Assembly (NCBI GenBank): GCA_028821475.1
Contig: JAPPGB010000129.1
Location: forward strand, 1 to 64,000
Source of the DNA: Spirochaetaceae bacterium
GTDB lineage: Bacteria > Spirochaetota > Spirochaetia > SZUA-6 > Bin103
Direction: 5' to 3'
DNA length: 64,000 nucleotides
The notes under the pieces are model-generated. The model had not been told where the DNA came from. It saw nothing but the letters and a program-made list of their open reading frames with translations, and searched no databases. Each line of letters begins with the position of its first letter. Position 1 is the stretch's first letter. Positions 1 through 64,000 of this stretch are shown one piece after another. The translations under genes and the position numbers were made by a program.

Positions 1-111
1 TCCCTGAGCGACCCGCAAGCTGGCGGTGCAGCGCGGCGAGGATGAGCAGCGCGCCCGCGATGGAGACTGCCTCCAGGGATTTTCAGGCCTCATCAGCATG
101 GGATCGCCCTG

Positions 112-129
112 AAAGTGACCGGTCACTTT
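112..129. promoter_or_regulatory. 18-bp perfect palindrome, possible operator
   Basis: AAAGTGACC is followed directly by its reverse complement GGTCACTTT. It lies about 100 bp upstream of the first TA pair and is followed by a GGCC-rich stretch. The symmetry and size suit a dimeric regulator site. No regulator gene is next to it, so the role is inferred. Confidence 0.45.
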
Positions 130-227
130 GCCGGGGCCGGCCGGCCTGGCCGGCCTTTGCCGCGCCTTGAACCTATGTAGATTATCAGGTACTCTTGTAC
201 AGCATCTTGGCCGCTCGGAGGACTCGG

Positions 228-542
228 ATGGCGCATGACGCAACCTTGCACGTGAAGATTGATCCTGCCACCAACGACCAGCTTGCGCGCCTCGCGGCAG
301 CGCGCAAGACCAGCAAGGGGCAACTCGTGCGCGACGCTATCTTTGCATGCTACCAGGTACCCGTGGACGACTTGCCCATCCGGCAGCGTCACGCGCTGGC
401 GGCGTTCGCGGGAGGCTTCATCAGCATCGGGAAGCTGGCGGAATCGTTCGGCATGCACGTCCTCGATCTCCGGCGCTGGCTCTCCGAGCACGGCATTGAC
501 CAGTACACTGCGATGTCGGCTGACGATCATCTGAGTGCCTGA
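228..542 (+). CDS. Antitoxin: ribbon-helix-helix N-terminus with UPF0175-like C-terminus
   Basis: The protein has 104 residues. Residues about 1-40 look like a ribbon-helix-helix DNA-binding segment (ATLHVKIDPATNDQLARLAA). Residues about 55-100 carry the UPF0175 helix-turn-helix pattern (FISIGKLAESFGM). I chose ATG 228 because GGAGGA ends 5 nt upstream, although an in-frame start exists at 195. The gene overlaps the downstream DUF3368-type toxin by 8 nt, the usual order antitoxin then toxin. Such antitoxins bind the toxin and repress their own promoter; neither is shown here directly. Confidence 0.8.
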   Translation: MAHDATLHVKIDPATNDQLARLAAARKTSKGQLVRDAIFACYQVPVDDLPIRQRHALAAFAGGFISIGKLAESFGMHVLDLRRWLSEHGIDQYTAMSADDHLSA

Positions 543-1047
543 TCGGCCGTGGAGGCGATTCTTCTTCGATACCGTAACGCTGGGCAACTTTGCCCTCGCC
601 GGATGCTTCGGCCTGCTCGTGGACCGCTACGGCAAGTCGCTGTCCGTAACCGAGCAGGTGCTCGTGGAGCTCGCTGCCGGCCGCGCCGGGGGATATGCCG
701 GACTGGAGGCAGTGGAAGCGGCACTCTCGGCCGGTGCGATCAGCCAAGCTGGGCCGATGGACACGGCCGAGCGAGAGTCGTTCGCTGAACTTCTGCGCAC
801 CTTCGGCGCCGGTGAAGCGTCGTGCATCGCGTTCGCTCTGCAGCGGGGCCGGGTCGTGGTGAGCGACGACCGTACGGCGCGCCGCCGCTGCGCCAGCCAC
901 GGAATCCTCGTCACCGGCACCATCGGCATCCTCCAGGCGCTGGCAGCCAATCGCATCGTTTCCGCCGCGGAGGCTGACGCGCTGCTCGCCCGGATGGTGG
1001 AGGTCGGTTTCTATTCGCCCATCCGCAGAGTCAGCGACCTGGTCTGA
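535..1047 (+). CDS. PIN-like toxin, DUF3368 family
   Basis: The protein has 170 residues and starts at GTG 535, overlapping the antitoxin. An early acidic residue in FFFDTVTLGN, the central VVSDDRTARRRC and the VTGTIGILQAL segment are hallmarks of DUF3368 proteins, which are PIN-fold presumed ribonucleases. The pairing with a UPF0175-type antitoxin is the standard arrangement for this family. The frame is open and full length, so this module appears intact. The RNA target cannot be read from sequence. Confidence 0.8.
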   Translation: MPDRPWRRFFFDTVTLGNFALAGCFGLLVDRYGKSLSVTEQVLVELAAGRAGGYAGLEAVEAALSAGAISQAGPMDTAERESFAELLRTFGAGEASCIAFALQRGRVVVSDDRTARRRCASHGILVTGTIGILQALAANRIVSAAEADALLARMVEVGFYSPIRRVSDLV

Positions 1048-1235
1048 CGCCGGGCGGCCGGCTGGCGGTCCTCCGCCGGTCACGCTAGCGTGCCGCACTA
1101 CGGGCACACGGATACGAACGTGTAGGCCCATCTGGCAGCGTGGCGGGATGTGTTGCCGTGGCGTGTGTTGGGTGACGCTGGAGCCTTGCCCGTGCTTTGT
1201 TCCCTCGGTATGTTCCTGCATAGTGAGGTAACAGG

Positions 1236-1601
1236 GTGAAAGCAGTCAGCATCCGCGAGCTAAAGAACAACCCGTCAGCGGCACTTCGGGAGGCGCGTGA
1301 ACACCCGGTTATGGTACTCAACCGACATCGACCGGAGGCGTTGCTGGTGCATCTGGATGATGACTCGTTGCTCGCGGAGCCGGGCATCCGGCTCGCCCTC
1401 GCGGTGGCGCTGTTTCGCGAGCGCAGCCTGTCGCTGGGTCAGGCTGCGCGGTTCTCCCGCATCGGGATTGCCAAGTTCATCCAACGGGTGTCCCACCTTG
1501 GCATTCCGATCGTCGACGGCACGCCCGCCACGGTGCGTGAAGACACCCAGGCAGTCGAGGCATGGCGGAGCGGCTCGTCGCGGCCGACGCAAGTCCACTG
1601 A
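1236..1601 (+). CDS. Antitoxin: Phd-like N-terminus plus UPF0175, copy 1
   Basis: The protein has 121 residues. Residues 1-50 (MKAVSIRELKNNPSAALREA) resemble a Phd/YefM antitoxin, and residues about 50-95 carry the UPF0175 signature (SLGQAARFSRIGIAKFIQRV). GTG 1236 has GAGG about 7 nt upstream. The protein and DNA are identical to the copy at 9981-10346. It overlaps its toxin by 40 nt. Here the toxin is truncated, so this copy is effectively an orphan antitoxin that could neutralise the toxin of copy 2. Confidence 0.85.
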   Translation: MKAVSIRELKNNPSAALREAREHPVMVLNRHRPEALLVHLDDDSLLAEPGIRLALAVALFRERSLSLGQAARFSRIGIAKFIQRVSHLGIPIVDGTPATVREDTQAVEAWRSGSSRPTQVH

Positions 1602-1687
1602 TCGGGCTGGCCGCCGCGGGGGAATTCGATCTGCTTCGCAGGCTGTTCGGCCAGTTGACGATCACCAACACGGTGCGCGACGAGGTG
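1236..1687 (+). repeat. 452-bp tract identical to 9981-10432
   Basis: By eye, every base from the antitoxin GTG to codon 42 of the toxin matches the second copy. The flanks (about 1180-1235 and 1688-1797) match 9925-9980 and 10433-10542 with roughly 10 percent differences. Perfect identity inside diverged flanks suggests recent gene conversion, or selection on the antitoxin. Confidence 0.85.
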
Positions 1688-1797
1688 CTGGCCGGCGCGG
1701 ACCTGCCGGGGGCGGCAGAGTTGGCCGCAGCCATCCGCGATGGATGGATCCAGGTCGAGCACACGCCCGCGGCGAAGGCTGCCTTCGCTGATCTGGA
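1562..1797 (+). pseudogene. Truncated PIN/DUF3368 toxin, copy 1
   Basis: The first 76 or so residues (MAERLVAADASPLIGLAAAG onward) match the intact toxin at 10307-10801. After AFADLD the similarity stops and the frame runs into the reverse complement of the AAA ATPase remnant. The extended frame to 2248 is therefore a chimera. The lost half contains conserved acidic and TGLAGVLLAA segments of the PIN fold, so the product should be inactive. Confidence 0.85.
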
Positions 1798-2292
1798 TCT
1801 TCTCCTCCCAGCTCCGGTTCTCCCGCCGGTCGATCACCACCAGGTGACCGGCCTCGGCCGCGCAGCGGTCCACGTAGCGCGCCGTCTGCTCCACGCCCTC
1901 GTCCACCACGCTTTCCAGCCCGTCGTGCTCGCGCACCACCTTGCACTCCACCACGAACTCCTGCACCCGGTCGGCCAGCGGCCACACGATCAGCAGGTCC
2001 ACCCGGCCACTCCCCAGCGCGTACTCCGGCTCGATGCGGCCGCCGCCGTTCACCACCCGCTGCAGGTGCGCCTGCAACAGCAACTGCGGCTACGCTTCCT
2101 CGTACGCGAAGCGGTTCCGCCAGTGCTCGCAGTGGCGGCGGACGTCTTGCCGGTCTGCCGCGGCGCGTGCAGCACGAAGTACTGCTCGTCTCGCACCAGC
2201 CCAAGGACCTCGTCCAGGTCGATGCGCTCAAGCGGCGGGATGCAATAGTGCTTGGCGGGTTTGACCGGACCGGCAGTGTTGAACGAACGCAT
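1798..2292 (-). pseudogene. Remnant of AAA-like ATPase/nuclease gene
   Basis: This is a shortened copy of the gene at 8233-9810. On the minus strand it keeps the start (ATG at 2292), the N-terminus through the P-loop (HAPRQTGKTSA), then jumps near 2138 to the C-terminal part from about EHWRNRFAYEEA to NRSWEEK. About 1 kb of the middle is missing and the reading frame shifts at the joint. The last 25 or so codons are also missing where it meets the truncated toxin. The upstream similarity continues to about 2395, including the parent's leader. Confidence 0.85.
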
Positions 2293-2487
2293 GGTTGCGA
2301 CCCTCGTTGACGACGCCTGGGGGTTGGCCCGGCGCCTTTTCATGGAGTGTATCATGCTTACGCTGGCAGGCATGCCCCGCGATCCTGCGAGCTCCAGAGA
2401 GGGACCAGCCTGTGCTTCGATGGCCGGTAGGTTATACTGGGTGGGCGTGAGCGGGTCGACATCACATCAACGCAAGGCGCGACCGCC

Positions 2488-3624
2488 GTGTGCGGGCTCG
2501 GCATGACCGAGATGGGGCGGGTCTATCGTAGCGCGGAGGACTTCGCGGTCGAGGCGGTTTACCTGGCGCTGGAGGATGCCGGGCTCGACAAGTCGCAGCT
2601 CGATGGCTTGCTCATCAACGCGGGAGTGACGCAGGGAATCGACGTGTCGTTGCAGCGGGCGCTCGGGCTGCGGGAGCTCGACCTGCTGACCTTCATGCAG
2701 GGCTACGGATCGAGCGCCGGTCAGATGGTCCAGTACGCGGCGATGGCGGTGCACGCCGGACTGGCGAATGTCGTCTGCTGCGTGTTCGCCGACGATCCGT
2801 TGAAGGAAGGGCGGCGCGCCGGGGCTGCGTATGCGGGCGGGCGGCCGATGTCGGCACTCGACAGCTTGCGGCAGATGTACGGCTGGGCCGGCCCGATTCC
2901 CGCCTATGCGTCGGGCGCTCGCCGCCATATGGACCTGTACGGCACCACGCAGGATCAACTCGGGCAGGTCGCCATCGCGCAACGCAAGTGGGCGGCGTTC
3001 AACGAACGTGCAACCAAGCGCGAGCCGTTGGATCTGGACGGCTACCACGCATCGCCGTGGGTGGTCGAACCCTTTCACGTGCTGGATTGCTGCCTAATCT
3101 CCAACGGCGGCGTAGCGGTAATCGTGACGTCCGCTGAGCGGGCCCGGGATGGCGCCCAGCCACCGGTCTACATCCGTGGGTTCGCACAAGCTCACCACCA
3201 CGACGTGGGTTGGGCGGGCTTCGATCCGCTGACCGAGTCGCCGGCCAAGCGGTCGGGCCCGAAGGCGCTGGCGATGGCCGGCGCGCAGCTCGCCGACGTG
3301 AGCCAGTGCCAGCTCTATGACTGCTACACCTACACGGTCATTACCACCCTCGAAGACTACGGCTTCTGTGCCAAGGGCGAAGGCGGCCCGTTCGCCGCGT
3401 CGGGGGCCATCGGGCGCGGCGGTTCACTGCCGACCAACACCGGCGGGGGGCAGCTTTCCTCCTACTACATGTGGGGGATGACGCCGATCTCGGAGGCGAT
3501 CATTCAAGGCCGCGGACAGGGTGGCCAGCGGCAAGCGGCCAACCAGCTCATTCTGGTGAGCGGCAACGGCGGCACGCTGCAGCATCACTCGACGTTGCTG
3601 CTGTCGCCGGAGGCGAAGGCATGA
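2488..3624 (+). CDS. Thiolase-family protein (SCP-x / lipid-transfer type)
   Basis: The protein has 378 residues and an N-terminus CGLGMTEMGRVYRSAEDFAV typical of SCP-x-type thiolases. Other support is the GYGSSAGQMV segment near where thiolases have their nucleophile, the later DCYTYTVITTLEDYGFC, and the glycine-rich GGSLPTNTGGGQLS motif. Proteins of this type pair with DUF35 proteins in acyl-CoA or steroid side-chain cleavage. It overlaps the DUF35 gene by 4 nt (ATGA). GTG 2488 is the only obvious start, it has no clear ribosome site, and it begins slightly late, so the 5' end may have been trimmed by the rearrangement just upstream. The substrate is unknown. Confidence 0.8.
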   Translation: MCGLGMTEMGRVYRSAEDFAVEAVYLALEDAGLDKSQLDGLLINAGVTQGIDVSLQRALGLRELDLLTFMQGYGSSAGQMVQYAAMAVHAGLANVVCCVFADDPLKEGRRAGAAYAGGRPMSALDSLRQMYGWAGPIPAYASGARRHMDLYGTTQDQLGQVAIAQRKWAAFNERATKREPLDLDGYHASPWVVEPFHVLDCCLISNGGVAVIVTSAERARDGAQPPVYIRGFAQAHHHDVGWAGFDPLTESPAKRSGPKALAMAGAQLADVSQCQLYDCYTYTVITTLEDYGFCAKGEGGPFAASGAIGRGGSLPTNTGGGQLSSYYMWGMTPISEAIIQGRGQGGQRQAANQLILVSGNGGTLQHHSTLLLSPEAKA

Positions 3625-4074
3625 CCGAATCAGCCTGGTTGCCGGTGGCGGCCGCGGAGACGGCGGCTGTGTCGACGCCGGGCGCATCGGCGGCGGCGGT
3701 AGGGGCGGCACCGTTTTTCGCTGCTGCGCGCGAGGGCAAACTCCGGCTCCAGCGCTGCCGCGCATGCGGCACGTGGGCGTTGCCGTTGCGTACGCGCTGC
3801 CAGGCGTGCGGCTCAAGCGCCATGCAGTGGCGTGACGCCTCCGGCCGTGGCACGATCTTCAGCTACGCCGTGCTGCACCGACCGTACCACCCCCGACACC
3901 AGGGACGGCTGCCGCTGGTCTTGGCGCAGATCGATCTGGCGGAAGGCGTTCGCAGTCCAACATCGTGGACCTCGACGCCGACGCCGATCAGATCGAGGTC
4001 GGTTGCGAGGTCGAGGTGGCGTTCGAGACGCTCGCCGACGGAAGTGGCACGGTGCCGGTATTCAAGCTCGTCTA
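3621..4074 (+). pseudogene. DUF35 OB-fold/zinc-ribbon partner of the thiolase, frameshifted
   Basis: A rubredoxin-like zinc ribbon is clear (CRACGTWALPLRTRCQACGS), followed by an OB-fold (GRGTIFSYAVLHRPYHPRH, LPLVLAQIDLAEGV). Near 3953 the frame breaks, and the rest (NIVDLDADADQIEVGCEVEV to VPVFKLV) continues in another frame to TAG at 4074, as expected from the loss of one base. DUF35 proteins form complexes with SCP-x-type thiolases. The N-terminus carries an unusual alanine-rich stretch of about 30 residues. This is either a true lesion or a sequencing error. Confidence 0.75.
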
Positions 4075-4113
4075 GCGCCGTCGGCGAAGAACAGCGCGTC
4101 GCCTGCCTCGACC

Positions 4114-5319
4114 GTGTACTGCGCCACGGACGTGGTTTGGGTTACCAACCTGGCCGAACAATACATGATCGCGAACCCGAACACGACGATCAACATCGAA
4201 CGGCAAACCGGGTCGTGGGGAGACTATGGCACCAAGATCAGGTTGGTGCTCAGGTCAGGCAAGGATGTGCCCGACATCATTCAGATCCACGACATCGACA
4301 ATTCGACGTTGGCGTCGGCGGGCTTTTTCAATGAGGCGCCAGAACCCATCGCAAAGATAATGGACGAGAACTCGCTGCACCCGACGTTTCGAAAGATGGC
4401 TCACCAGGATGGCGACCTGGACAAACCGGTGATGATCATCAACCTGTTTACACACTGGCAGCAACTCTACTACAACTCGGACTACCTGCAGGAAGCCGGC
4501 CTGCCGATGCGCGGTGCAGAGACTTGGGACGAGCTTCGGGAATACGCCAGGAAACTGGTCAAGACCGATGCATCCGGCAATATCACCAGGGCTGGGTTCA
4601 CGTTCCGAATCCAGGACCCCGCCTGGGCCTTCGGTGCGTGGATGCATAGTGCGGGCGGGACGTGGTTGAACGACGACAACTCGGCGGCCGATGTTATGAC
4701 TCCGGACGGCAGACAGGCGTGGGGCAACGCGCTGCAGTTTATCTATGACGTCACCTGGACCGACAAGGCCGGAGATTTCCGAATGGGTGAGCCGAGAGAG
4801 GCCTTCCACCAGGGCCTGAACGCCATTTCCGCCGAAGGCATCTACGACATCGCCCGGATATCGAATAATGCACCGGATCTGAACTGGATCATCGACAATA
4901 TCCCAACCGGCGAGTATTCTTCGACCATCCTCGCGGTCCGGCCCGTGTCCGTGTACAAGGACTCCGAGAATCCGGATGAGGCATGGCGCTTCCTTGGCTA
5001 TATTATCCAGGATGAGAACATTTCCGAGCTGTTCGACATCGGCAGCTTTTCGCTTCTGCCGCCTTACATGAGCGCCTCCATGCTGCCCAAGTTCCAATCG
5101 GAAGAGCCGTGGAAGATCGCGACCCAACAGAAAAATCTGAGGTCCAGGATGCAAGGCACCGGAGCGACCGACTACTACACGCAGGTGGGCCGAGAGATCG
5201 AGGCCTTTCTGAGCAAGACGAAGTCGCTGGATGACGCTCTCGACGGGATGGTAGCGGCGTACGAAGAAATCACCGAGACCCGATACATTTCAGAGATCAA
5301 GGTTCCGTTCGACGATTAG
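4114..5319 (+). pseudogene. Sugar ABC transporter substrate-binding protein lacking its export signal
   Basis: From WVTNLAEQYMIANPNTTINI to the end this is a family-1 extracellular solute-binding protein (YYNSDYLQEAGLP, ETWDELREYARKL, NPDEAWRFLGYII). The signal peptide and first beta strand are absent. The open frame upstream is simply the end of the DUF35 gene in another frame, which stops at 4074. Possible starts are GTG 4114 or ATG 4165. Without a signal the protein would stay in the cytoplasm and not serve the permeases behind it. Base composition from here to 7198 is visibly lower in GC than the neighbours. Confidence 0.75.
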
Positions 5320-5324
5320 TTTCG

Positions 5325-5361
5325 ACGTGGGCCTCCCGCAAGCTCTGTGGGAAGTCCACGT
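5325..5361 (+). terminator. Hairpin between binding protein and permease genes
   Basis: ACGTGG (5325-5330) pairs with CCACGT (5356-5361), and an inner TCCCGC pairs with GTGGGA. TTTGTCCTATT follows. This looks like an intrinsic terminator or attenuator, often found after a binding-protein gene so that more binding protein than permease is made. Confidence 0.6.
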
Positions 5362-5398
5362 TTGTCCTATTGGAGTTCCTGCCTGACGGAGGACAGAC

Positions 5399-6331
5399 AT
5401 GATTGCAGCGAGCGCTACCAACAGGCTCCGCGGCGTATTCAGAAAGCACCACGAGGAAGTAAGCGCTTACCTGTTCCTGGTTCCAATCTTTGCCTTCTTC
5501 CTCGCCATCCACTACTATCCCGTGTTTTTTGCTCTGTTCGTAAGCTTCAACGCCTATGACCTGTTGACAGGAGCGTTCACGTTCGTCGGGCTTGACAACT
5601 ACTTCGAGATTTTCACCGACCCGATCCACTGGCGCGCCATGGTTAATACGTTCGTCTACGTAGTCGGAGTTGTCACGGGCGGCACCCTTATCGGGCTTGT
5701 GGTAGCCCTTTTTCTCGATCGAATGACCCGCGGTTCTGTCCTATATCGGACGATATTCTTTATGCCAATGGTGGTCTCATTGGTTGCTATTTCACAACTG
5801 TGGATGTGGATCTACAATCGCGATATCGGCATCTTGAACTTTGTTTTCGAGAGGCTGGGCGCTACCACAAAGATCGGTTGGCTCACCGATCCCAAGTATG
5901 CACTTGGATCCATCATTGTGATGACCATCTGGCGGGCGATGGGTTTTTCCATGGTCATCTTCCTGGCCGGGTTGAAAGCCATACCCGAGAACTTCTACGA
6001 AGCCGCGCGGGTCGACGGGGCCTCCGGTTTCCAGGTAACCAGGTCGATAACCATACCGCTGCTGGTGCCGATTCTATTGCTCGCCGTTGTTGTCAACACA
6101 ATGGGTTCGTTCAAGGTGTTCACTCAGATGTTCGTGATGAGCAGCGGGGTCATCCACAAAGGCGGGCCGATGAACAGTACGCTGACCATCGTACTCCAGA
6201 TATACCAGCTTTCCTTCTTGGATTTCCGTCTCGGTGTGGGACAGGCGTTTGCTTTCATACTTGCCGCAATCGTGCTGCTGCTGACGTATTTCCAACGGAA
6301 GTTTTTTTACCGATTCGACTACAGCTACTAG
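5399..6331 (+). CDS. Sugar ABC transporter permease, MalF/UgpA type
   Basis: The protein has 310 residues with six predicted membrane segments, the first at about residues 20-45 (YLFLVPIFAFFLAIHYYPVF). The cytoplasmic EAA loop reads EAARVDGASGFQVTRSITIP, which docks the ATPase. ATG 5399 has GGAGG 6 nt upstream. It lies in an operon with the second permease 15 nt downstream. No ATPase gene is nearby, as is usual for systems sharing an MsmK/UgpC-type ATPase. GC content is lower than in flanking genes. Confidence 0.9.
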   Translation: MIAASATNRLRGVFRKHHEEVSAYLFLVPIFAFFLAIHYYPVFFALFVSFNAYDLLTGAFTFVGLDNYFEIFTDPIHWRAMVNTFVYVVGVVTGGTLIGLVVALFLDRMTRGSVLYRTIFFMPMVVSLVAISQLWMWIYNRDIGILNFVFERLGATTKIGWLTDPKYALGSIIVMTIWRAMGFSMVIFLAGLKAIPENFYEAARVDGASGFQVTRSITIPLLVPILLLAVVVNTMGSFKVFTQMFVMSSGVIHKGGPMNSTLTIVLQIYQLSFLDFRLGVGQAFAFILAAIVLLLTYFQRKFFYRFDYSY

Positions 6332-6346
6332 CGGTCTGAGGCGCAG

Positions 6347-7198
6347 GTGATGATTGCTGTTAGCGGCTACCAGACCAAGACAAGAATCTATCGTTCGATT
6401 GTGTACGCCGTCCTGTCAATAGCGGGTATCTTCTATATCGCGCCATTCTACTGGATGGTATCGACCTCGTTCAAGCCGATGTCGGAGATCTTCGAGTGGC
6501 CGCCGACCCTGTACCCGCAGAATTTCACTATCGAGAACTACTTCCGGGTGTTCGAGGTCGTGCCAATGGCCTTGTTCTACTGGAATACGCTGTTGGTTTC
6601 GGTGATCATCGTTGTGGCGGAGCTGCTGTTGGCCTCGTTCACCGGCTATCTGTTCGAAAAGATTCGATTCCGGTTCAAGGAGTTTATCTTTTCCTGCATC
6701 TTGTTCACCATGATCATTCCGTTCGAATCACGGCTGGTCCCGCTGTACCTGTTGATGGATCAATTGGGGCTTGTCGATACCCATGCTGCGGTCGTCATTC
6801 CTGCTCTCATAACGGGATTTGCGATCTTTTTCTTCAGACAGAACATGAAAGCGATACCGGACGACCTTCTCGATTCGGCGAAGATCGACGGTTGCACGAT
6901 CATCGGGCGCTACCGGCACATCGTCGTGCCGCTCATCAAGCCGGCAATCGGCACCATCGCCATTTTTTCATTCATGCACTCCTGGACCGACTTCCTGTGG
7001 CCGCTCATCATCCTGAACACAACCAACAAGATGCTTCTGGAGCAGGGTCTGGCGTTCTTTTCCCAGGGCGTGGAGTTTCAGGAGGAGGGCGCGCGAATGG
7101 CGGGTGCGAGCATCGCCGTGATACCGATACTTGTGGTCTTCCTGTTCGCTCAGAAGTACTTCGTCCGGGGTATCGCGTTGACCGGGCTGAAGGCGTAA
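6347..7198 (+). CDS. Sugar ABC transporter permease, MalG/UgpE type
   Basis: The protein has about 283 residues with six membrane segments and the C-terminal pattern FAQKYFVRGIALTGLKA typical of the family. The EAA-type loop reads DSAKIDGCTIIGRYRHIVVP. It may start at GTG 6347 or ATG 6350, shortly after the previous gene. With the gene at 5399 it would form the membrane channel of a CUT1-type sugar importer. Its stop codon directly abuts a DUF35 gene remnant, which marks the right edge of the low-GC segment. Confidence 0.9.
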   Translation: MMIAVSGYQTKTRIYRSIVYAVLSIAGIFYIAPFYWMVSTSFKPMSEIFEWPPTLYPQNFTIENYFRVFEVVPMALFYWNTLLVSVIIVVAELLLASFTGYLFEKIRFRFKEFIFSCILFTMIIPFESRLVPLYLLMDQLGLVDTHAAVVIPALITGFAIFFFRQNMKAIPDDLLDSAKIDGCTIIGRYRHIVVPLIKPAIGTIAIFSFMHSWTDFLWPLIILNTTNKMLLEQGLAFFSQGVEFQEEGARMAGASIAVIPILVVFLFAQKYFVRGIALTGLKA

Positions 7199-7202
7199 GA
7201 GC

Positions 7203-7305
7203 CGACGCCGGCACCGATCAGCTCATGGTCGGTCGCGAGGTCGAGGTGGCGTTCTACGCGCTCGCGGACGGAAGCCGCACCGCGCCGGTGTTCAAGCTCG
7301 TCTAG
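7203..7305 (+). pseudogene. C-terminal remnant of a second DUF35 gene
   Basis: The reading TDQLMVGREVEVAFYALADG ending in PVFKLV and TAG parallels the tail of the DUF35 gene at about 3980-4074, at roughly 80 percent DNA identity by eye. Only the last 34 codons or so remain, and there is no start. The two tails flank the transporter genes as direct repeats. Confidence 0.75.
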
Positions 7306-7502
7306 GAGAGCGGCTTCTTGATGGCTGTCTTGACCGATCAGCACCGAGCCGACGGCGCTTCATCACCATCCGTCGAATCGTGAGTTGGTAGTATGAAGCC
7401 CGGCGCACGAAACGTGTGTCCATCACGGTGGCCCACACGGCGAGGCGGCTGCCACGGCATCCATGTCGAGCACCGGCACTCCCGAATCATGCACTGTCGT
7501 CA

Positions 7503-7865
7503 TTACATGTTCGTCAGCTCTCTGATTCGATAACCGCCGGGGGTGATCGCGACGAATGCTTGAGCCAGCACGGTCTCGTTATTGGTTCGGAGTACCTCCG
7601 CAAGCACCTCATGAACGGCATGTTGCATTGCGGGCATCATACGGAGATAGAGAACCCCTGCGCGCTTGCGCTTCAGAAAGACGATGCGACCAAAGTCGCG
7701 GTCCCGGGTGACGAACAACCGGCCCTGTTTCTGAGCCGCTTCGAGCAACTCCTCATCCACGGCTCTCGACAGGCCGATGTCAGCGGCGCGCTGAACATCG
7801 TGGCCCAAGCCAGCCAAGTGCCGGGCAGTTGAGGCGTAGACATCCTGGTCGAGCAGAAACCTCAG
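7503..7865 (-). CDS. DUF5615 PIN-like toxin
   Basis: The protein has about 120 residues. The family N-terminus (RFLLDQDVYASTARHLAGLG) is reached only by starting at CTG 7865, which overlaps the antitoxin stop as CTGA where related genes have ATGA. An internal TTG at 7817 would cut off the conserved first aspartates. The central LFVTRDRDFGRIVF motif is the family hallmark. The product is a presumed ribonuclease paired with the upstream DUF433 gene. A CTG start would mean weak translation, which may suit a toxin. Confidence 0.75.
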   Translation of the reverse strand: MRFLLDQDVYASTARHLAGLGHDVQRAADIGLSRAVDEELLEAAQKQGRLFVTRDRDFGRIVFLKRKRAGVLYLRMMPAMQHAVHEVLAEVLRTNNETVLAQAFVAITPGGYRIRELTNM

Positions 7866-8092
7866 ACGGGCGCCGCCCGCAGACGGATATCCTCTGCGCC
7901 CACCAGGGCAATCGCATAGCGGATGCAGGCATGAATGTCAGCGGCGGTCAAGTCGGGGTAGTAGTCCTGAATGATCCGGTCAAAGGGGAGATCCTGATCG
8001 ACGAGTTCCAGGACATCTTGTACCGTGATTCGCGTACCGGCGACGCACGGCTTGCCGAAGTGAATCTTTGCATCAACGATGATTCTGTCCAT
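7862..8092 (-). CDS. DUF433 antitoxin
   Basis: The protein has 76 residues: MDRIIVDAKIHFGKPCVAGT followed by RITVQDVLELVDQ and the YPDLTAADIHACIRYA helix, all classic DUF433. AGAGGCGAC lies just upstream of ATG 8092, so the longer open frame to 8635 is not used. It sits directly before a DUF5615 toxin with a 4-nt overlap, the standard pair. A second unrelated-sequence pair of the same type is at 36405-36998. Confidence 0.85.
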   Translation of the reverse strand: MDRIIVDAKIHFGKPCVAGTRITVQDVLELVDQDLPFDRIIQDYYPDLTAADIHACIRYAIALVGAEDIRLRAAPV

Positions 8093-8232
8093 GTCGCCTC
8101 TCTCCCGACCCGTGCCGCGCGCTTCGGTCGAAGGCTGACAACCGGTCCGCCGCTTGCCAGTATCAGCGGCGTGCGACGGACGGGTCAAGCACGCGTCGCG
8201 CAGCGCCGGGCACAGTTCGATTCGCCTCCTAC

Positions 8233-9810
8233 TCACATCCCCCAAACCGCTACCGGCACGGCGCCGCCGCCGCGTCGCAGGTGCGCCGAGCGGCGCCGGG
8301 TGCGGGAGACCTTCTCCTCCCAGCTCCGGTTCTCCCGCCGGTCGATTACGACCAGGTGACCGGCCTCGGCCGCGCAGCGGTCCACGTAGCGCGCCGTCTG
8401 CTCCACGCCCTCGTCTACCACGCGCTCGGGCCCGTCGTGCTCGCGTACCACCTTGCACTCCACCACGAATTCCTGCACCCGGTCGGCCAGCGGCCACACG
8501 ATCAGCAGGTCGACCCGGCCGCTCCCCAGCGCGTACTCCCGCTCGATGCGGCCGCCGCCGTTCACCACGCGCTGCAGGTACGCCTGCAGCAGCAACTGCG
8601 GCCACGCCTCCTCGTAGGCGAAGCGGTTGCGCCAATGCTCGGAGTGGCGGCGGAAGAAGTCCTGGAACTCCGCCATCAGCAACTCCGCGTCAAGGCTGCC
8701 GTCCGCCCTCACGTACCGCGGCGGCGACAGCTCCAGCGTCTCCTGCGCCACCCACGCGAGTTCGCGCGGCAGCACCTCGGCGTAGATCGGGTTGGCCACC
8801 CGCAGCGGCGCGTCGCGGGCCAGCAGCCCGAGGTCGCGCGCGTACCTGATGTCGCGGTCCGTGAAGGTGTGCCGGTGGGTGCCGCTCAGCATCGGCTCGA
8901 TCACCCGGCGCACGCGATCCTCGCGCAGCTTGTCCGCCAGGTAGTCCAGGTGCGTCACCCGGTTCACGATCAGCTCCTCGCGCACCGCGGCGACGTCATC
9001 CGCGGTCACCGTGCGGGACCGGTCTTCGCGCAGCGTCTTGTTCTCGAAACAGACACCGTACGCCAGCGCGTTCACCAGCCAGGGCTGGCCGCGGGTCTGC
9101 GTCCATACCGCCTCCAGCGCTTCGGGCGTAAACGCTTGGCCGGTCTGCTCGGTGTGCTGGGCCAGCAGCGCCAACGTCTGCCCGCGCGTGAAGTCGCCCA
9201 GCCGCAGCGACTTCGCGGCGATGTTGAACGGGCTGCCGGCGGCACCCATGCGGTAGTCGCGCAGGTCGCGCATGCCGCACAGGACCACGCTGTGGGGGAA
9301 GCGCTCCGGGCGCGTCGGATAGCCGGCGCGAAGTTGCTGGAGCACCGACAGCAGCGAGTCGCCCACCAGCGTGTCGATCTCGTCGATCAGCAGCACCAGC
9401 GGTCCCGGTAACGCCTGCGCCCAACGAGACAGCGCTTCGCCCAGCGCCAAGTCCGGACCGACCCGCGCCAGCACGTCCGGCCAGATGTCGTCCAGAAAGC
9501 CGTCGTCCAGCGTCGCCCGCGCCCGTGATGCCAGCGCGGCGAGCACCGTGCGCATCGCCCGCTGCACGTCGTCGCGCGCGGTGCGGGCGGTCTCGAAGGT
9601 AACGTACACGCACCGGTAGCCGCGCTCGTTCAGCACTTCGGCCAGCGCCAGCAGCGCCGATGTCTTGCCGGTCTGGCGCGGCGCATGGAGCACGAAGTAC
9701 CGTTCGTCTCGCACCAGTCGCAAGACTTCGTCCAGGTCGATGCGCTCAAGCGGCGGGATGCAGTAGTGCTTGTCGGGCTTGACAGGACCGGCTGTGTTGA
9801 ACGAACGCAT
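8233..9810 (-). CDS. AAA-like ATPase with C-terminal PD-(D/E)XK nuclease-like domain
   Basis: The protein has 525 residues. The P-loop is HAPRQTGKTS at residues 42-51 and Walker B is PLVLLIDEIDTL, of the AAA_35-like family. The C-terminus (GRVDLLIVWPLADR then EFVVECKVVREHDG) has the D and E-x-K pattern of PD-(D/E)XK nucleases, as in many ATPases of this family. ATG 9810 has GAGGG 8-10 nt upstream and is preferred to 9891. The function of these proteins is not established; they are common in genomes rich in TA modules. A gutted copy lies at 1798-2292. Confidence 0.8.
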   Translation of the reverse strand: MRSFNTAGPVKPDKHYCIPPLERIDLDEVLRLVRDERYFVLHAPRQTGKTSALLALAEVLNERGYRCVYVTFETARTARDDVQRAMRTVLAALASRARATLDDGFLDDIWPDVLARVGPDLALGEALSRWAQALPGPLVLLIDEIDTLVGDSLLSVLQQLRAGYPTRPERFPHSVVLCGMRDLRDYRMGAAGSPFNIAAKSLRLGDFTRGQTLALLAQHTEQTGQAFTPEALEAVWTQTRGQPWLVNALAYGVCFENKTLREDRSRTVTADDVAAVREELIVNRVTHLDYLADKLREDRVRRVIEPMLSGTHRHTFTDRDIRYARDLGLLARDAPLRVANPIYAEVLPRELAWVAQETLELSPPRYVRADGSLDAELLMAEFQDFFRRHSEHWRNRFAYEEAWPQLLLQAYLQRVVNGGGRIEREYALGSGRVDLLIVWPLADRVQEFVVECKVVREHDGPERVVDEGVEQTARYVDRCAAEAGHLVVIDRRENRSWEEKVSRTRRRSAHLRRGGGAVPVAVWGM

Positions 9811-9980
9811 GGTTGCGACCCTCGTTGACGACGCCTTGGGAGTTGGCCCGGCGTCTTTTCGTGGAGTGTAACATGAAACACCGGCAGGCATGGCCCCGCG
9901 ACCCTGCGAGCAGTCGACAATCGCTGAGCCTTGCCCGGCCTTTGTTCCCGCGGTATGTTCCTACATAGCGAGGTAGCAGG

Positions 9981-10346
9981 GTGAAAGCAGTCAGCATCCG
10001 CGAGCTAAAGAACAACCCGTCAGCGGCACTTCGGGAGGCGCGTGAACACCCGGTTATGGTACTCAACCGACATCGACCGGAGGCGTTGCTGGTGCATCTG
10101 GATGATGACTCGTTGCTCGCGGAGCCGGGCATCCGGCTCGCCCTCGCGGTGGCGCTGTTTCGCGAGCGCAGCCTGTCGCTGGGTCAGGCTGCGCGGTTCT
10201 CCCGCATCGGGATTGCCAAGTTCATCCAACGGGTGTCCCACCTTGGCATTCCGATCGTCGACGGCACGCCCGCCACGGTGCGTGAAGACACCCAGGCAGT
10301 CGAGGCATGGCGGAGCGGCTCGTCGCGGCCGACGCAAGTCCACTGA
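9981..10346 (+). CDS. Antitoxin: Phd-like plus UPF0175, copy 2
   Basis: It is identical in protein and DNA to the antitoxin at 1236-1601. GTG 9981 follows GAGG (in AGCGAGGTAGC). It overlaps the intact PIN toxin by 40 nt, which suggests tight coupling of the two proteins. The module is divergent from the AAA ATPase gene, with about 170 bp between the two starts that probably holds both promoters. Confidence 0.85.
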   Translation: MKAVSIRELKNNPSAALREAREHPVMVLNRHRPEALLVHLDDDSLLAEPGIRLALAVALFRERSLSLGQAARFSRIGIAKFIQRVSHLGIPIVDGTPATVREDTQAVEAWRSGSSRPTQVH

Positions 10347-10801
10347 TCGGGCTGGCCGCCGCGGGGGAATTCGATCTGCTTCGCAGGCTGTTCGGCCAGT
10401 TGACGATCACCAACACGGTGCGCGACGAGGTGTTGGCCGGCGCCGACCTGCCGGGTGCGGCGGAGTTGGCCGCAGCCATCCGTGATGGGTGGATCCAGGT
10501 CGAGCACACGCCCGCGGCGACGGGTGCATTCGCTGATCTGGACGCCGGCGAATCGAGCACGCTTACACTGGCGGCCGCTCACGTCGGTCCCTCGTTGATA
10601 CTCATGGACGAGCCGCTTGGTCGATCGTATGCGGATGCTCATGGACTCGCGGTCACCGGCCTTGCTGGCGTACTGCTTGCCGCCAAGAGGGCGAGCTTGG
10701 TAACGAGCGTCAGGCCCTTGTTCGAGCGACTGGCTGCGCGGGATTTCAGACTCTCGGACCAACTCGTTCAGGCGATCCTCGAACAAGCCGGCGAAACGTG
10801 A
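10307..10801 (+). CDS. PIN-like toxin, DUF3368 family, intact copy
   Basis: The protein has 164 residues. VAADASPLIGLAAAG carries the first PIN aspartate, TNTVRDEVLAG a conserved glutamate, and the late LILMDEPLGRSYA and LAVTGLAGVLLAAK segments are typical of DUF3368. It is the full-length version of the truncated gene at 1562. The start inside the antitoxin gene is conserved between the two copies. A GC-rich hairpin follows the stop. Confidence 0.8.
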   Translation: MAERLVAADASPLIGLAAAGEFDLLRRLFGQLTITNTVRDEVLAGADLPGAAELAAAIRDGWIQVEHTPAATGAFADLDAGESSTLTLAAAHVGPSLILMDEPLGRSYADAHGLAVTGLAGVLLAAKRASLVTSVRPLFERLAARDFRLSDQLVQAILEQAGET

Positions 10802-10810
10802 TGCAACTGT

Positions 10811-10828
10811 GCGCGCTACGGAGCGCGC
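10811..10828 (+). terminator. GC-rich hairpin after the TA operon
   Basis: GCGCGCT pairs with AGCGCGC around an ACGG loop, 10 nt after the toxin stop. There is no strong T run, so it may be a weak terminator or only stabilise the 3' end. Confidence 0.45.
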
Positions 10829-10966
10829 GTCAATTCCCGGCCGGCACTCCGGGTCGGCGCTTCCGCAACAGGTGTCGTGCTAAGTGGACGCGGAGGACCT
10901 GCGGCCCGGCCGCTGTTGCCGCTGCTTCCCCTACTCCGGCGGGTTCATCTTGTGATCGCCGGGAAG

Positions 10967-10972
10967 TATAAT
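10967..10972 (+). promoter_or_regulatory. Consensus -10 (TATAAT) 7 nt before the antitoxin ATG
   Basis: A perfect TATAAT ends 7 nt before ATG 10980. Transcription should start at or next to the A of the ATG, giving a leaderless message; no ribosome site is visible. The -35 region (about 10944-10949, TTCATC) is poor. Confidence 0.55.
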
Positions 10973-10979
10973 CGTTCCG

Positions 10980-11210
10980 ATGACCGAGAGATCTCAATCC
11001 GTAGTCGCCAACGCGCTTGCCCCATCGCCCCTGGAACGGGCAGAGGTCATCGACCAGGTCTATCGGAGTCTTCGCACTGAGCGGGAACGCGAGGTCGAGT
11101 CGGCCTGGGCGCGGGAGTCCGAACGACGTATCGATGCCTATCTCGCGGGTGACGCGAAGACTATCCCCTACGATCAGGTGAAGCGCGACGCCAACAGCCG
11201 TGACGGTTGA
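10980..11210 (+). CDS. Addiction-module component antitoxin (PF09720-like)
   Basis: The protein has 76 residues with the family pattern LAPSPLERAEVIDQVYRSL followed by a charged region with AWARESERRIDAYLAG and PYDQV. These small proteins pair with RelE/ParE toxins, and the next gene is one, overlapping by 11 nt. The partner is frameshifted, so this may now be a solitary antitoxin. Confidence 0.8.
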   Translation: MTERSQSVVANALAPSPLERAEVIDQVYRSLRTEREREVESAWARESERRIDAYLAGDAKTIPYDQVKRDANSRDG

Positions 11211-11480
11211 GTTCCTCCCTCAGGCAAGATGCGAGTGGATCGAAGCGATTTCCTTTTACAACGAGCAGCGCTCCGATCTCGGATACGAGTTTGCTCTTGA
11301 GGTCGACCGGACAGTGGAATGGATTCTTCAATTCCCTCATGCTTGGACTTTGATCGCGGCCCGCACTCGGCGCGCCCTCTCGACCGATTTCCCTACGGGA
11401 TCCTCTACTACGTCCACGGCGACGCCATTGTCGTTACAGCGGTGATGAACCTGCGCCAGAAGCCGCGCTCCATGGATTGA
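11200..11480 (+). pseudogene. ParE/RelE-family toxin with frameshift
   Basis: The first 58 residues (VEFLPQARCEWIEAISFYNE, LEVDRTVEWILQFPHAW) are a ParE-type toxin. Near 11375 the frame breaks. The expected end, DRFPYGILYYVHGDAIVVTA to RQKPRSMD, follows in another frame to TGA at 11480, as if one base is lost. The lost part holds the catalytic-side strands, so the toxin is likely inactive unless this is a sequence error. Confidence 0.75.
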
Positions 11481-11570
11481 CCGCTCCGCGAGTCCGGCAT
11501 CTTCGCCGCCTGCACTCGGGCCTGGGATGCGTGGATCTTCCGACGCGCAGTGTAGCTTGGCCGCCGCCGG

Positions 11571-11614
11571 CAGGTCAGGTCGGGTCACGTCAGGCCGGGT
11601 CAGGTGAGGCCGGG

Positions 11615-11625
<11 letters not shown>
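11571..11625. repeat. Pentanucleotide array, 11 units of CAGGT-like sequence
   Basis: The stretch divides exactly into five-base units: CAGGT, CAGGT, CGGGT, CACGT, CAGGC, CGGGT, CAGGT, GAGGC, CGGGT, CAGGT, CAGGA. It runs into the 3' end of the aapP-type gene, whose stop lies at 11615-11617, so slippage could alter that protein's C-terminus. Confidence 0.7.
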
Positions 11626-12360
<735 letters not shown>

Positions 12361-12361
<1 letters not shown>

Positions 12362-13590
12362 TATCCCACCCCCTTGCTCATCGACTTCTCGATGGCGCGG
12401 CTGACGCTGGTCATGGCGTAGGTGAACACCCAGTACACCGCGGCCACGAACACGAACATTTCGATCTCGGCGTTGAACCACATGCGGCGCCCGGACAGGA
12501 TGGCGTTGGCGGTGCCGAGGAAGTCGAGCAGCCCGAGCAGCGAGATTACCGCGGTGTCCTTGAACAGAATGATGAACTGCCCGACGATCGCCGGCAGCAC
12601 GTTGCGCAGCGCCTGCGGCAGCACGATGCGCGCCGTGATGTGGTGCACCTTCATGCCGAGCGCGCGCGCCGCCTCCAGTTGGCCGGAGGGCACCGACTGC
12701 AGGCCGCCGCGGATGTTCTCCGCCATGTACGCCGAGTTGTTCAGGATCAGCGCGATCAGCCCGCGCGTGAGCCGGTCCATGTCCATCCAGTCGGGCAGCA
12801 GCAGCGGCAGCAGCACCTGGGTGACGAACAGCAGCGCCAGAATCGGCGTGCCGCGCAGCACCTCAATGTACACGATGCACGCCACCCGCACGAACGCCAT
12901 CGAGCTGCGCCGCCCGAGCGCGAACAGGATGCCGAGCGGGAACGAGACCACGATGCCGGCCTGCGACAGCAGCAGCGTGACCATCAGGCCGCCCCACTGC
13001 TTGGTGCCCACGAACGGCAGCGCCTCGCTCTCGGCGAAGCCGCGCAGGAACACCAGCCCGCCCAGGAACAGCAGCAGCCAGATCCCCAGCACCCAGCGGG
13101 CGCTGCCCAGCACCGTATAGCGGCCCACCAGCCAGCCGGCGCCCACCAGCACGGTGTTGAGCAGCAGGAAGATGCGGAAACCCGCGCCGAGGCTGGCGAA
13201 CTCGACCGGCAGCAGCGCCACCAGCGGCGCCGCGACCGCCAGGCTGACGGCGAGCCGGCGGCAGAACCCGGGCCACACCGACCAGCCCAGGCCCAGCACG
13301 AACGGCAGGGCGAGCATCACCACGCCGGCGCGCCACACCTCCTCGTCGGGATACTGGCCCACCAGCAGCACCTGCAGGTTCTGGGTCAGCACCGCCCACT
13401 CGGCGGTCTGCAGCGCCCAGCCGCCGAACCCTCGCAGCACGTAGTACGCGGCGGCGAGTACGGCAACGGTCAGCAGGGCGTTGTACCAGGTGTCGAGCAG
13501 GTTGGCGCGCACCCAGCCGAGCGGGCCGGTGCTCGCTGCCGGCGGTCTGACTTCGTCGGCCCTGTCCACGCTGCCGGCCACGTCCGCCAT
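12361..13590 (-). CDS. aapM: General L-amino-acid ABC permease, AapM type
   Basis: The protein has 409 residues. The N-terminal half has several extra membrane segments, as AapM proteins do. The C-terminal half is a His/Glu/Gln permease domain with EAA motif [20 protein letters not shown]. The start lies 3 nt after the AapQ stop on the minus strand. It forms the channel with AapQ. Confidence 0.9.
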
Positions 13591-13593
13591 GCG

Positions 13594-14811
13594 CTAACGC
13601 TCCACGATCTGCACCGACCGGTTGTACAGGTTGCCGATCAGCGAGTAGACGCCGGCGATGACCAGGTAGGTGGCGATGATCAGCAGGAACATCGGCGCCG
13701 AGCTGCCCGACTGTTCGATGATGTTGCGCGTGATCACGTAGATGTCCGCGTACCCCACCACGATGGCCAGCGACGAGCCCTTGGTGAGGTTGATGTACTG
13801 GCCGATGGTGGGCGGCACGATGATGCGCAGCGCCTGCGGAATCACGATGTAGCGCAGCACGTGCACTTCGCTCAGCCCCACGGCGCGCGCCGCTTCGAGC
13901 TGCCCGCGGGGGATCGACTGGATCGCCCCGCGCACGATCTCGCCGATGTAGGTGGCGATGTACACGGTCAGGCACGCCACCAGGGCGAAGTACTCCGGCG
14001 TCATGCGCAGCCCGCCGCGGAAGTTGGTGCCCTTGAGAAACGGCACGGAGGGGGTCAGCGGCGGCTCGCCGCCGCCGCCGGCCAGCACCAGCCAGCCGAG
14101 CGCCCCCACCACCGCCAGCAGGCCGAATGCCGCCAGGTTGGGATATGAGGGGGTGCCGGTGCGTTTCTCGCGGCCCTTCAGCCAGCGGCGCACGAAGTAG
14201 CCGGCGATCAAGGCGGCCAGCACGATCAGCAGCCAGGTGCCGAAGCTGGCGGTCGGTTCACCCCAGATGGTGTACACGCCGCGGTTGCTCAGGAAGATCG
14301 GCCCCGGCAGGCGGATCGCCTCCTTGGTGATCGGCATGCGCAGCACCAGCCCGAAGTAGAAGAAGTAGCAGGTCACGATCAGCGGGATGTTGCGGATGGC
14401 GCCGATGTAGACCGCGAAGATCTTCTGCACCAGCCAGTTGTGCGACAGCCGCGCCACCCCGACCAGCACGCCCAGGATCGTCGCCAGCACGATGCCGAGC
14501 AGGGTGGCGCGCAGGGTGTGCACCACCCCGACCAGGAACGCGTAGAAGTAGGAGTTGTCCGGGGAGTAGGGGATGGCGGCATTGGAGATCTTGATCGATG
14601 CGCGCAACGAGAGAAAGCCGAAGCCCAGGTCGACACCGCGCTTCTCGGCGTTGACGAACAGGTTGTTCAGCAGGAACCCGATCAGCCCGACGATGAGCAA
14701 CGCCGCGGCGATCTGCGTGGCCGCCTGCAGGACGTGGATGTTGCGCCACAGCGGCACGCTGGAGTGGGTCTCGACGCGACTGCGCAGGTCGCCCTGGGCG
14801 GGGCCGGACAT
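13594..14811 (-). CDS. aapQ: General L-amino-acid ABC permease, AapQ type
   Basis: The protein has about 405 residues from ATG 14811 (MSGPAQGDLRSRV). A first membrane helix (AALLIVGLIGFLLNNLFV) is followed by a periplasmic stretch and the permease domain, with EAA motif EAARAVGLSEVHVLRYIVIP. An upstream ATG at 14850 is in frame but lies within the hairpin after aapJ. It is separated from aapJ by that hairpin, which fits lower expression than the binding protein. Confidence 0.9.
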   Translation of the reverse strand: MSGPAQGDLRSRVETHSSVPLWRNIHVLQAATQIAAALLIVGLIGFLLNNLFVNAEKRGVDLGFGFLSLRASIKISNAAIPYSPDNSYFYAFLVGVVHTLRATLLGIVLATILGVLVGVARLSHNWLVQKIFAVYIGAIRNIPLIVTCYFFYFGLVLRMPITKEAIRLPGPIFLSNRGVYTIWGEPTASFGTWLLIVLAALIAGYFVRRWLKGREKRTGTPSYPNLAAFGLLAVVGALGWLVLAGGGGEPPLTPSVPFLKGTNFRGGLRMTPEYFALVACLTVYIATYIGEIVRGAIQSIPRGQLEAARAVGLSEVHVLRYIVIPQALRIIVPPTIGQYINLTKGSSLAIVVGYADIYVITRNIIEQSGSSAPMFLLIIATYLVIAGVYSLIGNLYNRSVQIVER

Positions 14812-14835
14812 GGCGTTACGGCGGCGTAGAACAAA

Positions 14836-14869
14836 GGAGCCGGGCCGCACTAGCAGGCAGCCCGGCTCC
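14836..14869 (-). terminator. Hairpin between aapJ and aapQ
   Basis: A perfect 10-bp stem, GGAGCCGGGC with GCCCGGCTCC, encloses a 14-nt loop. Read on the minus strand it is followed by TTTGTTCT. It probably attenuates read-through from aapJ into the permeases and protects the aapJ message. Confidence 0.7.
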
Positions 14870-14892
14870 AGGTCGTTGACTCAAGCGGTCGA

Positions 14893-15978
14893 TCAGGTGT
14901 TTTCCGGCACGTAGATCAGGCCGCCGCGCAGGTACAGGTTGTCGGGTCCGCGCTCGCGGTAGAATCCCCAACCCTTCTCCTCCGCCTCGACGCTGTAGTA
15001 GCGGTCGATGATCTCGCCGTAGTTGCCCACTTCCTTGATGATGTTCACGGCAACGTCGTCGGCGATCTGCAGCCGGTCCTGCCCCCAGGTGCCCTCCGCG
15101 CCGAGCAGGCGCTGCACCTTGACGCTCGCGGAGTTGGCGTACATCTCCTCGACGTTGTCCTGGGTCACGCCCAGTTCCTCGGCGTTCACCAGGATCCAAC
15201 CCACCATGCGGATCAGGTCGAACCATTGGTCGTCGCCGTGCGGCACCAGCATCGCCCACGGATCCTTGCCGAACACGCTGGTCCAGATGTTGTGGTCGTC
15301 CGGGGTGGAGCGGGTCAACTGGCGCACGAAGGAGCCGGTGCCGTCGCTGCCGGTGAGCACGAAATCGCAGCGCCCGGCGTCGTAGGCGTCGCGCACGCCG
15401 CCGATCTCGTACAGTGCCAGCTCGAACTGCACGCCGTACTCCGCCTCCATGTCGGCCGCCATCTGCACGTAGTTGGTGCCGGCGCCGGTGCAGCCGGTCA
15501 TACCGTCCAGGCTCTGCCAGTCGTTGGCGACGATGCCGCTGTCCTTGGTGCTGATCACGCCCAGGCCGGCGTAATGCACGATGTCGACGAAGTTGCCCCA
15601 GTGCACTTCGCGATGCGCGGTCCAGGTGTTGGCGATGGTCATCACGTCGATCTCGCCCGACTGCATCACCGTGGGTCGCTCGGCGAACGTGATGTTGACG
15701 ATCTCCCAGTTGTCGTCGGTGGCGTCGCCGAACACCGCCGCCGCGTAGGCGCGGCAGTAGTCGGGCCCGAAGCCGCGGTTCTTGCCGTCCTCGTCGATCC
15801 AGCTCCAGGCCGCCAACTCGGTGTTGTCGGCGCACAGTATCTTGCCGCGGTCGCGGACGATCTCCAGGCGGTGGCCGTAGCCGGCGGGACGCGTGGCGTC
15901 CTCTTGCGCGGCCGCGTACATGGCGGCCAGCACCGTCGCGGTCAGCGCGACGGCAAACACTTTCGCTGTGTTCAACAC
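14893..15978 (-). CDS. aapJ: General L-amino-acid-binding protein, AapJ type
   Basis: The protein has 361 residues with a signal peptide (KVFAVALTATVLAAMYAAAQ). The mature part shows AapJ patterns such as RGKILCADNTELAAWSWIDE, GFGPDYCRAYAAAVFGD and VRDAYDAGRCDFVLTGSD. GGAGG sits only 3 nt from GTG 15978 but 6 nt from TTG 15975, so the TTG may be the real start. It captures L-amino acids in the periplasm for AapQMP. Confidence 0.9.
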   Translation of the reverse strand: MLNTAKVFAVALTATVLAAMYAAAQEDATRPAGYGHRLEIVRDRGKILCADNTELAAWSWIDEDGKNRGFGPDYCRAYAAAVFGDATDDNWEIVNITFAERPTVMQSGEIDVMTIANTWTAHREVHWGNFVDIVHYAGLGVISTKDSGIVANDWQSLDGMTGCTGAGTNYVQMAADMEAEYGVQFELALYEIGGVRDAYDAGRCDFVLTGSDGTGSFVRQLTRSTPDDHNIWTSVFGKDPWAMLVPHGDDQWFDLIRMVGWILVNAEELGVTQDNVEEMYANSASVKVQRLLGAEGTWGQDRLQIADDVAVNIIKEVGNYGEIIDRYYSVEAEEKGWGFYRERGPDNLYLRGGLIYVPENT

Positions 15979-15980
15979 AG
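15966..15980. promoter_or_regulatory. 15-bp palindrome across the aapJ start
   Basis: CTGTGTTCAACACAG is a perfect inverted repeat around one central base. It covers the initiation region of aapJ, so it could be a repressor site or could pair in the mRNA to limit translation. The role is inferred. Confidence 0.35.
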
Positions 15981-16320
15981 TCCTCCTGTTGCGGCGCTGC
16001 CGGTCTGCCGGCGGCGCCGTACTTGATGTGATGAGTTCGTTGGTATTCTGTCAGCACATTGGTTTCCCCTGCAAGCTCCCGCGGCGCAAGGAACGCCGTA
16101 GGGCGCCGCAAGGGCCTTAAGGATGTAGCGGTTTACAGATGGATGCCTTGCGTCGGATACTTCGCGGCTCACAGGAGGCGCACCAGATGAGCGAAGTCCT
16201 GGGCCGCGACCCGATTTCAGCGCCGGCGAGCAGCTACCGTGAGTACCGGCATGCGGGTACCGGGAAACGAGGTCCGGGGCGAAGGGCTGGTGATCACAGA
16301 CGCCCGATGGAGATACAAGC
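15981..16320. other. Intergenic region between aapJ and apnO
   Basis: This 340-bp divergent region should carry the promoters for aapJQMP (minus) and the apionate operon (plus). AGGAGG for aapJ is at its left edge. I see no convincing -35/-10 pair, riboswitch or further gene. Confidence 0.4.
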
Positions 16321-17148
16321 ATGAAGATTGCGTTGCTGGGAGCCGGCGGCAAGATGGGCTGCCGCATTGCTGACAACTTGCTGCATGACGGCACCAATGA
16401 GATCGCCGCGGTGGAGGTGTCGGCTGCGGGCCGCGCCAACGTTCAGGAGCGCGGACTGGAGGCCGTATCGCCTGAGCAGGCAGTCCCCGGCGCCGGGGCG
16501 GTGATCCTGGCGGTGCCCGACCGGCTGATTCGCACGATCGCGCGCGACGCGGTCCCGCTGATGGACCCTGGGTCGATGCTGATTGCGCTCGATCCGGCCG
16601 CTCCGTACGCCGGGGCGCTGCCTGAACGGCCGGACGTCACGTACTTCTGCACGCACCCCTGTCATCCGCCGCTGTTCGGCGTTGAGACCCGGCCGGAAGC
16701 CCGCGCCGACTGGTTTGGCGGTACGGCTCGCCAGCATATCGTGTGTGCCCTGGCACAGGGTCCGGAGACCGACTATGCCGCCGGTGAGCGGCTGGCGCGC
16801 ACTATCTATGCCCCGGTAATCGACAGCTTCCGGGTCACGGTGGAGCAGATGGCGATCCTGGAACCGACCCTGGTCGAGACCTTCACCGCCACGCTGATCA
16901 GCGCGATGAAAGAGGGGCTGGACACGGTGGTGGAGATGGGTGTGCCGCGCGACGCGGCGGAGGCGTTCCTGTTTGGCCACCTGCGCACCGAGTTCGGCAT
17001 CATCTTCGGGTTCTCCGGGTTCCCGTTCTCTGACGGCGCCCAGCTCGCCGTGGATAAGGCGGGTCCGCGCATCTTCCGCGACGACTGGAAGCAGATCTTC
17101 ACGCTGGAGTCGCTGCGCCGCAGCGTGACCGAGATTGTGGGTGACTGA
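16321..17148 (+). CDS. apnO: D-apionate oxidoisomerase
   Basis: The protein has 275 residues. The N-terminus MKIALLGAGGKMGCRIADNL is a Rossmann NAD-binding fold. The remainder resembles the phosphogluconate-dehydrogenase-like C-terminal domain of the ApnO family (THPCHPPLFG, FGHLRTEFGIIFGF). ApnO converts D-apionate to 3-oxo-isoapionate. The assignment rests mainly on context: the next two genes are a RuBisCO-like protein and a DUF1537 kinase, and an ApnL-type lactonase is beside them, the known apionate gene set. It overlaps the next gene by 8 nt if that gene begins at GTG 17141. Confidence 0.8.
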   Translation: MKIALLGAGGKMGCRIADNLLHDGTNEIAAVEVSAAGRANVQERGLEAVSPEQAVPGAGAVILAVPDRLIRTIARDAVPLMDPGSMLIALDPAAPYAGALPERPDVTYFCTHPCHPPLFGVETRPEARADWFGGTARQHIVCALAQGPETDYAAGERLARTIYAPVIDSFRVTVEQMAILEPTLVETFTATLISAMKEGLDTVVEMGVPRDAAEAFLFGHLRTEFGIIFGFSGFPFSDGAQLAVDKAGPRIFRDDWKQIFTLESLRRSVTEIVGD

Positions 17149-18439
17149 TGCGGTGACCGAGGCAGCGCCGCCCGATGCGACGCTGGCGACGTACCGGATC
17201 GAGACCCCGCTGGCGCTGGACAGAGCCCTGGGCATGCTCGCCGGCGAAGGATCCACGGGGACCTTCGTCCCGGTCCTCGGTGAGACCGACGCGCTGAAAG
17301 CCCGGTTCGCCAGCCGCATCGTGGCGGTGCGCGAGCTGCCGCCGTCCGCTGCGGCGTCCCTGTCAAGTCGCAAGGACCCGGGTGCCGGTGCGACCTATCG
17401 GCGCGTGGAGGTCGACGTCAGTGTCCCGCTGGAGGCGACGGGAACGCAGCTCACCGCGATTCTGGCCGCGGTGGCCGGCAACGTGTTCGAACTCGGCGAG
17501 GTGACCGGCATGCGCCTGACCGACCTGCGCCTCCCCCACGCCGTGCTCGCAGCGCACCCGGGGCCGGCACACAGCGTCACCGGTACCCGTCGATTGAGCG
17601 GAGTCGCGGACGGGCCGATCATCGGCACCATCATCAAACCCAGCATCGGGCTCACCCCGGAGCAGACCGCGCAACGCGCCGGCGAGCTGGCCGCGGCCGG
17701 CGTGGACTTCATCAAGGATGACGAGCTGCTGGCCGGTCCCGCGTACTCGCCGCTGCAGCAGCGGGTGCAGGCGGTCATGCCGGTGCTGCGGCAGGCGGCA
17801 GACCGCGCCGGCAGACAGGTCATGTATGCGTTCAACATCACCGCGGACACGCTGGATGAGATGCTGCGCAACCATGACCTGGTACACGCCGCAGGCGGGA
17901 CCTGTGTGATGGTCAGCGTGCACCAGGTCGGAGTGACCGGCGTGCGCACGCTCCGTGAGCGGTGCCGGCTGCCGATCCACGGGCATCGCAACGGCTGGGC
18001 GCAACTGACTCGCGCGCCCGCGCTGGGGCTGGAGTTCCGGGTCATGCAGCAGGTGTGGCGCTTGGCCGGCATCGACCACCTGCACGTCAACGGCATCGGC
18101 AACAAGTTCTGGGAAAGCGACGAGTCGGTGGTGGCGTCGCTGCGGTCCTGTCTGCGGCCGCTGCGTAATGAGTCCGACCGCGCCATGCCGGTGATCTCAT
18201 CAGGTCAGTGGGGCGGACAGGCGCCGGCCACGCTGCGCAGGGGCGGGACACAGGACCTGATGTACCTGGCCGGAGGCGGAATCCAGGGTCACCCCGGCGG
18301 TATCGCGGCAGGCGTGTGCGCCGTGCGTGCGGCGTGGCAGGCGGCCCGCGACGGAATCGACCTGGCGGACGCCGCCCGCGACGTCCCGGAGCTGGCAGCG
18401 GCACTCGACGCATTCGGGGCCACGCGGCGACCGCAGTGA
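17141..18439 (+). CDS. oiaX: RuBisCO-like protein, 3-oxo-isoapionate-4-phosphate decarboxylase
   Basis: The protein has about 432 residues. The RuBisCO fold is plain: IIGTIIKPSIGL (Lys about 166), VDFIKDDELLAGP with the carbamylated lysine (about 192) and metal-binding Asp and Glu, HGHRNGWAQLTR, and phosphate-binding SGQWGGQAP and GGGIQGHPGG. The two lysines are 26 residues apart, as K175 and K201 are in RuBisCO. With apnO and oiaK as neighbours the best call is OiaX, which decarboxylates 3-oxo-isoapionate 4-phosphate to a tetrulose phosphate. A transcarboxylase/hydrolase (OiaT) role is the main alternative. GTG 17153 is another possible start. Confidence 0.8.
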   Translation: MTDAVTEAAPPDATLATYRIETPLALDRALGMLAGEGSTGTFVPVLGETDALKARFASRIVAVRELPPSAAASLSSRKDPGAGATYRRVEVDVSVPLEATGTQLTAILAAVAGNVFELGEVTGMRLTDLRLPHAVLAAHPGPAHSVTGTRRLSGVADGPIIGTIIKPSIGLTPEQTAQRAGELAAAGVDFIKDDELLAGPAYSPLQQRVQAVMPVLRQAADRAGRQVMYAFNITADTLDEMLRNHDLVHAAGGTCVMVSVHQVGVTGVRTLRERCRLPIHGHRNGWAQLTRAPALGLEFRVMQQVWRLAGIDHLHVNGIGNKFWESDESVVASLRSCLRPLRNESDRAMPVISSGQWGGQAPATLRRGGTQDLMYLAGGGIQGHPGGIAAGVCAVRAAWQAARDGIDLADAARDVPELAAALDAFGATRRPQ

Positions 18440-19839
18440 AACTCGTCTACCTGGGCGACGACGTCACCGGGACCGTCTCCGTCGCGGAGGCGTTCTGCGA
18501 GTCCGGAGTGCGCAGCGTCGTGTTCCTGCAACCCCCGACCGCGGAGGATCTCACCGCGCGATTCTCCGGCGTCGTCGCCGCAGGAGTAGCCAGTGGCACC
18601 CGGAGCATGCCGCCTGACGCCCTCCGCCATGAAGTGCGCCGCATTGCGCGCAGCCTGGCGGAGCTCGGTCCGGAGTTGTTCCTCTACAAGGTCTGTTCCA
18701 CCTTCGACTCGTCGCCGGACACCGGCAGCATCGGTGCAGCCCTGGAGGAGTTGGCGTCCCTGTTTCCGTCGCGGGTGGTGCCGGTGTACCCGGCGGCGCC
18801 GCGCTTTGGCCGCTACACCCTGTTCGGCAACCACTTCGCGGCGCTCTGGGATGAGGTGCTGCGGCTCGACCGCCACCCGTCGCTGGCCCAGCATCCGTCA
18901 ACTCCCATGCAGGAGGCCGACCTGCGGCGCCATCTTGCCGCGCAGACCGGCCTGCGCCAGCGCCTGGCTGACGTACGCACGGTTGCGGCGGGCCCCGACC
19001 AACTCACCGCCGCCTACGTGGGCGGTGGCGCGGACGGCGACCTCGTTGTCACCGATTCCCTGACGGCGCAACACGTCGACACGGTCGGCGAGGCGGTGTG
19101 GCGGTTGGTCGAGTCGGAGCAGACCAGGCTGGTGTGCGCCTCGCAGGAGCTGGTGCTCGGTCTGGTTGCGGCGTGGCGGCGGCGCGGATTCTCGCTGCGC
19201 CAGCGCCTCCCGGACCCGCCGGTGCCGGCGCCGCGAGCGCTGCTTGCCGTGTCCGGCAGCGGCGCACTGCAGACGGAACACCAGATCCAGCGTGCCGTGG
19301 ATGGGGGTTTTCGCGAGATCGCGCTGCAGACGCCCGGGCTGGCCGCGACCACCTGGAACGCTGAAGTGGCGCGGGTGACCCGGCAAGCCGGAGCCCTGCT
19401 GGCGTCAGGGACCTCCGTGGTCGTGCACACCGCACGGGGACCGAATGACCCGCGCATCCCGGCGACCCGCGCCGCCGCCGGGGGCAGCGCGACGCGGCGC
19501 CTGGGAGAAACCGCGGCGCGCCTCATCCGCGACCTGGTGGCCGGCGGTCAGGCCCCCCGCCTCGCCTTGCTCGGCGGCGACTTCTCCGGCGCAGTGCTGC
19601 GGGCGCTGCAGGCCACGGCGCTGGAGATCGCGCATACGTTCGCAACGTCGGCGCCGGTTACCTATCTGCATAGCAATGACCGTGAGCTGGACGGCTTGCA
19701 GGTGGGCCTCAAGGGCGGCCAGGCGGGGAGTCCGGACTGGCTGCTGGACGTTGCCCGCCAACCGATAGCCTCCGCGCGCCGGCGCATCCCGGCCTGGGAT
19801 CACGCGCCGGCAGATCCGTCCAGGCGCAGCACGGAGTAG
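18436..19839 (+). CDS. oiaK: 3-oxo-isoapionate kinase, DUF1537 family
   Basis: The protein has 467 residues and starts at GTG 18436, in a GTGA overlap with oiaX. The N-terminal domain begins KLVYLGDDVTGTVSVAEAF, the substrate-binding part of four-carbon acid sugar kinases. The C-terminal nucleotide-binding domain carries LALLGGDFSGAVLRAL and the GLQVGLKGGQAGSPDWL end. It should phosphorylate 3-oxo-isoapionate for OiaX. The last 40 bp overlap the convergent apnL gene. The usual ADDLTG motif is GDDVTG here. Confidence 0.82.
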   Translation: MKLVYLGDDVTGTVSVAEAFCESGVRSVVFLQPPTAEDLTARFSGVVAAGVASGTRSMPPDALRHEVRRIARSLAELGPELFLYKVCSTFDSSPDTGSIGAALEELASLFPSRVVPVYPAAPRFGRYTLFGNHFAALWDEVLRLDRHPSLAQHPSTPMQEADLRRHLAAQTGLRQRLADVRTVAAGPDQLTAAYVGGGADGDLVVTDSLTAQHVDTVGEAVWRLVESEQTRLVCASQELVLGLVAAWRRRGFSLRQRLPDPPVPAPRALLAVSGSGALQTEHQIQRAVDGGFREIALQTPGLAATTWNAEVARVTRQAGALLASGTSVVVHTARGPNDPRIPATRAAAGGSATRRLGETAARLIRDLVAGGQAPRLALLGGDFSGAVLRALQATALEIAHTFATSAPVTYLHSNDRELDGLQVGLKGGQAGSPDWLLDVARQPIASARRRIPAWDHAPADPSRRSTE

Positions 19840-21692
19840 GCAGGCAGCTCGAACTCGGGGTGCTGTACGGCGCCGGCCTCGGCGTGGAAGCCTTCCGGAT
19901 CCGCGGCTGCCGCACGCGCAACCGCTGCGTCCAGCCGCCGTCCGCGCCAGCGCAGGGGCGTGCGCCCGGACAACCGCACCTGCTGCGACGAGTTTGAGAG
20001 GTTTCCCAGCAGGATCCTGACGCCATGCGCGGTTCGCAGCGCGACGCCGCAAATGGCCTCGGGCAGGCTCGAGGTGAGCCGCAGCACGGGAGCATCGGCG
20101 TTGCCGGACAGATCGCGCAGCACGTGAAACGTCGGAAACACGCCGCCAGGCCATGCGGCGACCGGTCCCGCGCGCGCGGGACTCCCCTGCCGGGACATGA
20201 TGCCGAGCCAGCCGCTCAACTGAAAGTAGGTCACGCACGCGGCGCCTGCCGCGGCGAGCGCGCCGACGCTGCCCGCCGTCCAGGCCGCACACCAGAGGCT
20301 CGGCTGACGCGGGTCGACCTGCCGTGGGAGCTGTCCAGGGGCCGGGGGCGGCTCGGCCGCGGTGGCGTTGGGATTCTCCCGCATGCGCAGCGTCACCGGG
20401 GTCACGGCCACCGGTGCGCCCCGTGCCAGTCGCCGCGCGCTGCGCACCACGTCCCCCTGCGCGCTGATGGTCTCTGCCATCGATGCGTCGTCAAAGGCAT
20501 GCACCTGCGGGTTGATGCTGAAGCACACGCCGTCCAGGCAGTCCAGCGGCGGCCGGTTGCGGTTCAGCTCGGTGAAGAAGTGGCGCGACCCGACGAACAC
20601 CGGAGCAGGTGCGCCGCCGCCTGCGTGGCCGCGCACCTGCTCCGCTGCGGCGCGGGCGCCCACCTTCGCATCCACGATCCACCGCGCCAGCGGGGTGTGC
20701 GCCCCAACCCGGCGCACCTGTTCAGCCAGGGGGTGATCCGGGATGTCGTTGCTGACGGCTGCCTCGGCCGGCACCCCCAGCGCCGCCGCCATCGCGAGCT
20801 GCGCCGGACGGGGGGCGACGCGCAGGTGCGCGAGCTGCAGCGCCGAGCATCGCGCAAGCTCCTGACTGGTGAGCGTGTAGTCGTCACCGTCGGCTCCCAC
20901 TCCGAGCCGTGGGAGTCGCCCCACGGCGCCGCCAAGCCGCACCTCGACCACCGCTGTGCCGGTGCTCGCAACCCGGCGCGAACGCCGCGGCTCCTCCACG
21001 GTGATCCGCACCACCTGGCGAACCCGGGTTCCCGCCGGCACCTCGACCGGAAACGGCTCCGCCAACGGCGTACAGTAGGTCTTGTACGAGGCGTCCGTCC
21101 AGTTGCGCTGGTCCTCCGTCTCGAACTCGTCGCCGCTCATCTCCACGGTGACGAACGTCGACGGCAACGGTTCGTGGGTGATGCTGCGCAGGTTCAGGAA
21201 CGGCTGGTTGGGCGCCACGTGGCGCGGGAAATGGCTCTCGGTGATGCGTCCATCGGTGTGCGCTACCGTGCACGCCTGCCCGGCACACGCGGGCGGATGC
21301 AGCACGCAGAACCCGATCCGGTTGCGCAGGAAGCCGCTGTGGGCCTCTCCGTCGAAGCTGAACGTCAGGGAGCGCGCCGTCGCCTCGACCCGGCCCTGCC
21401 AGGAGAAGGCGATTCCCGGCGCCTGATGATCGACCCGGAACTCAACCGTGAACGTCTCGCCGCTGGTGTGGACGTGGAGGTCGTGCACGCTGGCCGGCAC
21501 GGTACCCCAGTTGCGATCGCGTACCGCGGCGTAGATGCCGCGCACCACTTCGACGCCGCGGAAGCGTATCCAACGCACCGCCTGCTCCTGGAACGCGCAC
21601 CCGAGGGGGCCCGCGCTCAGCACCAGCGGGGGCGGCTGCGCGGAAGCGCGGCCGGTCTGGACCTCCAGCTCCGTCAGGTCACCGGCGCTCAC
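19800..21692 (-). CDS. apnL: D-apionate lactonase
   Basis: The protein has 630 residues, the usual size of ApnL. The N-terminal beta-rich domain contains EVVRGIYAAVRDRNWGTVPA, which I recognise from apionate lactonases. The middle domain has FVGSRHFFTELNRNRPP and GVCFSINPQVHAFDDASMAE, and the C-terminus is another beta domain ending in SVLRLDGS. It hydrolyses D-apionolactone to D-apionate before ApnO. It is convergent with oiaK and divergent from the BKACE gene, so regulation may be shared with the latter. Confidence 0.8.
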   Translation of the reverse strand: MSAGDLTELEVQTGRASAQPPPLVLSAGPLGCAFQEQAVRWIRFRGVEVVRGIYAAVRDRNWGTVPASVHDLHVHTSGETFTVEFRVDHQAPGIAFSWQGRVEATARSLTFSFDGEAHSGFLRNRIGFCVLHPPACAGQACTVAHTDGRITESHFPRHVAPNQPFLNLRSITHEPLPSTFVTVEMSGDEFETEDQRNWTDASYKTYCTPLAEPFPVEVPAGTRVRQVVRITVEEPRRSRRVASTGTAVVEVRLGGAVGRLPRLGVGADGDDYTLTSQELARCSALQLAHLRVAPRPAQLAMAAALGVPAEAAVSNDIPDHPLAEQVRRVGAHTPLARWIVDAKVGARAAAEQVRGHAGGGAPAPVFVGSRHFFTELNRNRPPLDCLDGVCFSINPQVHAFDDASMAETISAQGDVVRSARRLARGAPVAVTPVTLRMRENPNATAAEPPPAPGQLPRQVDPRQPSLWCAAWTAGSVGALAAAGAACVTYFQLSGWLGIMSRQGSPARAGPVAAWPGGVFPTFHVLRDLSGNADAPVLRLTSSLPEAICGVALRTAHGVRILLGNLSNSSQQVRLSGRTPLRWRGRRLDAAVARAAAADPEGFHAEAGAVQHPEFELPAYSVLRLDGSAGA

Positions 21693-21783
21693 GAGGTCTC
21701 CTCACCGAACCTGTCCAGCGAAGCGAGCTCACGACGGTCTTCGCCTATCCTATTACATTCGCAACGCCCTGGGGAGGACCTGA

Positions 21784-22611
21784 ATGGACGAGTTGATCAT
21801 CGCGGTTGCACCGTACCCGAGCGAGAAGCAGGTCGAGCGCTTCCCCGGCACACTCGACGTGCCTGACGAGCTCATCCGCTGCTACGACGCGGGTGCCTCC
21901 ATCGGGCACCTGCACGTTCGCGATGCGAACGGCGTCCAGACCCCGGATACCGCGCTGTTCGAGGAGCAGGTTGGTACCGTCCATGCGCGGTGCCCGCTGA
22001 TCATCGAAGGCTCCACGGGCGGGACGCCGGAGAACACGCGCGCGGAGCGTTGCGTGTCCTACCGTGTAGAAGGGGTCGAGGTCGGCTCATTGAACCTGGG
22101 CTCCGTGAACATGTACGGCGCGGTGTTCGCCAACCCGGTGGACGAGATCGACTATTATCTGGGCGAGCTCACCGCCCGGAACCTGAAGCCGTACCTGGAT
22201 TGCTTCGACCTGTCCCACGTCGCCCGGGTCCAGGAGCTTGCCGCGGGCGGCCGGTTGCAGTCGCCGCACCTGTTCGGCCTCGTGCTCGGGTTCCCTGACT
22301 CGTTGCCGTACGAAGACCGCTACCTGGATGCCCTGGTGGCCAACCTGCCCGCCGACTCGCTGTGGGTATTGCATCGCTACCATGCGCCCGGCGCCGCCGG
22401 CTTCATGCGTGCCCTGGAGCGCGGCGGGCATGTCCGGGTCGGCTACGAGGACGGACCGTTTCTCGCCGACGGTGAACGCGCACGCTCCAACGCCGAACTG
22501 GTCGAGGAAGCCGCCGCGCTGGCGCGATCGGTCGGCCGCACGGTCGTCGGCCCGGAACGCGCCCGCGAGTTGCTGGGACTCCCGGCCCTGGAAACGAGTT
22601 CCACCCGCTGA
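21784..22611 (+). CDS. Beta-keto acid cleavage enzyme (BKACE, DUF849)
   Basis: The protein has 275 residues. The zinc-binding pair is in IGHLHVRDANG, and the third ligand lies in VRVGYEDGPFL, both BKACE hallmarks. ELIIAVAPYPSEKQ replaces the usual N-terminal strand. GGAGG lies just upstream of ATG 21784. BKACEs split a beta-keto acid with acetyl-CoA into an acyl-CoA and acetoacetate. It shares a 91-bp divergent promoter region with apnL, and 3-oxo-isoapionate is itself a beta-keto acid, so a link to this pathway is plausible but unproven. Confidence 0.85.
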   Translation: MDELIIAVAPYPSEKQVERFPGTLDVPDELIRCYDAGASIGHLHVRDANGVQTPDTALFEEQVGTVHARCPLIIEGSTGGTPENTRAERCVSYRVEGVEVGSLNLGSVNMYGAVFANPVDEIDYYLGELTARNLKPYLDCFDLSHVARVQELAAGGRLQSPHLFGLVLGFPDSLPYEDRYLDALVANLPADSLWVLHRYHAPGAAGFMRALERGGHVRVGYEDGPFLADGERARSNAELVEEAAALARSVGRTVVGPERARELLGLPALETSSTR

Positions 22612-22781
22612 AGCGGATCGGTTACGGGACCGGTACCGTCTGGTCCAACCACCACCGCTCGGGTGGGTGGGCCGAGATCTCAGGATGCCCGAATCACGCC
22701 GATGCAGTGGGCGTAACCCCAGCGTAACCCCCGGTGGATATTGCGCGACGCCCGTTCTGTGCGTAAGGTCGGGGCACTACG
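22612..22781. other. Intergenic region with 10-bp direct repeats
   Basis: GCGTAACCCC occurs at 22710-22719 and 22721-22730, an 11-bp spacing that places both copies on one DNA face, 50-70 bp before the racemase gene. An imperfect CCACCACC/GGTGGGTGG hairpin near 22648-22670 may end BKACE transcription. Confidence 0.4.
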
Positions 22782-24293
22782 ATGACGTTCGCCCGCACGA
22801 TCCGGGTGGTGGAGACCCACACCGCCGGCATGCCCACGCGCATCGTCACCTCCGGCCTGCCGCCCGTCCCCGGCGCCACCATGGCAGAGCGGGCCGCGTG
22901 GCTGCGCGGCTGCGAGGAGATGACGGCAGTGGCGCGCATGCTGTGCCATGAGCCGCGCGGCCACTCGGGTCAGTTCGGGGCGCTGCTCACCCCGCCCACC
23001 GCGGCGGGGTCGGTTACCGGCGCGGTTTTCTTCTCGCCGGCCTGGAGTGCGGGCGGCTGCGGTCACGCCACCATCGCCATCGCCACCATGCTGGTGGAGA
23101 CCGGGGCGGTGGCCGGGCCGCTGCCGGTGGAGTTCGGCATCGACACCCCGTCCGGGACGGTGACCGCGCGGGTGCACGGTTCGGGCACCGAGGTCGAGTT
23201 CGTGGCGTTCCGGAACGTGCCGAGCTTCCTGTACCGGGCGGACCAGGTGATCGAGGTGCCGGGTGTCGGGGAAGTGCGCGCCGACGTGTGCTACGGCGGC
23301 AATCTGTACGCCTACGTGTGGGCGCCCGACCTGGGGATGCGGGTGCGCGCGGAGAACCTGCCGCGCTTGCAGCAGCTCGGCGGGGAGGTGCGCGAAGCGG
23401 TGATCGGGCAGGTGTCCCTCGACGACTTGCCGCCCGGCGTGCCGGCACGGGTCGGCGGGGTGATGTTTCGCGACGACCCGGAGCACCCCGAAGCCGACAT
23501 GAAGAACGTGCTGGCGGGCAGAGTGGGATTCGACCGCTCGCCGTGCGGCACCGGCACCAGCGGCTGGCTGGCCGCCCTGCACGCGCGCGGACGCCTGGCC
23601 GTGGGCGAGGAATTCGTGAACGAGAGCATTACCGGCGGCCTGTTTCGCGGCCGGGTGCTGGAGGCAACCTCGCGGGGAGCGTTCGAAGCGATCATCCCGG
23701 AAATCGCCGGCAGCGCCTTCATCACCGGCTTCCACGACTTCGTGCTCGATCCCCGCGATCCTTATCCCGGAGGCTTCGACTTCGGTGCCGGCCTGCCGGC
23801 GGCGCCGGAGACGACGGCCGCGCCGGCCGCGGGCGCGCGCGACAAGGTCAAGTTCTACCGCCTGGCGTGGGACGTGATCGGTTCCGAGTACGCCTCGCGT
23901 CACGAGCAGTACGAGCTGTTCTACGCCGGCGCGCCGTTCGTGACGCGCGCCCATTCGTTCCGCACCTTCGACTGGGACGGCGCCACCGGCCTGGTCGACG
24001 ACATGCTCGCCACCTACCGCCTGGAGGAGTCGCGCCGCCGCTACCTTCCATGGCATCTTCCGCATCGCGCCACCGCCCGACATCGACCTGGAGGAGTTCA
24101 TCGAAGGGGCGGTCGACATGCCGCTGCCGCACATCTTCACCATCGACATGATCCGCACGGCGCAGCGCCGCTCGGACCACGTGGTGCCGGCACCGTTCAT
24201 GGACGCGGTGAGCCAGGGCATCTCGTCGTTCAACACCGCCCCGCTTCCCGACCGACGACGCGGACTTCCGCCGGGCGGTACAGCACCTGGTGA
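22782..24293 (+). CDS. Proline racemase / hydroxyproline epimerase family protein with foreign C-terminal tail
   Basis: Residues 1-336 form a complete proline racemase family domain. Both catalytic cysteines are present: GGCGHATIAI (Cys93) and DRSPCGTGTSG (Cys255), as in proline racemase and 4-hydroxyproline 2-epimerase rather than the dehydratase, which has Thr at the second site. The family normally ends near GFHDFVLDPRDPYPGGF. Here the frame continues about 165 codons through a piece of a flavin monooxygenase gene and then out-of-frame sequence. The ribosome site is weak. The domain could still fold, but the tail may destabilise it. Confidence 0.75.
   Translation: MTFARTIRVVETHTAGMPTRIVTSGLPPVPGATMAERAAWLRGCEEMTAVARMLCHEPRGHSGQFGALLTPPTAAGSVTGAVFFSPAWSAGGCGHATIAIATMLVETGAVAGPLPVEFGIDTPSGTVTARVHGSGTEVEFVAFRNVPSFLYRADQVIEVPGVGEVRADVCYGGNLYAYVWAPDLGMRVRAENLPRLQQLGGEVREAVIGQVSLDDLPPGVPARVGGVMFRDDPEHPEADMKNVLAGRVGFDRSPCGTGTSGWLAALHARGRLAVGEEFVNESITGGLFRGRVLEATSRGAFEAIIPEIAGSAFITGFHDFVLDPRDPYPGGFDFGAGLPAAPETTAAPAAGARDKVKFYRLAWDVIGSEYASRHEQYELFYAGAPFVTRAHSFRTFDWDGATGLVDDMLATYRLEESRRRYLPWHLPHRATARHRPGGVHRRGGRHAAAAHLHHRHDPHGAAPLGPRGAGTVHGRGEPGHLVVQHRPASRPTTRTSAGRYSTW
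23829..24033 (+). pseudogene. Fragment of a 4-hydroxyphenylacetate 3-hydroxylase (HpaB) C-terminus
   Basis: In frame with the racemase, DKVKFYRLAWDVIGSEYASR followed by HEQYELFYAG and DMLATYRLEE matches the HpaB C-terminal pattern (LAWDxxGSExxxRHExYExxYxG). About 65 codons remain. There is no start and no HpaB N-terminal domain nearby. Confidence 0.7.
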
Positions 24294-24370
24294 ACCGCGA
24301 GACGCTTGCCCGCATCTACGCGATGGCCGAGGAGTCGTTCGTCACCATGTGGCCGTGGCCGGACTGCGGT
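24043..24370 (+). pseudogene. Fragment of a family-5 (oligopeptide) solute-binding protein
   Basis: FHGIFRIAPPPDIDLEEFIE and GISSFNTAP in one frame, then FPTDDADFRRAVQHLVNRET in the next, read as the middle of an SBP_bac_5 protein, where an fN motif precedes the RRAVxHLVNRE helix. One extra base near 24243 splits it. Both ends are missing. Confidence 0.6.
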
Positions 24371-24380
24371 TCGCTGGATG

Positions 24381-24482
24381 GTGGCCGGCACCATCGGCTA
24401 CCGCGGCCGCGACGTCCTGACCCTGAGTAGCCGCGAGTTGCGCCAGGTCCGCTGGAAGGAACTGTCCTACATCCCGCAGGGC
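24381..24482 (+). pseudogene. Fragment of an oligopeptide ABC ATPase (DppD/OppD type)
   Basis: AGTIGYRGRDVLTLSSRELR followed by WKELSYIPQG is the segment just before and at the Q-loop of oligopeptide transporter ATPases. Walker A, the signature and Walker B are absent. It is joined directly to the solute-binding-protein fragment, so an oligopeptide transporter operon probably collapsed here. Confidence 0.65.
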
Positions 24483-24506
24483 ACCGGCGGTCAGCACTCC
24501 AGTGGC

Positions 24507-24521
24507 GGGCGCGGCGCGCCC
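24507..24521. terminator. Hairpin between converging genes
   Basis: GGGCGC and GCGCCC enclose a GGC loop, 22 bp from the stop of the minus-strand gene that ends at 24544. It may terminate transcription from either side, although no T run is present. Confidence 0.4.
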
Positions 24522-24543
24522 GTCGGCGATGGCGGCGCGCGGT

Positions 24544-25521
24544 CTACCCCTCCGGCTCCACCGACACCACGATGGAGTCGAGGTAGAGGAAGCAGCGCTT
24601 GTCGGCGTTGGTCTCGATGCCGATGCCGAAGTTCAGCAGGCCGGCGCAGCGCTCGGTGGAGGCCCGGAAGCCGGTCAGCGGCGGGTCGAACACGTGCCGG
24701 CGCCCGGCGACGTCGAACTCCTTGCCGTGGCAATGCAGGTCCACGTACTCGTGGCGGGCGGTGTCGAAGGTGAAGCGCAGGTAGTGCCACTGGTACTTGG
24801 TGGGCGAGCGGTTGAAGCCCAGCTCCTGGTAGCCGTCCTCCAGGTCGGTGAACGGGCCGTCCTTGGTGCCCTTGGAGCCGCTGAAGTTGGCCTGCCAGCG
24901 CTGGATCAGCTTGCCGGCCTCGGCGTTGTGGTAACGCACCGACGGCCACCAGCGCACCGGCGGCTGCGGTGCGCCGCGCACGTTGCCCAGGTCCATCGCG
25001 TCCACGCTGAGGAACACGCTGCGCACGTCCAACTCGCCGAGGCGGAAGTCGGACGGCTCCGCCTTGTAGGTGAAGTAGCACTCGAAGCGCACCTTGCCGC
25101 GCCACGGCGAGGTGACCCGGCGCAGCGCCCAGCTATGGGTGCCGGCCAGCGGCGCGGTGGGAATCTTCAGCGCGTAGGTGCCGCGGAAGCTGCCCGAGGT
25201 GCCCACGTCCCAGGAGGTGAGCGTGCTCAGCATCGGCACCCCGCGCATGCCGGTGGGGGCGCGCCGGTCCACCCGCATGCTCGGGTCGGTACGCGACTGG
25301 GCGAGCATCTGGTCGAGCGGCTGGAAGTGGGGATCGCGGCCCGGGTAGTCGGAGTCGCCGTCGTAGTCGGGAAAGTAGGTCTGCCAGCCGTGGATGCCGG
25401 CGTCGAAGTCGCAGTGCATCAGCAGCCGCTCCAGCGGGTCGTAGCGCGACAGCAGAGGGTCGGCGCGCAGCAGTGCCTTGCGCAGCGCCTCGTCGTGACC
25501 TCGGTCAGCCAGCTCCGCCAT
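24544..25521 (-). CDS. Uncharacterised protein with beta-sandwich features
   Basis: The protein has 325 residues and no signal peptide. I do not recognise the family with certainty. Alternating strands rich in aromatic residues (SWALRRVTSPWRGKVRFECY, YQWHYLRFTFDTARHEYVDL) and a closing RCFLYLDSIVVSVEP resemble carbohydrate-binding or lectin-like beta-sandwich proteins. It ends 3 nt before the next gene on the same strand begins, so the two are probably one operon (the 116-residue gene first). Confidence 0.6.
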   Translation of the reverse strand: MAELADRGHDEALRKALLRADPLLSRYDPLERLLMHCDFDAGIHGWQTYFPDYDGDSDYPGRDPHFQPLDQMLAQSRTDPSMRVDRRAPTGMRGVPMLSTLTSWDVGTSGSFRGTYALKIPTAPLAGTHSWALRRVTSPWRGKVRFECYFTYKAEPSDFRLGELDVRSVFLSVDAMDLGNVRGAPQPPVRWWPSVRYHNAEAGKLIQRWQANFSGSKGTKDGPFTDLEDGYQELGFNRSPTKYQWHYLRFTFDTARHEYVDLHCHGKEFDVAGRRHVFDPPLTGFRASTERCAGLLNFGIGIETNADKRCFLYLDSIVVSVEPEG

Positions 25522-25524
25522 CCC

Positions 25525-25875
25525 CTACTCCTTCAACACCCAGTAGATGTCCACCAGCACCGCGGCCGAGCCGTCATCCGGGCCGCCGCTGACGGCGCCG
25601 GCCAGGCGCAGCCAGTTGCCGAAGCCGGCCAGGCTCAGGAAATGGCCGCCCGGCTCGCTGATGGCGGGAAACGCGTGCCCGAAGTCGATCCAGCGCACCC
25701 CGTCGGCGGAGATCTGTACCTGCAACTCCAGCCGCGGCGCCGGCCCGTGCACCTCGTGGCAATGGATCACCGCCAGCGCCTCGCGCGCCCATCCGGCCTC
25801 GTACGGCTCGGTCGCCACCGGGCCGTTGGCCTTGGCGGAGAAGATCTCCATCGCCGCGGTATGACTCTTGCGCAC
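25525..25875 (-). CDS. Uncharacterised small beta-rich protein
   Basis: The protein has 116 residues from GTG 25875, which has GGGAGG 4-5 nt upstream; the frame is open to 25986. The patterns LQVQISADGVRWIDFG, LSLAGFGNWLRLAGAVSG and AVLVDIYWVLKE suggest a single beta-sandwich domain of the kind seen in carbohydrate-binding or phage-tail-like proteins. There is no signal peptide. It lies 3 nt upstream of the 325-residue unknown gene and probably works with it. Confidence 0.6.
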   Translation of the reverse strand: MRKSHTAAMEIFSAKANGPVATEPYEAGWAREALAVIHCHEVHGPAPRLELQVQISADGVRWIDFGHAFPAISEPGGHFLSLAGFGNWLRLAGAVSGGPDDGSAAVLVDIYWVLKE

Positions 25876-26013
25876 CTGCCCTCCCCGGCGCCGCGCACCG
25901 TGCCGTGCCCTGTGCGACGCCCCCGTGCACGGCGTGGCCGCATGATATGCGCCGCACTCTCCAGCCGCAACAATGCAGTGCGTCATGGCTGGGCTGGACG
26001 CTGTACCCGCCGT

Positions 26014-26199
26014 TCAGGCGTGCTCCGTCGTTGCGACGCGTGCGATGCAGTGGAGGCGCATGACGTCGACCGGGGTGAGGACCTGGATCCCATCCCTGGG
26101 ATGGTCGCGCGTGTTGCGGGTCACGAGGATGCCGATCTCGTTGGCGAGCGCACACTCCCGTTGCAGCGCGTCCTCGAAGTCTCGATGTGGTCGAGCCAG
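26014..26199 (-). pseudogene. C-terminal remnant of a PIN-domain (VapC) toxin
   Basis: On the minus strand the reading HRDFEDALQRECALANEIGI then LVTRNTRDHP and VLTPVDVMRLH is the C-terminal third of a VapC-type PIN domain, including the distal DFEDA acidic site and the TRN motif. The front half is missing. Its upstream edge meets a 34-bp copy of internal AbiEi-like gene sequence. Confidence 0.65.
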
Positions 26200-26233
26200 G
26201 GCGCAGTGGCTTGCCCCCTTCAGCCGGAGCGGC
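26200..26233. repeat. 34-bp direct repeat, second copy at 27095-27128
   Basis: The 34 bases starting GGCGCAGTGGCTTG are identical at both places. The right copy is coding sequence (AQWLAPFSRSG) of the AbiEi-like gene. The left copy lies just upstream of that gene's promoter, at the broken edge of the PIN remnant, so it marks a rearrangement joint. Confidence 0.8.
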
Positions 26234-26241
26234 GGGCGGAT

Positions 26242-26284
26242 TTGCTTTCTTTCACCGGATTACTCATATTCATCATATGATGAA
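26242..26284 (+). promoter_or_regulatory. Promoter and start-codon palindrome of the AbiE-like operon
   Basis: TTGCTT (26242-26247) and CATATT (26265-26270) are 17 bp apart, so transcription should begin at about ATG 26277, giving a leaderless message. The perfect 16-bp palindrome TTCATCATATGATGAA (26269-26284) overlaps the end of the -10 and the start codons. AbiEi antitoxins repress their own promoter, so this is a likely autoregulatory site. Confidence 0.6.
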
Positions 26285-27386
26285 AAACCACCAATTAGTG
26301 AACGATCTGGAGGCTCGTGCCGTGGCTGCGGTACGCGACATGCTCGACCACCTGCCGTGTATGGAGATTGACGCGGTCGAGTATGAACGCAGGGTCGGCG
26401 CTGCCTATGGTATCGATGGAATGATCGGTTTTCACTACCCCGGTGGAAACTGTGCGCTCGTCGTCGAGGTGAAGTCGGACGGAGCCCCCCGCTCTGTCCG
26501 ATCGGGGGTCTATCAGCTCGAGAGCTACGTGGCGCGAGTGCGCCAATCCGGTGCAGCGAACGGCGCCCGGCGCCTGATTCCCATGCTCGTCAGCCCCTAC
26601 CTGTCTCCAGAGTCACGTGCCATCTGCACGGCCCACGACGTGGCCTATCTCGATCTTGTCGGTAACGTGCGGCTTGCATTCGACGCCGTGTACATCGAGC
26701 GTGTCGTCGCAGACAAGCCACCCTCGGAGACCCGTGCGCTACGTTCCATCTTTACCCCGAAGGCGGCAGCCATCTTGCGCGTCCTGCTGCGCGACCCGGA
26801 TCGGGCTTGGCGTGTTGCCGAACTGGCCGCACAGGCAAATGCGAGCTACGGCCACGTGAGCAATGTCCGCAGGGCCCTGTTGGAACGGGAGTGGCTTGAG
26901 GTCGGGGATGAAGGTGCCGTTCTGATCCAGCCGAAGGCCCTGCTGCAAACGTGGCGTGAGAACTATCGCCGCCCGTCCGGCCAGTCCATCACCGGATACA
27001 CCCATCTCCATGGAGGGACGCTTGATGAGCGGCTTCTCGGAACGCTGAATGCTCGCCCCGAGCGTCCACGTGCGATCTACTCGCTGCACTCCGCGGCGCA
27101 GTGGCTTGCCCCCTTCAGCCGGAGCGGCACCCAAACGTTCTATGCCGACGGACCCGGCGTCCAGTTGCTGAAGGCGGAGTTGAAGCTGACTCCCGCCGCC
27201 AGGGGAGCCAACGTAGTCCTGCACGTCCCAACAGATGAAAACCTGTTCGACGATGCGAGCGAACCGGCTCCGAGTGTATACTGTACCAGCCCAATCGTTA
27301 CTTATCTCGACCTCTGGAGCGGCAACGACCGCGAACGTGAGGTTGCGGCACACTTGGCAGGCGAGTTCCTCCCATGGCTCAAGTAG
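26277..27386 (+). CDS. AbiEi-like antitoxin/regulator with winged helix
   Basis: The protein has 369 residues from ATG 26277 (a second ATG follows). The N-terminal part (HYPGGNCALVVEVKSDGAPR) has a nuclease-like E-x-K strand. The middle holds a winged helix (RAWRVAELAAQANASYGHVS followed by NVRRALLEREWLEV). The C-terminus is an alpha/beta region. The product is followed, with a 13-nt overlap, by an AbiEii-like nucleotidyltransferase gene, the arrangement of type IV TA and abortive-infection systems. In these systems the antitoxin represses the operon and opposes the toxin without binding it. Confidence 0.7.
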   Translation: MMKNHQLVNDLEARAVAAVRDMLDHLPCMEIDAVEYERRVGAAYGIDGMIGFHYPGGNCALVVEVKSDGAPRSVRSGVYQLESYVARVRQSGAANGARRLIPMLVSPYLSPESRAICTAHDVAYLDLVGNVRLAFDAVYIERVVADKPPSETRALRSIFTPKAAAILRVLLRDPDRAWRVAELAAQANASYGHVSNVRRALLEREWLEVGDEGAVLIQPKALLQTWRENYRRPSGQSITGYTHLHGGTLDERLLGTLNARPERPRAIYSLHSAAQWLAPFSRSGTQTFYADGPGVQLLKAELKLTPAARGANVVLHVPTDENLFDDASEPAPSVYCTSPIVTYLDLWSGNDREREVAAHLAGEFLPWLK

Positions 27387-27952
27387 AGCCGCGGTACGCC
27401 TCCGACTACGACGATCGCACCACGGCTGCCGTCAGGTCGGTGCTGGTCGAGATCGGACAGATTCTCGGTAGCTACAAGGGCAAATTCGCCGTGATCGGCG
27501 GCGCCGTCCCCTGGCTGTTGCTCGGCGAGGCAGAAATGCCCCACGTGGGAACCGTCGATGTGGATCTGAGTCTGGATGCGGAAGCACTGAGGGATGGCGA
27601 GTACGCTCAGCTTGTGGAGTCACTTATGAGGCAGGGCTACCACCAGCGCGGAAATCTGCGCCGCTTTCAGCTTGTGCGCACGGTTCCCGCTCAGGACGAC
27701 GGCGCCGAGATCTTGTGCACGACGCGGCGGTGCTCGGCCCGCGGGTCGGCGATCACCAGCGCCAAGCTGCCGCCCGCCGGTGCCTGCCTGCCGCCGGCAG
27801 CGCGATGTCGTCGCCGGAACGACACCGCCTCGCTGGTCACCTACTTCGTGACGCCGGTGGCCGCAGGTACCCGCTTCCTCACCGGCTCCCGATCCCTCAA
27901 GGTGCTGCGCGTCCCCTACAGCGGGCTGCACGGCACCGGCGGCGGAGGATGA
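27374..27952 (+). pseudogene. Truncated AbiEii-like nucleotidyltransferase toxin
   Basis: Residues 1-113 begin a nucleotidyltransferase: FAVIGGAVPWLLLGEAEMPH then GTVDVDLSLDAEAL, the GG and D-x-D core. After about 27713 the sequence no longer fits the family; the frame runs on for about 80 codons of unrelated, partly arginine-rich sequence ending RVPYSGLHGTGGGG. The helical part of the toxin is therefore lost. The piece 27714-27948 may be the tail of some other gene that I cannot identify. Confidence 0.7.
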
Positions 27953-29361
27953 TGGGTTCCGTGGCGCGGCCGGGCCGAGGAGGGCAGACGGTCCGATTCC
28001 GGCGCGAGGTGCCCGTCGCGGGAGAGTTCGACCTGGTAGTGGCCGGCGGCGGCATGGCGGGATTCGGCGCCGCCTGCGCCGCCGGGCGAGCCGGGCTCAG
28101 GACGCTGCTGGTCGAGCGCCAGGCGCAGCTTGGCGGCATGGGCACCGCCGGCGGCGTGGGCAACTTCTGCTACGGTTTCGGCGCTCCCATCGGCAACGGC
28201 CGCGTGTTCGACGACGTGCTGGAGGAGATGGCATCGGCGGGCGCCATCGGCGAGCGCGCCGGCTGGCAGGTGAAGCGCAGCGCCGTGCTGGAGCGGGAGA
28301 ATCACACCAACGACCACGCGGTCCTGCCGCTGGTGCTGCAGCGGCTGGCGCGCGCCGCCGGCGTGGAACTGCTGCTGTGCACCGACGTGGTGGGCGCGGC
28401 CACCGATCGTGGGCGCATCACCGAGGTGGTGCTGCACAACCGTTCGCTGCTGCAGGCGGTGCGCGCACCGTTGTACGTGGATGCCACCGGCGACGCCATT
28501 CTGGCGCGCCACGCCGGCGCGCGCACTCTGCCGGTGGCCGACCCGGTGCTGCCGCAGATGATCAAACCGAGCCTTATGATCTTCCTGCGCCGGGTCGACG
28601 GGCCGGCACCGGCTCGCCAGCCGCTGCTCCTGCGCCACTACGGCGCCGGCGAGGAGCCCGACTACAGCGTGTGGGCGGAGCCGCGCGGGCGCACCAGCCT
28701 CAAGTTCAAGCTGTTCGACTACACCTTCGACACCGGTTCGGGCGCCGGGCTGTCAGGCGCGGAGGAAGAGATGCGCGCCCGCATCCCCGAGGTGGTGCGC
28801 CACTTCCAGGAGCACCACGACGCGCGCTTCGTGTTCGACTTCGCCGCCCCGGTGCTGGGGGTGCGGGAGGGGAGGCGCGTGCGCGGCGACTACGTACTCG
28901 GCGTGGGCGACGTGCGCGCCGGGCGCCAGTTCGCCGACAGCGTGGCGCACGGCTCCTTCACCATCGACGCCCACAACCACGACGAGGTGGTGCCGCCCTA
29001 CCAGATCCCCTACCGCTCGCTGGTGGTGGCGGGGCTCGCCAACTGCTTCGTCGCCGGGCGCTGCTTCTCCGCCGACCGGCCGGCGATGGCGTCGGCGCGC
29101 ATCATGGCCACGAGCTGCCTGGCCGGCCAGGCGGTGGCGCACGCCGCCGCCCTCGCCCTGTGCCACCGCACCGCCATCCGCGAGGTGGACACTGCCGCGG
29201 TCCGCGACCGCCTGCTCGCCGACTCCCGCGACCCGCAACACATGCGCGACCGCCTGGTCCCCCGCGACCACGGCGGCGGACCTCCGCCGGCTGTTCCCAC
29301 GGATGACGAACCTCCGCTTGTTCCGCCCCCTGCTGGGCCGTCAGCTTGCATAAAGGCATAG
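27949..29361 (+). CDS. FAD-dependent oxidoreductase (FAD_oxidored family)
   Basis: The protein has about 470 residues. The N-terminal FAD-binding motif is DLVVAGGGMAGFGAACAAGR with LLVERQAQLGGMGTAGGVGN after it. The C-terminal part has LANCFVAGRCFSADRPAMAS and RIMATSCLAGQAVAHAA, typical of this family. Starts at ATG 27949 or 27952 or GTG 27961 are possible, and GGAGG ends at 27948, which favours a later one. The C-terminus is proline-rich. Substrates of this family are largely unknown. A related, divergent oxidoreductase follows at 29605. Confidence 0.8.
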   Translation: MMGSVARPGRGGQTVRFRREVPVAGEFDLVVAGGGMAGFGAACAAGRAGLRTLLVERQAQLGGMGTAGGVGNFCYGFGAPIGNGRVFDDVLEEMASAGAIGERAGWQVKRSAVLERENHTNDHAVLPLVLQRLARAAGVELLLCTDVVGAATDRGRITEVVLHNRSLLQAVRAPLYVDATGDAILARHAGARTLPVADPVLPQMIKPSLMIFLRRVDGPAPARQPLLLRHYGAGEEPDYSVWAEPRGRTSLKFKLFDYTFDTGSGAGLSGAEEEMRARIPEVVRHFQEHHDARFVFDFAAPVLGVREGRRVRGDYVLGVGDVRAGRQFADSVAHGSFTIDAHNHDEVVPPYQIPYRSLVVAGLANCFVAGRCFSADRPAMASARIMATSCLAGQAVAHAAALALCHRTAIREVDTAAVRDRLLADSRDPQHMRDRLVPRDHGGGPPPAVPTDDEPPLVPPPAGPSACIKA

Positions 29362-29372
29362 CAGGAGCGGGT

Positions 29373-29585
29373 ATGTCCGAACTGGTCGAGCAGGAGCGCG
29401 CACCCGAGGATCCGTTGCTCAAGTGGCGGGGGCGCGGGCGACTACCGCATGGCGAGACGGTGGACGCCTACGTGGCGCGCATCCGCAACGGTGTGGCAAG
29501 TGCGGCGGACGCCTCGGAGCCAACCGGCGCTGATCTGCTGCCCGACAACGCGGCGCGCCAAGGACGGTCGGCGCCAGGTCCGTAG
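29373..29585 (+). CDS. Solitary VapB-like antitoxin
   Basis: The protein has 70 residues. DPLLKWRGRGRLPHGETVDA with YVARIRNG resembles short VapB-type antitoxins that end in a toxin-binding WRGKGRLP-like tail. GGAGCGG precedes ATG 29373. No PIN toxin gene follows: the next gene is an oxidoreductase, whose frame overlaps the end here. The last 25 or so residues look foreign, suggesting a broken 3' end. Confidence 0.5.
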   Translation: MSELVEQERAPEDPLLKWRGRGRLPHGETVDAYVARIRNGVASAADASEPTGADLLPDNAARQGRSAPGP

Positions 29586-29604
29586 TACGCCTGAGGGGTT
29601 TGCG

Positions 29605-31263
29605 GTGCATCGGGAGTGGGGTGCGGAGATTCTGATCGTCGGAGCCAGCTTCGGCGGAGTGTCGGCGGCGCTGGCGGCGGCGCGGGCCGGGCGGCGCGTG
29701 GTGCTGACCGAGGAAACGGGGTGGATCGGCGGCCAGGCCACCGCCCAGGGCGTGCCGCTGGACGAGCATCCGTGGATCGAGCGCTTCGGCTCCAGCGAGA
29801 GCTATCGCCAGTTCCGGCGCTCGGTGCGCGCATACTACCGGCGCAACTATCCGTTGACCGCCGCGGCGCGCGCCGAGCGGGCGTTCAACCCCGGCGCCGG
29901 CTGGGTGTCGGCGCTGTGCTTCGAGCCGAAGGTGGGGCGCGCGGTGCTGGAGGAGTTGCTATCGCCGTGGGTGTCTGCCGGGCGTATCCTGCTGGTCTTG
30001 CATCATCGGCCGACCGCCGTGGAGAGCGACGGCGACCTGGTACGCGCAGTGACGCTGGAGTCCACCCGCGGCGGCGGCCTGCTGACCGTGGCCGCCGACT
30101 ACGTGCTCGATGCCACGGATCTGGGCGAGTTGCTGGAGTTGGGCGGAGTGGAGCGCGTGATCGGCGCCGAATCACGCGCCGAAACCGGTGAGCCGACCGC
30201 GCTGGAGAGCGCGGACCCTCTCCGCCAGCAGGGATTCACCCACCTGGTGGCGGTCGACTACCGGCCCGGCGAAGACCACACCATCGGGCGACCGCCGGAA
30301 TACGATCGTTTCCGCGCAGGGTTCGCCTCCCTGGTGGGAGTGTCGGACGATGCCGAGTTGAAGCAGCGCCGCCTGTTCGCTCCGGCCATGGATGATCCCG
30401 CGCAGCCCTATTCGTTCTGCATCTGGAATTTCCGCCGCGTGCTGTGCGCGGCCAACTTCCTGCCCGGCACGGTCGACGCCGACGTGACCATGCTGATGAG
30501 CGGCAACGAGTATCGCGGCGGCGTGCTGTGCGGTGTCCCGGCGGCCGACGCCGCCGCCCACCGCGAGGCGGCGTGCCGCATGAGCCTGTCGCTGGTGCAT
30601 TTTCTGCAGACCGAAGTCGAGCCGGGCTACCGCGGCGGGCGCGGCTTTCCCGGCATCAGGCCGCGTCCCGACGTGTTCGACACGCCCGACGGCCTCGCGG
30701 TGCAACCCTACATCCGCGAATCGCGCCGCATCCGCGCCGAACATACGGTCACCGAGCGCTCGTTCCACCGCGAGCAGCCGGGCCGGGAGGCCGCGCCCGA
30801 GCGGTTTGCCGACGCGGTCGCGGTGGGCGGCTACCGCATCGACGTGCACGAGCCGCACCCGTCGGGGCAGAGCTACACGCTGAGCCTGCACGGCAAGCAC
30901 TGGCCGCAGCAACTGCCGCTCGGGGCACTGCTGCCGGTGCGGGTCGACAACCTGCTGCCGGCGTGCAAGAACATCGGCGCCACCCACGTCACCAACGGCT
31001 GCTTCCGGCTGCACCCCAACGAGTGGTCCACCGGCGAGGCGGCAGGCCACCTGGCGGCCTTCTGCCTGGACCACGGCGTGCGCCCGCGCGCCGTGCGCGC
31101 CAACGCCGGCCTCGTGGCGGGCCTGCAGCGCCGTTTGGAGCGGGACGGCGTAGAGTTGGAATGGCCGCACCGGCAACCGGCCATGAGCTACCACAGCTAC
31201 CGCGTCGACCAGCCCAATTGGCACTGGGGCGAGTCGTCACGGCGACCATCGGGAGTAGATTGA
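29605..31263 (+). CDS. FAD-dependent oxidoreductase (FAD_oxidored family), second
   Basis: The protein has 552 residues from GTG 29605, with GAGGGG 6 nt upstream. EILIVGASFGGVSAALAAAR followed by VVLTEETGWIGGQATAQGVP is the FAD site. SYTLSLHGKHWPQQLPLGAL and NLLPACKNIGATHVTNGCFR lie in the C-terminal part, followed by a HPNEWSTGEAAGHLAAF segment, all typical of FAD_oxidored proteins. It probably belongs to one unit with the gene at 27949. The promoter of the next TA module overlaps its stop codon. Confidence 0.85.
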   Translation: MHREWGAEILIVGASFGGVSAALAAARAGRRVVLTEETGWIGGQATAQGVPLDEHPWIERFGSSESYRQFRRSVRAYYRRNYPLTAAARAERAFNPGAGWVSALCFEPKVGRAVLEELLSPWVSAGRILLVLHHRPTAVESDGDLVRAVTLESTRGGGLLTVAADYVLDATDLGELLELGGVERVIGAESRAETGEPTALESADPLRQQGFTHLVAVDYRPGEDHTIGRPPEYDRFRAGFASLVGVSDDAELKQRRLFAPAMDDPAQPYSFCIWNFRRVLCAANFLPGTVDADVTMLMSGNEYRGGVLCGVPAADAAAHREAACRMSLSLVHFLQTEVEPGYRGGRGFPGIRPRPDVFDTPDGLAVQPYIRESRRIRAEHTVTERSFHREQPGREAAPERFADAVAVGGYRIDVHEPHPSGQSYTLSLHGKHWPQQLPLGALLPVRVDNLLPACKNIGATHVTNGCFRLHPNEWSTGEAAGHLAAFCLDHGVRPRAVRANAGLVAGLQRRLERDGVELEWPHRQPAMSYHSYRVDQPNWHWGESSRRPSGVD

Positions 31264-31289
31264 CGATACCATTACAGTGTAGTTATTCT
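31260..31289 (+). promoter_or_regulatory. Sigma-70 promoter for brnTA
   Basis: TTGACG (31260-31265) and TATTCT (31284-31289) are separated by 18 bp. The -35 overlaps the stop codon of the preceding oxidoreductase gene. The start point is expected at about 31296-31298, at the GTG of brnT, so the message should be leaderless. Confidence 0.65.
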
Positions 31290-31297
31290 GCACTCGT

Positions 31298-31594
31298 GTG
31301 GTCGAGATACAATTTCAGTGGGATGAGCACAAGCACACGGAAAACACGCGCAAACACGGAGTCTCATTCGATGAGGCTCGGACCGTGTTCTACGACGATC
31401 GAGCTTTGCTCATCGGTGATCCCGATCATTCGCTGGATGAGGATCGGTTTGTGCTCATCGGAATGAGCCTGTCGCTTCGAACACTCGTGGTCTGTCACTG
31501 CTACCGCGAGGATGACGAGGTCATTCGGATCATCTCGGCGCGCAAGGCCAACCGTATGGAACGCGCCGAATATGAACGCAGGTGGGCGCGATGA
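31298..31594 (+). CDS. brnT: BrnT ribonuclease toxin
   Basis: The protein has 98 residues. FQWDEHKHTENTRKHGVSFD followed by EARTVFYDD and the C-terminal RIISARKANRMERAEYE are defining BrnT patterns. BrnT cleaves RNA with a RelE-like fold. The start is GTG 31298, with no ribosome site but a good promoter just upstream. BrnA follows with a 4-nt overlap; in this system the toxin gene comes first. Confidence 0.88.
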   Translation: MVEIQFQWDEHKHTENTRKHGVSFDEARTVFYDDRALLIGDPDHSLDEDRFVLIGMSLSLRTLVVCHCYREDDEVIRIISARKANRMERAEYERRWAR

Positions 31595-31794
31595 GAGACA
31601 ACTACGACTTTTCGAAGGCGAAACGTAATCCCTATGCGAAGCATCTCAAGAGACAGGTCACGATACGGCTGGACCTGGACACGCTGGAGTACTTCAAGGC
31701 CCTGGCGGTGGACAGCCGCATTCCCTACCAGACACTGATCAATCTCTATCTGCGGGAGTGCGCCGCCAACCGCAAGAGACTCGTGTTCCGATAG
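31591..31794 (+). CDS. brnA: BrnA antitoxin
   Basis: The protein has 67 residues from ATG 31591 (ATGA overlap with brnT). DFSKAKRNPYAKHLKRQVTI then RLDLDTLEYFKALAV and PYQTLINLYLRECA is the BrnA ribbon-helix-helix pattern. BrnA binds BrnT and, with it, represses the operon promoter. Confidence 0.88.
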   Translation: MRDNYDFSKAKRNPYAKHLKRQVTIRLDLDTLEYFKALAVDSRIPYQTLINLYLRECAANRKRLVFR

Positions 31795-31957
31795 ATTGCC
31801 GTTCGAGCATAGCGGACCGGCAGAGAGCTTCCAGTCGAGGGTACCGTGGAACAGCGCCCCGGCATGTCGCGCCGAGCCGTCGGCCAACCGTGCCCCGGAG
31901 CGAACGTGTTGTTCCAGCGGTCTGCCGATAGTGGACCCGAGCCGGCGAGGTTCGGAT

Positions 31958-33241
31958 TCAGTTCGCGTGCACGGCGATCAGCAGCAGGTCGGAGTCGGCG
32001 TTGGGGAGTTGGAACCGCGTGACGCCGCCGGACACGGACACGTCGGTGGAATAGGGGCGCCGGTTGTCGAGGTCGAGCAGCGTGATGCGGTGGCGGCTCA
32101 GGTCGGCGTTCACCTCCAGGCCCGCGGCGTGCGGCAGGTAGACGGCCACCACCCCGGCGTCGGCGGTGGCGGCGGCGCGGATGGCGGGGTCGGCGTTGGC
32201 CACCAGGGCCTGGTCGGGGGCGAGGTCGGCCAGGCCGAAGGTCTCGAACAGCCAGCGGGCGTACCCGTAGTCCCAGGCGCCCGGCAGGCGTAGCGCCTCC
32301 CACCAGTCCATCGGCACGTACTTGTGGTCGTTCAGAAACCGTTTCTCGCGGGTGTGGAAGCTCCACACGCCGTGACCGCCGTAGGTGACGCCCGCCTTGG
32401 CGCCGGACAGCAGGCTCTGCCAAGCCGCCGCGCGCACCTCCGATCGCGTCCACCGCCCGCGCACCCGCCCGGCGCCGGCAACGCGACCGTGGCCCTCGTA
32501 GCACGGCTCGGAATTGATCACCGGACGCCGAGTCCGGTACGCGGCGAACTTCTCCGCCAGCCGCCACGGCAGGTCGACGCGGTCGGCACCATGTCCCGAC
32601 TGGAACATGTAGAAGTCGACCGCGTCCACGAACTCCTCCGGCAGGTCCGCCTGCGGCGTCAGGTGCATGGAGATCAGCGCATCCGGGCACCCGGCACGGA
32701 TCAGCTCCAGGGCGCGCAGGTAGTAGCGCGGCTCCTCGTCCGACTCCCAGAGCGTGTCGCCGGAGATGAAAAACATCGGCTCGTAGGAGCGAAACCGCCG
32801 CGCGACGTGCGCCACGTACTCTTCCATGATGTCGAACGGCATCGGACCGGCGACCGGGTTGGCGGTCGAACTCTTCGTTCCGGGAACATAGTTGCGCCAC
32901 AGCACGCCGAGCACCGGCACCAGGCCGGCCGCCACCGCCTCGGCCACCATGCGCTCGGCCTTGCCGAAGTAGGCGTCGTTGCGGGCGCCGTAGTCCCAGC
33001 CGCCGTCGCGTGGCGCGAACGGGGCGTCGTTGGTCGCCGCGACGCTGGTATCGTGGTTGACCGGCAGGATGCTGATCTGCAGCGCGGTGAACCCCTGCTC
33101 CCGGCGGAAGCGCACGTACTCGGTCCACGCGGCCTCCGGCACGTTGGAGAACGCCATCCAGGCGGTGTCGGCGAGATAGAAAAACGGCTGTCCGCCCCGC
33201 AGGAACCGATCCTCGGTCGGGGCGACGGTTACGGATGCCAA
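31958..33241 (-). CDS. GH140-like (DUF4038) apiosidase-type glycoside hydrolase
   Basis: The protein has 427 residues. The DUF4038/apiosidase-like fold begins at RGGQPFFYLADTAWMAFSNV and RREQGFTALQISILPVN, continues with PMFFISGDTLWES and VINSEPCYEGH (a likely catalytic glutamate), and ends in a small beta domain (GVVAVYLPHAAGLEVNADLS). GH140 enzymes release apiose from rhamnogalacturonan II; other DUF4038 proteins have other activities. No signal peptide is seen, so it may act in the cytoplasm. A D-apionate gene set lies 10 kb away, which supports an apiose role. Confidence 0.75.
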   Translation of the reverse strand: MASVTVAPTEDRFLRGGQPFFYLADTAWMAFSNVPEAAWTEYVRFRREQGFTALQISILPVNHDTSVAATNDAPFAPRDGGWDYGARNDAYFGKAERMVAEAVAAGLVPVLGVLWRNYVPGTKSSTANPVAGPMPFDIMEEYVAHVARRFRSYEPMFFISGDTLWESDEEPRYYLRALELIRAGCPDALISMHLTPQADLPEEFVDAVDFYMFQSGHGADRVDLPWRLAEKFAAYRTRRPVINSEPCYEGHGRVAGAGRVRGRWTRSEVRAAAWQSLLSGAKAGVTYGGHGVWSFHTREKRFLNDHKYVPMDWWEALRLPGAWDYGYARWLFETFGLADLAPDQALVANADPAIRAAATADAGVVAVYLPHAAGLEVNADLSRHRITLLDLDNRRPYSTDVSVSGGVTRFQLPNADSDLLLIAVHAN

Positions 33242-33428
33242 GCCGGCCTCCGCCGCGCACCGCAGCCAGCTTTGCGTCGAGCTATCTTCGTCGAGCAGGA
33301 CATCTCGTGCTTGGCCCCCTTCTGGTACCGTGAGGGTAGCAGCCGAACGGGCAATCTGTCATGTTGCCGCCAGGTACGCCGAGATAATCCTGCCGTGCAC
33401 CGGGGAACTCCGGCCCACGCCGCTCGTA

Positions 33429-33457
33429 TTGACATTAGCATTTCCAATTGACATTTT
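33429..33457 (+). promoter_or_regulatory. Promoter with paired TTGACAT repeats before the AbrB-type antitoxin
   Basis: TTGACA (33429-33434) is a perfect -35, and CATTTT (33452-33457) lies 17 bp downstream, 7 nt before ATG 33465. ATTGACATT is repeated exactly 19 bp later (33428-33436 and 33447-33455), so the repeats could be operators for the AbrB-type antitoxin. No ribosome site is visible, which suggests a leaderless message. Confidence 0.55.
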
Positions 33458-33464
33458 TGTTGTC

Positions 33465-33731
33465 ATGAAGAATGTGCTGACCGTCGACGCGGCCGGGCGT
33501 GTTGTGCTGCCGCAACCGGTGCGCAGGCGATTCCATCTCCAGCGGGGCTCGCAGTTGGCGATCGAGATCGAGCCGGACGGCATCCGGTTGCGCCCGCAAA
33601 CCCTCTCCCCGAGCATGAGCGAGGAGGACGGGCTGCTGGTCCATGAGGGAGAACCGACCGGAGACCTTCTGGAGGCGGTCGAGGAGTCGAGAATTCGTCG
33701 TGATCACGAGGTTGGCTGGGCGCTGGGATGA
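33465..33731 (+). CDS. AbrB/MazE-type antitoxin
   Basis: The protein has 88 residues from ATG 33465; the frame is open further upstream but without support. MKNVLTVDAAGRVVLPQPVR then RRFHLQRGSQLAIEIEPDGI is a SpoVT/AbrB swapped-hairpin DNA-binding domain. The C-terminal 40 residues are acidic and would bind the toxin. The VapC gene begins inside its stop codon. Confidence 0.85.
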   Translation: MKNVLTVDAAGRVVLPQPVRRRFHLQRGSQLAIEIEPDGIRLRPQTLSPSMSEEDGLLVHEGEPTGDLLEAVEESRIRRDHEVGWALG

Positions 33732-34162
33732 CGGTCTTCTGCGACACCTCGGTCCTGGCGGCTTCGTGCGTGCGCCGCCATCCACACTATGCTCGCGCGT
33801 GGCCGGTTCTCGTCGACGTCCGCGCACGTCGAATGACCGGCATCATGGGTGCTCACAGCGTCGCCGAAGTGTACTCTGCGCTGACGACGATGCCGGTCGA
33901 GCCGCGCATACTTCCCTCGGAGGCCGCCGCTATCTTGAACAGGAACGTCATTCCATTCTTCCATGTGCAACCGGCGACCACGGACCTGTATCGGCGTGCG
34001 GTCGCCAACTGTGCTCGTCACGCCCTGCCCGGCGGGAAGGTGTACGATGCGCTGCTCATCGAGTGCGCCCGCGACGCCAACTGCGACCGCATCTACACGT
34101 TCAACCAGCGCGACTTCGAACGACTGACGCCTGACTATCCGGGACTCGTGATGGCGCCGTAG
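33728..34162 (+). CDS. VapC-type PIN-domain ribonuclease toxin
   Basis: The protein has 144 residues. All PIN acidic positions are visible: FCDTSVLAASCV (Asp), GAHSVAEVYSAL (Glu), GGKVYDALLIECA (Asp) and IYTFNQRDFERL (Asp). ATGA overlap with the antitoxin. This module appears intact. Confidence 0.88.
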   Translation: MTVFCDTSVLAASCVRRHPHYARAWPVLVDVRARRMTGIMGAHSVAEVYSALTTMPVEPRILPSEAAAILNRNVIPFFHVQPATTDLYRRAVANCARHALPGGKVYDALLIECARDANCDRIYTFNQRDFERLTPDYPGLVMAP

Positions 34163-34227
34163 CGGTTCCACGCCGACGAAACGCCGTGTCGAGCGCGGCA
34201 ACAAGGACCTCCGTATGCTGGTCCAAT

Positions 34228-35271
34228 TCACCGCACGCTTTCCGCTTGCGCCTGATCGGGAACGACGACGGTCTTGATGTGGTGGGCGGAGGGGGAGGCG
34301 ACCACTTCGGCGTAGCGCTCCAGGTTCACGGTGCGGGTGACCAGCGGCGCGACCTGGATGCGGCGCGAGTCGATCAGGTCCACGGCGGCGCCGAACGTGT
34401 TGTTGAAGGAGCGCCCGCCGATGAGCTGGATCTCCTTGCGCCAGATGAGGTGCGGCTCGACGGCGACCGTCTGGCCCGCGCCCGCGACGCCGTAGCACAA
34501 CAGGCGCGCGCCGACGGCACACAGCCGGAACGCCAGCGTGGTGAACTCCATCGATCCGCGCGTGTTGATCACGACGTCGGCGCCGCGCGGGAACCGGCGC
34601 TCGATCTCCTCGAACGAGGTGGCGGAAGTATCGATCACCTCGTCCGCCCCCAGGGTCTGCGCCATCTGCAAGCGCTCGGCGATGCTGTCGACCAGGACCA
34701 CCCGCCGGGCGCCCTGCAGGCGGGTCAACTGCACGAACAACTGCGCGTTCAGTCCGCCGCCGAGGATCGCCACGCAGTCTCCCTGCCGGATACGGATGCG
34801 GCTGGTCGAGTGCAGGCAGCAGGCGAGCGGTTCGGCGACGGCGGCGTCGACCATGCCGGTGCCGTCGTCGATGGGATAGCACTGCGCCGCGAGGACGGCG
34901 GTGTACGATGCGAATCCGCCTCCCTTGCGGCGCGGGTGGGGTATGCGGTTCTCGCACAGGTGGGACATGCCCCGGCGGCACGGCGGACACTGGCCGCAGG
35001 GCCGGTTCGGGCTCACCGCCACCCGGGTGCCGGCCGGCAACTCCTGCACCCCGTCGCCGCATGCCGCCACCGTACCCGCCACTTCATGTCCCGCGATCGT
35101 CGGCTGCGCGTGATTCGCCCGCTTCCGGGCGCCGGCCTTGTGGGCACTGTAATCGCCGCCGCAGATGCCGCACCCGCCCACCTCCACCAGCACCTCGCCG
35201 GCACCCGGCGCCGGATCTGACATCGATTGCACCCGAATGTCGCCGGGTCCGAACGTCAGCGCCGCTTTCAT
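34228..35271 (-). CDS. Zinc-dependent medium-chain dehydrogenase (polyol/alcohol)
   Basis: The protein has 347 residues. Catalytic zinc ligands are in CGICGGDYS and GHEVAG, and structural zinc ligands in CGQCPPCRRGMSHLC. The Rossmann region reads VAILGGGLNAQLFVQL, where the usual third glycine of GxGxxG is Ala. Sorbitol- or threonine-dehydrogenase-like proteins of this shape oxidise secondary alcohols of sugars or polyols, so a sugar substrate fits the neighbourhood. Confidence 0.85.
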   Translation of the reverse strand: MKAALTFGPGDIRVQSMSDPAPGAGEVLVEVGGCGICGGDYSAHKAGARKRANHAQPTIAGHEVAGTVAACGDGVQELPAGTRVAVSPNRPCGQCPPCRRGMSHLCENRIPHPRRKGGGFASYTAVLAAQCYPIDDGTGMVDAAVAEPLACCLHSTSRIRIRQGDCVAILGGGLNAQLFVQLTRLQGARRVVLVDSIAERLQMAQTLGADEVIDTSATSFEEIERRFPRGADVVINTRGSMEFTTLAFRLCAVGARLLCYGVAGAGQTVAVEPHLIWRKEIQLIGGRSFNNTFGAAVDLIDSRRIQVAPLVTRTVNLERYAEVVASPSAHHIKTVVVPDQAQAESVR

Positions 35272-35299
35272 TACCGAGCGCAGGGTAGCAGTTGTCTCG

Positions 35300-35515
35300 G
35301 CTGACTGTCAGGCCGCGGGTGGCTGCCCGGCGGGCGCGGGCGGCTGCGGCGGGTGCCGGCGCCAGGGGCGGTTGTCGGAGGCGCTGGGGCCGTGGTCGGT
35401 CTCGAGCGTCGCCGCCGGCGCGTGTGGTTGCGGCGGTCGCCGGGAGTCGCAGGCGGTTGCCGGCCGGCACGGGTTGTTGCGGCGGCTGCGGCCGTCGCCG
35501 GCGGGCGCGCACTTG
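35300..35515. repeat. GC-rich low-complexity region with irregular GGTTGC/GCCGGC repeats
   Basis: Motifs like GCGGTTG and CGCCGGCG recur every 20-28 bp, without a fixed period. It lies between divergently transcribed dehydrogenase and dioxygenase genes. No frame in it resembles a protein. Confidence 0.5.
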
Positions 35516-35549
35516 ACGCCGCGGCCTGATCTGGAGACAAAGAGGGCAC

Positions 35550-36395
35550 ATGAAGTTCACCAGACTTGCAGACGAGCAGCGCGAATTCTTCGACCGCAAC
35601 GGGTACCTGCTGGTGCGGGATGCGCTCGACGCCGACATGCTGCGGCGCGTGACGGCGGCATGCGACCGGATCGCCGATGAGCACGCCGAGAAACATCCCA
35701 ACAGCGGCTCCCGGCGCACCAGCCTCGACAACGTGCTGCCGCAGGACGACGTGTTCCTGTCCCTGCTCACCTGGGAAACCACGGTGCCGCTGGTGGTGCA
35801 GCTCCTGAGCTACGACATCCACCTTGCCAAGAGCCACCTCATCTACAACTACCCGGACCCTCCGGAGCTCGATCCGCCGCCCAACTGGCACCGCGACTTC
35901 TGGGAGAGCCCGTTCGACCTCGGCCCGCACCGCTACCCGCGGATGATGATCAAGGTCTGCTATCAGCTCACCGACACCAGCCCGCTCAGCGGCAATACCA
36001 TCCTGGTGCCGGGCAGCAACAACTACACGCGTCACCTTGAGATACCGGAGGGACAGACCGACCCGGACGGCGCCGTGGAGCTGGAGATGCGGGCCGGCGA
36101 CGCGTTCCTGTTCGAGAGCCGCACGTTCCACCGCATCGGGGTCAACCGCACCGACCAGCCGCGCAAGTGCCTGATGATGGGCTATTGCTACGCGTGGGTC
36201 AGTCCGCTCGACTACGACGTGCAGTCGGACGCGCTGCTGGCCAGGGTCACCGAACCGATTGCGCGCCAGCTCGTCGGCGGCCACAAGCACCCGAGCACGA
36301 TCGTCGACGCGTGGGCGCTGCAGGAGTGGGCCGAGCAGCACGGCGTCAAGCGCTCATCCGAAATCGAGTACGAGCGGCTGACAGCCGCAACGTGA
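35550..36395 (+). CDS. Phytanoyl-CoA dioxygenase (PhyH) family protein
   Basis: The protein has 281 residues. Iron ligands are in NWHRDFWES (His, Asp) and SRTFHRIGVNRT (His), and a following Arg in QPRK would bind 2-oxoglutarate. FFDRNGYLLVRDALDADMLR is the usual opening helix-strand. GAGGG lies close before ATG 35550. It is an Fe(II)/2-oxoglutarate oxygenase of unknown substrate. A second PhyH protein is encoded at 47145. Confidence 0.88.
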   Translation: MKFTRLADEQREFFDRNGYLLVRDALDADMLRRVTAACDRIADEHAEKHPNSGSRRTSLDNVLPQDDVFLSLLTWETTVPLVVQLLSYDIHLAKSHLIYNYPDPPELDPPPNWHRDFWESPFDLGPHRYPRMMIKVCYQLTDTSPLSGNTILVPGSNNYTRHLEIPEGQTDPDGAVELEMRAGDAFLFESRTFHRIGVNRTDQPRKCLMMGYCYAWVSPLDYDVQSDALLARVTEPIARQLVGGHKHPSTIVDAWALQEWAEQHGVKRSSEIEYERLTAAT

Positions 36396-36404
36396 GCTGT
36401 TCGG

Positions 36405-36761
36405 CTACCCGGGCATCGGTCGGAAGCGGATTTGAGCCGGCGTAACGACGACGAAGGATCCGGCCAGTCGATCTCCGTGCTTGGCGGCAAGGTCCACCAC
36501 GTCGTCGCCCATCGCGCCTCGGACCTGCGCCGGGTACCTGAGCAGGACTACGCCCAGACTCGCTTCTCCGTATGCGAACACGAGTTGCCCGAAGTCCTTG
36601 TCCTCGGTCAACAGGACCCGACCGTCGCTCACGGCAAGTGCAGCAACTTCGATGTCGGGTGCTTGCGCATACGCGTCGGCGATGGCCACGACGTCATGTC
36701 CGGCACTGCGGAGTGCGCGGATCACTGCATAGTCGCAGCTCTCGTCGGCCAGGAAGCGCAC
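36405..36761 (-). CDS. DUF5615 PIN-like toxin, second
   Basis: The protein has 118 residues. MRFLADESCDYAVIRALRSA then GHDVVAIADAY and VLLTEDKDFGQLVF are the family hallmarks. It starts at ATG 36761, 3 nt after the stop of the DUF433 antitoxin. It is only distantly similar to the DUF5615 protein at 7503, so it is not a recent duplicate. Confidence 0.87.
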   Translation of the reverse strand: MRFLADESCDYAVIRALRSAGHDVVAIADAYAQAPDIEVAALAVSDGRVLLTEDKDFGQLVFAYGEASLGVVLLRYPAQVRGAMGDDVVDLAAKHGDRLAGSFVVVTPAQIRFRPMPG

Positions 36762-36764
36762 CTG

Positions 36765-36998
36765 CTATCCGGGATGGCTCACGAATACCGTCACGTCGTT
36801 GGCCAGCGTCTCGGCGGCGAAGCCCACGGCGGCACGCAGATCCTCCCGCGTGATGCGAGGATAGGCGTCGAGCAGGTCGTCCTCCGACGCACCCTCGCTC
36901 AGTTTGCGCAGGAGGAGTTCAACGGTAACACGCGTGCCCCGGACAACCGGTTTCCCCAACATCACCTCGGGGTTCGTCTCGATTCTGGCATCGCTCAT
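36765..36998 (-). CDS. DUF433 antitoxin, second
   Basis: The protein has 77 residues from ATG 36998, with GGGAG about 9 nt upstream. MSDARIETNPEVMLGKPVVR then GTRVTVELLLRKLSEG and YPRITREDLRAAVGFA match DUF433. It precedes and probably neutralises the DUF5615 toxin. Confidence 0.87.
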   Translation of the reverse strand: MSDARIETNPEVMLGKPVVRGTRVTVELLLRKLSEGASEDDLLDAYPRITREDLRAAVGFAAETLANDVTVFVSHPG

Positions 36999-37199
36999 CT
37001 GCTGACTCCCGTGAGCAGTATGGCACTCCACGCCGCCAATCGCCAACACCTCGGACGTATCCTGACGATACTCGGCACTCCTCGCCGCCAGAGCTGACTG
37101 GTCCGCACCGGTCGGGCTGGCCCGGCTCATGGGCATGCGGCAGCGGACTTACGCTCCGTTCCCGCGGTGTGATACGCTTGCGTCCGGAGCAGCGATTCG

Positions 37200-38147
37200 G
37201 TGGGCGGCATCCAATCGACAACCGGTGGCGTGGATCTTGCCAGGCGCGGGCTGTGGCGCTCCATGCTGCTGTACCGCGGCCTGCTCATCATGCTGCTGCC
37301 CGCCATCGCCTGGTTCCTGATCTTCGAGTACTACCCCATGTACGGGGTGATCATCGCGTTCAAGAAGTACCGCATCCTGGAAGGCATCATGGGCAGCCCG
37401 TGGGTGGGCTTCGACAACTTCGAGCGCCTGTTCCGCAGCCCGCAGTTCCTGAACGTGTTCCGCAACACGATCCTGATTTCGTTCTACAAGATCATCTTCG
37501 GCTTCCCGGCGCCGATCATCCTGGCGCTGCTGCTCAACGAGGTGCGCGCGCGCCACTTCAAGAAGGTGGTGCAGACCATCTCCTACCTGCCCCACTTCAT
37601 AAGCTGGGTGGTGATCGCCGCGCTGATCCGCCAGCTCCTGTCTCCCACCAGCGGGGTGGTCAACTACTTCCTGATCATGGTCGGCATGGAGCCGGTCAAC
37701 TTCATGATCGAGCCGGGCTTCTTCCGCCCGATGATCGTGGTGGCCAACATCTGGAAGGACGTGGGCTGGGGCTCGATCATCTACCTGGCCGCCATCTCCT
37801 CCATCGACCCGCAGCTCTACGAGGCGGCCACGGTGGACGGCGCCGGACGCTTCCGGCAGGCCATCTCCATCACGCTGCCGTCGCTGGCGCCGGTGATCGT
37901 GATCCTGTTCATCCTGCGCGTCGGGTTCCTGATGAACGCCGGCTTCGAGGAGATCTTCAACCTGTACAACCCGATCACCTACGAGGTGGGCGACATCATC
38001 GACACCTACGTCTACCGCATCGGCCTGGTGGAGTTCGACTACAGCTACTCCACCGCCATCGGCCTGTTCAAGAACGTGCTCGGCCTGCTGATGCTGCTGT
38101 TCACCAACGCCATCGTGAACCGCTTCTCGGAATACGGCATCTGGTAG
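37200..38147 (+). CDS. ABC transporter permease, LplB type
   Basis: The protein has 315 residues with six membrane helices, starting LLIMLLPAIAWFLIFEYYPM and YGVIIAFKKYRILEGI, an LplB/YteP signature. The EAA loop reads EAATVDGAGRFRQAISITLP. GTG 37200 is the likely start. It is the first gene of a permease-permease-binding protein operon, the order used for oligosaccharide (often uronate or pectin-derived) uptake. No ATPase gene is present. Confidence 0.9.
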   Translation: MGGIQSTTGGVDLARRGLWRSMLLYRGLLIMLLPAIAWFLIFEYYPMYGVIIAFKKYRILEGIMGSPWVGFDNFERLFRSPQFLNVFRNTILISFYKIIFGFPAPIILALLLNEVRARHFKKVVQTISYLPHFISWVVIAALIRQLLSPTSGVVNYFLIMVGMEPVNFMIEPGFFRPMIVVANIWKDVGWGSIIYLAAISSIDPQLYEAATVDGAGRFRQAISITLPSLAPVIVILFILRVGFLMNAGFEEIFNLYNPITYEVGDIIDTYVYRIGLVEFDYSYSTAIGLFKNVLGLLMLLFTNAIVNRFSEYGIW

Positions 38148-38156
38148 GAGGGCGGC

Positions 38157-39053
38157 GTGGTAGTGGGTGCGCGCGGGCGCTATTCTCCCGACCGGCTGTT
38201 CGACTTTGCCAACTACGTGTTCCTGATCGTGTTCTCGCTCATGATGATCTACCCGTTCTGGGAGACCGTGGTGGTGTCGCTGCTGCCGGGGCTGCTGGCT
38301 TCGAGTTGGGGCATCAAGCTGTGGCCCGAGGAGGTGACGCTGGAGGCGTACCGGGTGGCGCTCTCGTCGCGGCTGATCTACTACGGCTACGTCAACACGG
38401 TGTTCCGCACCGTGGTGGGGACGGTGCTGGCGGTGTTCTTCTCGTTCTGCACCGCCTACCCGCTGGCCAAGCGCAGGCTGCCGCTGCGCAACTACCTCAC
38501 GATCTTCTTCCTGATCCCGATGTTTTTTTCCGGGGGACTGATTCCGCGCTACCTGCTGGTGCGCAGCCTGGGCATGCTGGACACCCGCGCGGCGCTGATC
38601 TTCCCGATCCTGCTCGGCACCTACAACCTGTTGATCATGCGCAACTTCATCATGACCATCCCCGACTCGCTGGAAGAGTCGGCCATGATCGACGGCGCCT
38701 CCTTCTTCCGCATCCTGATCCAGATCATCATCCCGCTGTCGGTGCCGATCATGGCCACCATCGGGCTGTGGGTGGCGGTGCAGCATTGGAACTCCTGGTT
38801 CGACGCGCTGATCTTCATCCGCGACGAGACCAAGACGGTGCTGCAGCTCGTGCTGCGCCGGGTAATCATCGAGCAGGACGATTCGTCGTTCCTCGGCGAG
38901 AACAACGACTCGGTGGCGGGCGCCGAGTCGGTGGTGCCGGAGTCGATCAAGGCGGCCACGGTGCTGATCTCGATCGGCCCGATCCTGCTCGCGTACCCGT
39001 TCGTGCAGCGCTACTTCGTGCGCGGTATCATGATCGGGTCACTGAAGGGTTGA
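38157..39053 (+). CDS. ABC transporter permease, LplC type
   Basis: The protein has 298 residues with six membrane helices. MMIYPFWETVVVSLLPG, SGGLIPRYLLVRSLGMLDTR and the closing PFVQRYFVRGIMIGSLKG are LplC/YtcP patterns. The EAA-like loop reads ESAMIDGASFFRILIQIIIP. It starts at GTG 38157, 10 nt after the partner permease, and forms the channel with it. Confidence 0.9.
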   Translation: MVVGARGRYSPDRLFDFANYVFLIVFSLMMIYPFWETVVVSLLPGLLASSWGIKLWPEEVTLEAYRVALSSRLIYYGYVNTVFRTVVGTVLAVFFSFCTAYPLAKRRLPLRNYLTIFFLIPMFFSGGLIPRYLLVRSLGMLDTRAALIFPILLGTYNLLIMRNFIMTIPDSLEESAMIDGASFFRILIQIIIPLSVPIMATIGLWVAVQHWNSWFDALIFIRDETKTVLQLVLRRVIIEQDDSSFLGENNDSVAGAESVVPESIKAATVLISIGPILLAYPFVQRYFVRGIMIGSLKG

Positions 39054-39058
39054 CGAGA

Positions 39059-39075
39059 GCCCCGCGTTGCGGGGC
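39059..39075 (+). terminator. Hairpin between LplC- and LplA-type genes
   Basis: GCCCCGC and GCGGGGC form a 7-bp stem with a GTT loop, directly after the permease stop. It has no T run. It may protect the downstream binding-protein message after processing rather than terminate. Confidence 0.5.
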
Positions 39076-39125
39076 AGCGGCGGCAGTGCCGTCCGCACAT
39101 TTCGATCCACACAAGGAGGTACGAC

Positions 39126-40688
39126 GTGAAGAGACTCACCGTACTTGCATTCGCAGTTCTGTTGGCGGCGGCGCCGGGGGTGTTCGCCGGCTCCGAGGCG
39201 GAGACCGCGGCCGCGGACGAGGGCCCGGTCGTGATCAACTGGGTGGGGCTGCGCCTGAAGACGCCGGGCGGGGCGCTGTACCCGCAGCCGGACAGTCCGA
39301 TCATCCAGGAGTTCAACAAGGCGCTGGACATCGACCTGCGTGCCGTCAAGTCCGACTTCGGCAACGCCGAGGAGATGAACCTGATGTTCGCGGCCGGCGA
39401 GATTCCCGACCACATGCTGGCCAGCCAGAACAACATGTTGCGCTACAAGGACGAGGGACTGCTGCGCGAGATCCCGCTCGACATGGTCAGGGAGCACGCC
39501 CCCACCTACTGGCGCGACTACGCCAACGGCATGGTGGAGGGCATCTGGTTCGACTTCCCGTCCTGGGACAAGGACACCGAGTCGCTGTGGGCGCTGCCCA
39601 ACGGCGGCCTGGAGATCAAGCACCAGGTCGTGGTGCGCGGCGACTGGCTGCAGGCGGTCGGCGCTTCGGCACCCACCACGGTCGAGGAATTCGCCGAGGT
39701 GGCGCGCCAGTTCACCTACGACGACCCCGACGGCAACGGCCAGAAGGATACCTGGGGCATGGCCACGTCGGCGACATCCGCCAGCAACTGGACCAACAAT
39801 CTGCGCACCTTCATGGCCGCGTTCGGCTACGAGCACGTCGAGCGGCCCTACCTCGATCCCGCCACCGGCGAGGTCACCTTCTTCGAGGTTACCGACGGGT
39901 GGCGCGACTTCCTGCGCTGGATGAACGGCATGTGGGAGGCGGGCGTGATCCATCCCGACGTCACGCTGCCGGACAAGCTGGCGGTCGGATCGCTGTTCCA
40001 GGACGGCAAGGTCGGGTTCGCGGGCGACACCTGGACCTGGGTGCTGCCCAAGTACCGGCCCGGCACCTGGTTCCCGAACCTGTTCGAGAAGGACTCCAAC
40101 GCCACCGTGGAGTACGTGGGCCAGTTGACCGCCGCGGGCTACGAGCCGACCTGGGAGCTGCGCCCGGCGCTGTGGACCTACCACACCATCGGCAAGGACA
40201 CCAGCGACGTGGTGCTGGAGAAGATCCTGGGCGTGATCGACCTGCAGCTCGCCGATCCCTTCTTCCACAACCTGATCTGGTCCGGCGTCGAGGGCGAGCA
40301 CTTCGAGTTCGACGACGACGGCATGCGCCAGTTCCTGCCGGCCGCGCAGGGCATGGAGGCGCAGGGCGACCTGGGGGTGAAGTTCTTCCTGACCAACATC
40401 CGCTACGGCTGGATGTTCACCGCATCGTTCGGCAGCGACGCCGAGGAGATGGCGGCGCGCCAGGAGAGTTACAACATCATCAACCCGGTGCTCGGCCACG
40501 GCTGGGTGCTGGACTCCCAGAACCAGTACCGCGCCGACATGGCGCGCATTCGTGAAGAGTACATGTGGAAGGCGATCACCGGCGACGCCGACACCGACGG
40601 CGACTGGGACACCTACGTCGCACAGTGGATGCGCGCCGGCGGCGAGGAAGTGCTCGCCGAGGCGCGCGCCAAGCACGCCGGCATGTAG
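39126..40688 (+). CDS. Sugar-binding protein, LplA type
   Basis: The protein has 520 residues. The signal peptide RLTVLAFAVLLAAAPGVFAG is followed by SEAETAAADEG, a spirochaete-like linker. The body is a large family-1 solute-binding protein (VVVRGDWLQAVGASAPTTVE, DPDGNGQKDTWGMA). GTG 39126 follows the near-perfect site AAGGAGGT, predicting strong translation. It feeds the two permeases before it. Confidence 0.9.
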   Translation: MKRLTVLAFAVLLAAAPGVFAGSEAETAAADEGPVVINWVGLRLKTPGGALYPQPDSPIIQEFNKALDIDLRAVKSDFGNAEEMNLMFAAGEIPDHMLASQNNMLRYKDEGLLREIPLDMVREHAPTYWRDYANGMVEGIWFDFPSWDKDTESLWALPNGGLEIKHQVVVRGDWLQAVGASAPTTVEEFAEVARQFTYDDPDGNGQKDTWGMATSATSASNWTNNLRTFMAAFGYEHVERPYLDPATGEVTFFEVTDGWRDFLRWMNGMWEAGVIHPDVTLPDKLAVGSLFQDGKVGFAGDTWTWVLPKYRPGTWFPNLFEKDSNATVEYVGQLTAAGYEPTWELRPALWTYHTIGKDTSDVVLEKILGVIDLQLADPFFHNLIWSGVEGEHFEFDDDGMRQFLPAAQGMEAQGDLGVKFFLTNIRYGWMFTASFGSDAEEMAARQESYNIINPVLGHGWVLDSQNQYRADMARIREEYMWKAITGDADTDGDWDTYVAQWMRAGGEEVLAEARAKHAGM

Positions 40689-40714
40689 CCCGCATTCCGG
40701 CGCCCGTTCGGAGA

Positions 40715-40737
40715 CCGTGCCGCCGTACGGCGCACGG
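40715..40737. terminator. Hairpin after the LplA-type gene
   Basis: CCGTGC (40715-40720) pairs with GCACGG (40732-40737), and GCCGTACGGC inside is itself a palindrome. It lies 27 nt after the stop. No T run follows, so a role in ending transcription is only likely. Confidence 0.45.
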
Positions 40738-40952
40738 CTTCCGGGCGGTGCCGGCCGGCCACTGACCGCCTGGAAGCCGCGTGCGCCCGTGGCAGGCGGG
40801 TGCGAATGTCTGCGGCGGAAGGGGGCGCTCCCCCGCGCTCCCCGCCGGGCTGTTCAGCCGGCACCTGCCCGGTCTCGGCCCGCCGCCGCGGCGGCCGCAC
40901 GCAGGAGGCCGGTTGGGCCGGAAGCGCCGCCGCAGGCGGCAATTTCGGGGCG

Positions 40953-42440
40953 CTATCGCGGCGCCGTCAGCGGAGCAGATTCCTGCATCCCGAACCGTTC
41001 GGCGGCCTCCAGGGTCTCCCGGACGTCGTCCCAGGTCGTCGTGTGGTTGATGATGCAGAGCCTGAGCGCGAACGTCCCGTGCACCAGCGTCGACGACAGG
41101 AACGCCCGGTCTTCCCAGAAGATGCGGGCGAGCACCTTGCGGTTGATCTGCTCCACGACCTCTTCGTCCAGGCCGGCGCCCGACGGGTTGATCCGGAAGC
41201 ACACGATCCCCAGCGACACCGGCGTCGAGAGTTCCAGAGTCGGGCTCTGCCGGACGTACTCCCCGGCACGCGCGGCCAGTTCCATCCCCCCGGACACGGC
41301 GCGCCGGAACGCGCCCATGCCGAAGGTCTGGATCGACATCCACACCTTCAAGGCGCGAAACGAGCGGCTCAGTTGCAGGTTGCGATCGGAGAGGTTCGGG
41401 TGGTTCGCGCCCCATACCGTGTCCTGGAGGATGTCGTGGTGCACCTCGAACGCGTGTTCGAGGGTGTGCACGTCCTTTACCAGCAGCGCGCCAGCCTCGT
41501 ACGGCTGAAACAGCCACTTGTGCGGGTCCAGCCCGACGGAGTCGGCGCGACCGATCCCGCGCAGGAGCCGCCTGCCGCGCTCGGTTACCGCCGCGAAGCC
41601 GCCGTAGGCGGCGTCGACGTGCAGCCAGATCCCTTCCGCCTCGCAGAAGTCCGCCAGCGCCGGCAACGGATCGATGGCTCCCGTGCTGGCGGTCCCGGCA
41701 TTGGCGCATATCGCAATCGGATTGAACCCCGCGGCGCGGTCGCCGGCCACGGCGCGCTCCAGCGATCCCAGGTCCAGGCGGAACTGCGCATCGCTCGGCA
41801 GCAGGCGGATGCGGTCCGGCCGGACGCCGATGATCCTGGCCGCCTTGACCTGCGAACTGTGGCTCTGGTCGCTCATGTACACGGTTGCGCGCTCGGGGTG
41901 GCCGGCCGCGTCGCGTGCCGCCACGAAGGCGTCGACGCTGGCCGCCGAGCCCCCGCTCGTCAGCAGACCGCCCGCGCCCTCCGGAAAGCCGAGCCAGCGG
42001 CGAAACCAGTCGATCACCACCAGCTCGACCTGGCTCGGCCCGCTCGCGACCAGCCAGGTGCATGCATTGATGTTGAATGCGGAGGCCATGAAGTCGGCCA
42101 ACACCCCGGGCCAAGTGGGCGCCGACGGGACGAACCCGAAGCATCGCGGGTGGTCCAACCTTGTCGCGAACGGAAGAATCTCCCGTGCCGCCTGCTCGAT
42201 TACCTCGACCGGCGCCCGGCCCTCCTCGGGCGGGCCGGCCATCAACTGGTGGTCGAGCACCTGCTTGAACTCTCCGTCCCAGGCCGGCTCGCCGGGCAGG
42301 CCCTCGATGCGTTTCACCAGCAGTTCCGCCGTTCGGCGAGCCAGATCGAGCATCACCTCCGGCGCCATCGTCAGGTCATGGTCCGTTTGTTCGTCGGCGT
42401 CGGTGCCCGGCGCCTCTCCTGCTCTGCTATCGTGATTCAT
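40953..42440 (-). CDS. PLP-dependent group II amino-acid decarboxylase
   Basis: The protein has 495 residues from ATG 42440 (GAGGAG upstream). The PLP-binding lysine is in DSVGLDPHKWLFQPYEAG, and HVDAAYGG carries the conserved Asp. GFVPSAPTWPGVLADF and LLTSGGSAASVDAF are typical of aromatic-L-amino-acid and related decarboxylases. The substrate (aromatic amino acid, glutamate or diaminobutyrate) cannot be decided by eye. It stands alone, convergent with the LplA gene. Confidence 0.88.
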   Translation of the reverse strand: MNHDSRAGEAPGTDADEQTDHDLTMAPEVMLDLARRTAELLVKRIEGLPGEPAWDGEFKQVLDHQLMAGPPEEGRAPVEVIEQAAREILPFATRLDHPRCFGFVPSAPTWPGVLADFMASAFNINACTWLVASGPSQVELVVIDWFRRWLGFPEGAGGLLTSGGSAASVDAFVAARDAAGHPERATVYMSDQSHSSQVKAARIIGVRPDRIRLLPSDAQFRLDLGSLERAVAGDRAAGFNPIAICANAGTASTGAIDPLPALADFCEAEGIWLHVDAAYGGFAAVTERGRRLLRGIGRADSVGLDPHKWLFQPYEAGALLVKDVHTLEHAFEVHHDILQDTVWGANHPNLSDRNLQLSRSFRALKVWMSIQTFGMGAFRRAVSGGMELAARAGEYVRQSPTLELSTPVSLGIVCFRINPSGAGLDEEVVEQINRKVLARIFWEDRAFLSSTLVHGTFALRLCIINHTTTWDDVRETLEAAERFGMQESAPLTAPR

Positions 42441-42798
42441 CGACTCCTCGGCAAGGGGCGTCAAGGCGGGCTTTCCCGCCCGCTGACACTAAGCATGGAT
42501 TGGCGAGTGTCTGTCAACTCCGGATAATTTCTTGCAACTCCGTCAGTTCTTGAATGCCCATCCGGTATCGGCCGGTACCATTATCGACCGCGTCCACCGG
42601 GCCGTGTTGCGCCGGCTGCTTGCGTATGTGCGTCGTCGGAGTCAGGACGAGAGACTGCTGCGCGAGACCCCGCTCGCCACTTCAGCCAGCACGCCCCCAC
42701 CCAGGTGGGTGGCCCGACTCCGCGCGCCGCGGCGGAGGCAGGCGCGCTCCGCTTCCCGCCGTGCTGTTCAGGGGCCTCCGCCGGGTTATACTACGAGT
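42441..42798. other. Intergenic region upstream of the decarboxylase and MazEF genes
   Basis: It should hold the decarboxylase promoter. On the minus strand TTGACA occurs at 42517-42512, without a good -10. CAACTCCG occurs twice (about 42515 and 42534). The open frame from 42532 leads into the antitoxin but shows no recognisable protein. Confidence 0.4.
42787..42792 (+). promoter_or_regulatory. -10 element (TATACT) 6 nt before the antitoxin ATG
   Basis: TATACT ends 6 nt before ATG 42799, so transcription should start at the initiation codon (leaderless). The -35 region is poor (CTGTTC at about 42764). Confidence 0.5.
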
Positions 42799-43038
42799 AT
42801 GAAGACGGCGGTATCCCTGCCCGATGAACTGTTTCAAGCCGCGGAGCGGCATGCCCGGCGGTCACGCAAGTCTCGCAGCCGGCTGTACGCCGAGGCCATC
42901 GCCGAGTACCTCGACCGGCACGCCCCCGATGAGGTAACCGCGGCGATGGACCGGGTGGTCGACCGCCTCGGGAAGACCGCGCCGGACGGGTTCGTGTCGC
43001 GCGCAGCGCAGCGCACGCTTGAGCGGTCGGAATGGTAG
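42799..43038 (+). CDS. Ribbon-helix-helix antitoxin of a MazEF-type pair
   Basis: The protein has 79 residues. MKTAVSLPDELFQAAERHAR then RSRKSRSRLYAEAIAEYL is a ribbon-helix-helix domain, and the rest would wrap the toxin. It overlaps the MazF/PemK gene by 7 nt. The frame extends upstream, but the -10 sequence and family length point to ATG 42799. Confidence 0.85.
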   Translation: MKTAVSLPDELFQAAERHARRSRKSRSRLYAEAIAEYLDRHAPDEVTAAMDRVVDRLGKTAPDGFVSRAAQRTLERSEW

Positions 43039-43379
43039 AGGTTGCGCAGGGAGAGGTGTGGTGGGCCGAGTTGCCGGAGCCGCTGGGGTCCGGCCCCGGT
43101 CTGCGCCGGCCGGTCGTGGTGGTGCAGGGGAACTCGTTGAACCGGAGCCGCATCTCGACGGTGGTGTGCGTCCCCCTGACCAGCAACCTGGCCTGGGCGG
43201 ATGCCCCGGGCAGCGTGCTGCTGCCGGCGGCAGCCACCGGGCTGCCGAAAGACTCGGTCGCGAACCCATCGCAGATCGTCGCGCTTGACCGGCGTACCCT
43301 GGTGGAGCGGGTACGCCGGCTTCCGGATCGGAGAGTGGCGCTCATTGTCCGCGGCGTCGACGTCGTCCTGGGTCGCTGA
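43032..43379 (+). CDS. MazF/PemK-type endoribonuclease toxin
   Basis: The protein has 115 residues. QGEVWWAELPEPLGSGPGLR then RPVVVVQGNSLN and VVCVPLTSNLAW contain the conserved Arg and Thr of MazF active sites, followed by LPKDSVANPSQIVALDR. It is intact and cleaves RNA at short sequence motifs; which one cannot be told. Confidence 0.9.
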   Translation: MVEVAQGEVWWAELPEPLGSGPGLRRPVVVVQGNSLNRSRISTVVCVPLTSNLAWADAPGSVLLPAAATGLPKDSVANPSQIVALDRRTLVERVRRLPDRRVALIVRGVDVVLGR

Positions 43380-43479
43380 CCCCGCGCACGGCAAGAGCGG
43401 CTTGCTTGTCAGGAGTGTCGCGGAGGTCCAGTATGCAATGGCTGCCGGGCAAGGGCTCCGGCGGCGAGGAGGTTCAGTG

Positions 43480-44226
43480 ATGTTCAGAACACTGGTGGCC
43501 GCGGCGGGCTTGCTCGCGGTGCTTGCGGTGGGTGTGGGTGCCGCGGATCTGGAGGGCAAGGTGCTCAAGGTCGGGACGGACGCGACCTACCCGCCGATGG
43601 AGACGGTCGACGAGGCGACCGGCGAGATCGTCGGGTTCGACGTCGACATGTTGACCGCGGTGTGCGAGCGCATCAACTGTGTCTTGCAGTTCGTGAACAC
43701 GGCCTGGGACGGGATCTTCGCCGCCCTGCAGCAGGGCGAGTTCGACCTGGTGGTGTCGGGCGTGTCGATCACCGCCGAGCGCGACGAGTCGATGGACTTC
43801 TCCGACCCGTACCTGGTCGTGAGCCAGGCGATCCTGGTCCGGGTCGAGGACGCCGAGCTCACCGCCGAAGACTTCACGGGGGCCGGGCGCAAGCTGGCGG
43901 CACAGACCGCCACCACCAACGCTCAGTTGGCGGAGGAACTGGTCGGGCGCGAAAACGTCAGCCTGTATGACGCGTTCGCCGGAGCGATCCTGGCTTTGCA
44001 GAACGGGGACGTGGACGGCGTGGTGATCGACGGCACCTCGGGCGCCGCCTACGAGCAGGAATTCGCCGGCGAGCTCACCATGGGAGTCACCGGGCTGCAG
44101 GCCGATCCGCTCGGCATCGTGTTCCAGGAGGGCGATCCGATGGTCGACGCCTTCAACGAGGGCCTCGCCGCGATCAAGGCGGACGGCACCCTCGACGAGC
44201 TGATCGCCAAGTACTGGAGCGACTGA
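43480..44226 (+). CDS. Polar amino-acid-binding protein (SBP family 3)
   Basis: The protein has 248 residues from ATG 43480, with GAGGAGG 7 nt upstream. The signal peptide is FRTLVAAAGLLAVLAVGVGA. KVGTDATYPPMETVDEATGE then IVGFDVDMLTAVCERI and FDLVVSGVSITAERDESMDF are classic for glutamine/arginine-type binding proteins. The permease for it lies 290 bp downstream beyond a minisatellite. No ATPase gene accompanies the pair. Confidence 0.92.
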   Translation: MFRTLVAAAGLLAVLAVGVGAADLEGKVLKVGTDATYPPMETVDEATGEIVGFDVDMLTAVCERINCVLQFVNTAWDGIFAALQQGEFDLVVSGVSITAERDESMDFSDPYLVVSQAILVRVEDAELTAEDFTGAGRKLAAQTATTNAQLAEELVGRENVSLYDAFAGAILALQNGDVDGVVIDGTSGAAYEQEFAGELTMGVTGLQADPLGIVFQEGDPMVDAFNEGLAAIKADGTLDELIAKYWSD

Positions 44227-44235
44227 GCGGCGGAC

Positions 44236-44466
44236 CTGCCGGCCGCGTCGGCGGACCTGGTGGACGCACCGCCGGGCTTGGTCGGCGTGCCGACCAACCT
44301 GCTGGGCGCGCCGGCGGACGGCGGCTGGCGCCGGCGGACTTGGTGGGCGCACCGGCGGACCTTTGGGTGGACGCGCCGCCGAGCCTGTTGGGCGCCGCCG
44401 GGCATAGTGGATGCGCCTCCGGACTGGGTGAACGCGCGGCCGGCCCTGCTGGATCCGCGGGCCGAC
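44236..44466. repeat. 21-bp degenerate minisatellite, 11 units
   Basis: Eleven consecutive units cover the interval: eight of 21 bp and three of 20, 24 and 19 bp. In the plus frame the units read like LVDAPPG, LVGVPTN, LLGAPAD, LVGAPAD, IVDAPPD, WVNARPA and LLDPRAD. Units break at 44257, 44278, 44299, 44320, 44340, 44361, 44385, 44404, 44425 and 44446. Three units shift the frame, so it is not one protein. It fills the gap between a binding-protein gene and its permease gene. Confidence 0.8.
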
Positions 44467-44519
44467 GTGCCGACCTCCGCGGCCGCCGGATCCGGAGCCG
44501 GTACGGCGGTTGCCGGCCG

Positions 44520-46184
44520 ATGCGCCGAGAGCAGCAAGTGATCCTGAAACGAATCCGTCCGAGCAACTTGGTGCTGCTGGCGGCGGCGCCGTTCCTGGTA
44601 TTCCTGTTCGCGTCGTCAAGCAAGTACCTGCGTTCGCTGAAGGCGATCATCGGCATCGAGCCGGGCGCGCCCGCGCTGCTGCTCGGCTTCCTGCTGCTGC
44701 TCGCCCTGCTCGCGTCGGGTTTCCTGGCCGCGCGCCGGTGGGCGATGGGCGATGCGGCGCCGCCCTGGCTGGCGGCGGCCGCGCGCCTGGCGCTGCCGAT
44801 CCACGTGCTGGTCATCGTGCCGGTCCTGGCGCTTCCGCCGCTCACCGACGCGTTCGTGCAGTCGGTGCTGTTCCACTCGCTCGACCCCGCCGTCTCGGAG
44901 CTGGTCGACCGCAGCGCGCGCCCCTGGACGCTGAAGGCGGAGGTGCTGCCGCTGGTGACGCAGCGGTTCCGGGTCGGCGTGGCGGTGTACGGGCTCCTGT
45001 TCCTGGCCTTCACGCTGGCCGCCACGTGGGCGGCGGGCGCAGTGCGCCGTTACTGCATCCGGGGATTCGAGGCGGTTTCGGGGGCCGCCCTGTTCTTCCT
45101 CGTGTTCGTGAGCCACTGGGGCTTCGCGACCGGGATCGCGGTGACCTTCCGGGCCGCGGTGTTCGCCTACCTGCTGGCCGCGGTGCTCGGCATGACCTGG
45201 ACCGGATTGCAGCGCCTGCGCAGTGCCCGCCACACGATTCCGGTGCACGGTGCGATCAGCCTGCTGCTGCTGGCGGCGGCGGCGCTGTTCTGGGCCCAGC
45301 CGCGCGTCGAGTACGTGATGGTCGGCTCCACCGAGGCCCGGATCGCGATCGTCAAGGGCACGCCGCAGGCGGTCGCCGACATGATCCGCTTCGGCGAATA
45401 CGAGGGCGGAGACGGCGAGTCGTTGCGCATTCGCAGCGCGCCGGACGTGGCGACCGCGCTGGAGCAGATCGCGTCCGTCGACAGCGTGTCCGGGGCGTTC
45501 GTGCCGATCGCCGCCCACGACGGCCGCTACCCGGTGATCTGGCAGACCCGCTTCCTGCCGGAGCGCGCGCGCAATGCCGCGATGGCGCTCTCGGTAATCG
45601 GCCTGCTGCTCCTCATCCTGACCGTCGGCGGCGCGCTGCACGGGCTGCACCCGCTGGCGGTGGGCGCCGAGTTCTTCGTCGACACCATTCGCGGCATCCC
45701 GATGCTGGTGATCATCCTGTACATCGGCCTGCCGCTCGCCGGCGCCGTCAAGGACGCCACCGGCGGCGGAATCGACCTGCCCAACTTCACGCGCGGCGTG
45801 ATCGCGATCGCCCTCGGCTATTCCGCCTACATGGCCGAGATCTTCCGCTCCGGCATCGAGGCGGTCCCCAGCGGGCAGGTGGAGGCGGCACAGACCCTGG
45901 GGCTGTCGCGCTGGCAGACCGCCCGGCTGATCATCCTGCCGCAGGCGCTGCGCATCGTGCTGCCGCCGCTCGGCAACGAGTTCATCGCCATGATCAAGGA
46001 CACCTCGCTGCTGTCGATCCTGTCGGTACGCGACGTCACCCAGAGGATGCGCGAGTTCCAGTCCGCCAGCTTCCTGCCGTTCGCCCCGTTCAACACGGCG
46101 GCCGTGCTGTACGTGGTGATCACCCTCGCCTGCGCCAGCCTGCTGCGCTGGATCGAGCGCCGCTACGAGCAGCGGCACGCTTGA
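44520..46184 (+). CDS. Polar amino-acid ABC transporter permease with extended N-terminus
   Basis: The protein has 554 residues from ATG 44520 (GTG 44538 is another option). The first 350 residues hold about six membrane helices and a soluble segment (VGSTEARIAIVKGTPQAVAD). The last 200 form a His/Glu/Gln permease domain with EAA motif EAAQTLGLSRWQTARLIILP and DTSLLSILSVRD. The long front part is like AapQ/AapM-type or BztB-like proteins. It should partner the binding protein at 43480; the ATPase could be AapP from 11615. Confidence 0.85.
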   Translation: MRREQQVILKRIRPSNLVLLAAAPFLVFLFASSSKYLRSLKAIIGIEPGAPALLLGFLLLLALLASGFLAARRWAMGDAAPPWLAAAARLALPIHVLVIVPVLALPPLTDAFVQSVLFHSLDPAVSELVDRSARPWTLKAEVLPLVTQRFRVGVAVYGLLFLAFTLAATWAAGAVRRYCIRGFEAVSGAALFFLVFVSHWGFATGIAVTFRAAVFAYLLAAVLGMTWTGLQRLRSARHTIPVHGAISLLLLAAAALFWAQPRVEYVMVGSTEARIAIVKGTPQAVADMIRFGEYEGGDGESLRIRSAPDVATALEQIASVDSVSGAFVPIAAHDGRYPVIWQTRFLPERARNAAMALSVIGLLLLILTVGGALHGLHPLAVGAEFFVDTIRGIPMLVIILYIGLPLAGAVKDATGGGIDLPNFTRGVIAIALGYSAYMAEIFRSGIEAVPSGQVEAAQTLGLSRWQTARLIILPQALRIVLPPLGNEFIAMIKDTSLLSILSVRDVTQRMREFQSASFLPFAPFNTAAVLYVVITLACASLLRWIERRYEQRHA

Positions 46185-46227
46185 CCTTGCTCATCGCATG
46201 GATGACGATTGATCGAGAGGTGACCCG

Positions 46228-47145
46228 ATGAGACCCACCATCGAGCCGATCGAGGGGGCGACCCTCGGCGCGGTGATCACCGGCATCGACCTGAACCGCC
46301 TTGACGGGCAGGCGTGGCGGGCGGTCGAGGAGGCGTTCCTGGAGTACGCGGTGCTGGTGTTCCCGGCGCAGCATCTGGGCGCCGGCGCGCAGGTCGCGTT
46401 CGGCAAGCGCTTCGGCGACATCGAACTGCTGCGCGAGGACGGCATCGAGGCGCCGCTGTTCAGCAACAAGAACCTGGACGGCAGCCTGGTGCGGCCGGAC
46501 GACTTCCGCTACAAGACGCTGCGCGGCAATGAGGGCTGGCACATGGACAGCACCTACATGCCGATCTCCGCCAAGGCGGGGCTGCTGTCCGCCGTCGAGG
46601 TACCGTCCAGCGGCGGCGAGACCGAGTTCGCCGACATGCGCGCCGCTTACGACGAACTGGACGCCGACACCAGGGACCGGATCAGCGGCCTGTCGGCGTA
46701 TCACTCCCTGTACGCGTCGCAGGCGAAGATCGGCTACGTGTTCGAGACCGGCACCGCGTACGGCTACCACGACAAGGGCGCGCCGATCCGCCCGCTGGTC
46801 AAGACCCATCCCGTGACCGGGCGCAAGGCGCTGCAGATCGCGCGCCACATCTATCGCATCCCGGGCATGGACGATGCCGACGCCCAAGCGCTGGTCGACG
46901 GCCTGCTGCGGCGCGCGTGCCGGCCGCCGCGGGTGTACACCCACCGCTGGCAGCCCGGCGACCTGCTGGTGTGGGACAACCGCTGCGTGCTGCACCGGGC
47001 GCGGCCCTACGACCGCAGCGAGCCGCGCGTGCTGCAGGCCACCCGCATCGCCGGCGACCCCGCCACCGAACTCGCCCCCACCACCCGCGACGAACGTGCC
47101 GCCGGCTTCCAGCCCTCCACTTCCAACCGCTTTCAGGACAGCTAG
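46228..47145 (+). CDS. TauD/TfdA-family 2-oxoglutarate dioxygenase
   Basis: The protein has 305 residues. Iron ligands are in GWHMDSTYMP (His, Asp) and NRCVLHRARPYD (His), followed by the 2-oxoglutarate-binding Arg in LQATRIAGD. GAGAGGTGA precedes ATG 46228. TauD-type enzymes hydroxylate sulfonates, herbicide-like ethers or carnitine-type compounds. It overlaps the PhyH gene by one base, so two different oxygenases are made from one message. Confidence 0.9.
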   Translation: MRPTIEPIEGATLGAVITGIDLNRLDGQAWRAVEEAFLEYAVLVFPAQHLGAGAQVAFGKRFGDIELLREDGIEAPLFSNKNLDGSLVRPDDFRYKTLRGNEGWHMDSTYMPISAKAGLLSAVEVPSSGGETEFADMRAAYDELDADTRDRISGLSAYHSLYASQAKIGYVFETGTAYGYHDKGAPIRPLVKTHPVTGRKALQIARHIYRIPGMDDADAQALVDGLLRRACRPPRVYTHRWQPGDLLVWDNRCVLHRARPYDRSEPRVLQATRIAGDPATELAPTTRDERAAGFQPSTSNRFQDS

Positions 47146-47981
47146 TGACCAGGCGCCACGAACTGATCGAGAACGGCTACTACGTGGAGAGAGCCGTCCT
47201 GGGCGCGTCGGACATAGAGACCTGCAAGAACCGGCTGCGCGAGGTGGCCCGTCACGTCGATTACTATCGCGACAAGATCCGGCTGATCGTGGACGTGCAG
47301 GACGAGTCGTACCGGGATCACCCGGACCCCCTGCGCCGGTTCGACTGGATCAATGAGATCTCCTTCCGTGATCCGGTGTTGTGGCGGCACGCCGCCGCGC
47401 ACCCACGGCTGATCGAACTGGCGATGGAAGTGCTTGGTCCCGATATCTACCCGCTCAATGGGGGCGGCTTCTTCATGAAGCCTCCTCGCCACGGCGGCGA
47501 AGTCCCGTGGCACCAGGACGCGAGTCCGTTCGACGGTGGCGGAGGGATTCCCGTGCCGGTGCTGTTCGATTTCTGGCTGGGCCTGGATGCGGCGCGAATC
47601 GACAATGGCTGCATGGAGCTGATCCCCGGATCCCATCTGCTCGGCCGCCTCGAACACGAGGACACCGGCAAGATCCACGCCGAAGTGGACCCCTTCCGAC
47701 ACGGGTTCTCGCCGCGCGACATCGTCCGCATTGAAACCGATCCGGGCGACGTCATCGTGTGGCACCAGGACATGATCCATCGCTCTCCACCGAATCGGTC
47801 GGATCGCCCGAGGATCGGCAAAGCAAGCGTGTACATGTCAGGGACGGATGAGGCGGCGGTGCGGAGGATGAACAACCCCAAGGGAACCATGGGCGGCAAT
47901 CGTCCCCCCATCTGCCTCGACGGAAAGGTGTGCGAACTCACTCGCTCCATCGTCGCCCCGGAACTGCGAGAAGAAGCGTAA
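47145..47981 (+). CDS. Phytanoyl-CoA dioxygenase (PhyH) family protein, second
   Basis: The protein has 278 residues from GTG 47145 (TAGTG overlap). LIENGYYVERAVLGASDIET opens the fold. Iron ligands are in VPWHQDASPFDG and DMIHRSPPNRSD, and MELIPGSHLLGRL is a family motif. The substrate is unknown; the pairing with a TauD enzyme and an amino-acid transporter suggests a modified amino acid or betaine-like compound. Confidence 0.88.
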   Translation: MTRRHELIENGYYVERAVLGASDIETCKNRLREVARHVDYYRDKIRLIVDVQDESYRDHPDPLRRFDWINEISFRDPVLWRHAAAHPRLIELAMEVLGPDIYPLNGGGFFMKPPRHGGEVPWHQDASPFDGGGGIPVPVLFDFWLGLDAARIDNGCMELIPGSHLLGRLEHEDTGKIHAEVDPFRHGFSPRDIVRIETDPGDVIVWHQDMIHRSPPNRSDRPRIGKASVYMSGTDEAAVRRMNNPKGTMGGNRPPICLDGKVCELTRSIVAPELREEA

Positions 47982-48047
47982 ACGCACCCGCCGAGCGCTC
48001 GCCGGGCAACCGTACCGGTATTGCTCGTTGGCGATGCGGGCGGCCGA

Positions 48048-49172
48048 CTAACGGTAGCGGCGGAGGTAGGCGGCGAGCAGGGGATCGGCGATCCGGTAGC
48101 TGCCCGCGACTTGCTCGATCACGCCGCGGTCCCACAGCCGCCTGACCGATAGCGCCACCGTGCGGTTGGACAGCCCGACGCTCGCGAGAAAGTCTTTCGA
48201 TTGTGGATGCGCAACCGTTTCGCGGCGGGCAATCTCGGTCAGAACGCTCTCGTCCGTGGCAGAGAACGCCGACAGATAGGCTGCGAAGCGGCCCTCCCGG
48301 TTCTCCAGCAGCTTCACCAGAGCGGCCCGCACCATGGCCTGGTCAATGCCGGTGGCCTGGTGCAGCTCCAGGAGCTGGGCGCACAGCCGGTTGATCGCCT
48401 CCGGCACGCGCTGCATTTCGTCCTGCAGCCACGCCGCCACCTCGCGCGGGATTGTCAGGCGGCGCGGGCGGAATCGCTCCTCGATGTACCGGTGGTACTC
48501 GTCGTGGGGGATCGGGCGGAACTCCAGGTCGGTGCCCCAGGCACCCAGCGGCGCGTCGGGCGCGGCGAACAGGTCGGCGAGCATGTGGCGCTTGGAACCG
48601 AGTAGCAGAATGGGCACGTCGCCGAGCGTTTCCAGGCAGGAGCGCAGTTGCGCCGGCGCCTCGTCGATGAACGCTACGTCCTGGAATTCGTCGAGCACGA
48701 TGAGCGAGTCGACCTCCCCGGTGATGCCGGCGATGTGTTCCCACAGGGCCTGCAGGTCACGGACCGACTCCGGCTGGCGGGTGTGCAACGACAGGCTCGG
48801 GCTCCCGGTCTGCGGGTCGAGCGCAATCTCGGGCCGCAGCGCTCCCAGGAACCGCGACGCGTCCTCCAGCAGACTCCTGACCGGGAACGAAGCGGCGAAC
48901 GAGCGCTGCAGACTGGTTGCGAGCCGCCGGGTCAGCGACTGCATGGAGCGGACCCCCAGCAGGTCCGCGAACAGCACGAAGCGGCGCCCCCGGTTGCGGA
49001 GGAAATTCTCGATGGTGATGTTGCGCACCACCGAGGTCTTGCCGTAGTTGCGCGGGCCGTACACAACCATGCGGTATCGACGGCGGACCGCATCTTCGAG
49101 CACCTGTTGCTCGCGCTGCAGGTTGCACAGGTTGTCCGGGTCGACAAGCCGGTCGAACACAAACTGCTTCAT
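48048..49172 (-). CDS. P-loop ATPase with C-terminal winged helix (ATPase_2-like)
   Basis: The protein has 374 residues. Walker A is YGPRNYGKTS (residues 38-47), and Walker B is SLIVLDEFQDVAF. The region 280-370 (LSAFSATDESVLTEIARRET, GLSNRTVALSVRRLWDRGVI) is a winged helix, as in archaeal-type ATPases. It is one of three large ATPases of this broad group in the window. The function is unknown; proteins like it often sit among TA and defence genes. Direct repeats lie right before its start. Confidence 0.82.
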   Translation of the reverse strand: MKQFVFDRLVDPDNLCNLQREQQVLEDAVRRRYRMVVYGPRNYGKTSVVRNITIENFLRNRGRRFVLFADLLGVRSMQSLTRRLATSLQRSFAASFPVRSLLEDASRFLGALRPEIALDPQTGSPSLSLHTRQPESVRDLQALWEHIAGITGEVDSLIVLDEFQDVAFIDEAPAQLRSCLETLGDVPILLLGSKRHMLADLFAAPDAPLGAWGTDLEFRPIPHDEYHRYIEERFRPRRLTIPREVAAWLQDEMQRVPEAINRLCAQLLELHQATGIDQAMVRAALVKLLENREGRFAAYLSAFSATDESVLTEIARRETVAHPQSKDFLASVGLSNRTVALSVRRLWDRGVIEQVAGSYRIADPLLAAYLRRYR

Positions 49173-49181
49173 GGACCGAAT

Positions 49182-49208
49182 GTATCATACAAAGGGTATC
49201 ATGCAAAA
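49182..49208. promoter_or_regulatory. Two GTATCATRCAAA direct repeats before the ATPase gene
   Basis: GTATCATACAAA (49182-49193) and GTATCATGCAAA (49196-49207) are 14 bp apart in an AT-rich patch 10-36 bp upstream of the ATG at 49172. On the minus strand TATGAT within the first is a fair -10. They could be operator sites for the ATPase or a neighbour. Confidence 0.45.
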
Positions 49209-49319
49209 AGTAACACAAGGATTCGTCGCGCCGCTCCGGGATCGTGATACGCTTGACGGCATACGCTGGCGCTCCATACTTGAGTCGTGCTGCGCGGCAT
49301 CGGCCAATCGTACGCGCAG

Positions 49320-49432
49320 GCCACCGCACACGCGCGTAGCGGACTTGGTTTGGTTCTGGGTCAGTCGTATTCGATGATGGCGCGGCCCATGATGTCGCCG
49401 GCGCGTAGCGCCGTGCACGCTTCGTTGATCTG
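49320..49432 (-). repeat. Copy of the 3' end of the zinc dehydrogenase gene
   Basis: It matches 50163-50273 over about 112 bp, with roughly seven differences and a 2-bp gap by eye. It includes the last 23 or so codons of the dehydrogenase (ending IMGRAIIEYD) and about 40 bp beyond the stop. The two copies are in the same orientation and flank the DUF4258 TA pair. Confidence 0.85.
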
Positions 49433-49526
49433 CGGCGATCACCCGTCTCGTCGGCCCTCTGGTCCGGTTGGTGATCGCGCCGCGGCGGATTAGAATGTGA
49501 TAGTCGGAGTGATTCGGGAGTCGCTG

Positions 49527-49850
49527 TTGAGTAAGACCCTCGCCGCAGTGAAGAGTCTCGTCATAGCCGGCGAGGTCCGAGTATCCGCTCACGGGTATGA
49601 TGAGGCGGCTGCTGACGGCCTCCGCACACGGGAGTTGATACAGGGCATCGGACGCGCCGTTGTTGTCGAAGATTATCCTGACTATCCGAAGGGTCCATGC
49701 GTACTCGTCCGGCAGAGTGATGAGCAGAATCAATTCATACATGTCGTTTGGGGTATACCGGCTGGATCGGACAGTCCGGCCGTCATCGTGACTGCATACC
49801 GCCCCGATCCCGGGTTGTGGACGGAAGACTACTTGCGGAGGGTTGAATGA
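49527..49850 (+). CDS. DUF4258 toxin-like protein
   Basis: The protein has about 107 residues starting at TTG 49527, preceded by GGGAG. The family opening SKTLAAVKSLVIAGEVRVSA then HGYDEAAADG begins there, whereas GTG 49497 lies on top of a TAGAAT -10 and is unlikely to be used. FIHVVWGIPAG and VIVTAYRPDP follow the RelE-like DUF4258 pattern. The next gene overlaps by 4 nt, as for a TA pair with toxin first. Confidence 0.78.
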   Translation: MSKTLAAVKSLVIAGEVRVSAHGYDEAAADGLRTRELIQGIGRAVVVEDYPDYPKGPCVLVRQSDEQNQFIHVVWGIPAGSDSPAVIVTAYRPDPGLWTEDYLRRVE

Positions 49851-50077
49851 GCCACCGACCGATGACCCGTCTCGTACGGGAAGGCGACTACGTCGCCGAG
49901 GTGTCCGTTGATCTCATCGAAGCCGAAGGAGGGTGGAGCCCCTATCTGACGCTCGACGACGCGTATCGTCTCGATGATGTTCGGGATGCACTGCGACGGG
50001 GAGACATGCGCACAGCGTCGCGAATGGCGCGTGTGTATCGGTTGACACCGGTCGAGAGCCAACTGGACGCGTCGTGA
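49847..50077 (+). CDS. Antitoxin partner of the DUF4258 protein
   Basis: The protein has 76 residues starting ATG 49847 (ATGA overlap). REGDYVAEVSVDLIEAEGGW then SPYLTLDDAYRLDDVRDALR and GDMRTASRMARVY is the kind of short helical protein that follows DUF4258 genes. There is no zinc motif. The antitoxin role is inferred from position. Confidence 0.7.
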   Translation: MSHRPMTRLVREGDYVAEVSVDLIEAEGGWSPYLTLDDAYRLDDVRDALRRGDMRTASRMARVYRLTPVESQLDAS

Positions 50078-50162
50078 TGTGCGCGGCGCGGCCAGCGTGC
50101 CGAGCCCGGACCTCTGCCGCGCGGTTGACTCCGCGCAACTAACGGCCGTGAGGGCTGCTTTG

Positions 50163-50273
50163 GGCCACCGCGCACGCGTAGCGGACCTGGTTTGGTTCTG
50201 GGTCAGTCGTACTCGATGATGGCGCGGCCCATGATGTCGCCGGCGCGCAGCGCCGCGCATGCTTCGTTGATCT
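50163..50273 (-). repeat. Right-hand direct repeat: 3' end of the dehydrogenase gene
   Basis: This is the functional copy of the sequence repeated at 49320-49432. It begins 40 bp beyond the dehydrogenase stop (50203-50205). Confidence 0.85.
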
Positions 50274-51261
50274 GGTCGAGGCGGTAGCGGTCGGTCACCA
50301 GCTCATCGAGCGGGAACCTGCCCTCCGCGTGCATGCGCAGGTACATCGGGAAGTCGCGTTCCGGGATGGACGCGCCGTGGCTGCCCGTGTAGCGGCGCTG
50401 GTGCATCATGAACTTGCGCGGGTCGAGGGTCATCTCGGCCGGCGGAACGCCGACCAGGACGGCCATGCCGCCATGGCTGTGCGCCCCGATCCAGCCGGGA
50501 CGGGTCGCGTCGAGAATCTGCTCGGCGGTCGCCCGCACCCCGATCGTGTCGAAAGCGTAGTCGGCACCGCCGCCGGTAAGGTCCGTGATCGCCTCGACCG
50601 GATCCACTTCGCCCGCATTCACCGTATGGGTCGCTCCGAAGCGGCGGGCGAACTGCAGCTTGTCGTCGCGCAGGTCCACCGCGATCACCGGGTGCGCGTC
50701 CAGGAGCGCCGCCATGCGCAGCGCCGACAGCCCCACGCCGCCGACCCCGAACACCGCCACCGAGTCGCCGGGCCGCACCCCGGCGGTGTACAACACGGCG
50801 CCGGCCCCGGTGAGCACCGCGCAGCCGACGATGCAGCTCACGTCGGTCGGAACGTCCGGCGCGATACCGACCACGCGCTCGGCCACGGCGACGACGTGCT
50901 CACTCCAGGTATGCACGTGGTTGTAGAACACCGGCTGCCCCCGGTACTCGAAGGCGATCGGCGGCTCCATGGCCTGCGGTACCGTCAGCGGGGTCCGGGT
51001 GACCCAGGTCACGATCACGTGATCGCCCTCGCGCACGTGGCTGACCTCCGCGCCGGCCTGCACGACGACGCCGGTGCCCTCGTGGCCGAGCAGCATCGGG
51101 CGCGGGCGGGTGGCGTTGGCCATGCCGTGGAGCTGCGAGTGGCAGATGCCGCTGGAAAACAGCTTGACCGCCACCTGGTCGGGCCCGGGCGAGGGCAGCG
51201 CCAGTTCGTCGATGATCAGCGGTCCGCCGGGCTCGGTCTGGATCGCCGCGCGCGTGGTCAT
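50203..51261 (-). CDS. Zinc-type alcohol dehydrogenase lacking the structural zinc site
   Basis: The protein has 352 residues from ATG 51261 (AGGAGG upstream). Catalytic zinc ligands are in SGICHSQLHG, LLGHEGTG and IVGCAVLTGAGAV, and the cofactor motif is VAVFGVGGVGLSALR. The segment that usually carries four structural cysteines (here TRTPLTVPQAMEPPIAFEYR) has none. It otherwise resembles class III or mycothiol-type alcohol dehydrogenases. It is divergent from the acyl-CoA gene cluster and may share its control region. Confidence 0.87.
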   Translation of the reverse strand: MTTRAAIQTEPGGPLIIDELALPSPGPDQVAVKLFSSGICHSQLHGMANATRPRPMLLGHEGTGVVVQAGAEVSHVREGDHVIVTWVTRTPLTVPQAMEPPIAFEYRGQPVFYNHVHTWSEHVVAVAERVVGIAPDVPTDVSCIVGCAVLTGAGAVLYTAGVRPGDSVAVFGVGGVGLSALRMAALLDAHPVIAVDLRDDKLQFARRFGATHTVNAGEVDPVEAITDLTGGGADYAFDTIGVRATAEQILDATRPGWIGAHSHGGMAVLVGVPPAEMTLDPRKFMMHQRRYTGSHGASIPERDFPMYLRMHAEGRFPLDELVTDRYRLDQINEACAALRAGDIMGRAIIEYD

Positions 51262-51454
51262 GTGCAGCCTCCTGTGCGCTCCCGTTCGGAAGCGGCTCGA
51301 GCAGGGTAGCCGACCCGTTCCGGGGCCATCAACGTCCGCGCGGGAATGGAGGGAATGGACGGGGATGGACTCGCGGGGCTCGGCATGTGACCGAGAGGGT
51401 GCGGGACAGATATGATGGGGAGACCCCAGACACTTCCCCCGAGGAGGGACCGCC

Positions 51455-52225
51455 ATGCCAGAATTCTGCCGGGTCGACCTGTCCGGACAGGTAATGACCG
51501 TGACGATCACGCGACCGGAGCGCCTCAACGCGCTGCATCCGCCCGCCAACGCCGAGCTGGGCCGCGTGTTCGACGACTTCGCCGCCAACGACGACGCCAG
51601 GGTAGCGATCATCACCGGTGAGGGCCGCGGCTTCTGCGCCGGCAACGACCTCCGCTACCAGGCTGAGGGCGGCGAGCGCGTGCCCACGCCGCGAGGATTC
51701 GGCGGCCTGACCTCCCGGTTCGACCTGACCAAGCCGATCATCGCCGCCGTCAACGGCGTTTCCATGGGCGGCGGTTTCGAGATCGCGCTCGCCTGCGACC
51801 TGATCATCGCGGCGCGCAGCGCGCGCTTTGCGCTGCCGGAGGCGAAGGTAGGCATGGCCGCCATCGCCGGCGGCATGCAGCGCCTGCCGCGCGAGATCGG
51901 CGCCAAGCGCGCCCTCGGCATGATACTCACCGGCCGCCACGTATCCGCCGAGGAGGGCTACGAGCTCGGCTTCGTCACCGCGGTGGTTCCCGACGCCGAG
52001 ATCCTGAGCCAGGCGAACCGCTGGGCGCAGATGATCTGCGCCTGCGCGCCGCTCTCGATCCGCGCATCGAAGGACGTGGTGTACCGGAGCCTCGACACGC
52101 CTTCGCTGGAGGAGGCGATTCGGGGCCGGTACGACTCGGTCGAGGCGATGCGGGGCAGTGAGGACTACATCGAGGGACCGCGGGCGTTCGCCGAGAAGAG
52201 GCCGCCCCGCTGGAAGGGAAGGTAG
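51455..52225 (+). CDS. Enoyl-CoA hydratase/isomerase (crotonase) family protein
   Basis: The protein has 256 residues. The oxyanion-hole segments are GRGFCAGNDLRYQ and NGVSMGGGFEIALACDLIIA. EAKVGMAAIAGGMQRLPREI holds the usual catalytic loop, but the glutamate positions differ from the standard hydratase pattern, so it may be another crotonase activity. GAGGAGGG precedes ATG 51455. Its stop overlaps the start of the carboxylase gene by one base. Confidence 0.88.
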   Translation: MPEFCRVDLSGQVMTVTITRPERLNALHPPANAELGRVFDDFAANDDARVAIITGEGRGFCAGNDLRYQAEGGERVPTPRGFGGLTSRFDLTKPIIAAVNGVSMGGGFEIALACDLIIAARSARFALPEAKVGMAAIAGGMQRLPREIGAKRALGMILTGRHVSAEEGYELGFVTAVVPDAEILSQANRWAQMICACAPLSIRASKDVVYRSLDTPSLEEAIRGRYDSVEAMRGSEDYIEGPRAFAEKRPPRWKGR

Positions 52226-55200
52226 TGGCGCTGCGCAAACTCCTGATCGCGAATCGCGGCGAGGTCGCGGTGCGCGTGGCGCGGGCCGCCGCCGACCTCG
52301 GCATCGCGACCGTCGCCATCCACTCGCAGGACGACGCGGCGTCGCTGCACGTCCAGGTGGCCGACGAGGCGCTGCCGCTGTCCGGGCGCGGCGTACCCGC
52401 CTACCTGGACGGCGCCGCGATCGTGCGGCTCGCGCGCGCGGCCGGGTGCGACGCGATCCACCCCGGCTACGGGTTCCTGGCCGAGAGCGCCGCCTTCGCG
52501 CGCGCCTGCGAGGAGGGCGGGTTGCGTTTCGTGGGGCCGGCGGTCGAGACGCTGGAGCTGTTCGGCGACAAGCTGCGGGCGCGCGCCGCGGCGGCAGCGC
52601 ACGACGTGCCGGTGCTGCCCGGAACCGACGCTCCGACCAGCGCCGGCCAGGCGGCCGCCTTCTTCGCGGGACTGCCCGCCGGCTCCGCGATGATGATCAA
52701 GGCGGTGGCCGGCGGCGGCGGCCGCGGCACCCGCGCCGTCTGGAGCGCGGATCAGGTTGCAGCCGCCTTCGAACGGTGCCGCTCCGAGGCGCAGGGCGCG
52801 TTCGGCGACGGCACCCTGTACGTTGAGCGGATGGTCACCAGGGCGCGCCACGTGGAGGTGCAGATCCTCGGCGACGGCACCGAGGTGGTGCAGGTCGGGG
52901 AGCGCGAATGCAGCGCGCAGCGGCGCCACCAGAAGCTGGTCGAGATTGCCCCGGCGCCCGGCCTGCCCGCCCCGCTGCGCGCGCGCATCATCGACGCGGC
53001 CAAGCGCGTGGCGGCCGCGGCCGGTTACCGCGGCCTCGGGACCTTCGAGTTCCTGGTGGACGCGGACGACTCGGGCGACGGCTCTGGCGACGCTGCCGCG
53101 TTCTCCTTTGTCGAGGCCAACCCCCGGCTGCAGGTGGAGCACACGGTTACCGAGGCGGTCACCGGCCTCGACCTGGTGCAGGCACAGCTCGGCATCGCCG
53201 GCGGCCGGTCGCTGGCGGATCTCGGGCTCACGCAGGAGCAGATCCCCGCCGCGCGCGGCTTTGCGATCCAGGCGCGCGTGAACCTGGAGACCCTGAGCGC
53301 CGACGGCCGGGTGCGGCCCGCGGCGGGCACCATCACCGCGTTCGAGCCGCCGACCGGTCCCGGCGTGCGCACCGACACCTACGGCTACGCCGGTTATACG
53401 ACCAACCCCGCGTTCGACTCGCTGCTGGCCAAGGTGGTCGGCCACTCGCCGTCGCCGAACTTCGTGGACGCGGTGCGGCGCACGTCACGGGCGCTCGGCG
53501 AGTTCCGCCTGGCGGGCGTGGCGACCAACATCCCGTTCCTGCGGAACCTCATCGACCACCCGGACTTCCGCGCCGGCCGCCTCTACACGCGGTTCGTCGA
53601 CGACCACCTGTCCGACCTCGCGGCCCCCCGAACCGATCCGCGGCGGCGACCGTTCGCCAAGCCGGCCCCCGCCGGCGGTGCGAACCCGGTCAGTACCGAT
53701 CCGCTGGCGGTGTTCGCCCACGCCGGCGCGGCCCGCGAAGGCGGTCCCGACAGCCGCGCCGACCGGGCCGGCGCGGCCATGCCCCTGACCGCCCCGGCCG
53801 GCACGGTCGCGCTGCCGGCTCCCATCCAGGGCACCGTCGTCAGCGTGCTGGTCGCGGTGGGCGATGCCGTGCACGCGGGCCAGGAGCTGGTCGTGGTGGA
53901 AGCGATGAAGATGCAGCACTTCGTCGAGGCCGAGGCGGCGGGCCACGTGCGCGGCATCGCGGTGCGCGTGGGCGACGTCGTGGTCGAGGGACACCCGCTG
54001 GTGTACGTCGAACCGGCCGACCTGGGGCGACGCAGCGCCGCCGCCGCACCGTCGATCGACCTCGACCACATCCGCCCCGACCTGCAGGAAGCGATCGACC
54101 GGCACGCCTACACGCTGGACGAGAACCGGCCGGAAGCGGTTGCCAAGCGGCAGCAGCGGGGGTTCCGCATGGCGCGCCGCAACATCGCCCAGCTCGTCGA
54201 CCCGGGCTCGTTCCAGGAGTACTGGCCGCTGGTGGTCGCGCAACAGCACCAGCGCAACGACGACCAGGGGCTGCGCGAGAAGACGCCGGGCGACGGCCTG
54301 GTCGTCGGTACCGCGTCGATCAACGGCGACCGGTTCGCCGACCGGCACTCGCGCGCGATCGTGGTCGCCTACGACTACACCGTGCTGGCCGGCACCCAGG
54401 GTCGCCGCAACCACTACAAGCAGGACCGGATGTACGAACTGGCGACGCGCTACCGGCTGCCGGTGGTGGTGTTCACCGAGGGCGGCGGCGGCCGCCCCGG
54501 CGACGACTACGTGGGGCCGCGCGTGGCCATGGACACCCCCACCTTCATGCAGTTCTCGCAACTCAGCGGCCTGGTGCCGCTGGTCGGCATCAACAACGGG
54601 CGCTGCTTTGCCGGCAACACCGCGTTGCTGGCCTGCTGCGACGTCATCATCGCCACCCGGAACTCAACCATCGGGATGGGCGGGCCGGCGATGATCGAGG
54701 GCGGCGGCCTGGGCGTCTACACGCCGGAGGAGGTGGGACCGATGTCGTTCCAGGTCGCCAACGGCGTGGTCGACATCCTGGTAGAGGACGAGGCGAGCGC
54801 CGTCGACGTGGCCAAGCGCTACCTGTCGTACTTCCAGGGCGCGCTCGATGACTGGGACAGCCACGACCAGCGCCGCCTGCGGCACGTGGTGCCGGACAAC
54901 CGGCTGCGCCTGTACGACATGCGCGAGGTGATCGAGACCATCGCCGACCGCGGCTCGGTCCTGGAGCTGCGCGAGCGGTTCGGCGTCGGCATCATCACCG
55001 CGCTGATCCGGGTCGAGGGCCGCCCCATGGGGGTGCTCGCCAACAACCCGCATCACCTGGCCGGGGCGATCGATTCCGACGGCGCCGACAAGGGCGCGCG
55101 CTTCCTGCAACTGTGCGACGCCTTCGACCTCCCGGTGCTGAGCCTGATGGACTGCCCCGGCATCATGGTCGGGCCGGAGCACGAGCGCACGGCGCTGGTC

Positions 55201-55626
55201 CGGCACAGCGCGCGCATGTTCAACACCGGCGCCAACCTGACCACGCCGCTGTTCGGCGTCATCGTGCGCAAGGCGTACGGGCTCGGCGTGCAGGCGATGT
55301 GCGGCGCCTGCTCGCTGCTCGGGTTCTTCACCGTGGCCTGGCCTACCGCCGAATTCTCCGGCATGAACCTGGAAGGCGCGGTCAAGCTCGGCTACCGCCG
55401 GGAACTGGCGGCGATCGCGGATCCCGAGCAGCGGCGCGCGGAATTCGAGCGCCGGGTCGCGGACGCCTACGAACGCGCCAAGGCCGTCAACGCCGTGGCC
55501 GGCGGCGGCATCGACGACGTCATCGACCCGGCCGACACCCGCCGGTGGATCGCCGCCAGCCTGCGGCGGCTGCCGCCGCAGGCGCCGCGGTCCGGCAAGA
55601 AGCGCCCCTACGTCGACACCTGGTAG
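52225..55626 (+). CDS. Single-chain acyl-CoA carboxylase (BC-BCCP-CT)
   Basis: The protein has 1133 residues. Biotin carboxylase is at about 1-450 (KLLIANRGEVAVRVARA, IKAVAGGGGRGTR, FVEANPRLQVEHTVTE). A biotin carrier domain at about 525-600 has VVVEAMKMQHF with biotinylated Lys562. A fused carboxyltransferase at about 615-1115 has GGGGRPGDDYVG, GNTALLACCDVIIATRN and GFFTVAWPTAEFSGM. Most bacteria encode these on two or more chains; the single-chain order is known from long-chain acyl-CoA carboxylases of mycobacteria. GTG 52225 overlaps the crotonase stop. Which acyl-CoA is used is unknown. Confidence 0.88.
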   Translation: MALRKLLIANRGEVAVRVARAAADLGIATVAIHSQDDAASLHVQVADEALPLSGRGVPAYLDGAAIVRLARAAGCDAIHPGYGFLAESAAFARACEEGGLRFVGPAVETLELFGDKLRARAAAAAHDVPVLPGTDAPTSAGQAAAFFAGLPAGSAMMIKAVAGGGGRGTRAVWSADQVAAAFERCRSEAQGAFGDGTLYVERMVTRARHVEVQILGDGTEVVQVGERECSAQRRHQKLVEIAPAPGLPAPLRARIIDAAKRVAAAAGYRGLGTFEFLVDADDSGDGSGDAAAFSFVEANPRLQVEHTVTEAVTGLDLVQAQLGIAGGRSLADLGLTQEQIPAARGFAIQARVNLETLSADGRVRPAAGTITAFEPPTGPGVRTDTYGYAGYTTNPAFDSLLAKVVGHSPSPNFVDAVRRTSRALGEFRLAGVATNIPFLRNLIDHPDFRAGRLYTRFVDDHLSDLAAPRTDPRRRPFAKPAPAGGANPVSTDPLAVFAHAGAAREGGPDSRADRAGAAMPLTAPAGTVALPAPIQGTVVSVLVAVGDAVHAGQELVVVEAMKMQHFVEAEAAGHVRGIAVRVGDVVVEGHPLVYVEPADLGRRSAAAAPSIDLDHIRPDLQEAIDRHAYTLDENRPEAVAKRQQRGFRMARRNIAQLVDPGSFQEYWPLVVAQQHQRNDDQGLREKTPGDGLVVGTASINGDRFADRHSRAIVVAYDYTVLAGTQGRRNHYKQDRMYELATRYRLPVVVFTEGGGGRPGDDYVGPRVAMDTPTFMQFSQLSGLVPLVGINNGRCFAGNTALLACCDVIIATRNSTIGMGGPAMIEGGGLGVYTPEEVGPMSFQVANGVVDILVEDEASAVDVAKRYLSYFQGALDDWDSHDQRRLRHVVPDNRLRLYDMREVIETIADRGSVLELRERFGVGIITALIRVEGRPMGVLANNPHHLAGAIDSDGADKGARFLQLCDAFDLPVLSLMDCPGIMVGPEHERTALVRHSARMFNTGANLTTPLFGVIVRKAYGLGVQAMCGACSLLGFFTVAWPTAEFSGMNLEGAVKLGYRRELAAIADPEQRRAEFERRVADAYERAKAVNAVAGGGIDDVIDPADTRRWIAASLRRLPPQAPRSGKKRPYVDTW

Positions 55627-57386
55627 GCGGAGGCCACCTCGGTGTCCGCCGCGCCGTCCCGCAACCACTGGCGCAGCCGGGCCTTGCTCACCTTGCCGAC
55701 CTCCGTGAGCGGGAACTCATCCACGATACGGATCTCGGGCAGCTTGTAGGTCGCCATGTTGTCGCGGCACCAGGTGCCGATCTCGTCGCCCGTGGTTGCC
55801 TCGCAGCCGGGCGCGAGCTTCACGAACGCCACCGGCACCTCGCCGCGCTCGCGGTCGGCGCGGCCGACCACGGCACTGCCGGCGATCGCCGGGTGATGAC
55901 CGAGCAGGCTTTCGAGCTCGAACGGGTACACGTTCATGCCCTTGACCTTGAGCATCTCCTTGTCGCGGCCGAGGTAGTGCAGGTAGCCGCGCTCGTCGAT
56001 CATGCCGACGTCGCCGGTGCGAAACCACCCGTCCCGGATCTGCTCGGCACTCTTCTCGGGATCCCGCCAGTAGCCCTTCATGAGCGACGGCGAGGACACC
56101 ACGATGTCCCCTTCCTCGCCGAGCGGCACCAGCCGGCCACTGCTGCGGTCGACGATCTTGTAGCGGGTGCCGGCGGTGGGCAGCCCCACGAAGATGGGCG
56201 TGGACTTCAGGTCCAGGTCGCCGTCCTGCATTCCCGTCGTGAACGTGTCCCAGGTATGGGTCTCGGTCATCCCGAACGACGACTCGTGCAGGGTGATCCC
56301 GGTCAGCTCGCGCCAGCGGCGCCGGTAGCCGAGGTTGAGCTTCTTGACGAACGACGTGCAGGTGGTGACTTCGAGCGAGCTCAGATCGCGGCGCTCGATG
56401 TCCGGCCGTTCCATCAGTTCCACGATGGTGTCCAGCGGTCCACTGAGGTGCGTGACCCGGTACCGCTCGATCGCCTGCAGCACGGCCTCGGCGTCCCAGC
56501 GGGCGAAGTAGATGAGCGTCGATCCGGTCAGCACCGTTTCGATCAGCCGGAGTTGGCCGGAGATCCAGAAGCCCGCCACGTAGGACACGGTACGGATGTC
56601 GCGCGGCGAGGCGCCGGGGCGCAGGTACGTTACCCTGCCCGCGGTGCAGGCATGCAGCATGTTGCGCTGCGTGTGCATGCACCCCTTCGGCATCCCGGTG
56701 GTGCCGCCGGTGTAGTTGATGCTCGCCAGGTCGTCGAGGCTCGGGGCGGGCCGCGTGAAGCCGGGACCGTGGCCGGCCAGCAGCTCCGGCAGCTCCAGGG
56801 CGCCGGGACAGGCGCGCGGCAGCTCCTGCAGCAGCTTCGGCAGCGGCAGGCCGGGCTCGCTCGGGAGATAGTCGGCGAAGCGGGTGACGACCACCGCCTC
56901 CAGGTTGGTTTCGTCCCGCACCGTCTCGACCAGCGGATGCAGCCGGTCCATCGCCACCAGCACCCTGGGGTCGGCGTCGGCGAGCTGGTAGCGCAGTTCG
57001 TGTTCCTTGAACATCGGGTTCACCGGCACGTGCACGCAGCCGAGCTTGAGGATGCCGTAGAACACGATGAAGTACTGCGGGCAGTTGTAGAGGAGCACCG
57101 CCACGCGGTCTCCCCGTACCAGCCCGCGCGCCTCCAGGAAGGCGGCGAACCGGTCGCTGGCGTCGTCCAGTTCGGCGTAGGTGAGCCGATAGCCGTAGTA
57201 GGCGACGCAGGTCTTGTCGGGCGTCGCGCGCGCCGCGTGGCGCAGATGCTCGGTCACCGGGATCTCGCCGAGCGGGTAGCGGACCTCACGCGGCACACCG
57301 GCGGGCCAGGCGTGCTCGACCAGCTTCGCTACCGCGGCCAAGTACTCGCGTTCGTCCAGGGCTGCAGCCCGACGCGCCGGACTCAC
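55608..57386 (-). CDS. AMP-forming acyl-CoA synthetase
   Basis: The protein has 592 residues from GTG 57386 (GTGA overlap with the thioesterase gene). SINYTGGTTGMPKGCMH is the ATP loop, SSFGMTETHTWDTF the second motif, GWFRTGDVGMIDERGYLHYL the hinge region, and the catalytic lysine is in TEVGKVSKARLRQWL. It activates a carboxylic acid to its CoA ester. Its end overlaps the convergent carboxylase gene by 19 bp, so it may supply that enzyme's substrate. Confidence 0.9.
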   Translation of the reverse strand: MSPARRAAALDEREYLAAVAKLVEHAWPAGVPREVRYPLGEIPVTEHLRHAARATPDKTCVAYYGYRLTYAELDDASDRFAAFLEARGLVRGDRVAVLLYNCPQYFIVFYGILKLGCVHVPVNPMFKEHELRYQLADADPRVLVAMDRLHPLVETVRDETNLEAVVVTRFADYLPSEPGLPLPKLLQELPRACPGALELPELLAGHGPGFTRPAPSLDDLASINYTGGTTGMPKGCMHTQRNMLHACTAGRVTYLRPGASPRDIRTVSYVAGFWISGQLRLIETVLTGSTLIYFARWDAEAVLQAIERYRVTHLSGPLDTIVELMERPDIERRDLSSLEVTTCTSFVKKLNLGYRRRWRELTGITLHESSFGMTETHTWDTFTTGMQDGDLDLKSTPIFVGLPTAGTRYKIVDRSSGRLVPLGEEGDIVVSSPSLMKGYWRDPEKSAEQIRDGWFRTGDVGMIDERGYLHYLGRDKEMLKVKGMNVYPFELESLLGHHPAIAGSAVVGRADRERGEVPVAFVKLAPGCEATTGDEIGTWCRDNMATYKLPEIRIVDEFPLTEVGKVSKARLRQWLRDGAADTEVASAYQVST

Positions 57387-57817
57387 TCCGCCTCCGCCGC
57401 CTGCGGCGCCGGCAGGTGGCTGGCCACGCACCCGGGTACCGTAACGATCACCCGCGAGTCCAGGTCCATGATCACGCTCGTGGCCGCTCCCTGGAGCGCA
57501 ATCGCGCCGTCCGGCTTGATGATCTCGTGGCCGAGGGTGAAGCTCTTGCGCCCCAGCCGCTGGCCCCGCGTCATGACGCGCAGGCGCTCGCCGAGGAAAC
57601 ACTCGCGGCGATAGTCGTAGTTGATGTTGACCACCACCGGGACGTAGTTCCTGCCGGCGTCGCGCAGGCCGTTGGCGGTGTACCAGTGGCCGCGCGCACG
57701 CTCCAGCATCCTGACCGCCTGCACGTGGTTCAGATGCCCGAGCCGATCGCAATCCGACTCCAGCACCTCGATGATCGTCTCCAGTTCAGCAGGCACGCCG
57801 CGACCCCTCACCGACAC
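57383..57817 (-). CDS. Hotdog-fold acyl-CoA thioesterase (4HBT type)
   Basis: The protein has 144 residues. ESDCDRLGHLNHVQAVRMLE is the 4-hydroxybenzoyl-CoA thioesterase-like active-site helix, with the Asp and GHLNH positions. NINYDYRRECFLGERLRVMT and GHEIIKPDG are the central strands. It is co-transcribed with the acyl-CoA synthetase and would hydrolyse CoA esters, perhaps as a release valve. Confidence 0.85.
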   Translation of the reverse strand: MSVRGRGVPAELETIIEVLESDCDRLGHLNHVQAVRMLERARGHWYTANGLRDAGRNYVPVVVNINYDYRRECFLGERLRVMTRGQRLGRKSFTLGHEIIKPDGAIALQGAATSVIMDLDSRVIVTVPGCVASHLPAPQAAEAE

Positions 57818-57854
57818 TATACGACACTCTCACACAGAGAATCCCGCCGGCGTT

Positions 57855-57920
57855 CACGCCGCTCCCCGATCGTGTCGAAGGCACAGTCGACGCCGCCATC
57901 CCCACCTCCGCCATGGTCAC
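57855..57920 (-). pseudogene. Possible small remnant of a zinc dehydrogenase gene
   Basis: On the minus strand GGGGDGGVDCAFDTIGERRE resembles GGGADYAFDTIGVRA of the dehydrogenase at 50203, with DNA similarity over about 40 bp. Nothing else of the gene is nearby. It could be chance. Confidence 0.35.
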
Positions 57921-57967
57921 GCCAGACCAACCAAAGTGCTTGATTGGCGGCGGGCAAGCGCGCGAGC

Positions 57968-58177
57968 ATGCGCACCATGCGACCCGCACCGCGCGCGCGC
58001 ACCGCGCCGGTCGCCGCCGCTGAGCCGGCCGCCGGCAGGTTGGCGGCGGTTGCGCTGTTCGCGGCGTGCGGACACCTGGGCCTCGAACTGGTGTCCAACT
58101 TCCTGCCGGTCGTGTACCCGATCCTGGTGGCGGAGGCAGGGTTCAGCACCCGCGGCGCCGGTCCGTTGCCGCGGTAG
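57968..58177 (+). pseudogene. N-terminal fragment of an MFS transporter
   Basis: The 69-residue frame contains LAAVALFAACGHLGLELVSN followed by FLPVVYPILVAEAGFS, the first membrane helix of major-facilitator proteins related to fosmidomycin-resistance exporters. The other eleven helices are missing. The frame stops in unrelated sequence. Confidence 0.65.
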
Positions 58178-58186
58178 CAGCCCCCG

Positions 58187-58205
58187 GCGCAACGCGTCGT
58201 TGCGC
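58187..58205. terminator. 7-bp hairpin in the gap before the ABC exporter
   Basis: GCGCAAC and GTTGCGC flank a GCGTC loop. It lies 10 bp after the MFS fragment. No T run follows. The rest of 58206-58419 shows no gene that I can support. Confidence 0.4.
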
Positions 58206-58419
58206 GGCCTTCATGCAGCCTGGGTTTCGCCACGGGCTGCCGCCGGCCCGCTGCGCCGGTCGCTTTCGCACCGGTCCGTCGCGCCATGGCGGCGCCGGCA
58301 AACAGACGTCACCGCCGGACGCGGAAAAGAGTGAACTTTCGCCGCGCGTATGCGTACACTTGCCATCCTGTGATGAGCCTCACTCGTCAGTCCCGCCGCT
58401 GTCGTCCCGCCACGCGCCG

Positions 58420-60237
58420 ATGATCTCGGAATTTACCGCCTCCGGGGTGGCCACCGAGGGCCGCCGCTACGACACCCGTTCGCCGCTGCGCTGGGTGTTC
58501 TCGCACATTCGCCACCATCCGATCCTGGCGGCCGGTGCGGTGGTGTGCTCGATCACCGCCTGGTCGCTGTTCGGTCTCGGCCCGGTGATGGTCGCCAGGG
58601 TCGCGCAGGTGGTGATCGACGGCGGCGCCGGCGCCGCCCTGCTGGCCGCCTCGGCCACGCTGCTGGCGGTGCTCGCCGGCGACTCCATCTGCGCCTTGTG
58701 TTCCAGCCTGTGCGCGGTCACGCTCGGCCATCGCCTGGAGCGCGACGCCCGCGACGAGCTGTACCGCAGCCTGCTCGGCAAGAGCCAGACCTACCACAAC
58801 CGGCAACGGGTCGGCGACCTGGTCGCCCGCGCCACCGACGACATCCGCCATCTCAACCAGATGGTGCATCCGGGCCTGATGTTCATGTCCGACATGGTGC
58901 TGGGGTTCGTGGCGCCGCTGACCTACGTGGCCCTGCTCGACCCGCGGCTGCTGCTGGTGCCGGGGCTGTTCGCGGTGGCGTTCGTGTTCACCGTGCGTGA
59001 CTACACCCGCCGCCTCGGCCCGGTGCTGATGGAGCAGCGCGTCCAGTACGGGCAGGTGACCGCCACCGCCGAGGAGGCGGTGTCCGGCATCGAGCTGGTC
59101 AAGGCCGCGGTGCGGGAGACCTGGGAGCGCAAGCGGTTCCACGCCGGCGCCGCGCTGTTCCGCGACCTGTTCGTGCGCCAGGGCCGCATCGAGGCGCTGT
59201 ACGTGCCGATGCTGATGTTCGGTGTGGCGGTGGCGCTGTCGCTGCTGCACGGCATCGTGCTGCTGCGTGCCGGCGGCATCGACCTCAGCGAGCTGATCGC
59301 GCTGGTTGGGCTGATGCACCTGCTGCGCATCCCCGCCTTCATGTCCGCGTTCTCGTTCGCGATGGTGCAGACCGGCATCGCCGGCGCACGCCGCATCCTG
59401 GCGGTGCTCACCGCGTCCACGGAGCTGGACCAGAACACCGGCGGCCGCCGTGCGGCGGTGCAAGGGGCCATCGCCTTCGAAGGTGTGTCGTTCGGGTACC
59501 AGGACGCCCAGAGCGCGCTGACCGACATCGACGTGCGCATCGCGGCGGGTGAGACGGTGGCGATCGTGGGCCAGACCGGCGCCGGCAAGACCACGCTCAC
59601 GCAATTGGTCAACCGCACCTACGACCCCGACGCGGGCAGGATCACCGTCGACGGCGTCGACCTGCGCGACTGGAACCTGACCAGCCTGCGCTCGCAGATC
59701 GCCAACATCGAGCAGGACGTGTTCCTGTTCTCGCGCACCGTCGCCGAGAACATCGCCTTCGCCCGCCCCGACGCCAGCCGGCAGGAGATCGAGACGGCCG
59801 CCCGCGCCGCCGCCGCGCACGGCTTCATCACCGGCTTTCAGGACGGCTACGACACCGCCATCGGCGAGCGCGGCGTGACCCTGTCCGGCGGCCAGCGGCA
59901 ACGGCTCGCCCTGGCGCGCGCGTTTCTGAAGGATCCGCGCATCCTCATTCTGGACGACTCCACGAGCGCCATCGACAGCAAGACGGAGGACGAGATCCAG
60001 CGCGCCCTGCGCACCGTGCAGCGCGGGCGCACCACGCTGATCATCACCCACCGCCTGTCGCAGATCCGCTGGGCGGACCGCATCCTGGTGCTGGCCGGCG
60101 GGCGGCTGGCGGCGGCCGGCACGCACGACGAACTGCTCGCCACCTCCACCGCGTACCGGCGCATCTTCAGCCATTACGACATCGAGCTGCCGCCGTTGCG
60201 GGCCGCGGTGACGGAAGTCGCGGGGGTGGCCGGCTAA
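58420..60237 (+). CDS. ABC exporter half-transporter with degenerate ATP site
   Basis: The protein has 605 residues. Six membrane helices occupy residues about 30-320, then the ATPase domain: GQTGAGKTT, signature LSGGQRQR, and Walker B ILILDDSTSAID, in which Asp replaces the catalytic Glu. This is typical of one half of heterodimeric exporters such as TM287/288 or BmrCD. The next gene overlaps it by one base and supplies the other half. Likely cargo: lipids, drugs or peptides. Confidence 0.9.
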   Translation: MISEFTASGVATEGRRYDTRSPLRWVFSHIRHHPILAAGAVVCSITAWSLFGLGPVMVARVAQVVIDGGAGAALLAASATLLAVLAGDSICALCSSLCAVTLGHRLERDARDELYRSLLGKSQTYHNRQRVGDLVARATDDIRHLNQMVHPGLMFMSDMVLGFVAPLTYVALLDPRLLLVPGLFAVAFVFTVRDYTRRLGPVLMEQRVQYGQVTATAEEAVSGIELVKAAVRETWERKRFHAGAALFRDLFVRQGRIEALYVPMLMFGVAVALSLLHGIVLLRAGGIDLSELIALVGLMHLLRIPAFMSAFSFAMVQTGIAGARRILAVLTASTELDQNTGGRRAAVQGAIAFEGVSFGYQDAQSALTDIDVRIAAGETVAIVGQTGAGKTTLTQLVNRTYDPDAGRITVDGVDLRDWNLTSLRSQIANIEQDVFLFSRTVAENIAFARPDASRQEIETAARAAAAHGFITGFQDGYDTAIGERGVTLSGGQRQRLALARAFLKDPRILILDDSTSAIDSKTEDEIQRALRTVQRGRTTLIITHRLSQIRWADRILVLAGGRLAAAGTHDELLATSTAYRRIFSHYDIELPPLRAAVTEVAGVAG

Positions 60238-62054
60238 TGGCGTTCATCATGGACGGCATCGGCGCCGAGGAGTACGACCGCACCTACAGCGACCGCGAGC
60301 TGGTGCGCCGCATCTTCGCCTACTTCCGCACCGAGGGGCGGCGCATGCTGGTCGTCTCCGCGGCGGTGGCGGCGTCGTCCGTGTTCGGCGCCGCGTTCCC
60401 GGCGGTGATGTCGCGCGCCATCGACCAGGTCGCCGACACCGCCACGTCGATGAGCGCGATCGCGGTGATCGTGGTGGCCATCGCGCTGCTCAACACCGCC
60501 AACTGGGGGCTGAACGCGGTGCGCCGAATGCTCGGCTCGCGCGCCATCGGCAACGTGGTGCTGCGCATGCGCCGCGACGCCTTCGACGCGCTGATGCGCC
60601 ACGACCTGTCGTTCTACGACCAGTATCCCACCGGCAAGATCGTCAGCCGCGTCACCGCCGACACGCAGGCGTTCTCGGAGGTGGTGACGCTGTCGATGGA
60701 GGTGGTGAGCCAGACCGTCCTGGTGCTGCTGATCTTCGTCTACCTGGCCACCGTCGATCCGGTGCTGACGCTGATCACGCTGGTGCTGGTGCCGCTGGTG
60801 GTCGGCGTGGCGCTCGCGTTCCGCCGCATCGCGCGTGACGTGGTGACCCAGTCGCGGCGCGCTGTGGCTGAGGTGAGCGCGCACGTGCACGAGACGGTGA
60901 GCGGCATCGGCATCGCCAAGTCGTTCCGCAAGGAGCAGACCCTGTACGACCAGTTCGGCGACGTGAACCGGCAGTCGTTCCGCCTCAACTGGCGCGCCGG
61001 CATCGTGTTCTCGAGCATCTTCCCGGTGCTGTTCCTGCTTTCCGGCTTCGGCAACGCCACGCTCGCCTACACCGGCGGGCTGCGCGCTGCCGGCGGCGGC
61101 CTGACCACCGGCGAGTGGTACCTGTTCCTGCAGGCGGTGGGCCTGATGTGGTTCCCGCTCACCTCGATCGCCTCGTTCTGGAGCCAGTTCCAACTCGGCC
61201 TGGCCGCCGGCGAGCGCGTGTTCGCCCTGCTGGACACCGAGCCGCAGGTGGTCCAGACCGGGTCGGAGCCGGTGTCCAACCTGGCCGGCGCGGTCGAGTT
61301 GCGCAACGTCAGCTTCCACTACAAGGAAGGCGAGACGGTGTTCGACAACTTCTCCTTCGCCGTGGCGCCGGGCGAGACGGTGGCGCTGGTGGGCCATACC
61401 GGCTGCGGCAAGTCGAGCATCACCAAGCTGGTGGCGCGCTTCTACGAGTTCCAGAAAGGCAAGATCCTGGTGGACGGCCGCGACATCCGGTCGCTCGATC
61501 TGGCCAGCTTCCGCTCCCACCTCGGCTTCGTGACCCAGGTGCCGTTCCTGTTCAACGGCAGCGTGCTCGACAACGTCCGCTACGGCAGGAGCGACGCGAA
61601 CGACAAGGAAGTGACCGCCGCCGCGCGCCGGGTAGGCGGCGGCGACTGGATCGCCACGCTGCCCGACGGGCTGGCCACCGCGGTGGAAGAGCGCGGGCGC
61701 AACCTGTCCCTCGGCCAGCGCCAGCTCGTCGCCCTGGCCCGCGTGCTGCTGAAGGGGCCGGAGATCGTCATCCTGGACGAGGCCACCGCCAGCGTGGACC
61801 CGCTCACCGAGGCGCTCATCCAGGAAGGCCTGGACGAACTGCTGCGCGACCGCACCGCCATCGTGATCGCACACCGCCTGTCCACCATCAAGCAGGCCGA
61901 CCGCATCGTCGTGCTGCGCACCGGGCGCATCATCGAAGAAGGCTCCCACGAGCAACTCCTCGATGCCGGCGGCCACTACGCCGAGCTGTACAACACCTAC
62001 TTCCGCCACCAGAGCCTGGAATACCTGCAAGCCGCCGGCGCCGCGAGCCACTGA
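60237..62054 (+). CDS. ABC exporter half-transporter with catalytic ATP site
   Basis: The protein has 605 residues. Six membrane helices are followed by Walker A GHTGCGKSS, signature LSLGQRQL, and Walker B IVILDEATASVD with the catalytic Glu, and the switch AHRLST. The signature deviates from LSGGQ, the complement of the partner's altered Walker B, so the pair should have one active and one degenerate ATP site. ATG 60237 overlaps the upstream TAA. Confidence 0.92.
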   Translation: MAFIMDGIGAEEYDRTYSDRELVRRIFAYFRTEGRRMLVVSAAVAASSVFGAAFPAVMSRAIDQVADTATSMSAIAVIVVAIALLNTANWGLNAVRRMLGSRAIGNVVLRMRRDAFDALMRHDLSFYDQYPTGKIVSRVTADTQAFSEVVTLSMEVVSQTVLVLLIFVYLATVDPVLTLITLVLVPLVVGVALAFRRIARDVVTQSRRAVAEVSAHVHETVSGIGIAKSFRKEQTLYDQFGDVNRQSFRLNWRAGIVFSSIFPVLFLLSGFGNATLAYTGGLRAAGGGLTTGEWYLFLQAVGLMWFPLTSIASFWSQFQLGLAAGERVFALLDTEPQVVQTGSEPVSNLAGAVELRNVSFHYKEGETVFDNFSFAVAPGETVALVGHTGCGKSSITKLVARFYEFQKGKILVDGRDIRSLDLASFRSHLGFVTQVPFLFNGSVLDNVRYGRSDANDKEVTAAARRVGGGDWIATLPDGLATAVEERGRNLSLGQRQLVALARVLLKGPEIVILDEATASVDPLTEALIQEGLDELLRDRTAIVIAHRLSTIKQADRIVVLRTGRIIEEGSHEQLLDAGGHYAELYNTYFRHQSLEYLQAAGAASH

Positions 62055-62103
62055 CCGGCGGCGGGCGCCGCCCGTAGGGACCTGCCGGACTCGGGACGGG
62101 CGC

Positions 62104-63537
62104 CTACGCTGGCCGCGATGGGCCGGAAGCGGCGGCGGCGGTTTGGGGTCGCAGGGCGTACAGGTCGTCGAGGGAGTACCAGCCGTCCGATTCCCTCCGT
62201 GTCGCCGGTTTGCGGCGGGTGAAGTAGCGGCGGCTGAGCGTGGCGCCCCGGCTGTTCGGATACTGCTGCCGTTTGCGTTCCAGTTCCGTTTCCAGGGCAC
62301 GCGGCGAGCGCACCCGACCCCACTTGCACTCGCCGAGGTCGGTCCAGTTGTCGTCGCGCATGCCGACCACGTCGATCTGCGCTGCCGCGCTCCAGTATTC
62401 GCCGACTTCGAAACCGGCTGCCACCCCCTCCTGGGCATAAATGAGTGGCAGCGCTTCCCGGCACAGCCGTTCGAAGCGGCCACCGAACCAGGAGTCGAGC
62501 GATGGCGCAATGCGGTCGCCGAAAGCACGTTCCGCCCCGGCACTGCGGATCACGCTGACGTTGGGGAACACGAAACGGAACCAGAACTGCAGCAGCGGGT
62601 CATCGATCTCGAAACGCACCCGGCGAGGATTGGGCCGGCGGCTGTCCAGCGGGTAGCGGCGGCGCAGGTAGCCGAGGCCGGTCAGTTGCCGCAGGTAGTA
62701 GTGCAGACTGCGTTCCGGCAGCCCCGTGGCGGCAGCGATTGACGGCGCGGTGCCTCGGCCGAAGGCGACCGCATGCAGCGTCGCCTGGTACGGCCCGATC
62801 TCACGCAGTTCCTCGCGCAGCAGAAGTAGCGGCTCGTGAAACAGCGGTGCGAACTCGGTAAGCAACTGTTCCTGGATGTTGACCTCGATGGAGCGGCTGT
62901 CGTCGAGGCACAGCAGGTAGTGCGGCAACCCGCCGACCAGGAAGTAGGCGCGCGCCTGATCGGCAAGCGGCCAGTGCGGATGAAACTGGGCCGCATCCCG
63001 ATAGCCGAACGGTTGCAGGTGGATCTGCGCCGTGCGCCGGCCGAACAGCGGGCTCTTGCTGCCCAGCACTTCCCGCTCCATGAAGCCCAGGTAGGACCCG
63101 CACAGCAGGAGCATGACGTTGCCCGCATCGCGCAACCAGCGGTCCCAGCAGCGCTGCAGGTCGGAGAGCAGGCTCGGGCTGGAGGCGGCGATGCACTGAA
63201 ACTCGTCGAGTGCGAGCACCAGCTTCTTCCCCGGGTTGGCGCGCGTCCACTGCTCGGTAACCGTGCGCAACGCCGGCTGCCAGTCGGCAGTGCGCAGCGC
63301 GGCGAGCAGCGGCATGCCCAGCGCGCGGGCGGCCTCGGCCAGGAACTCCCTCACTTGCAGCGCGGCCGAAGACTGCTGGCCCAGGTAGTACACGCCCGGC
63401 ATGTCCGACATGTGCTTCAGGATGAGTTCGCTCTTGCCCACCCGGCGCCGCCCGTAGATGGGGATGAGTTCCGATCTGGGCGAATGGAAGGCTTGGCGGA
63501 GGAGGTCCAGTTCCGCTTCGCGACCGACAAACTGCAC
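62104..63537 (-). CDS. ATPase_2/DUF234-type AAA ATPase
   Basis: The protein has about 477 residues from GTG 63537 (VQFVGREAELDLLRQAF is the usual opening). Walker A is YGRRRVGKSEL and Walker B KLVLALDEFQCI. A winged helix lies near ERSLHYYLRQLTGLGYLRRR. The C-terminal DUF234 region (AQIDVVGMRDDNWTDLGECK) has the D and E-x-K pattern of a nuclease fold. The frame is open to 63609, but that part covers an inverted repeat and is probably not translated. The function is unknown. Confidence 0.8.
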   Translation of the reverse strand: MQFVGREAELDLLRQAFHSPRSELIPIYGRRRVGKSELILKHMSDMPGVYYLGQQSSAALQVREFLAEAARALGMPLLAALRTADWQPALRTVTEQWTRANPGKKLVLALDEFQCIAASSPSLLSDLQRCWDRWLRDAGNVMLLLCGSYLGFMEREVLGSKSPLFGRRTAQIHLQPFGYRDAAQFHPHWPLADQARAYFLVGGLPHYLLCLDDSRSIEVNIQEQLLTEFAPLFHEPLLLLREELREIGPYQATLHAVAFGRGTAPSIAAATGLPERSLHYYLRQLTGLGYLRRRYPLDSRRPNPRRVRFEIDDPLLQFWFRFVFPNVSVIRSAGAERAFGDRIAPSLDSWFGGRFERLCREALPLIYAQEGVAAGFEVGEYWSAAAQIDVVGMRDDNWTDLGECKWGRVRSPRALETELERKRQQYPNSRGATLSRRYFTRRKPATRRESDGWYSLDDLYALRPQTAAAASGPSRPA

Positions 63538-63567
63538 GACACCGGCAACGCCGAACCTACGCCGACT

Positions 63568-63602
63568 CGTCAAGTCGTGTCTGGACAAGTTATGACTTGA
63601 CG
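63568..63602. promoter_or_regulatory. Inverted repeat upstream of the DUF234-type ATPase
   Basis: CGTCAAGTC (63568-63576) and GACTTGACG (63594-63602) form a perfect 9-bp inverted repeat with a 17-bp centre. It lies 31-65 bp before GTG 63537, so it suits a repressor site. TTGACG within the arm also resembles a -35. Confidence 0.5.
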
Positions 63603-63609
63603 ATGTCAC

Positions 63610-63900
63610 TCAGCGGACCTTGAACCTCCTGCATGATTCAACTCTCCGACTCTCGGACCAATTCTGCACCCGACCGACCGTTTGGTCCATACCCAAGGAA
63701 TGAAATACGACCGAGATCAGTGTCTTTTGCGGATGTAGCAGGCCTGTTTCATATCGAGTGCGGGCCGCGGCCACATTGACTGCGCCATGGCTGTCGCTGG
63801 CGCTCCGGCTCCTCCCGACATCCGAGTCGTCACCCGGCGGCGCGGGTTGAGCGACGGCCTGTTGCTGTCCTGACCGTGGTCCGGTCGCGCCAACCGCGCT
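63610..63900. other. Intergenic region
   Basis: I see no gene in this stretch. It is less GC-rich near 63640-63760 than the surroundings. It should hold the promoter for the ATPase at 62104. No convincing hairpin, repeat or RNA was found. Confidence 0.4.
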
Positions 63901-64000
63901 TTATGCTTTCATGCGCGTGTCGGTGGGGTCGAAGGTGGCCAGGCCGGGGGCGACGGTGACCGGGAAGGGTTCGTTCATGTACAGCACCTGCAGGCGGGTG
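63901..64000 (-). CDS. C-terminal end of a gene cut by the window edge
   Basis: On the minus strand the 33 codons before TAA at 63901-63903 read TRLQVLYMNEPFPVTVAPGL and then ATFDPTDTRMKA. The frame is open to the edge. The composition looks coding, but 33 residues are too few to name a family. Confidence 0.5.
   Translation of the reverse strand, partial: TRLQVLYMNEPFPVTVAPGLATFDPTDTRMKA

Follow-up and report, generated by a model that had tools for sequence, protein, structure and literature searches.

A five-gene cassette with a RuBisCO-like protein, predicted to serve D-apionate utilisation, forms a discrete indel in a Spirochaetaceae genome

Genes and limits of the cassette

The window analysed here, i.e., the whole 64,000-nucleotide stretch of contig JAPPGB010000129.1 from a Spirochaetaceae bacterium, carries at 16321..17148 on the forward strand an apnO-like gene for a putative D-apionate oxidoisomerase (PF16896 PGDH_C, 3.6e-53). 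Its product is 49% identical over 274 aa to that of the ApnO-type gene in the R. etli oiaX operon, and about 50% identical to those of the ApnO-type genes in oiaX operons. Downstream on the same strand follow a gene for a RuBisCO-like protein (RLP) of the OiaX/OiaT kind at 17141..18439 (RuBisCO_large, 2.6e-74; open reading frame 17135-18439, with the GTG at 17141 as the likely start) and one for an OiaK-like DUF1537 kinase at 18436..19839 (PF07005, SBD_N, and PF17042, NBD_C). The apnO-like and RLP genes overlap by 8 bp, counted from the GTG at 17141, and the RLP and kinase genes by 4 bp (GTGA), the GTG start of the kinase falling across the stop codon of the RLP. Because of these overlaps, we regard the three genes as one operon, as had been proposed in an earlier note made from the sequence alone.

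Convergent with the kinase gene, a reverse-strand gene at 19800..21692 encodes a putative ApnL-like D-apionolactonase of 630 aa. No match was found for this protein in Pfam; the NCBIfam ApnL model (NF049900, 8.8e-101) was the only family matched, and identity to rhizobial homologues is approx. 31-38%. The lactonase gene starts 91 bp from a divergent forward-strand gene for a BKACE/DUF849 enzyme at 21784..22611 (PF05853, 3.4e-57), which shows at most about 35% identity to plasmid homologues. According to the gene coordinates, the spacer covers 21693..21783 and is a possible shared control region. The first four genes had been named in the earlier note and were recovered where it placed them, and the BKACE gene is a fifth that it left unnamed within its interval. 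Domain matches across the named genes are full-length, with E-values far outside chance.

The best NCBIfam models were OiaX for the RLP (NF042437, 524 bits), OiaK for the kinase (NF042436, 312 bits; second-best model 152 bits) and ApnL for the lactonase (338 bits), all three scores lying below the respective equivalog cut-offs of 700, 700 and 750 bits. The two active-site lysines of the RLP, which had been read as 26 residues apart, were confirmed by alignment: K168 and K194 (434-aa numbering), located in KPSIG and KDDE, align with RuBisCO Lys175 and Lys201. His317 is kept as well. Among 80 related loci, ApnO is found alongside in 64 and ApnL in 70, and most combine lactonase, oxidoisomerase, kinase and RLP.

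In the window genome, these four genes and the BKACE gene all lie inside one segment, 16022..22740, which is missing from the congener G002; its ends are the limits of the G002 matches. A contig (C48) of G002, the better of the congener genomes, matches the window up to position 16021 (approx. 90%) and resumes at 22741 (85%), with only 76 bp between the two matches as opposed to approx. 6.7 kb in the window, and exactly these five genes are gone from that G002 locus. Synteny with G002 is kept on either side of the segment, so the five genes make up a single discrete indel; a misassembly is unlikely because both flanks come back to the same G002 locus. The BKACE gene is thus tied to the cassette by position. 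No RLP match at an E-value of 1e-20 was found in G001, G002 or G003, and relatives at the order level gave only distant matches. The single close match among 98 relatives is in G079, a genome of the same class; sampling 393 genomes of the phylum brought up no further close one. GC3 is mildly lower in all five cassette genes (0.84-0.86) than in the Aap and proline-racemase-type genes that flank them (0.88-0.96). In a search for direct or inverted repeats at the ends of the indel, no 10-mer was common to both. Judged from these comparisons of sequence, the indel would most simply be a gain of the cassette, by horizontal transfer, rather than a loss.

Just downstream, at 22782-24293, the frame of a proline-racemase-type gene continues into a fragment of an HpaB C-terminal domain (residues 350-409); this fragment resembles the remnant of a gene, joined on by continuation of the frame.

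Phylogenetic place and site states of the RuBisCO-like protein

In a tree of 46 rows, the RLP is placed as sister to, and outside, the rhizobial OiaX clade (support 90/95). A second tree, calculated without the far outgroups, gave the same sister relationship with moderate support (78/92). AU tests rejected a clade of the RLP with the Labrenzia/Variovorax/Shinella type (p 0.001) as well as with the G079/Chloroflexi type (p 0.003). The nearest clade, in a comparison set that does not include a characterised OiaT, is OiaX rather than an OiaT reference. MtnW models scored 120-156 bits, below their cut-offs of 409 and 513.6. An identity as MtnW or true RuBisCO is ruled out by these scores and by the tree, in which the RLP falls with the kinase-linked RLPs. 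The grouping with MtnW that would have counted against the apionate reading of the earlier note was thus not found.

The name OiaX does not follow from the best model hit. Other RLP-kinase families reach 387-539 bits on the OiaX model, similar to the value of the window RLP, so the best hit is insufficient for naming and was rejected as a criterion. Site states were examined at 53 OiaX-diagnostic positions, where the residue is invariant in OiaX and found in none of eight other RLPs. At 10 of these positions the window RLP agrees with OiaX, at 35 it shows a state seen in the other RLPs, and at 8 it matches neither. In the alignment column of RuBisCO His327, all 76 of 76 OiaX-clade sequences have Gln; His is present in the window RLP (His317), in 21 other RLPs and in form I RuBisCO. 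All loci with a nearby TIM-type isomerase gene (n = 30, nearly all with an RpiB-type gene in addition) belong to the Gln group, though these counts represent one clade and not independent events. As His is the general RLP state, it does not in itself show OiaT chemistry, but it argues against the OiaX name for this protein.

The remainder of the genome was searched for enzymes acting after an RLP. The R. etli oiaX operon contains genes for a TIM-type and an RpiB-type isomerase, which we take, from knowledge of tetrose-phosphate pathways, to convert erythrulose phosphate to erythrose-4-phosphate. In the 5.73-Mb, 95.7% complete genome studied here, a family search detected no member of the RpiB family and one of the TIM family, presumably the glycolytic enzyme. 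With no RpiB and one TIM, the known decarboxylase route is without recognisable next steps in this genome, while OiaT-type cleavage needs neither RpiB nor a second TIM.

In two relatives of the same class (loci L093 and L094, genomes G046 and G054), distant RLPs with 27-29% identity are each directly followed by an RpiB-family gene.

The GH140-like hydrolase and its relation to the cassette

D-apionate is the acid derived from the plant sugar apiose, and the earlier note had joined the cassette with a GH140-like hydrolase gene to propose an organism living on apiose-containing glycans. The hydrolase gene itself is present at 31958..33241 on the reverse strand (PF13204 Apiosidase, 6.3e-72), outside the cassette by synteny, and is a possible functional partner. 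The Asp in SGD and the Glu in SEP are kept and align with the two best solved relatives. PF13204 is a broad family. By eye, the protein begins at the catalytic domain and has no evident signal peptide.

That cassette and hydrolase constitute one system for living on apiose glycans appears doubtful to us, although two observations point in this direction. No second PF13204 gene occurs in the 5.73 Mb of the genome, and the distance between the hydrolase gene and the cassette is 9.3 kb. In G079, genes for two PF13204 proteins, together with a sugar-type ABC transporter, border an apnO-RLP-oiaK cluster; since PF13204 and apionate genes are neighbours there, the two may be linked in function. However, G002 has an 87%-identical copy of the hydrolase gene directly beside its DUF6772 orthologue and is missing the cassette. 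The gene thus does not travel with the cassette within the genus and seems to have a separate history, and for the same reason life on apiose glycans is not established. Moreover, the PF13204 counterpart in G079 shares just 28% identity with the hydrolase, and the stretch that separates hydrolase and cassette contains a type IV toxin-antitoxin-like gene, two genes for FAD enzymes and further genes. The five cassette genes include neither a sugar transporter nor a D-apiose dehydrogenase. A rhizobial gene of the Gfo/Idh/MocA family is presumably a D-apiose dehydrogenase, and the genome holds no close relative of it, the best match being partial at 32%. In the form given in the earlier note, neither the link to the hydrolase nor the proposed way of life is supported. 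The figure for chance closeness of hydrolase and cassette (approx. 0.4%, from roughly 20 kb within 5.73 Mb) was set aside, as G002 has the hydrolase gene but no cassette.

Several further features were seen around the hydrolase gene. The interval 26187-27952 contains a type IV toxin-antitoxin gene (AbiEi-like) next to an ORF resembling a nucleotidyltransferase, and a VapBC-like pair, recognised by eye, adjoins the hydrolase gene at 33330-34162. Compared with the corresponding G002 loci (L142 and L143), the order in 23800-35300 is rearranged: in G002, the DUF6772 and GH140 genes are on one contig, and the FAD enzyme, zinc dehydrogenase and PhyH genes on another.

Predicted pathway and alternative readings

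We consider D-apionate utilisation, with cleavage by the RLP as the last step, the probable role of a cassette most simply gained horizontally, and put this at roughly 0.65. ApnL would open the ring of D-apionolactone, ApnO would oxidise and isomerise D-apionate to 3-oxo-isoapionate, the DUF1537 kinase would convert this to the 4-phosphate, and the RLP would cleave 3-oxo-isoapionate-4-phosphate. In calling the locus a D-apionate catabolic island we agree with the earlier note, in view of the best models (OiaX, OiaK and ApnL), the R. etli-like ApnO and an RLP outside MtnW and RuBisCO. For the RLP, both a decarboxylase and a transcarboxylase/hydrolase reaction have been reported within the D-apionate pathway (PMC6302742). 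A Rhodobacteraceae strain with the full gene set grows on D-apiose (PMC11747546).

Between the two reactions, we lean, at slightly better than even odds, towards a transcarboxylase/hydrolase (OiaT-type) cleavage, which would yield 3-phosphoglycerate and glycolate. OiaX-type decarboxylation of 3-oxo-isoapionate-4-phosphate to an L-erythrulose phosphate, as implied by the apnO-oiaK-oiaX route with apnL in the earlier note, strikes us as clearly the less probable of the two. The sister position to the rhizobial OiaX clade and the best match to the OiaX model are in its favour, but the score under the 700-bit cut-off, the non-OiaX state at most OiaX-fixed sites, the His in the RuBisCO His327 column, and a genome without RpiB and with one TIM speak against it, so that isomerases or an aldolase of an unrecognised kind would have to follow. 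Of the earlier route, the D-apionate gene set is thus supported, and the decarboxylase label, in the form given, is not. A different substrate was also considered. The cassette might serve another branched-sugar acid such as hamamelonate, by an RLP route with 3-phosphoglycerate and glycolate as end products, reported as an oxygenase reaction. The RLP of Ochrobactrum anthropi is reported to do so for hamamelose, likewise as the last step (PMC8914248), and RLP-kinase pairs are also found with SDRs, VOC proteins and TRAP transporters. The partners in the window, however, are of the ApnO and ApnL type as in apionate operons and not SDR or VOC proteins, and we know of no such partners in the hamamelose pathway of O. 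anthropi; we consider this substrate improbable. Only slightly more credit is given to a distinct branched-sugar-acid route, in which the RLP would be a branch-point enzyme, i.e., an OiaX sister with a RuBisCO-like active site performing an OiaT-type or a third reaction, and the BKACE enzyme would add an extra step. A BKACE activity directly on 3-oxo-isoapionate was judged unlikely: the Kce mechanism requires a proton on the C2 nucleophile, and this substrate has none at C2.

OiaT-type cleavage, our favoured reading, predicts the same end reaction as in Xanthobacter autotrophicus, where a transcarboxylase/hydrolase RLP acts last and tetrose-phosphate isomerases are unneeded (for the reaction, see PMC6302742). 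The rhizobial pathway of R. etli p42f (apnL, apnO, oiaK and oiaX with the TIM- and RpiB-type isomerases) has homologues of ApnL, ApnO, OiaK and the RLP in common with the window, and the RLP and kinase genes are adjacent in both. It differs in having the isomerases, where the window genome has none beyond its one TIM, and in its ABC transporter and Gfo/Idh/MocA dehydrogenase; the BKACE gene and the non-OiaX site states of the RLP are found on the side of the window. The cluster of G079 is 46% (ApnO), 49% (RLP) and 35% (kinase) identical to the window proteins. Its RLP, however, belongs to another subclade, no ApnL was found within 20 kb, and the gene between apnO and the RLP gene encodes an FMN-dependent dehydrogenase that includes a cytochrome b5 domain, in addition to the PF13204 genes and the sugar ABC transporter. 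We infer that this dehydrogenase would be in keeping with glycolate as the product in G079.

As a whole, the G079 cluster is the fuller one (L144, G079:C2:75000-94900, positions 4577-18816), comprising a sugar ABC transporter, a PF13204 hydrolase, a two-component regulator, apnO, FMN_dh/cytochrome b5, RLP, an oiaK-like kinase and a second, PF13204/DUF5605 hydrolase. Elsewhere, a plasmid of Streptomyces sp. NBC_00184 (L089, 2235-17251) has an RLP-kinase pair among GH28, GH78, GH2 and beta-galactosidase genes, a neighbourhood that points to an RLP route connected with the degradation of pectin-type glycans. In MAGs of Opitutales and Chloroflexi (L005 and L058), glycoside-hydrolase-like ORFs, an RLP-kinase pair and an Asp/Glu-racemase-like ORF follow one another as judged by eye.

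The D-apionate pathway is already known, and the window is an added instance of it. On the reading favoured here, it would extend D-apionate catabolism to what is probably a lineage of large-genome spirochaetes, in which congeners differ in the pathway by a single clean indel the size of the cassette. In a 16S tree of five rows, a sampling so thin that the placement is provisional, the genome pairs with Treponema; its 16S motifs and the spread of genome sizes within its class likewise look spirochaetal, and 16S identity to plasmid sequences was uninformative. As an OiaX sister without the substitutions of the OiaX clade, the RLP may serve as a test case for the split between decarboxylase and transcarboxylase/hydrolase RLPs, and it calls for caution, as calling such proteins OiaX by best model can mispredict the end products of a pathway.

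Follow-up and report, generated by a model that had tools for sequence, protein, structure and literature searches.

The analyzed stretch of DNA (hereafter the window, 64,000 nucleotides long) carried a divergent gene of the DUF849/BKACE family beside a set of apionate-type genes (Table 1). The DUF849 gene ran intact from ATG to TGA and encoded a full-length protein of 275 residues, matching Pfam PF05853 over profile positions 2-274 of 274 (194.3 bits, E 3.4e-57), above the gathering score of 24.8. Codon-position GC contents of this reading frame (0.73/0.46/0.85) resembled those of the neighboring genes. As originally predicted, the gene adjoined apnL in divergent orientation. The 91 bp separating the two, which the original prediction took for a shared promoter region, stood as a gap of that length, but no sigma-70-like site was detected in it; the only such site retrieved by the promoter search was upstream of apnO (16132-16161). 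The BKACE gene was on its own transcript, outside the apnO-oiaX-oiaK operon, and may be co-regulated with apnL. A second BKACE gene was found in the genome on contig C58, scoring 345.7 bits.

Table 1. Features of the BKACE-like gene and its surroundings (positions within the window)
Feature	Position	Strand	Evidence and remarks
ApnO-like D-apionate oxidoisomerase	16321..17148	+	Pfam matches only (PGDH_C, KARI_N)
OiaX-like RuBisCO-like protein (RLP), 3-oxo-isoapionate-4-phosphate decarboxylase	17135..18439	+	NF042437, 524 bits, cut-off 700
OiaK-like DUF1537 kinase	18436..19839	+	NF042436, 311 bits, cut-off 700
ApnL-like D-apionate lactonase	19800..21692	-	NF049900, 338.3 bits, cut-off 750; GTG start
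Gap between the BKACE gene and apnL	21693..21783	.	91 bp, genes divergent
Divergent DUF849/BKACE gene	21784..22611	+	ATG to TGA, 275 aa, full-length, intact
Apiosidase-like gene	31958-33241	-	

The genes for ApnO, OiaX and OiaK overlapped end to end, all on the forward strand and beyond apnL from the BKACE gene. OiaK likely started at a GTG at 18436, overlapping the oiaX stop, and apnL was convergent with oiaK and overlapped its end. For ApnL, OiaX and OiaK their own named NCBIfam models were clearly top-scoring; the scores remained below the curated cut-offs, so that these names are homology-based. A complete ApnO-OiaX-OiaK route was encoded adjacent to the window BKACE. ApnL was present in one of the eight genomes searched, the window's own, and both ApnL and this BKACE were missing from the three other genomes of the same family that were searched. 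OiaX-like matches elsewhere in the phylum (26 of 296 genomes) did not exceed 177.6 bits, versus 952.5 bits for the own genome. The window's genome also held a second DUF1537-family kinase (G000:C134:12435-13208), around which no Otn-like partner was found but the kinase itself. Downstream of the BKACE gene, a proline-racemase-like reading frame continued into a 60-residue fragment of an HpaB C-terminal domain, followed by apparently frame-broken sequence (22782-24293), in what looks like a shuffled or decayed stretch. Beyond the apiosidase-like gene, a zinc-dependent alcohol dehydrogenase (reverse strand) and a PhyH-family dioxygenase (forward strand) were encoded between 34228 and 36395.

The best matches to the window protein across all searches shared 30 to 37% identity with it. 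A scan of its own genome's contigs for close relatives returned one locus, 30% identical, and within the same family three of the four genomes, the own one included, had a match (31-36%). At E 1e-3, 45 of the 296 genomes of the same phylum matched, the top scorer at 35% and weaker matches at up to 37%. In another phylum, 27 of 398 genomes had a match at E 1e-25, led by genome G1016 (34%, 143 bits), with one weaker match at 36%. Matches were obtained in 519 plasmid records (top scorer 34.5%) and in none of the phage records. No NCBIfam equivalog cut-off was reached, the best being that of Kce (NF052387), for which the score was half of the cut-off (184.6 versus 382 bits). The protein could be assigned to none of the isofunctional families described so far.

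Active-site residues were compared in alignments with Kce (2Y7D) and up to 51 family members; the number of Kce Tyr145 is that given in PMC12871164. The protein shared with Kce its family, its zinc ligands (H42, H44 and E222 in the window protein) and the equivalents of Arg226 and Asp231 (R218 and D223). It differed at the position of the catalytic-base Glu (Glu143 in Kce, Glu171 in BKACE15), which was occupied by Asp139. Among 51 aligned rows this position was Glu in 47, Val in two, Thr in one and Asp in the window protein alone, the Val, Val and Thr rows being three proteins from RLP clusters. From the alignment ranges, residue 139 lay opposite residue 171 of 8RIO, provided that the stretch is ungapped. 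For BKACE15, E171 is reported to be the catalytic base, with E171L killing activity and E171D leaving about 5% of it (PMC11961710). With Asp139 at the catalytic Glu position, no claim of a working BKACE is therefore made: the zinc ligands named in the original prediction are indeed present, but the statement that the enzyme looks active relied on them alone and was too strong. BKACE activity may be low or lost.

Other positions of the active site were less clear-cut. The Tyr at position 145/173, stated for all BKACEs in PMC12871164, was Phe141 in the window protein; Phe was found in 24 of 38 aligned rows, and the exchange was rejected as an uninformative marker of changed chemistry. Gly224 followed the Glu-Asp pair where most members carry Asn, the GIG/GxG loop of most members was replaced by LHRYHAPG, and the N-terminal NPxxPxTPEE stretch common in the family was missing. 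A structure predicted from two rows (the window protein and L003) had a mean pLDDT of 40.6 and was discarded.

In phylogenetic trees the window protein did not group with any BKACE whose substrate is known and unrelated, a possibility that the original prediction had named as counting against it. In a 51-row tree built without the three RLP-cluster proteins, which are very distant, it formed one clade with a four-member subfamily, to which it was sister (support 100/98; 98 SH-aLRT after removal of six further rows), and in a 41-row tree it joined the subfamily member of genome G151 at 87/95. Forced unions were rejected with Kce (p 0.011), f33 (0.011), pseudo9 (0.023) and L010 (0.023), and not with the L005 group (p-AU 0.065). 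The end branch of the window protein was very long (3.28-3.5), so the sister placement could be an artifact. Of the 54 subfamily-specific positions it carried eight, equal to the best outsider (L031). A one-residue insertion before the GSxN strand, together with Tyr124, was nearly exclusive to the window protein and the subfamily, and an AP motif was common to both.

The subfamily comprised L121 (genome G1016), L127 and L128 (G1061 and G1139) and L100 (G151, from the window's phylum), which shared 48-72% identity among themselves, the G151 member being 48-52% identical to the others. Identity to the window protein was 30-34%, so the function of the latter may differ. In L121 (6278-13050) the gene order was OtnK-OtnC-DeoR-OtnI-BKACE-SBF symporter-HbpS-Asp/Glu racemase, with 527.8 bits for OtnK, 296.5 for OtnC and 287.7 for OtnI (cut-offs 350, 250 and 325), OtnI lying just below its cut-off. 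L127 (9159-16226) and L128 (7917-15072) contained OtnK-OtnC-OtnI-Asp/Glu racemase, three genes in TRAP position and the BKACE. Scores in G1061 and G1139 were 572.3 and 544.6 bits for OtnK, 270.7 and 234.3 for OtnC, and 304.6 and 286.1 for OtnI; OtnK was above its cut-off in all three Otn clusters, while OtnC of G1139 and OtnI of both genomes were under theirs. No obvious dehydrogenase was seen in the L127 and L128 clusters. The short contig of L100 (1271-6435) carried an Asp/Glu racemase, TRAP-like genes and an FCD-GntR regulator, and no Otn genes; TRAP genes in L127, L128 and L100 were named by eye.

Within the order to which G1016 belongs, four of 197 genomes gave a match: G1016 itself, G1061 (52%), G1139 (50%) and G1163 (37%). 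The G1163 protein (L129) fell outside the subfamily and adjoined a thiolase and two CoA-transferase genes, the context expected of an ordinary BKACE. A five-row profile matched 13 of 369 genomes at E 1e-35, and since the sole member among them was that of G1061 (470 bits, the next match scoring 153), the subfamily is rare. No paper on a BKACE subfamily in 3-oxo-tetronate clusters was found in the literature, and it is apparently undescribed. Its members kept the catalytic Glu and were encoded within the operon, whereas the window protein had Asp139, its gene was divergent, and its neighbors were ApnO, OiaX, OiaK and ApnL instead of OtnK, OtnC and OtnI. The window OiaK and OtnK nevertheless belonged to the same DUF1537 kinase family (Pfam SBD_N/NBD_C), and the substrates of both kinases are hydroxylated beta-keto acids.

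Recurrence of DUF849 genes beside apionate genes was examined by scanning 27 stretches with a BKACE profile, each spanning roughly 15-20 kb and including an OiaX-like or ApnL-like gene. Plasmids provided 24 of them, hand-picked for genus variety (from 365 records with OiaX-like matches, 300 at a stricter limit, and 236 with ApnL-like matches), and the other three were the three matches among 385 genomes. A DUF849 gene occurred in four stretches (L081, L088, L091 and L093), all among the 14 with OiaX-like genes and neither ApnO nor ApnL, versus none of the 13 with ApnO and/or ApnL (Fisher p 0.098, in a hand-picked sample). In L088, the BKACE and RLP genes were some 6 kb apart. The other three genes (L081 6819-7703, L091 3291-4178, L093 13429-14307) formed a separate clade of DUF849 proteins, encoded on plasmids in clusters that also held aldo/keto reductases, an OiaX-like RLP and a DUF1537 kinase; for the L093 protein, 19 plasmid records matched at E 1e-60. 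They were rejected as orthologs, with a branch of 3.81 and no equivalents of the zinc Glu, Arg226 or Glu143, and judging from these residues they are unlikely to be BKACEs despite their annotation. A Rufibacter plasmid (L092, 8986-13677) carried in a row an RLP, a DUF1537 kinase, an Asp/Glu racemase and a bile acid:sodium symporter, the last two being the accessory pair also seen in L121, and a BKACE was absent from it.

DUF849 is a known family, and its BKACEs are described as moving the C1-C2 unit of the substrate onto acetyl-CoA (PMC6365646, PMC12871164). A BKACE in a sugar-acid pathway also has a precedent: in deoxyribonate catabolism, the BKACE-family PS417_07250 acts on 2-deoxy-3-keto-ribonate, according to PMC6365646. 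By description, the likeness to the window case is that of a BKACE-family enzyme in oxidised sugar-acid catabolism; the substrate of PS417_07250 has a C2 methylene, and an acetyl-CoA acetyltransferase is described as required in that pathway. BKACE is not named in the accessible parts of papers on apionate or isoapionate, and no paper was found that links a BKACE with either apionate or DUF1537 kinases, a weak negative with subscription papers mostly out of reach.

The original prediction gave 3-oxo-isoapionate a second fate, cleavage by the window enzyme with acetyl-CoA. The C1-C2 transfer by BKACEs requires a carbanion at C2, and 3-oxo-isoapionate is 2,4-dihydroxy-2-(hydroxymethyl)-3-oxobutanoate, with a quaternary C2. 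As this C2 bears no hydrogen, the standard first step would be blocked, and the compound would presumably be cleavable only by initial attack on C3. Ordinary BKACEs yield acetoacetate, which could be used in this organism since the genome holds a single strong match to a thiolase and a single CoA-transferase-like gene; both, however, were on other contigs, whereas the ordinary BKACE of L129 adjoins such genes. The position of the gene beside apnL and the deoxyribonate precedent speak for the proposed fate, and one of the two genomic BKACE genes would come to lie no more than 200 bp from the apn span by chance with a probability of about 0.2%, with the proviso that an arbitrary gene has many possible neighbors. 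Against it stand Asp139, the structure of the substrate, the lack of a BKACE in all 13 other ApnO/ApnL stretches and the ApnO-OiaX-OiaK route next door. Standard acetyl-CoA-dependent cleavage of 3-oxo-isoapionate by the window enzyme is thus unlikely.

We tentatively prefer to regard the window protein as an accessory enzyme of acid-sugar catabolism and not as a standard BKACE for 3-oxo-isoapionate. Since its nearest relatives stand in four-carbon sugar-acid gene clusters, the enzyme probably handles a sugar acid. It would be a DUF849 enzyme that folds, probably binds zinc and has diverged from ordinary BKACEs, with its closest kin in the small subfamily of four-carbon acid-sugar operons (OtnK, OtnC, OtnI, a racemase-like protein and transporters). 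The substrate would most likely be a small beta-keto acid with several hydroxyl groups, or a sugar acid related to it, that enters or leaks from the apionate pathway, with zinc holding its carboxylate and keto oxygens and the weak base Asp139 acting where other BKACEs have Glu. Of the role first proposed, a BKACE-type enzyme in oxidised acid-sugar catabolism gains support, and the specific cleavage of 3-oxo-isoapionate does not.

Somewhat less likely, the protein is a BKACE of the ordinary kind, though divergent, that acts on an unrelated beta-keto acid and was brought beside apnL merely by horizontal transfer or rearrangement. DUF849 is promiscuous and widespread, as seen from its matches across the phylum and in plasmids, the window gene has no companion on its strand, the best NCBIfam score is that of Kce, and the neighborhood looks shuffled because the next gene downstream is the proline-racemase/HpaB composite. 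Yet the protein joined no ordinary-BKACE clade, forced unions being rejected for four of the five clades with a completed test, and the residues Asp139 and Gly224 are both uncommon.

A DUF849 protein with impaired catalysis or with a chemistry other than that of BKACEs, in the manner of BsfD or cis-epoxysuccinate hydrolase, is an unlikely alternative, although DUF849 members with different chemistry do exist. BsfD (flavophos biosynthesis, 9ZSC), a distant match to the window protein (P0001, 65.4 bits), makes 2,4-dioxopentylphosphonate by acetyl transfer without cleavage and has Phe at the Tyr position, as described in PMC12871164. Phe141 is not diagnostic, given how common Phe is at this position; Asp139, in light of the residual activity of E171D in BKACE15, and the LHRYHAPG loop speak for altered chemistry, while the retained zinc ligands, Arg218 and Asp223 argue against it. 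Least probable of all, and very doubtful given the chemistry and neighborhoods set out above, is a second route for the apionate intermediate by acetyl-CoA-dependent cleavage of 3-oxo-isoapionate.

The case of the window protein illustrates that zinc ligands alone are no proof of a working BKACE in a DUF849 protein. The conserved OtnK-OtnC-OtnI-racemase-BKACE cluster makes an acid-sugar role directly testable with few enzymes. A bolder and rather improbable proposal is that a BKACE branch was recruited to polyhydroxylated acid-sugar beta-keto acids such as 3-oxo-tetronate and 3-oxo-isoapionate, where a C3-first split of C2-C3 would provide a kinase-free bypass of the DUF1537 step: Asp would serve as base for the initial attack of CoA or water on C3, and the products would be a glycerate-type fragment together with glycolyl-CoA or glycolate. 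If this were true, a group of genes annotated as '3-keto-5-aminohexanoate cleavage protein' would be misnamed, and acid-sugar degradation would gain a second, kinase-free exit.
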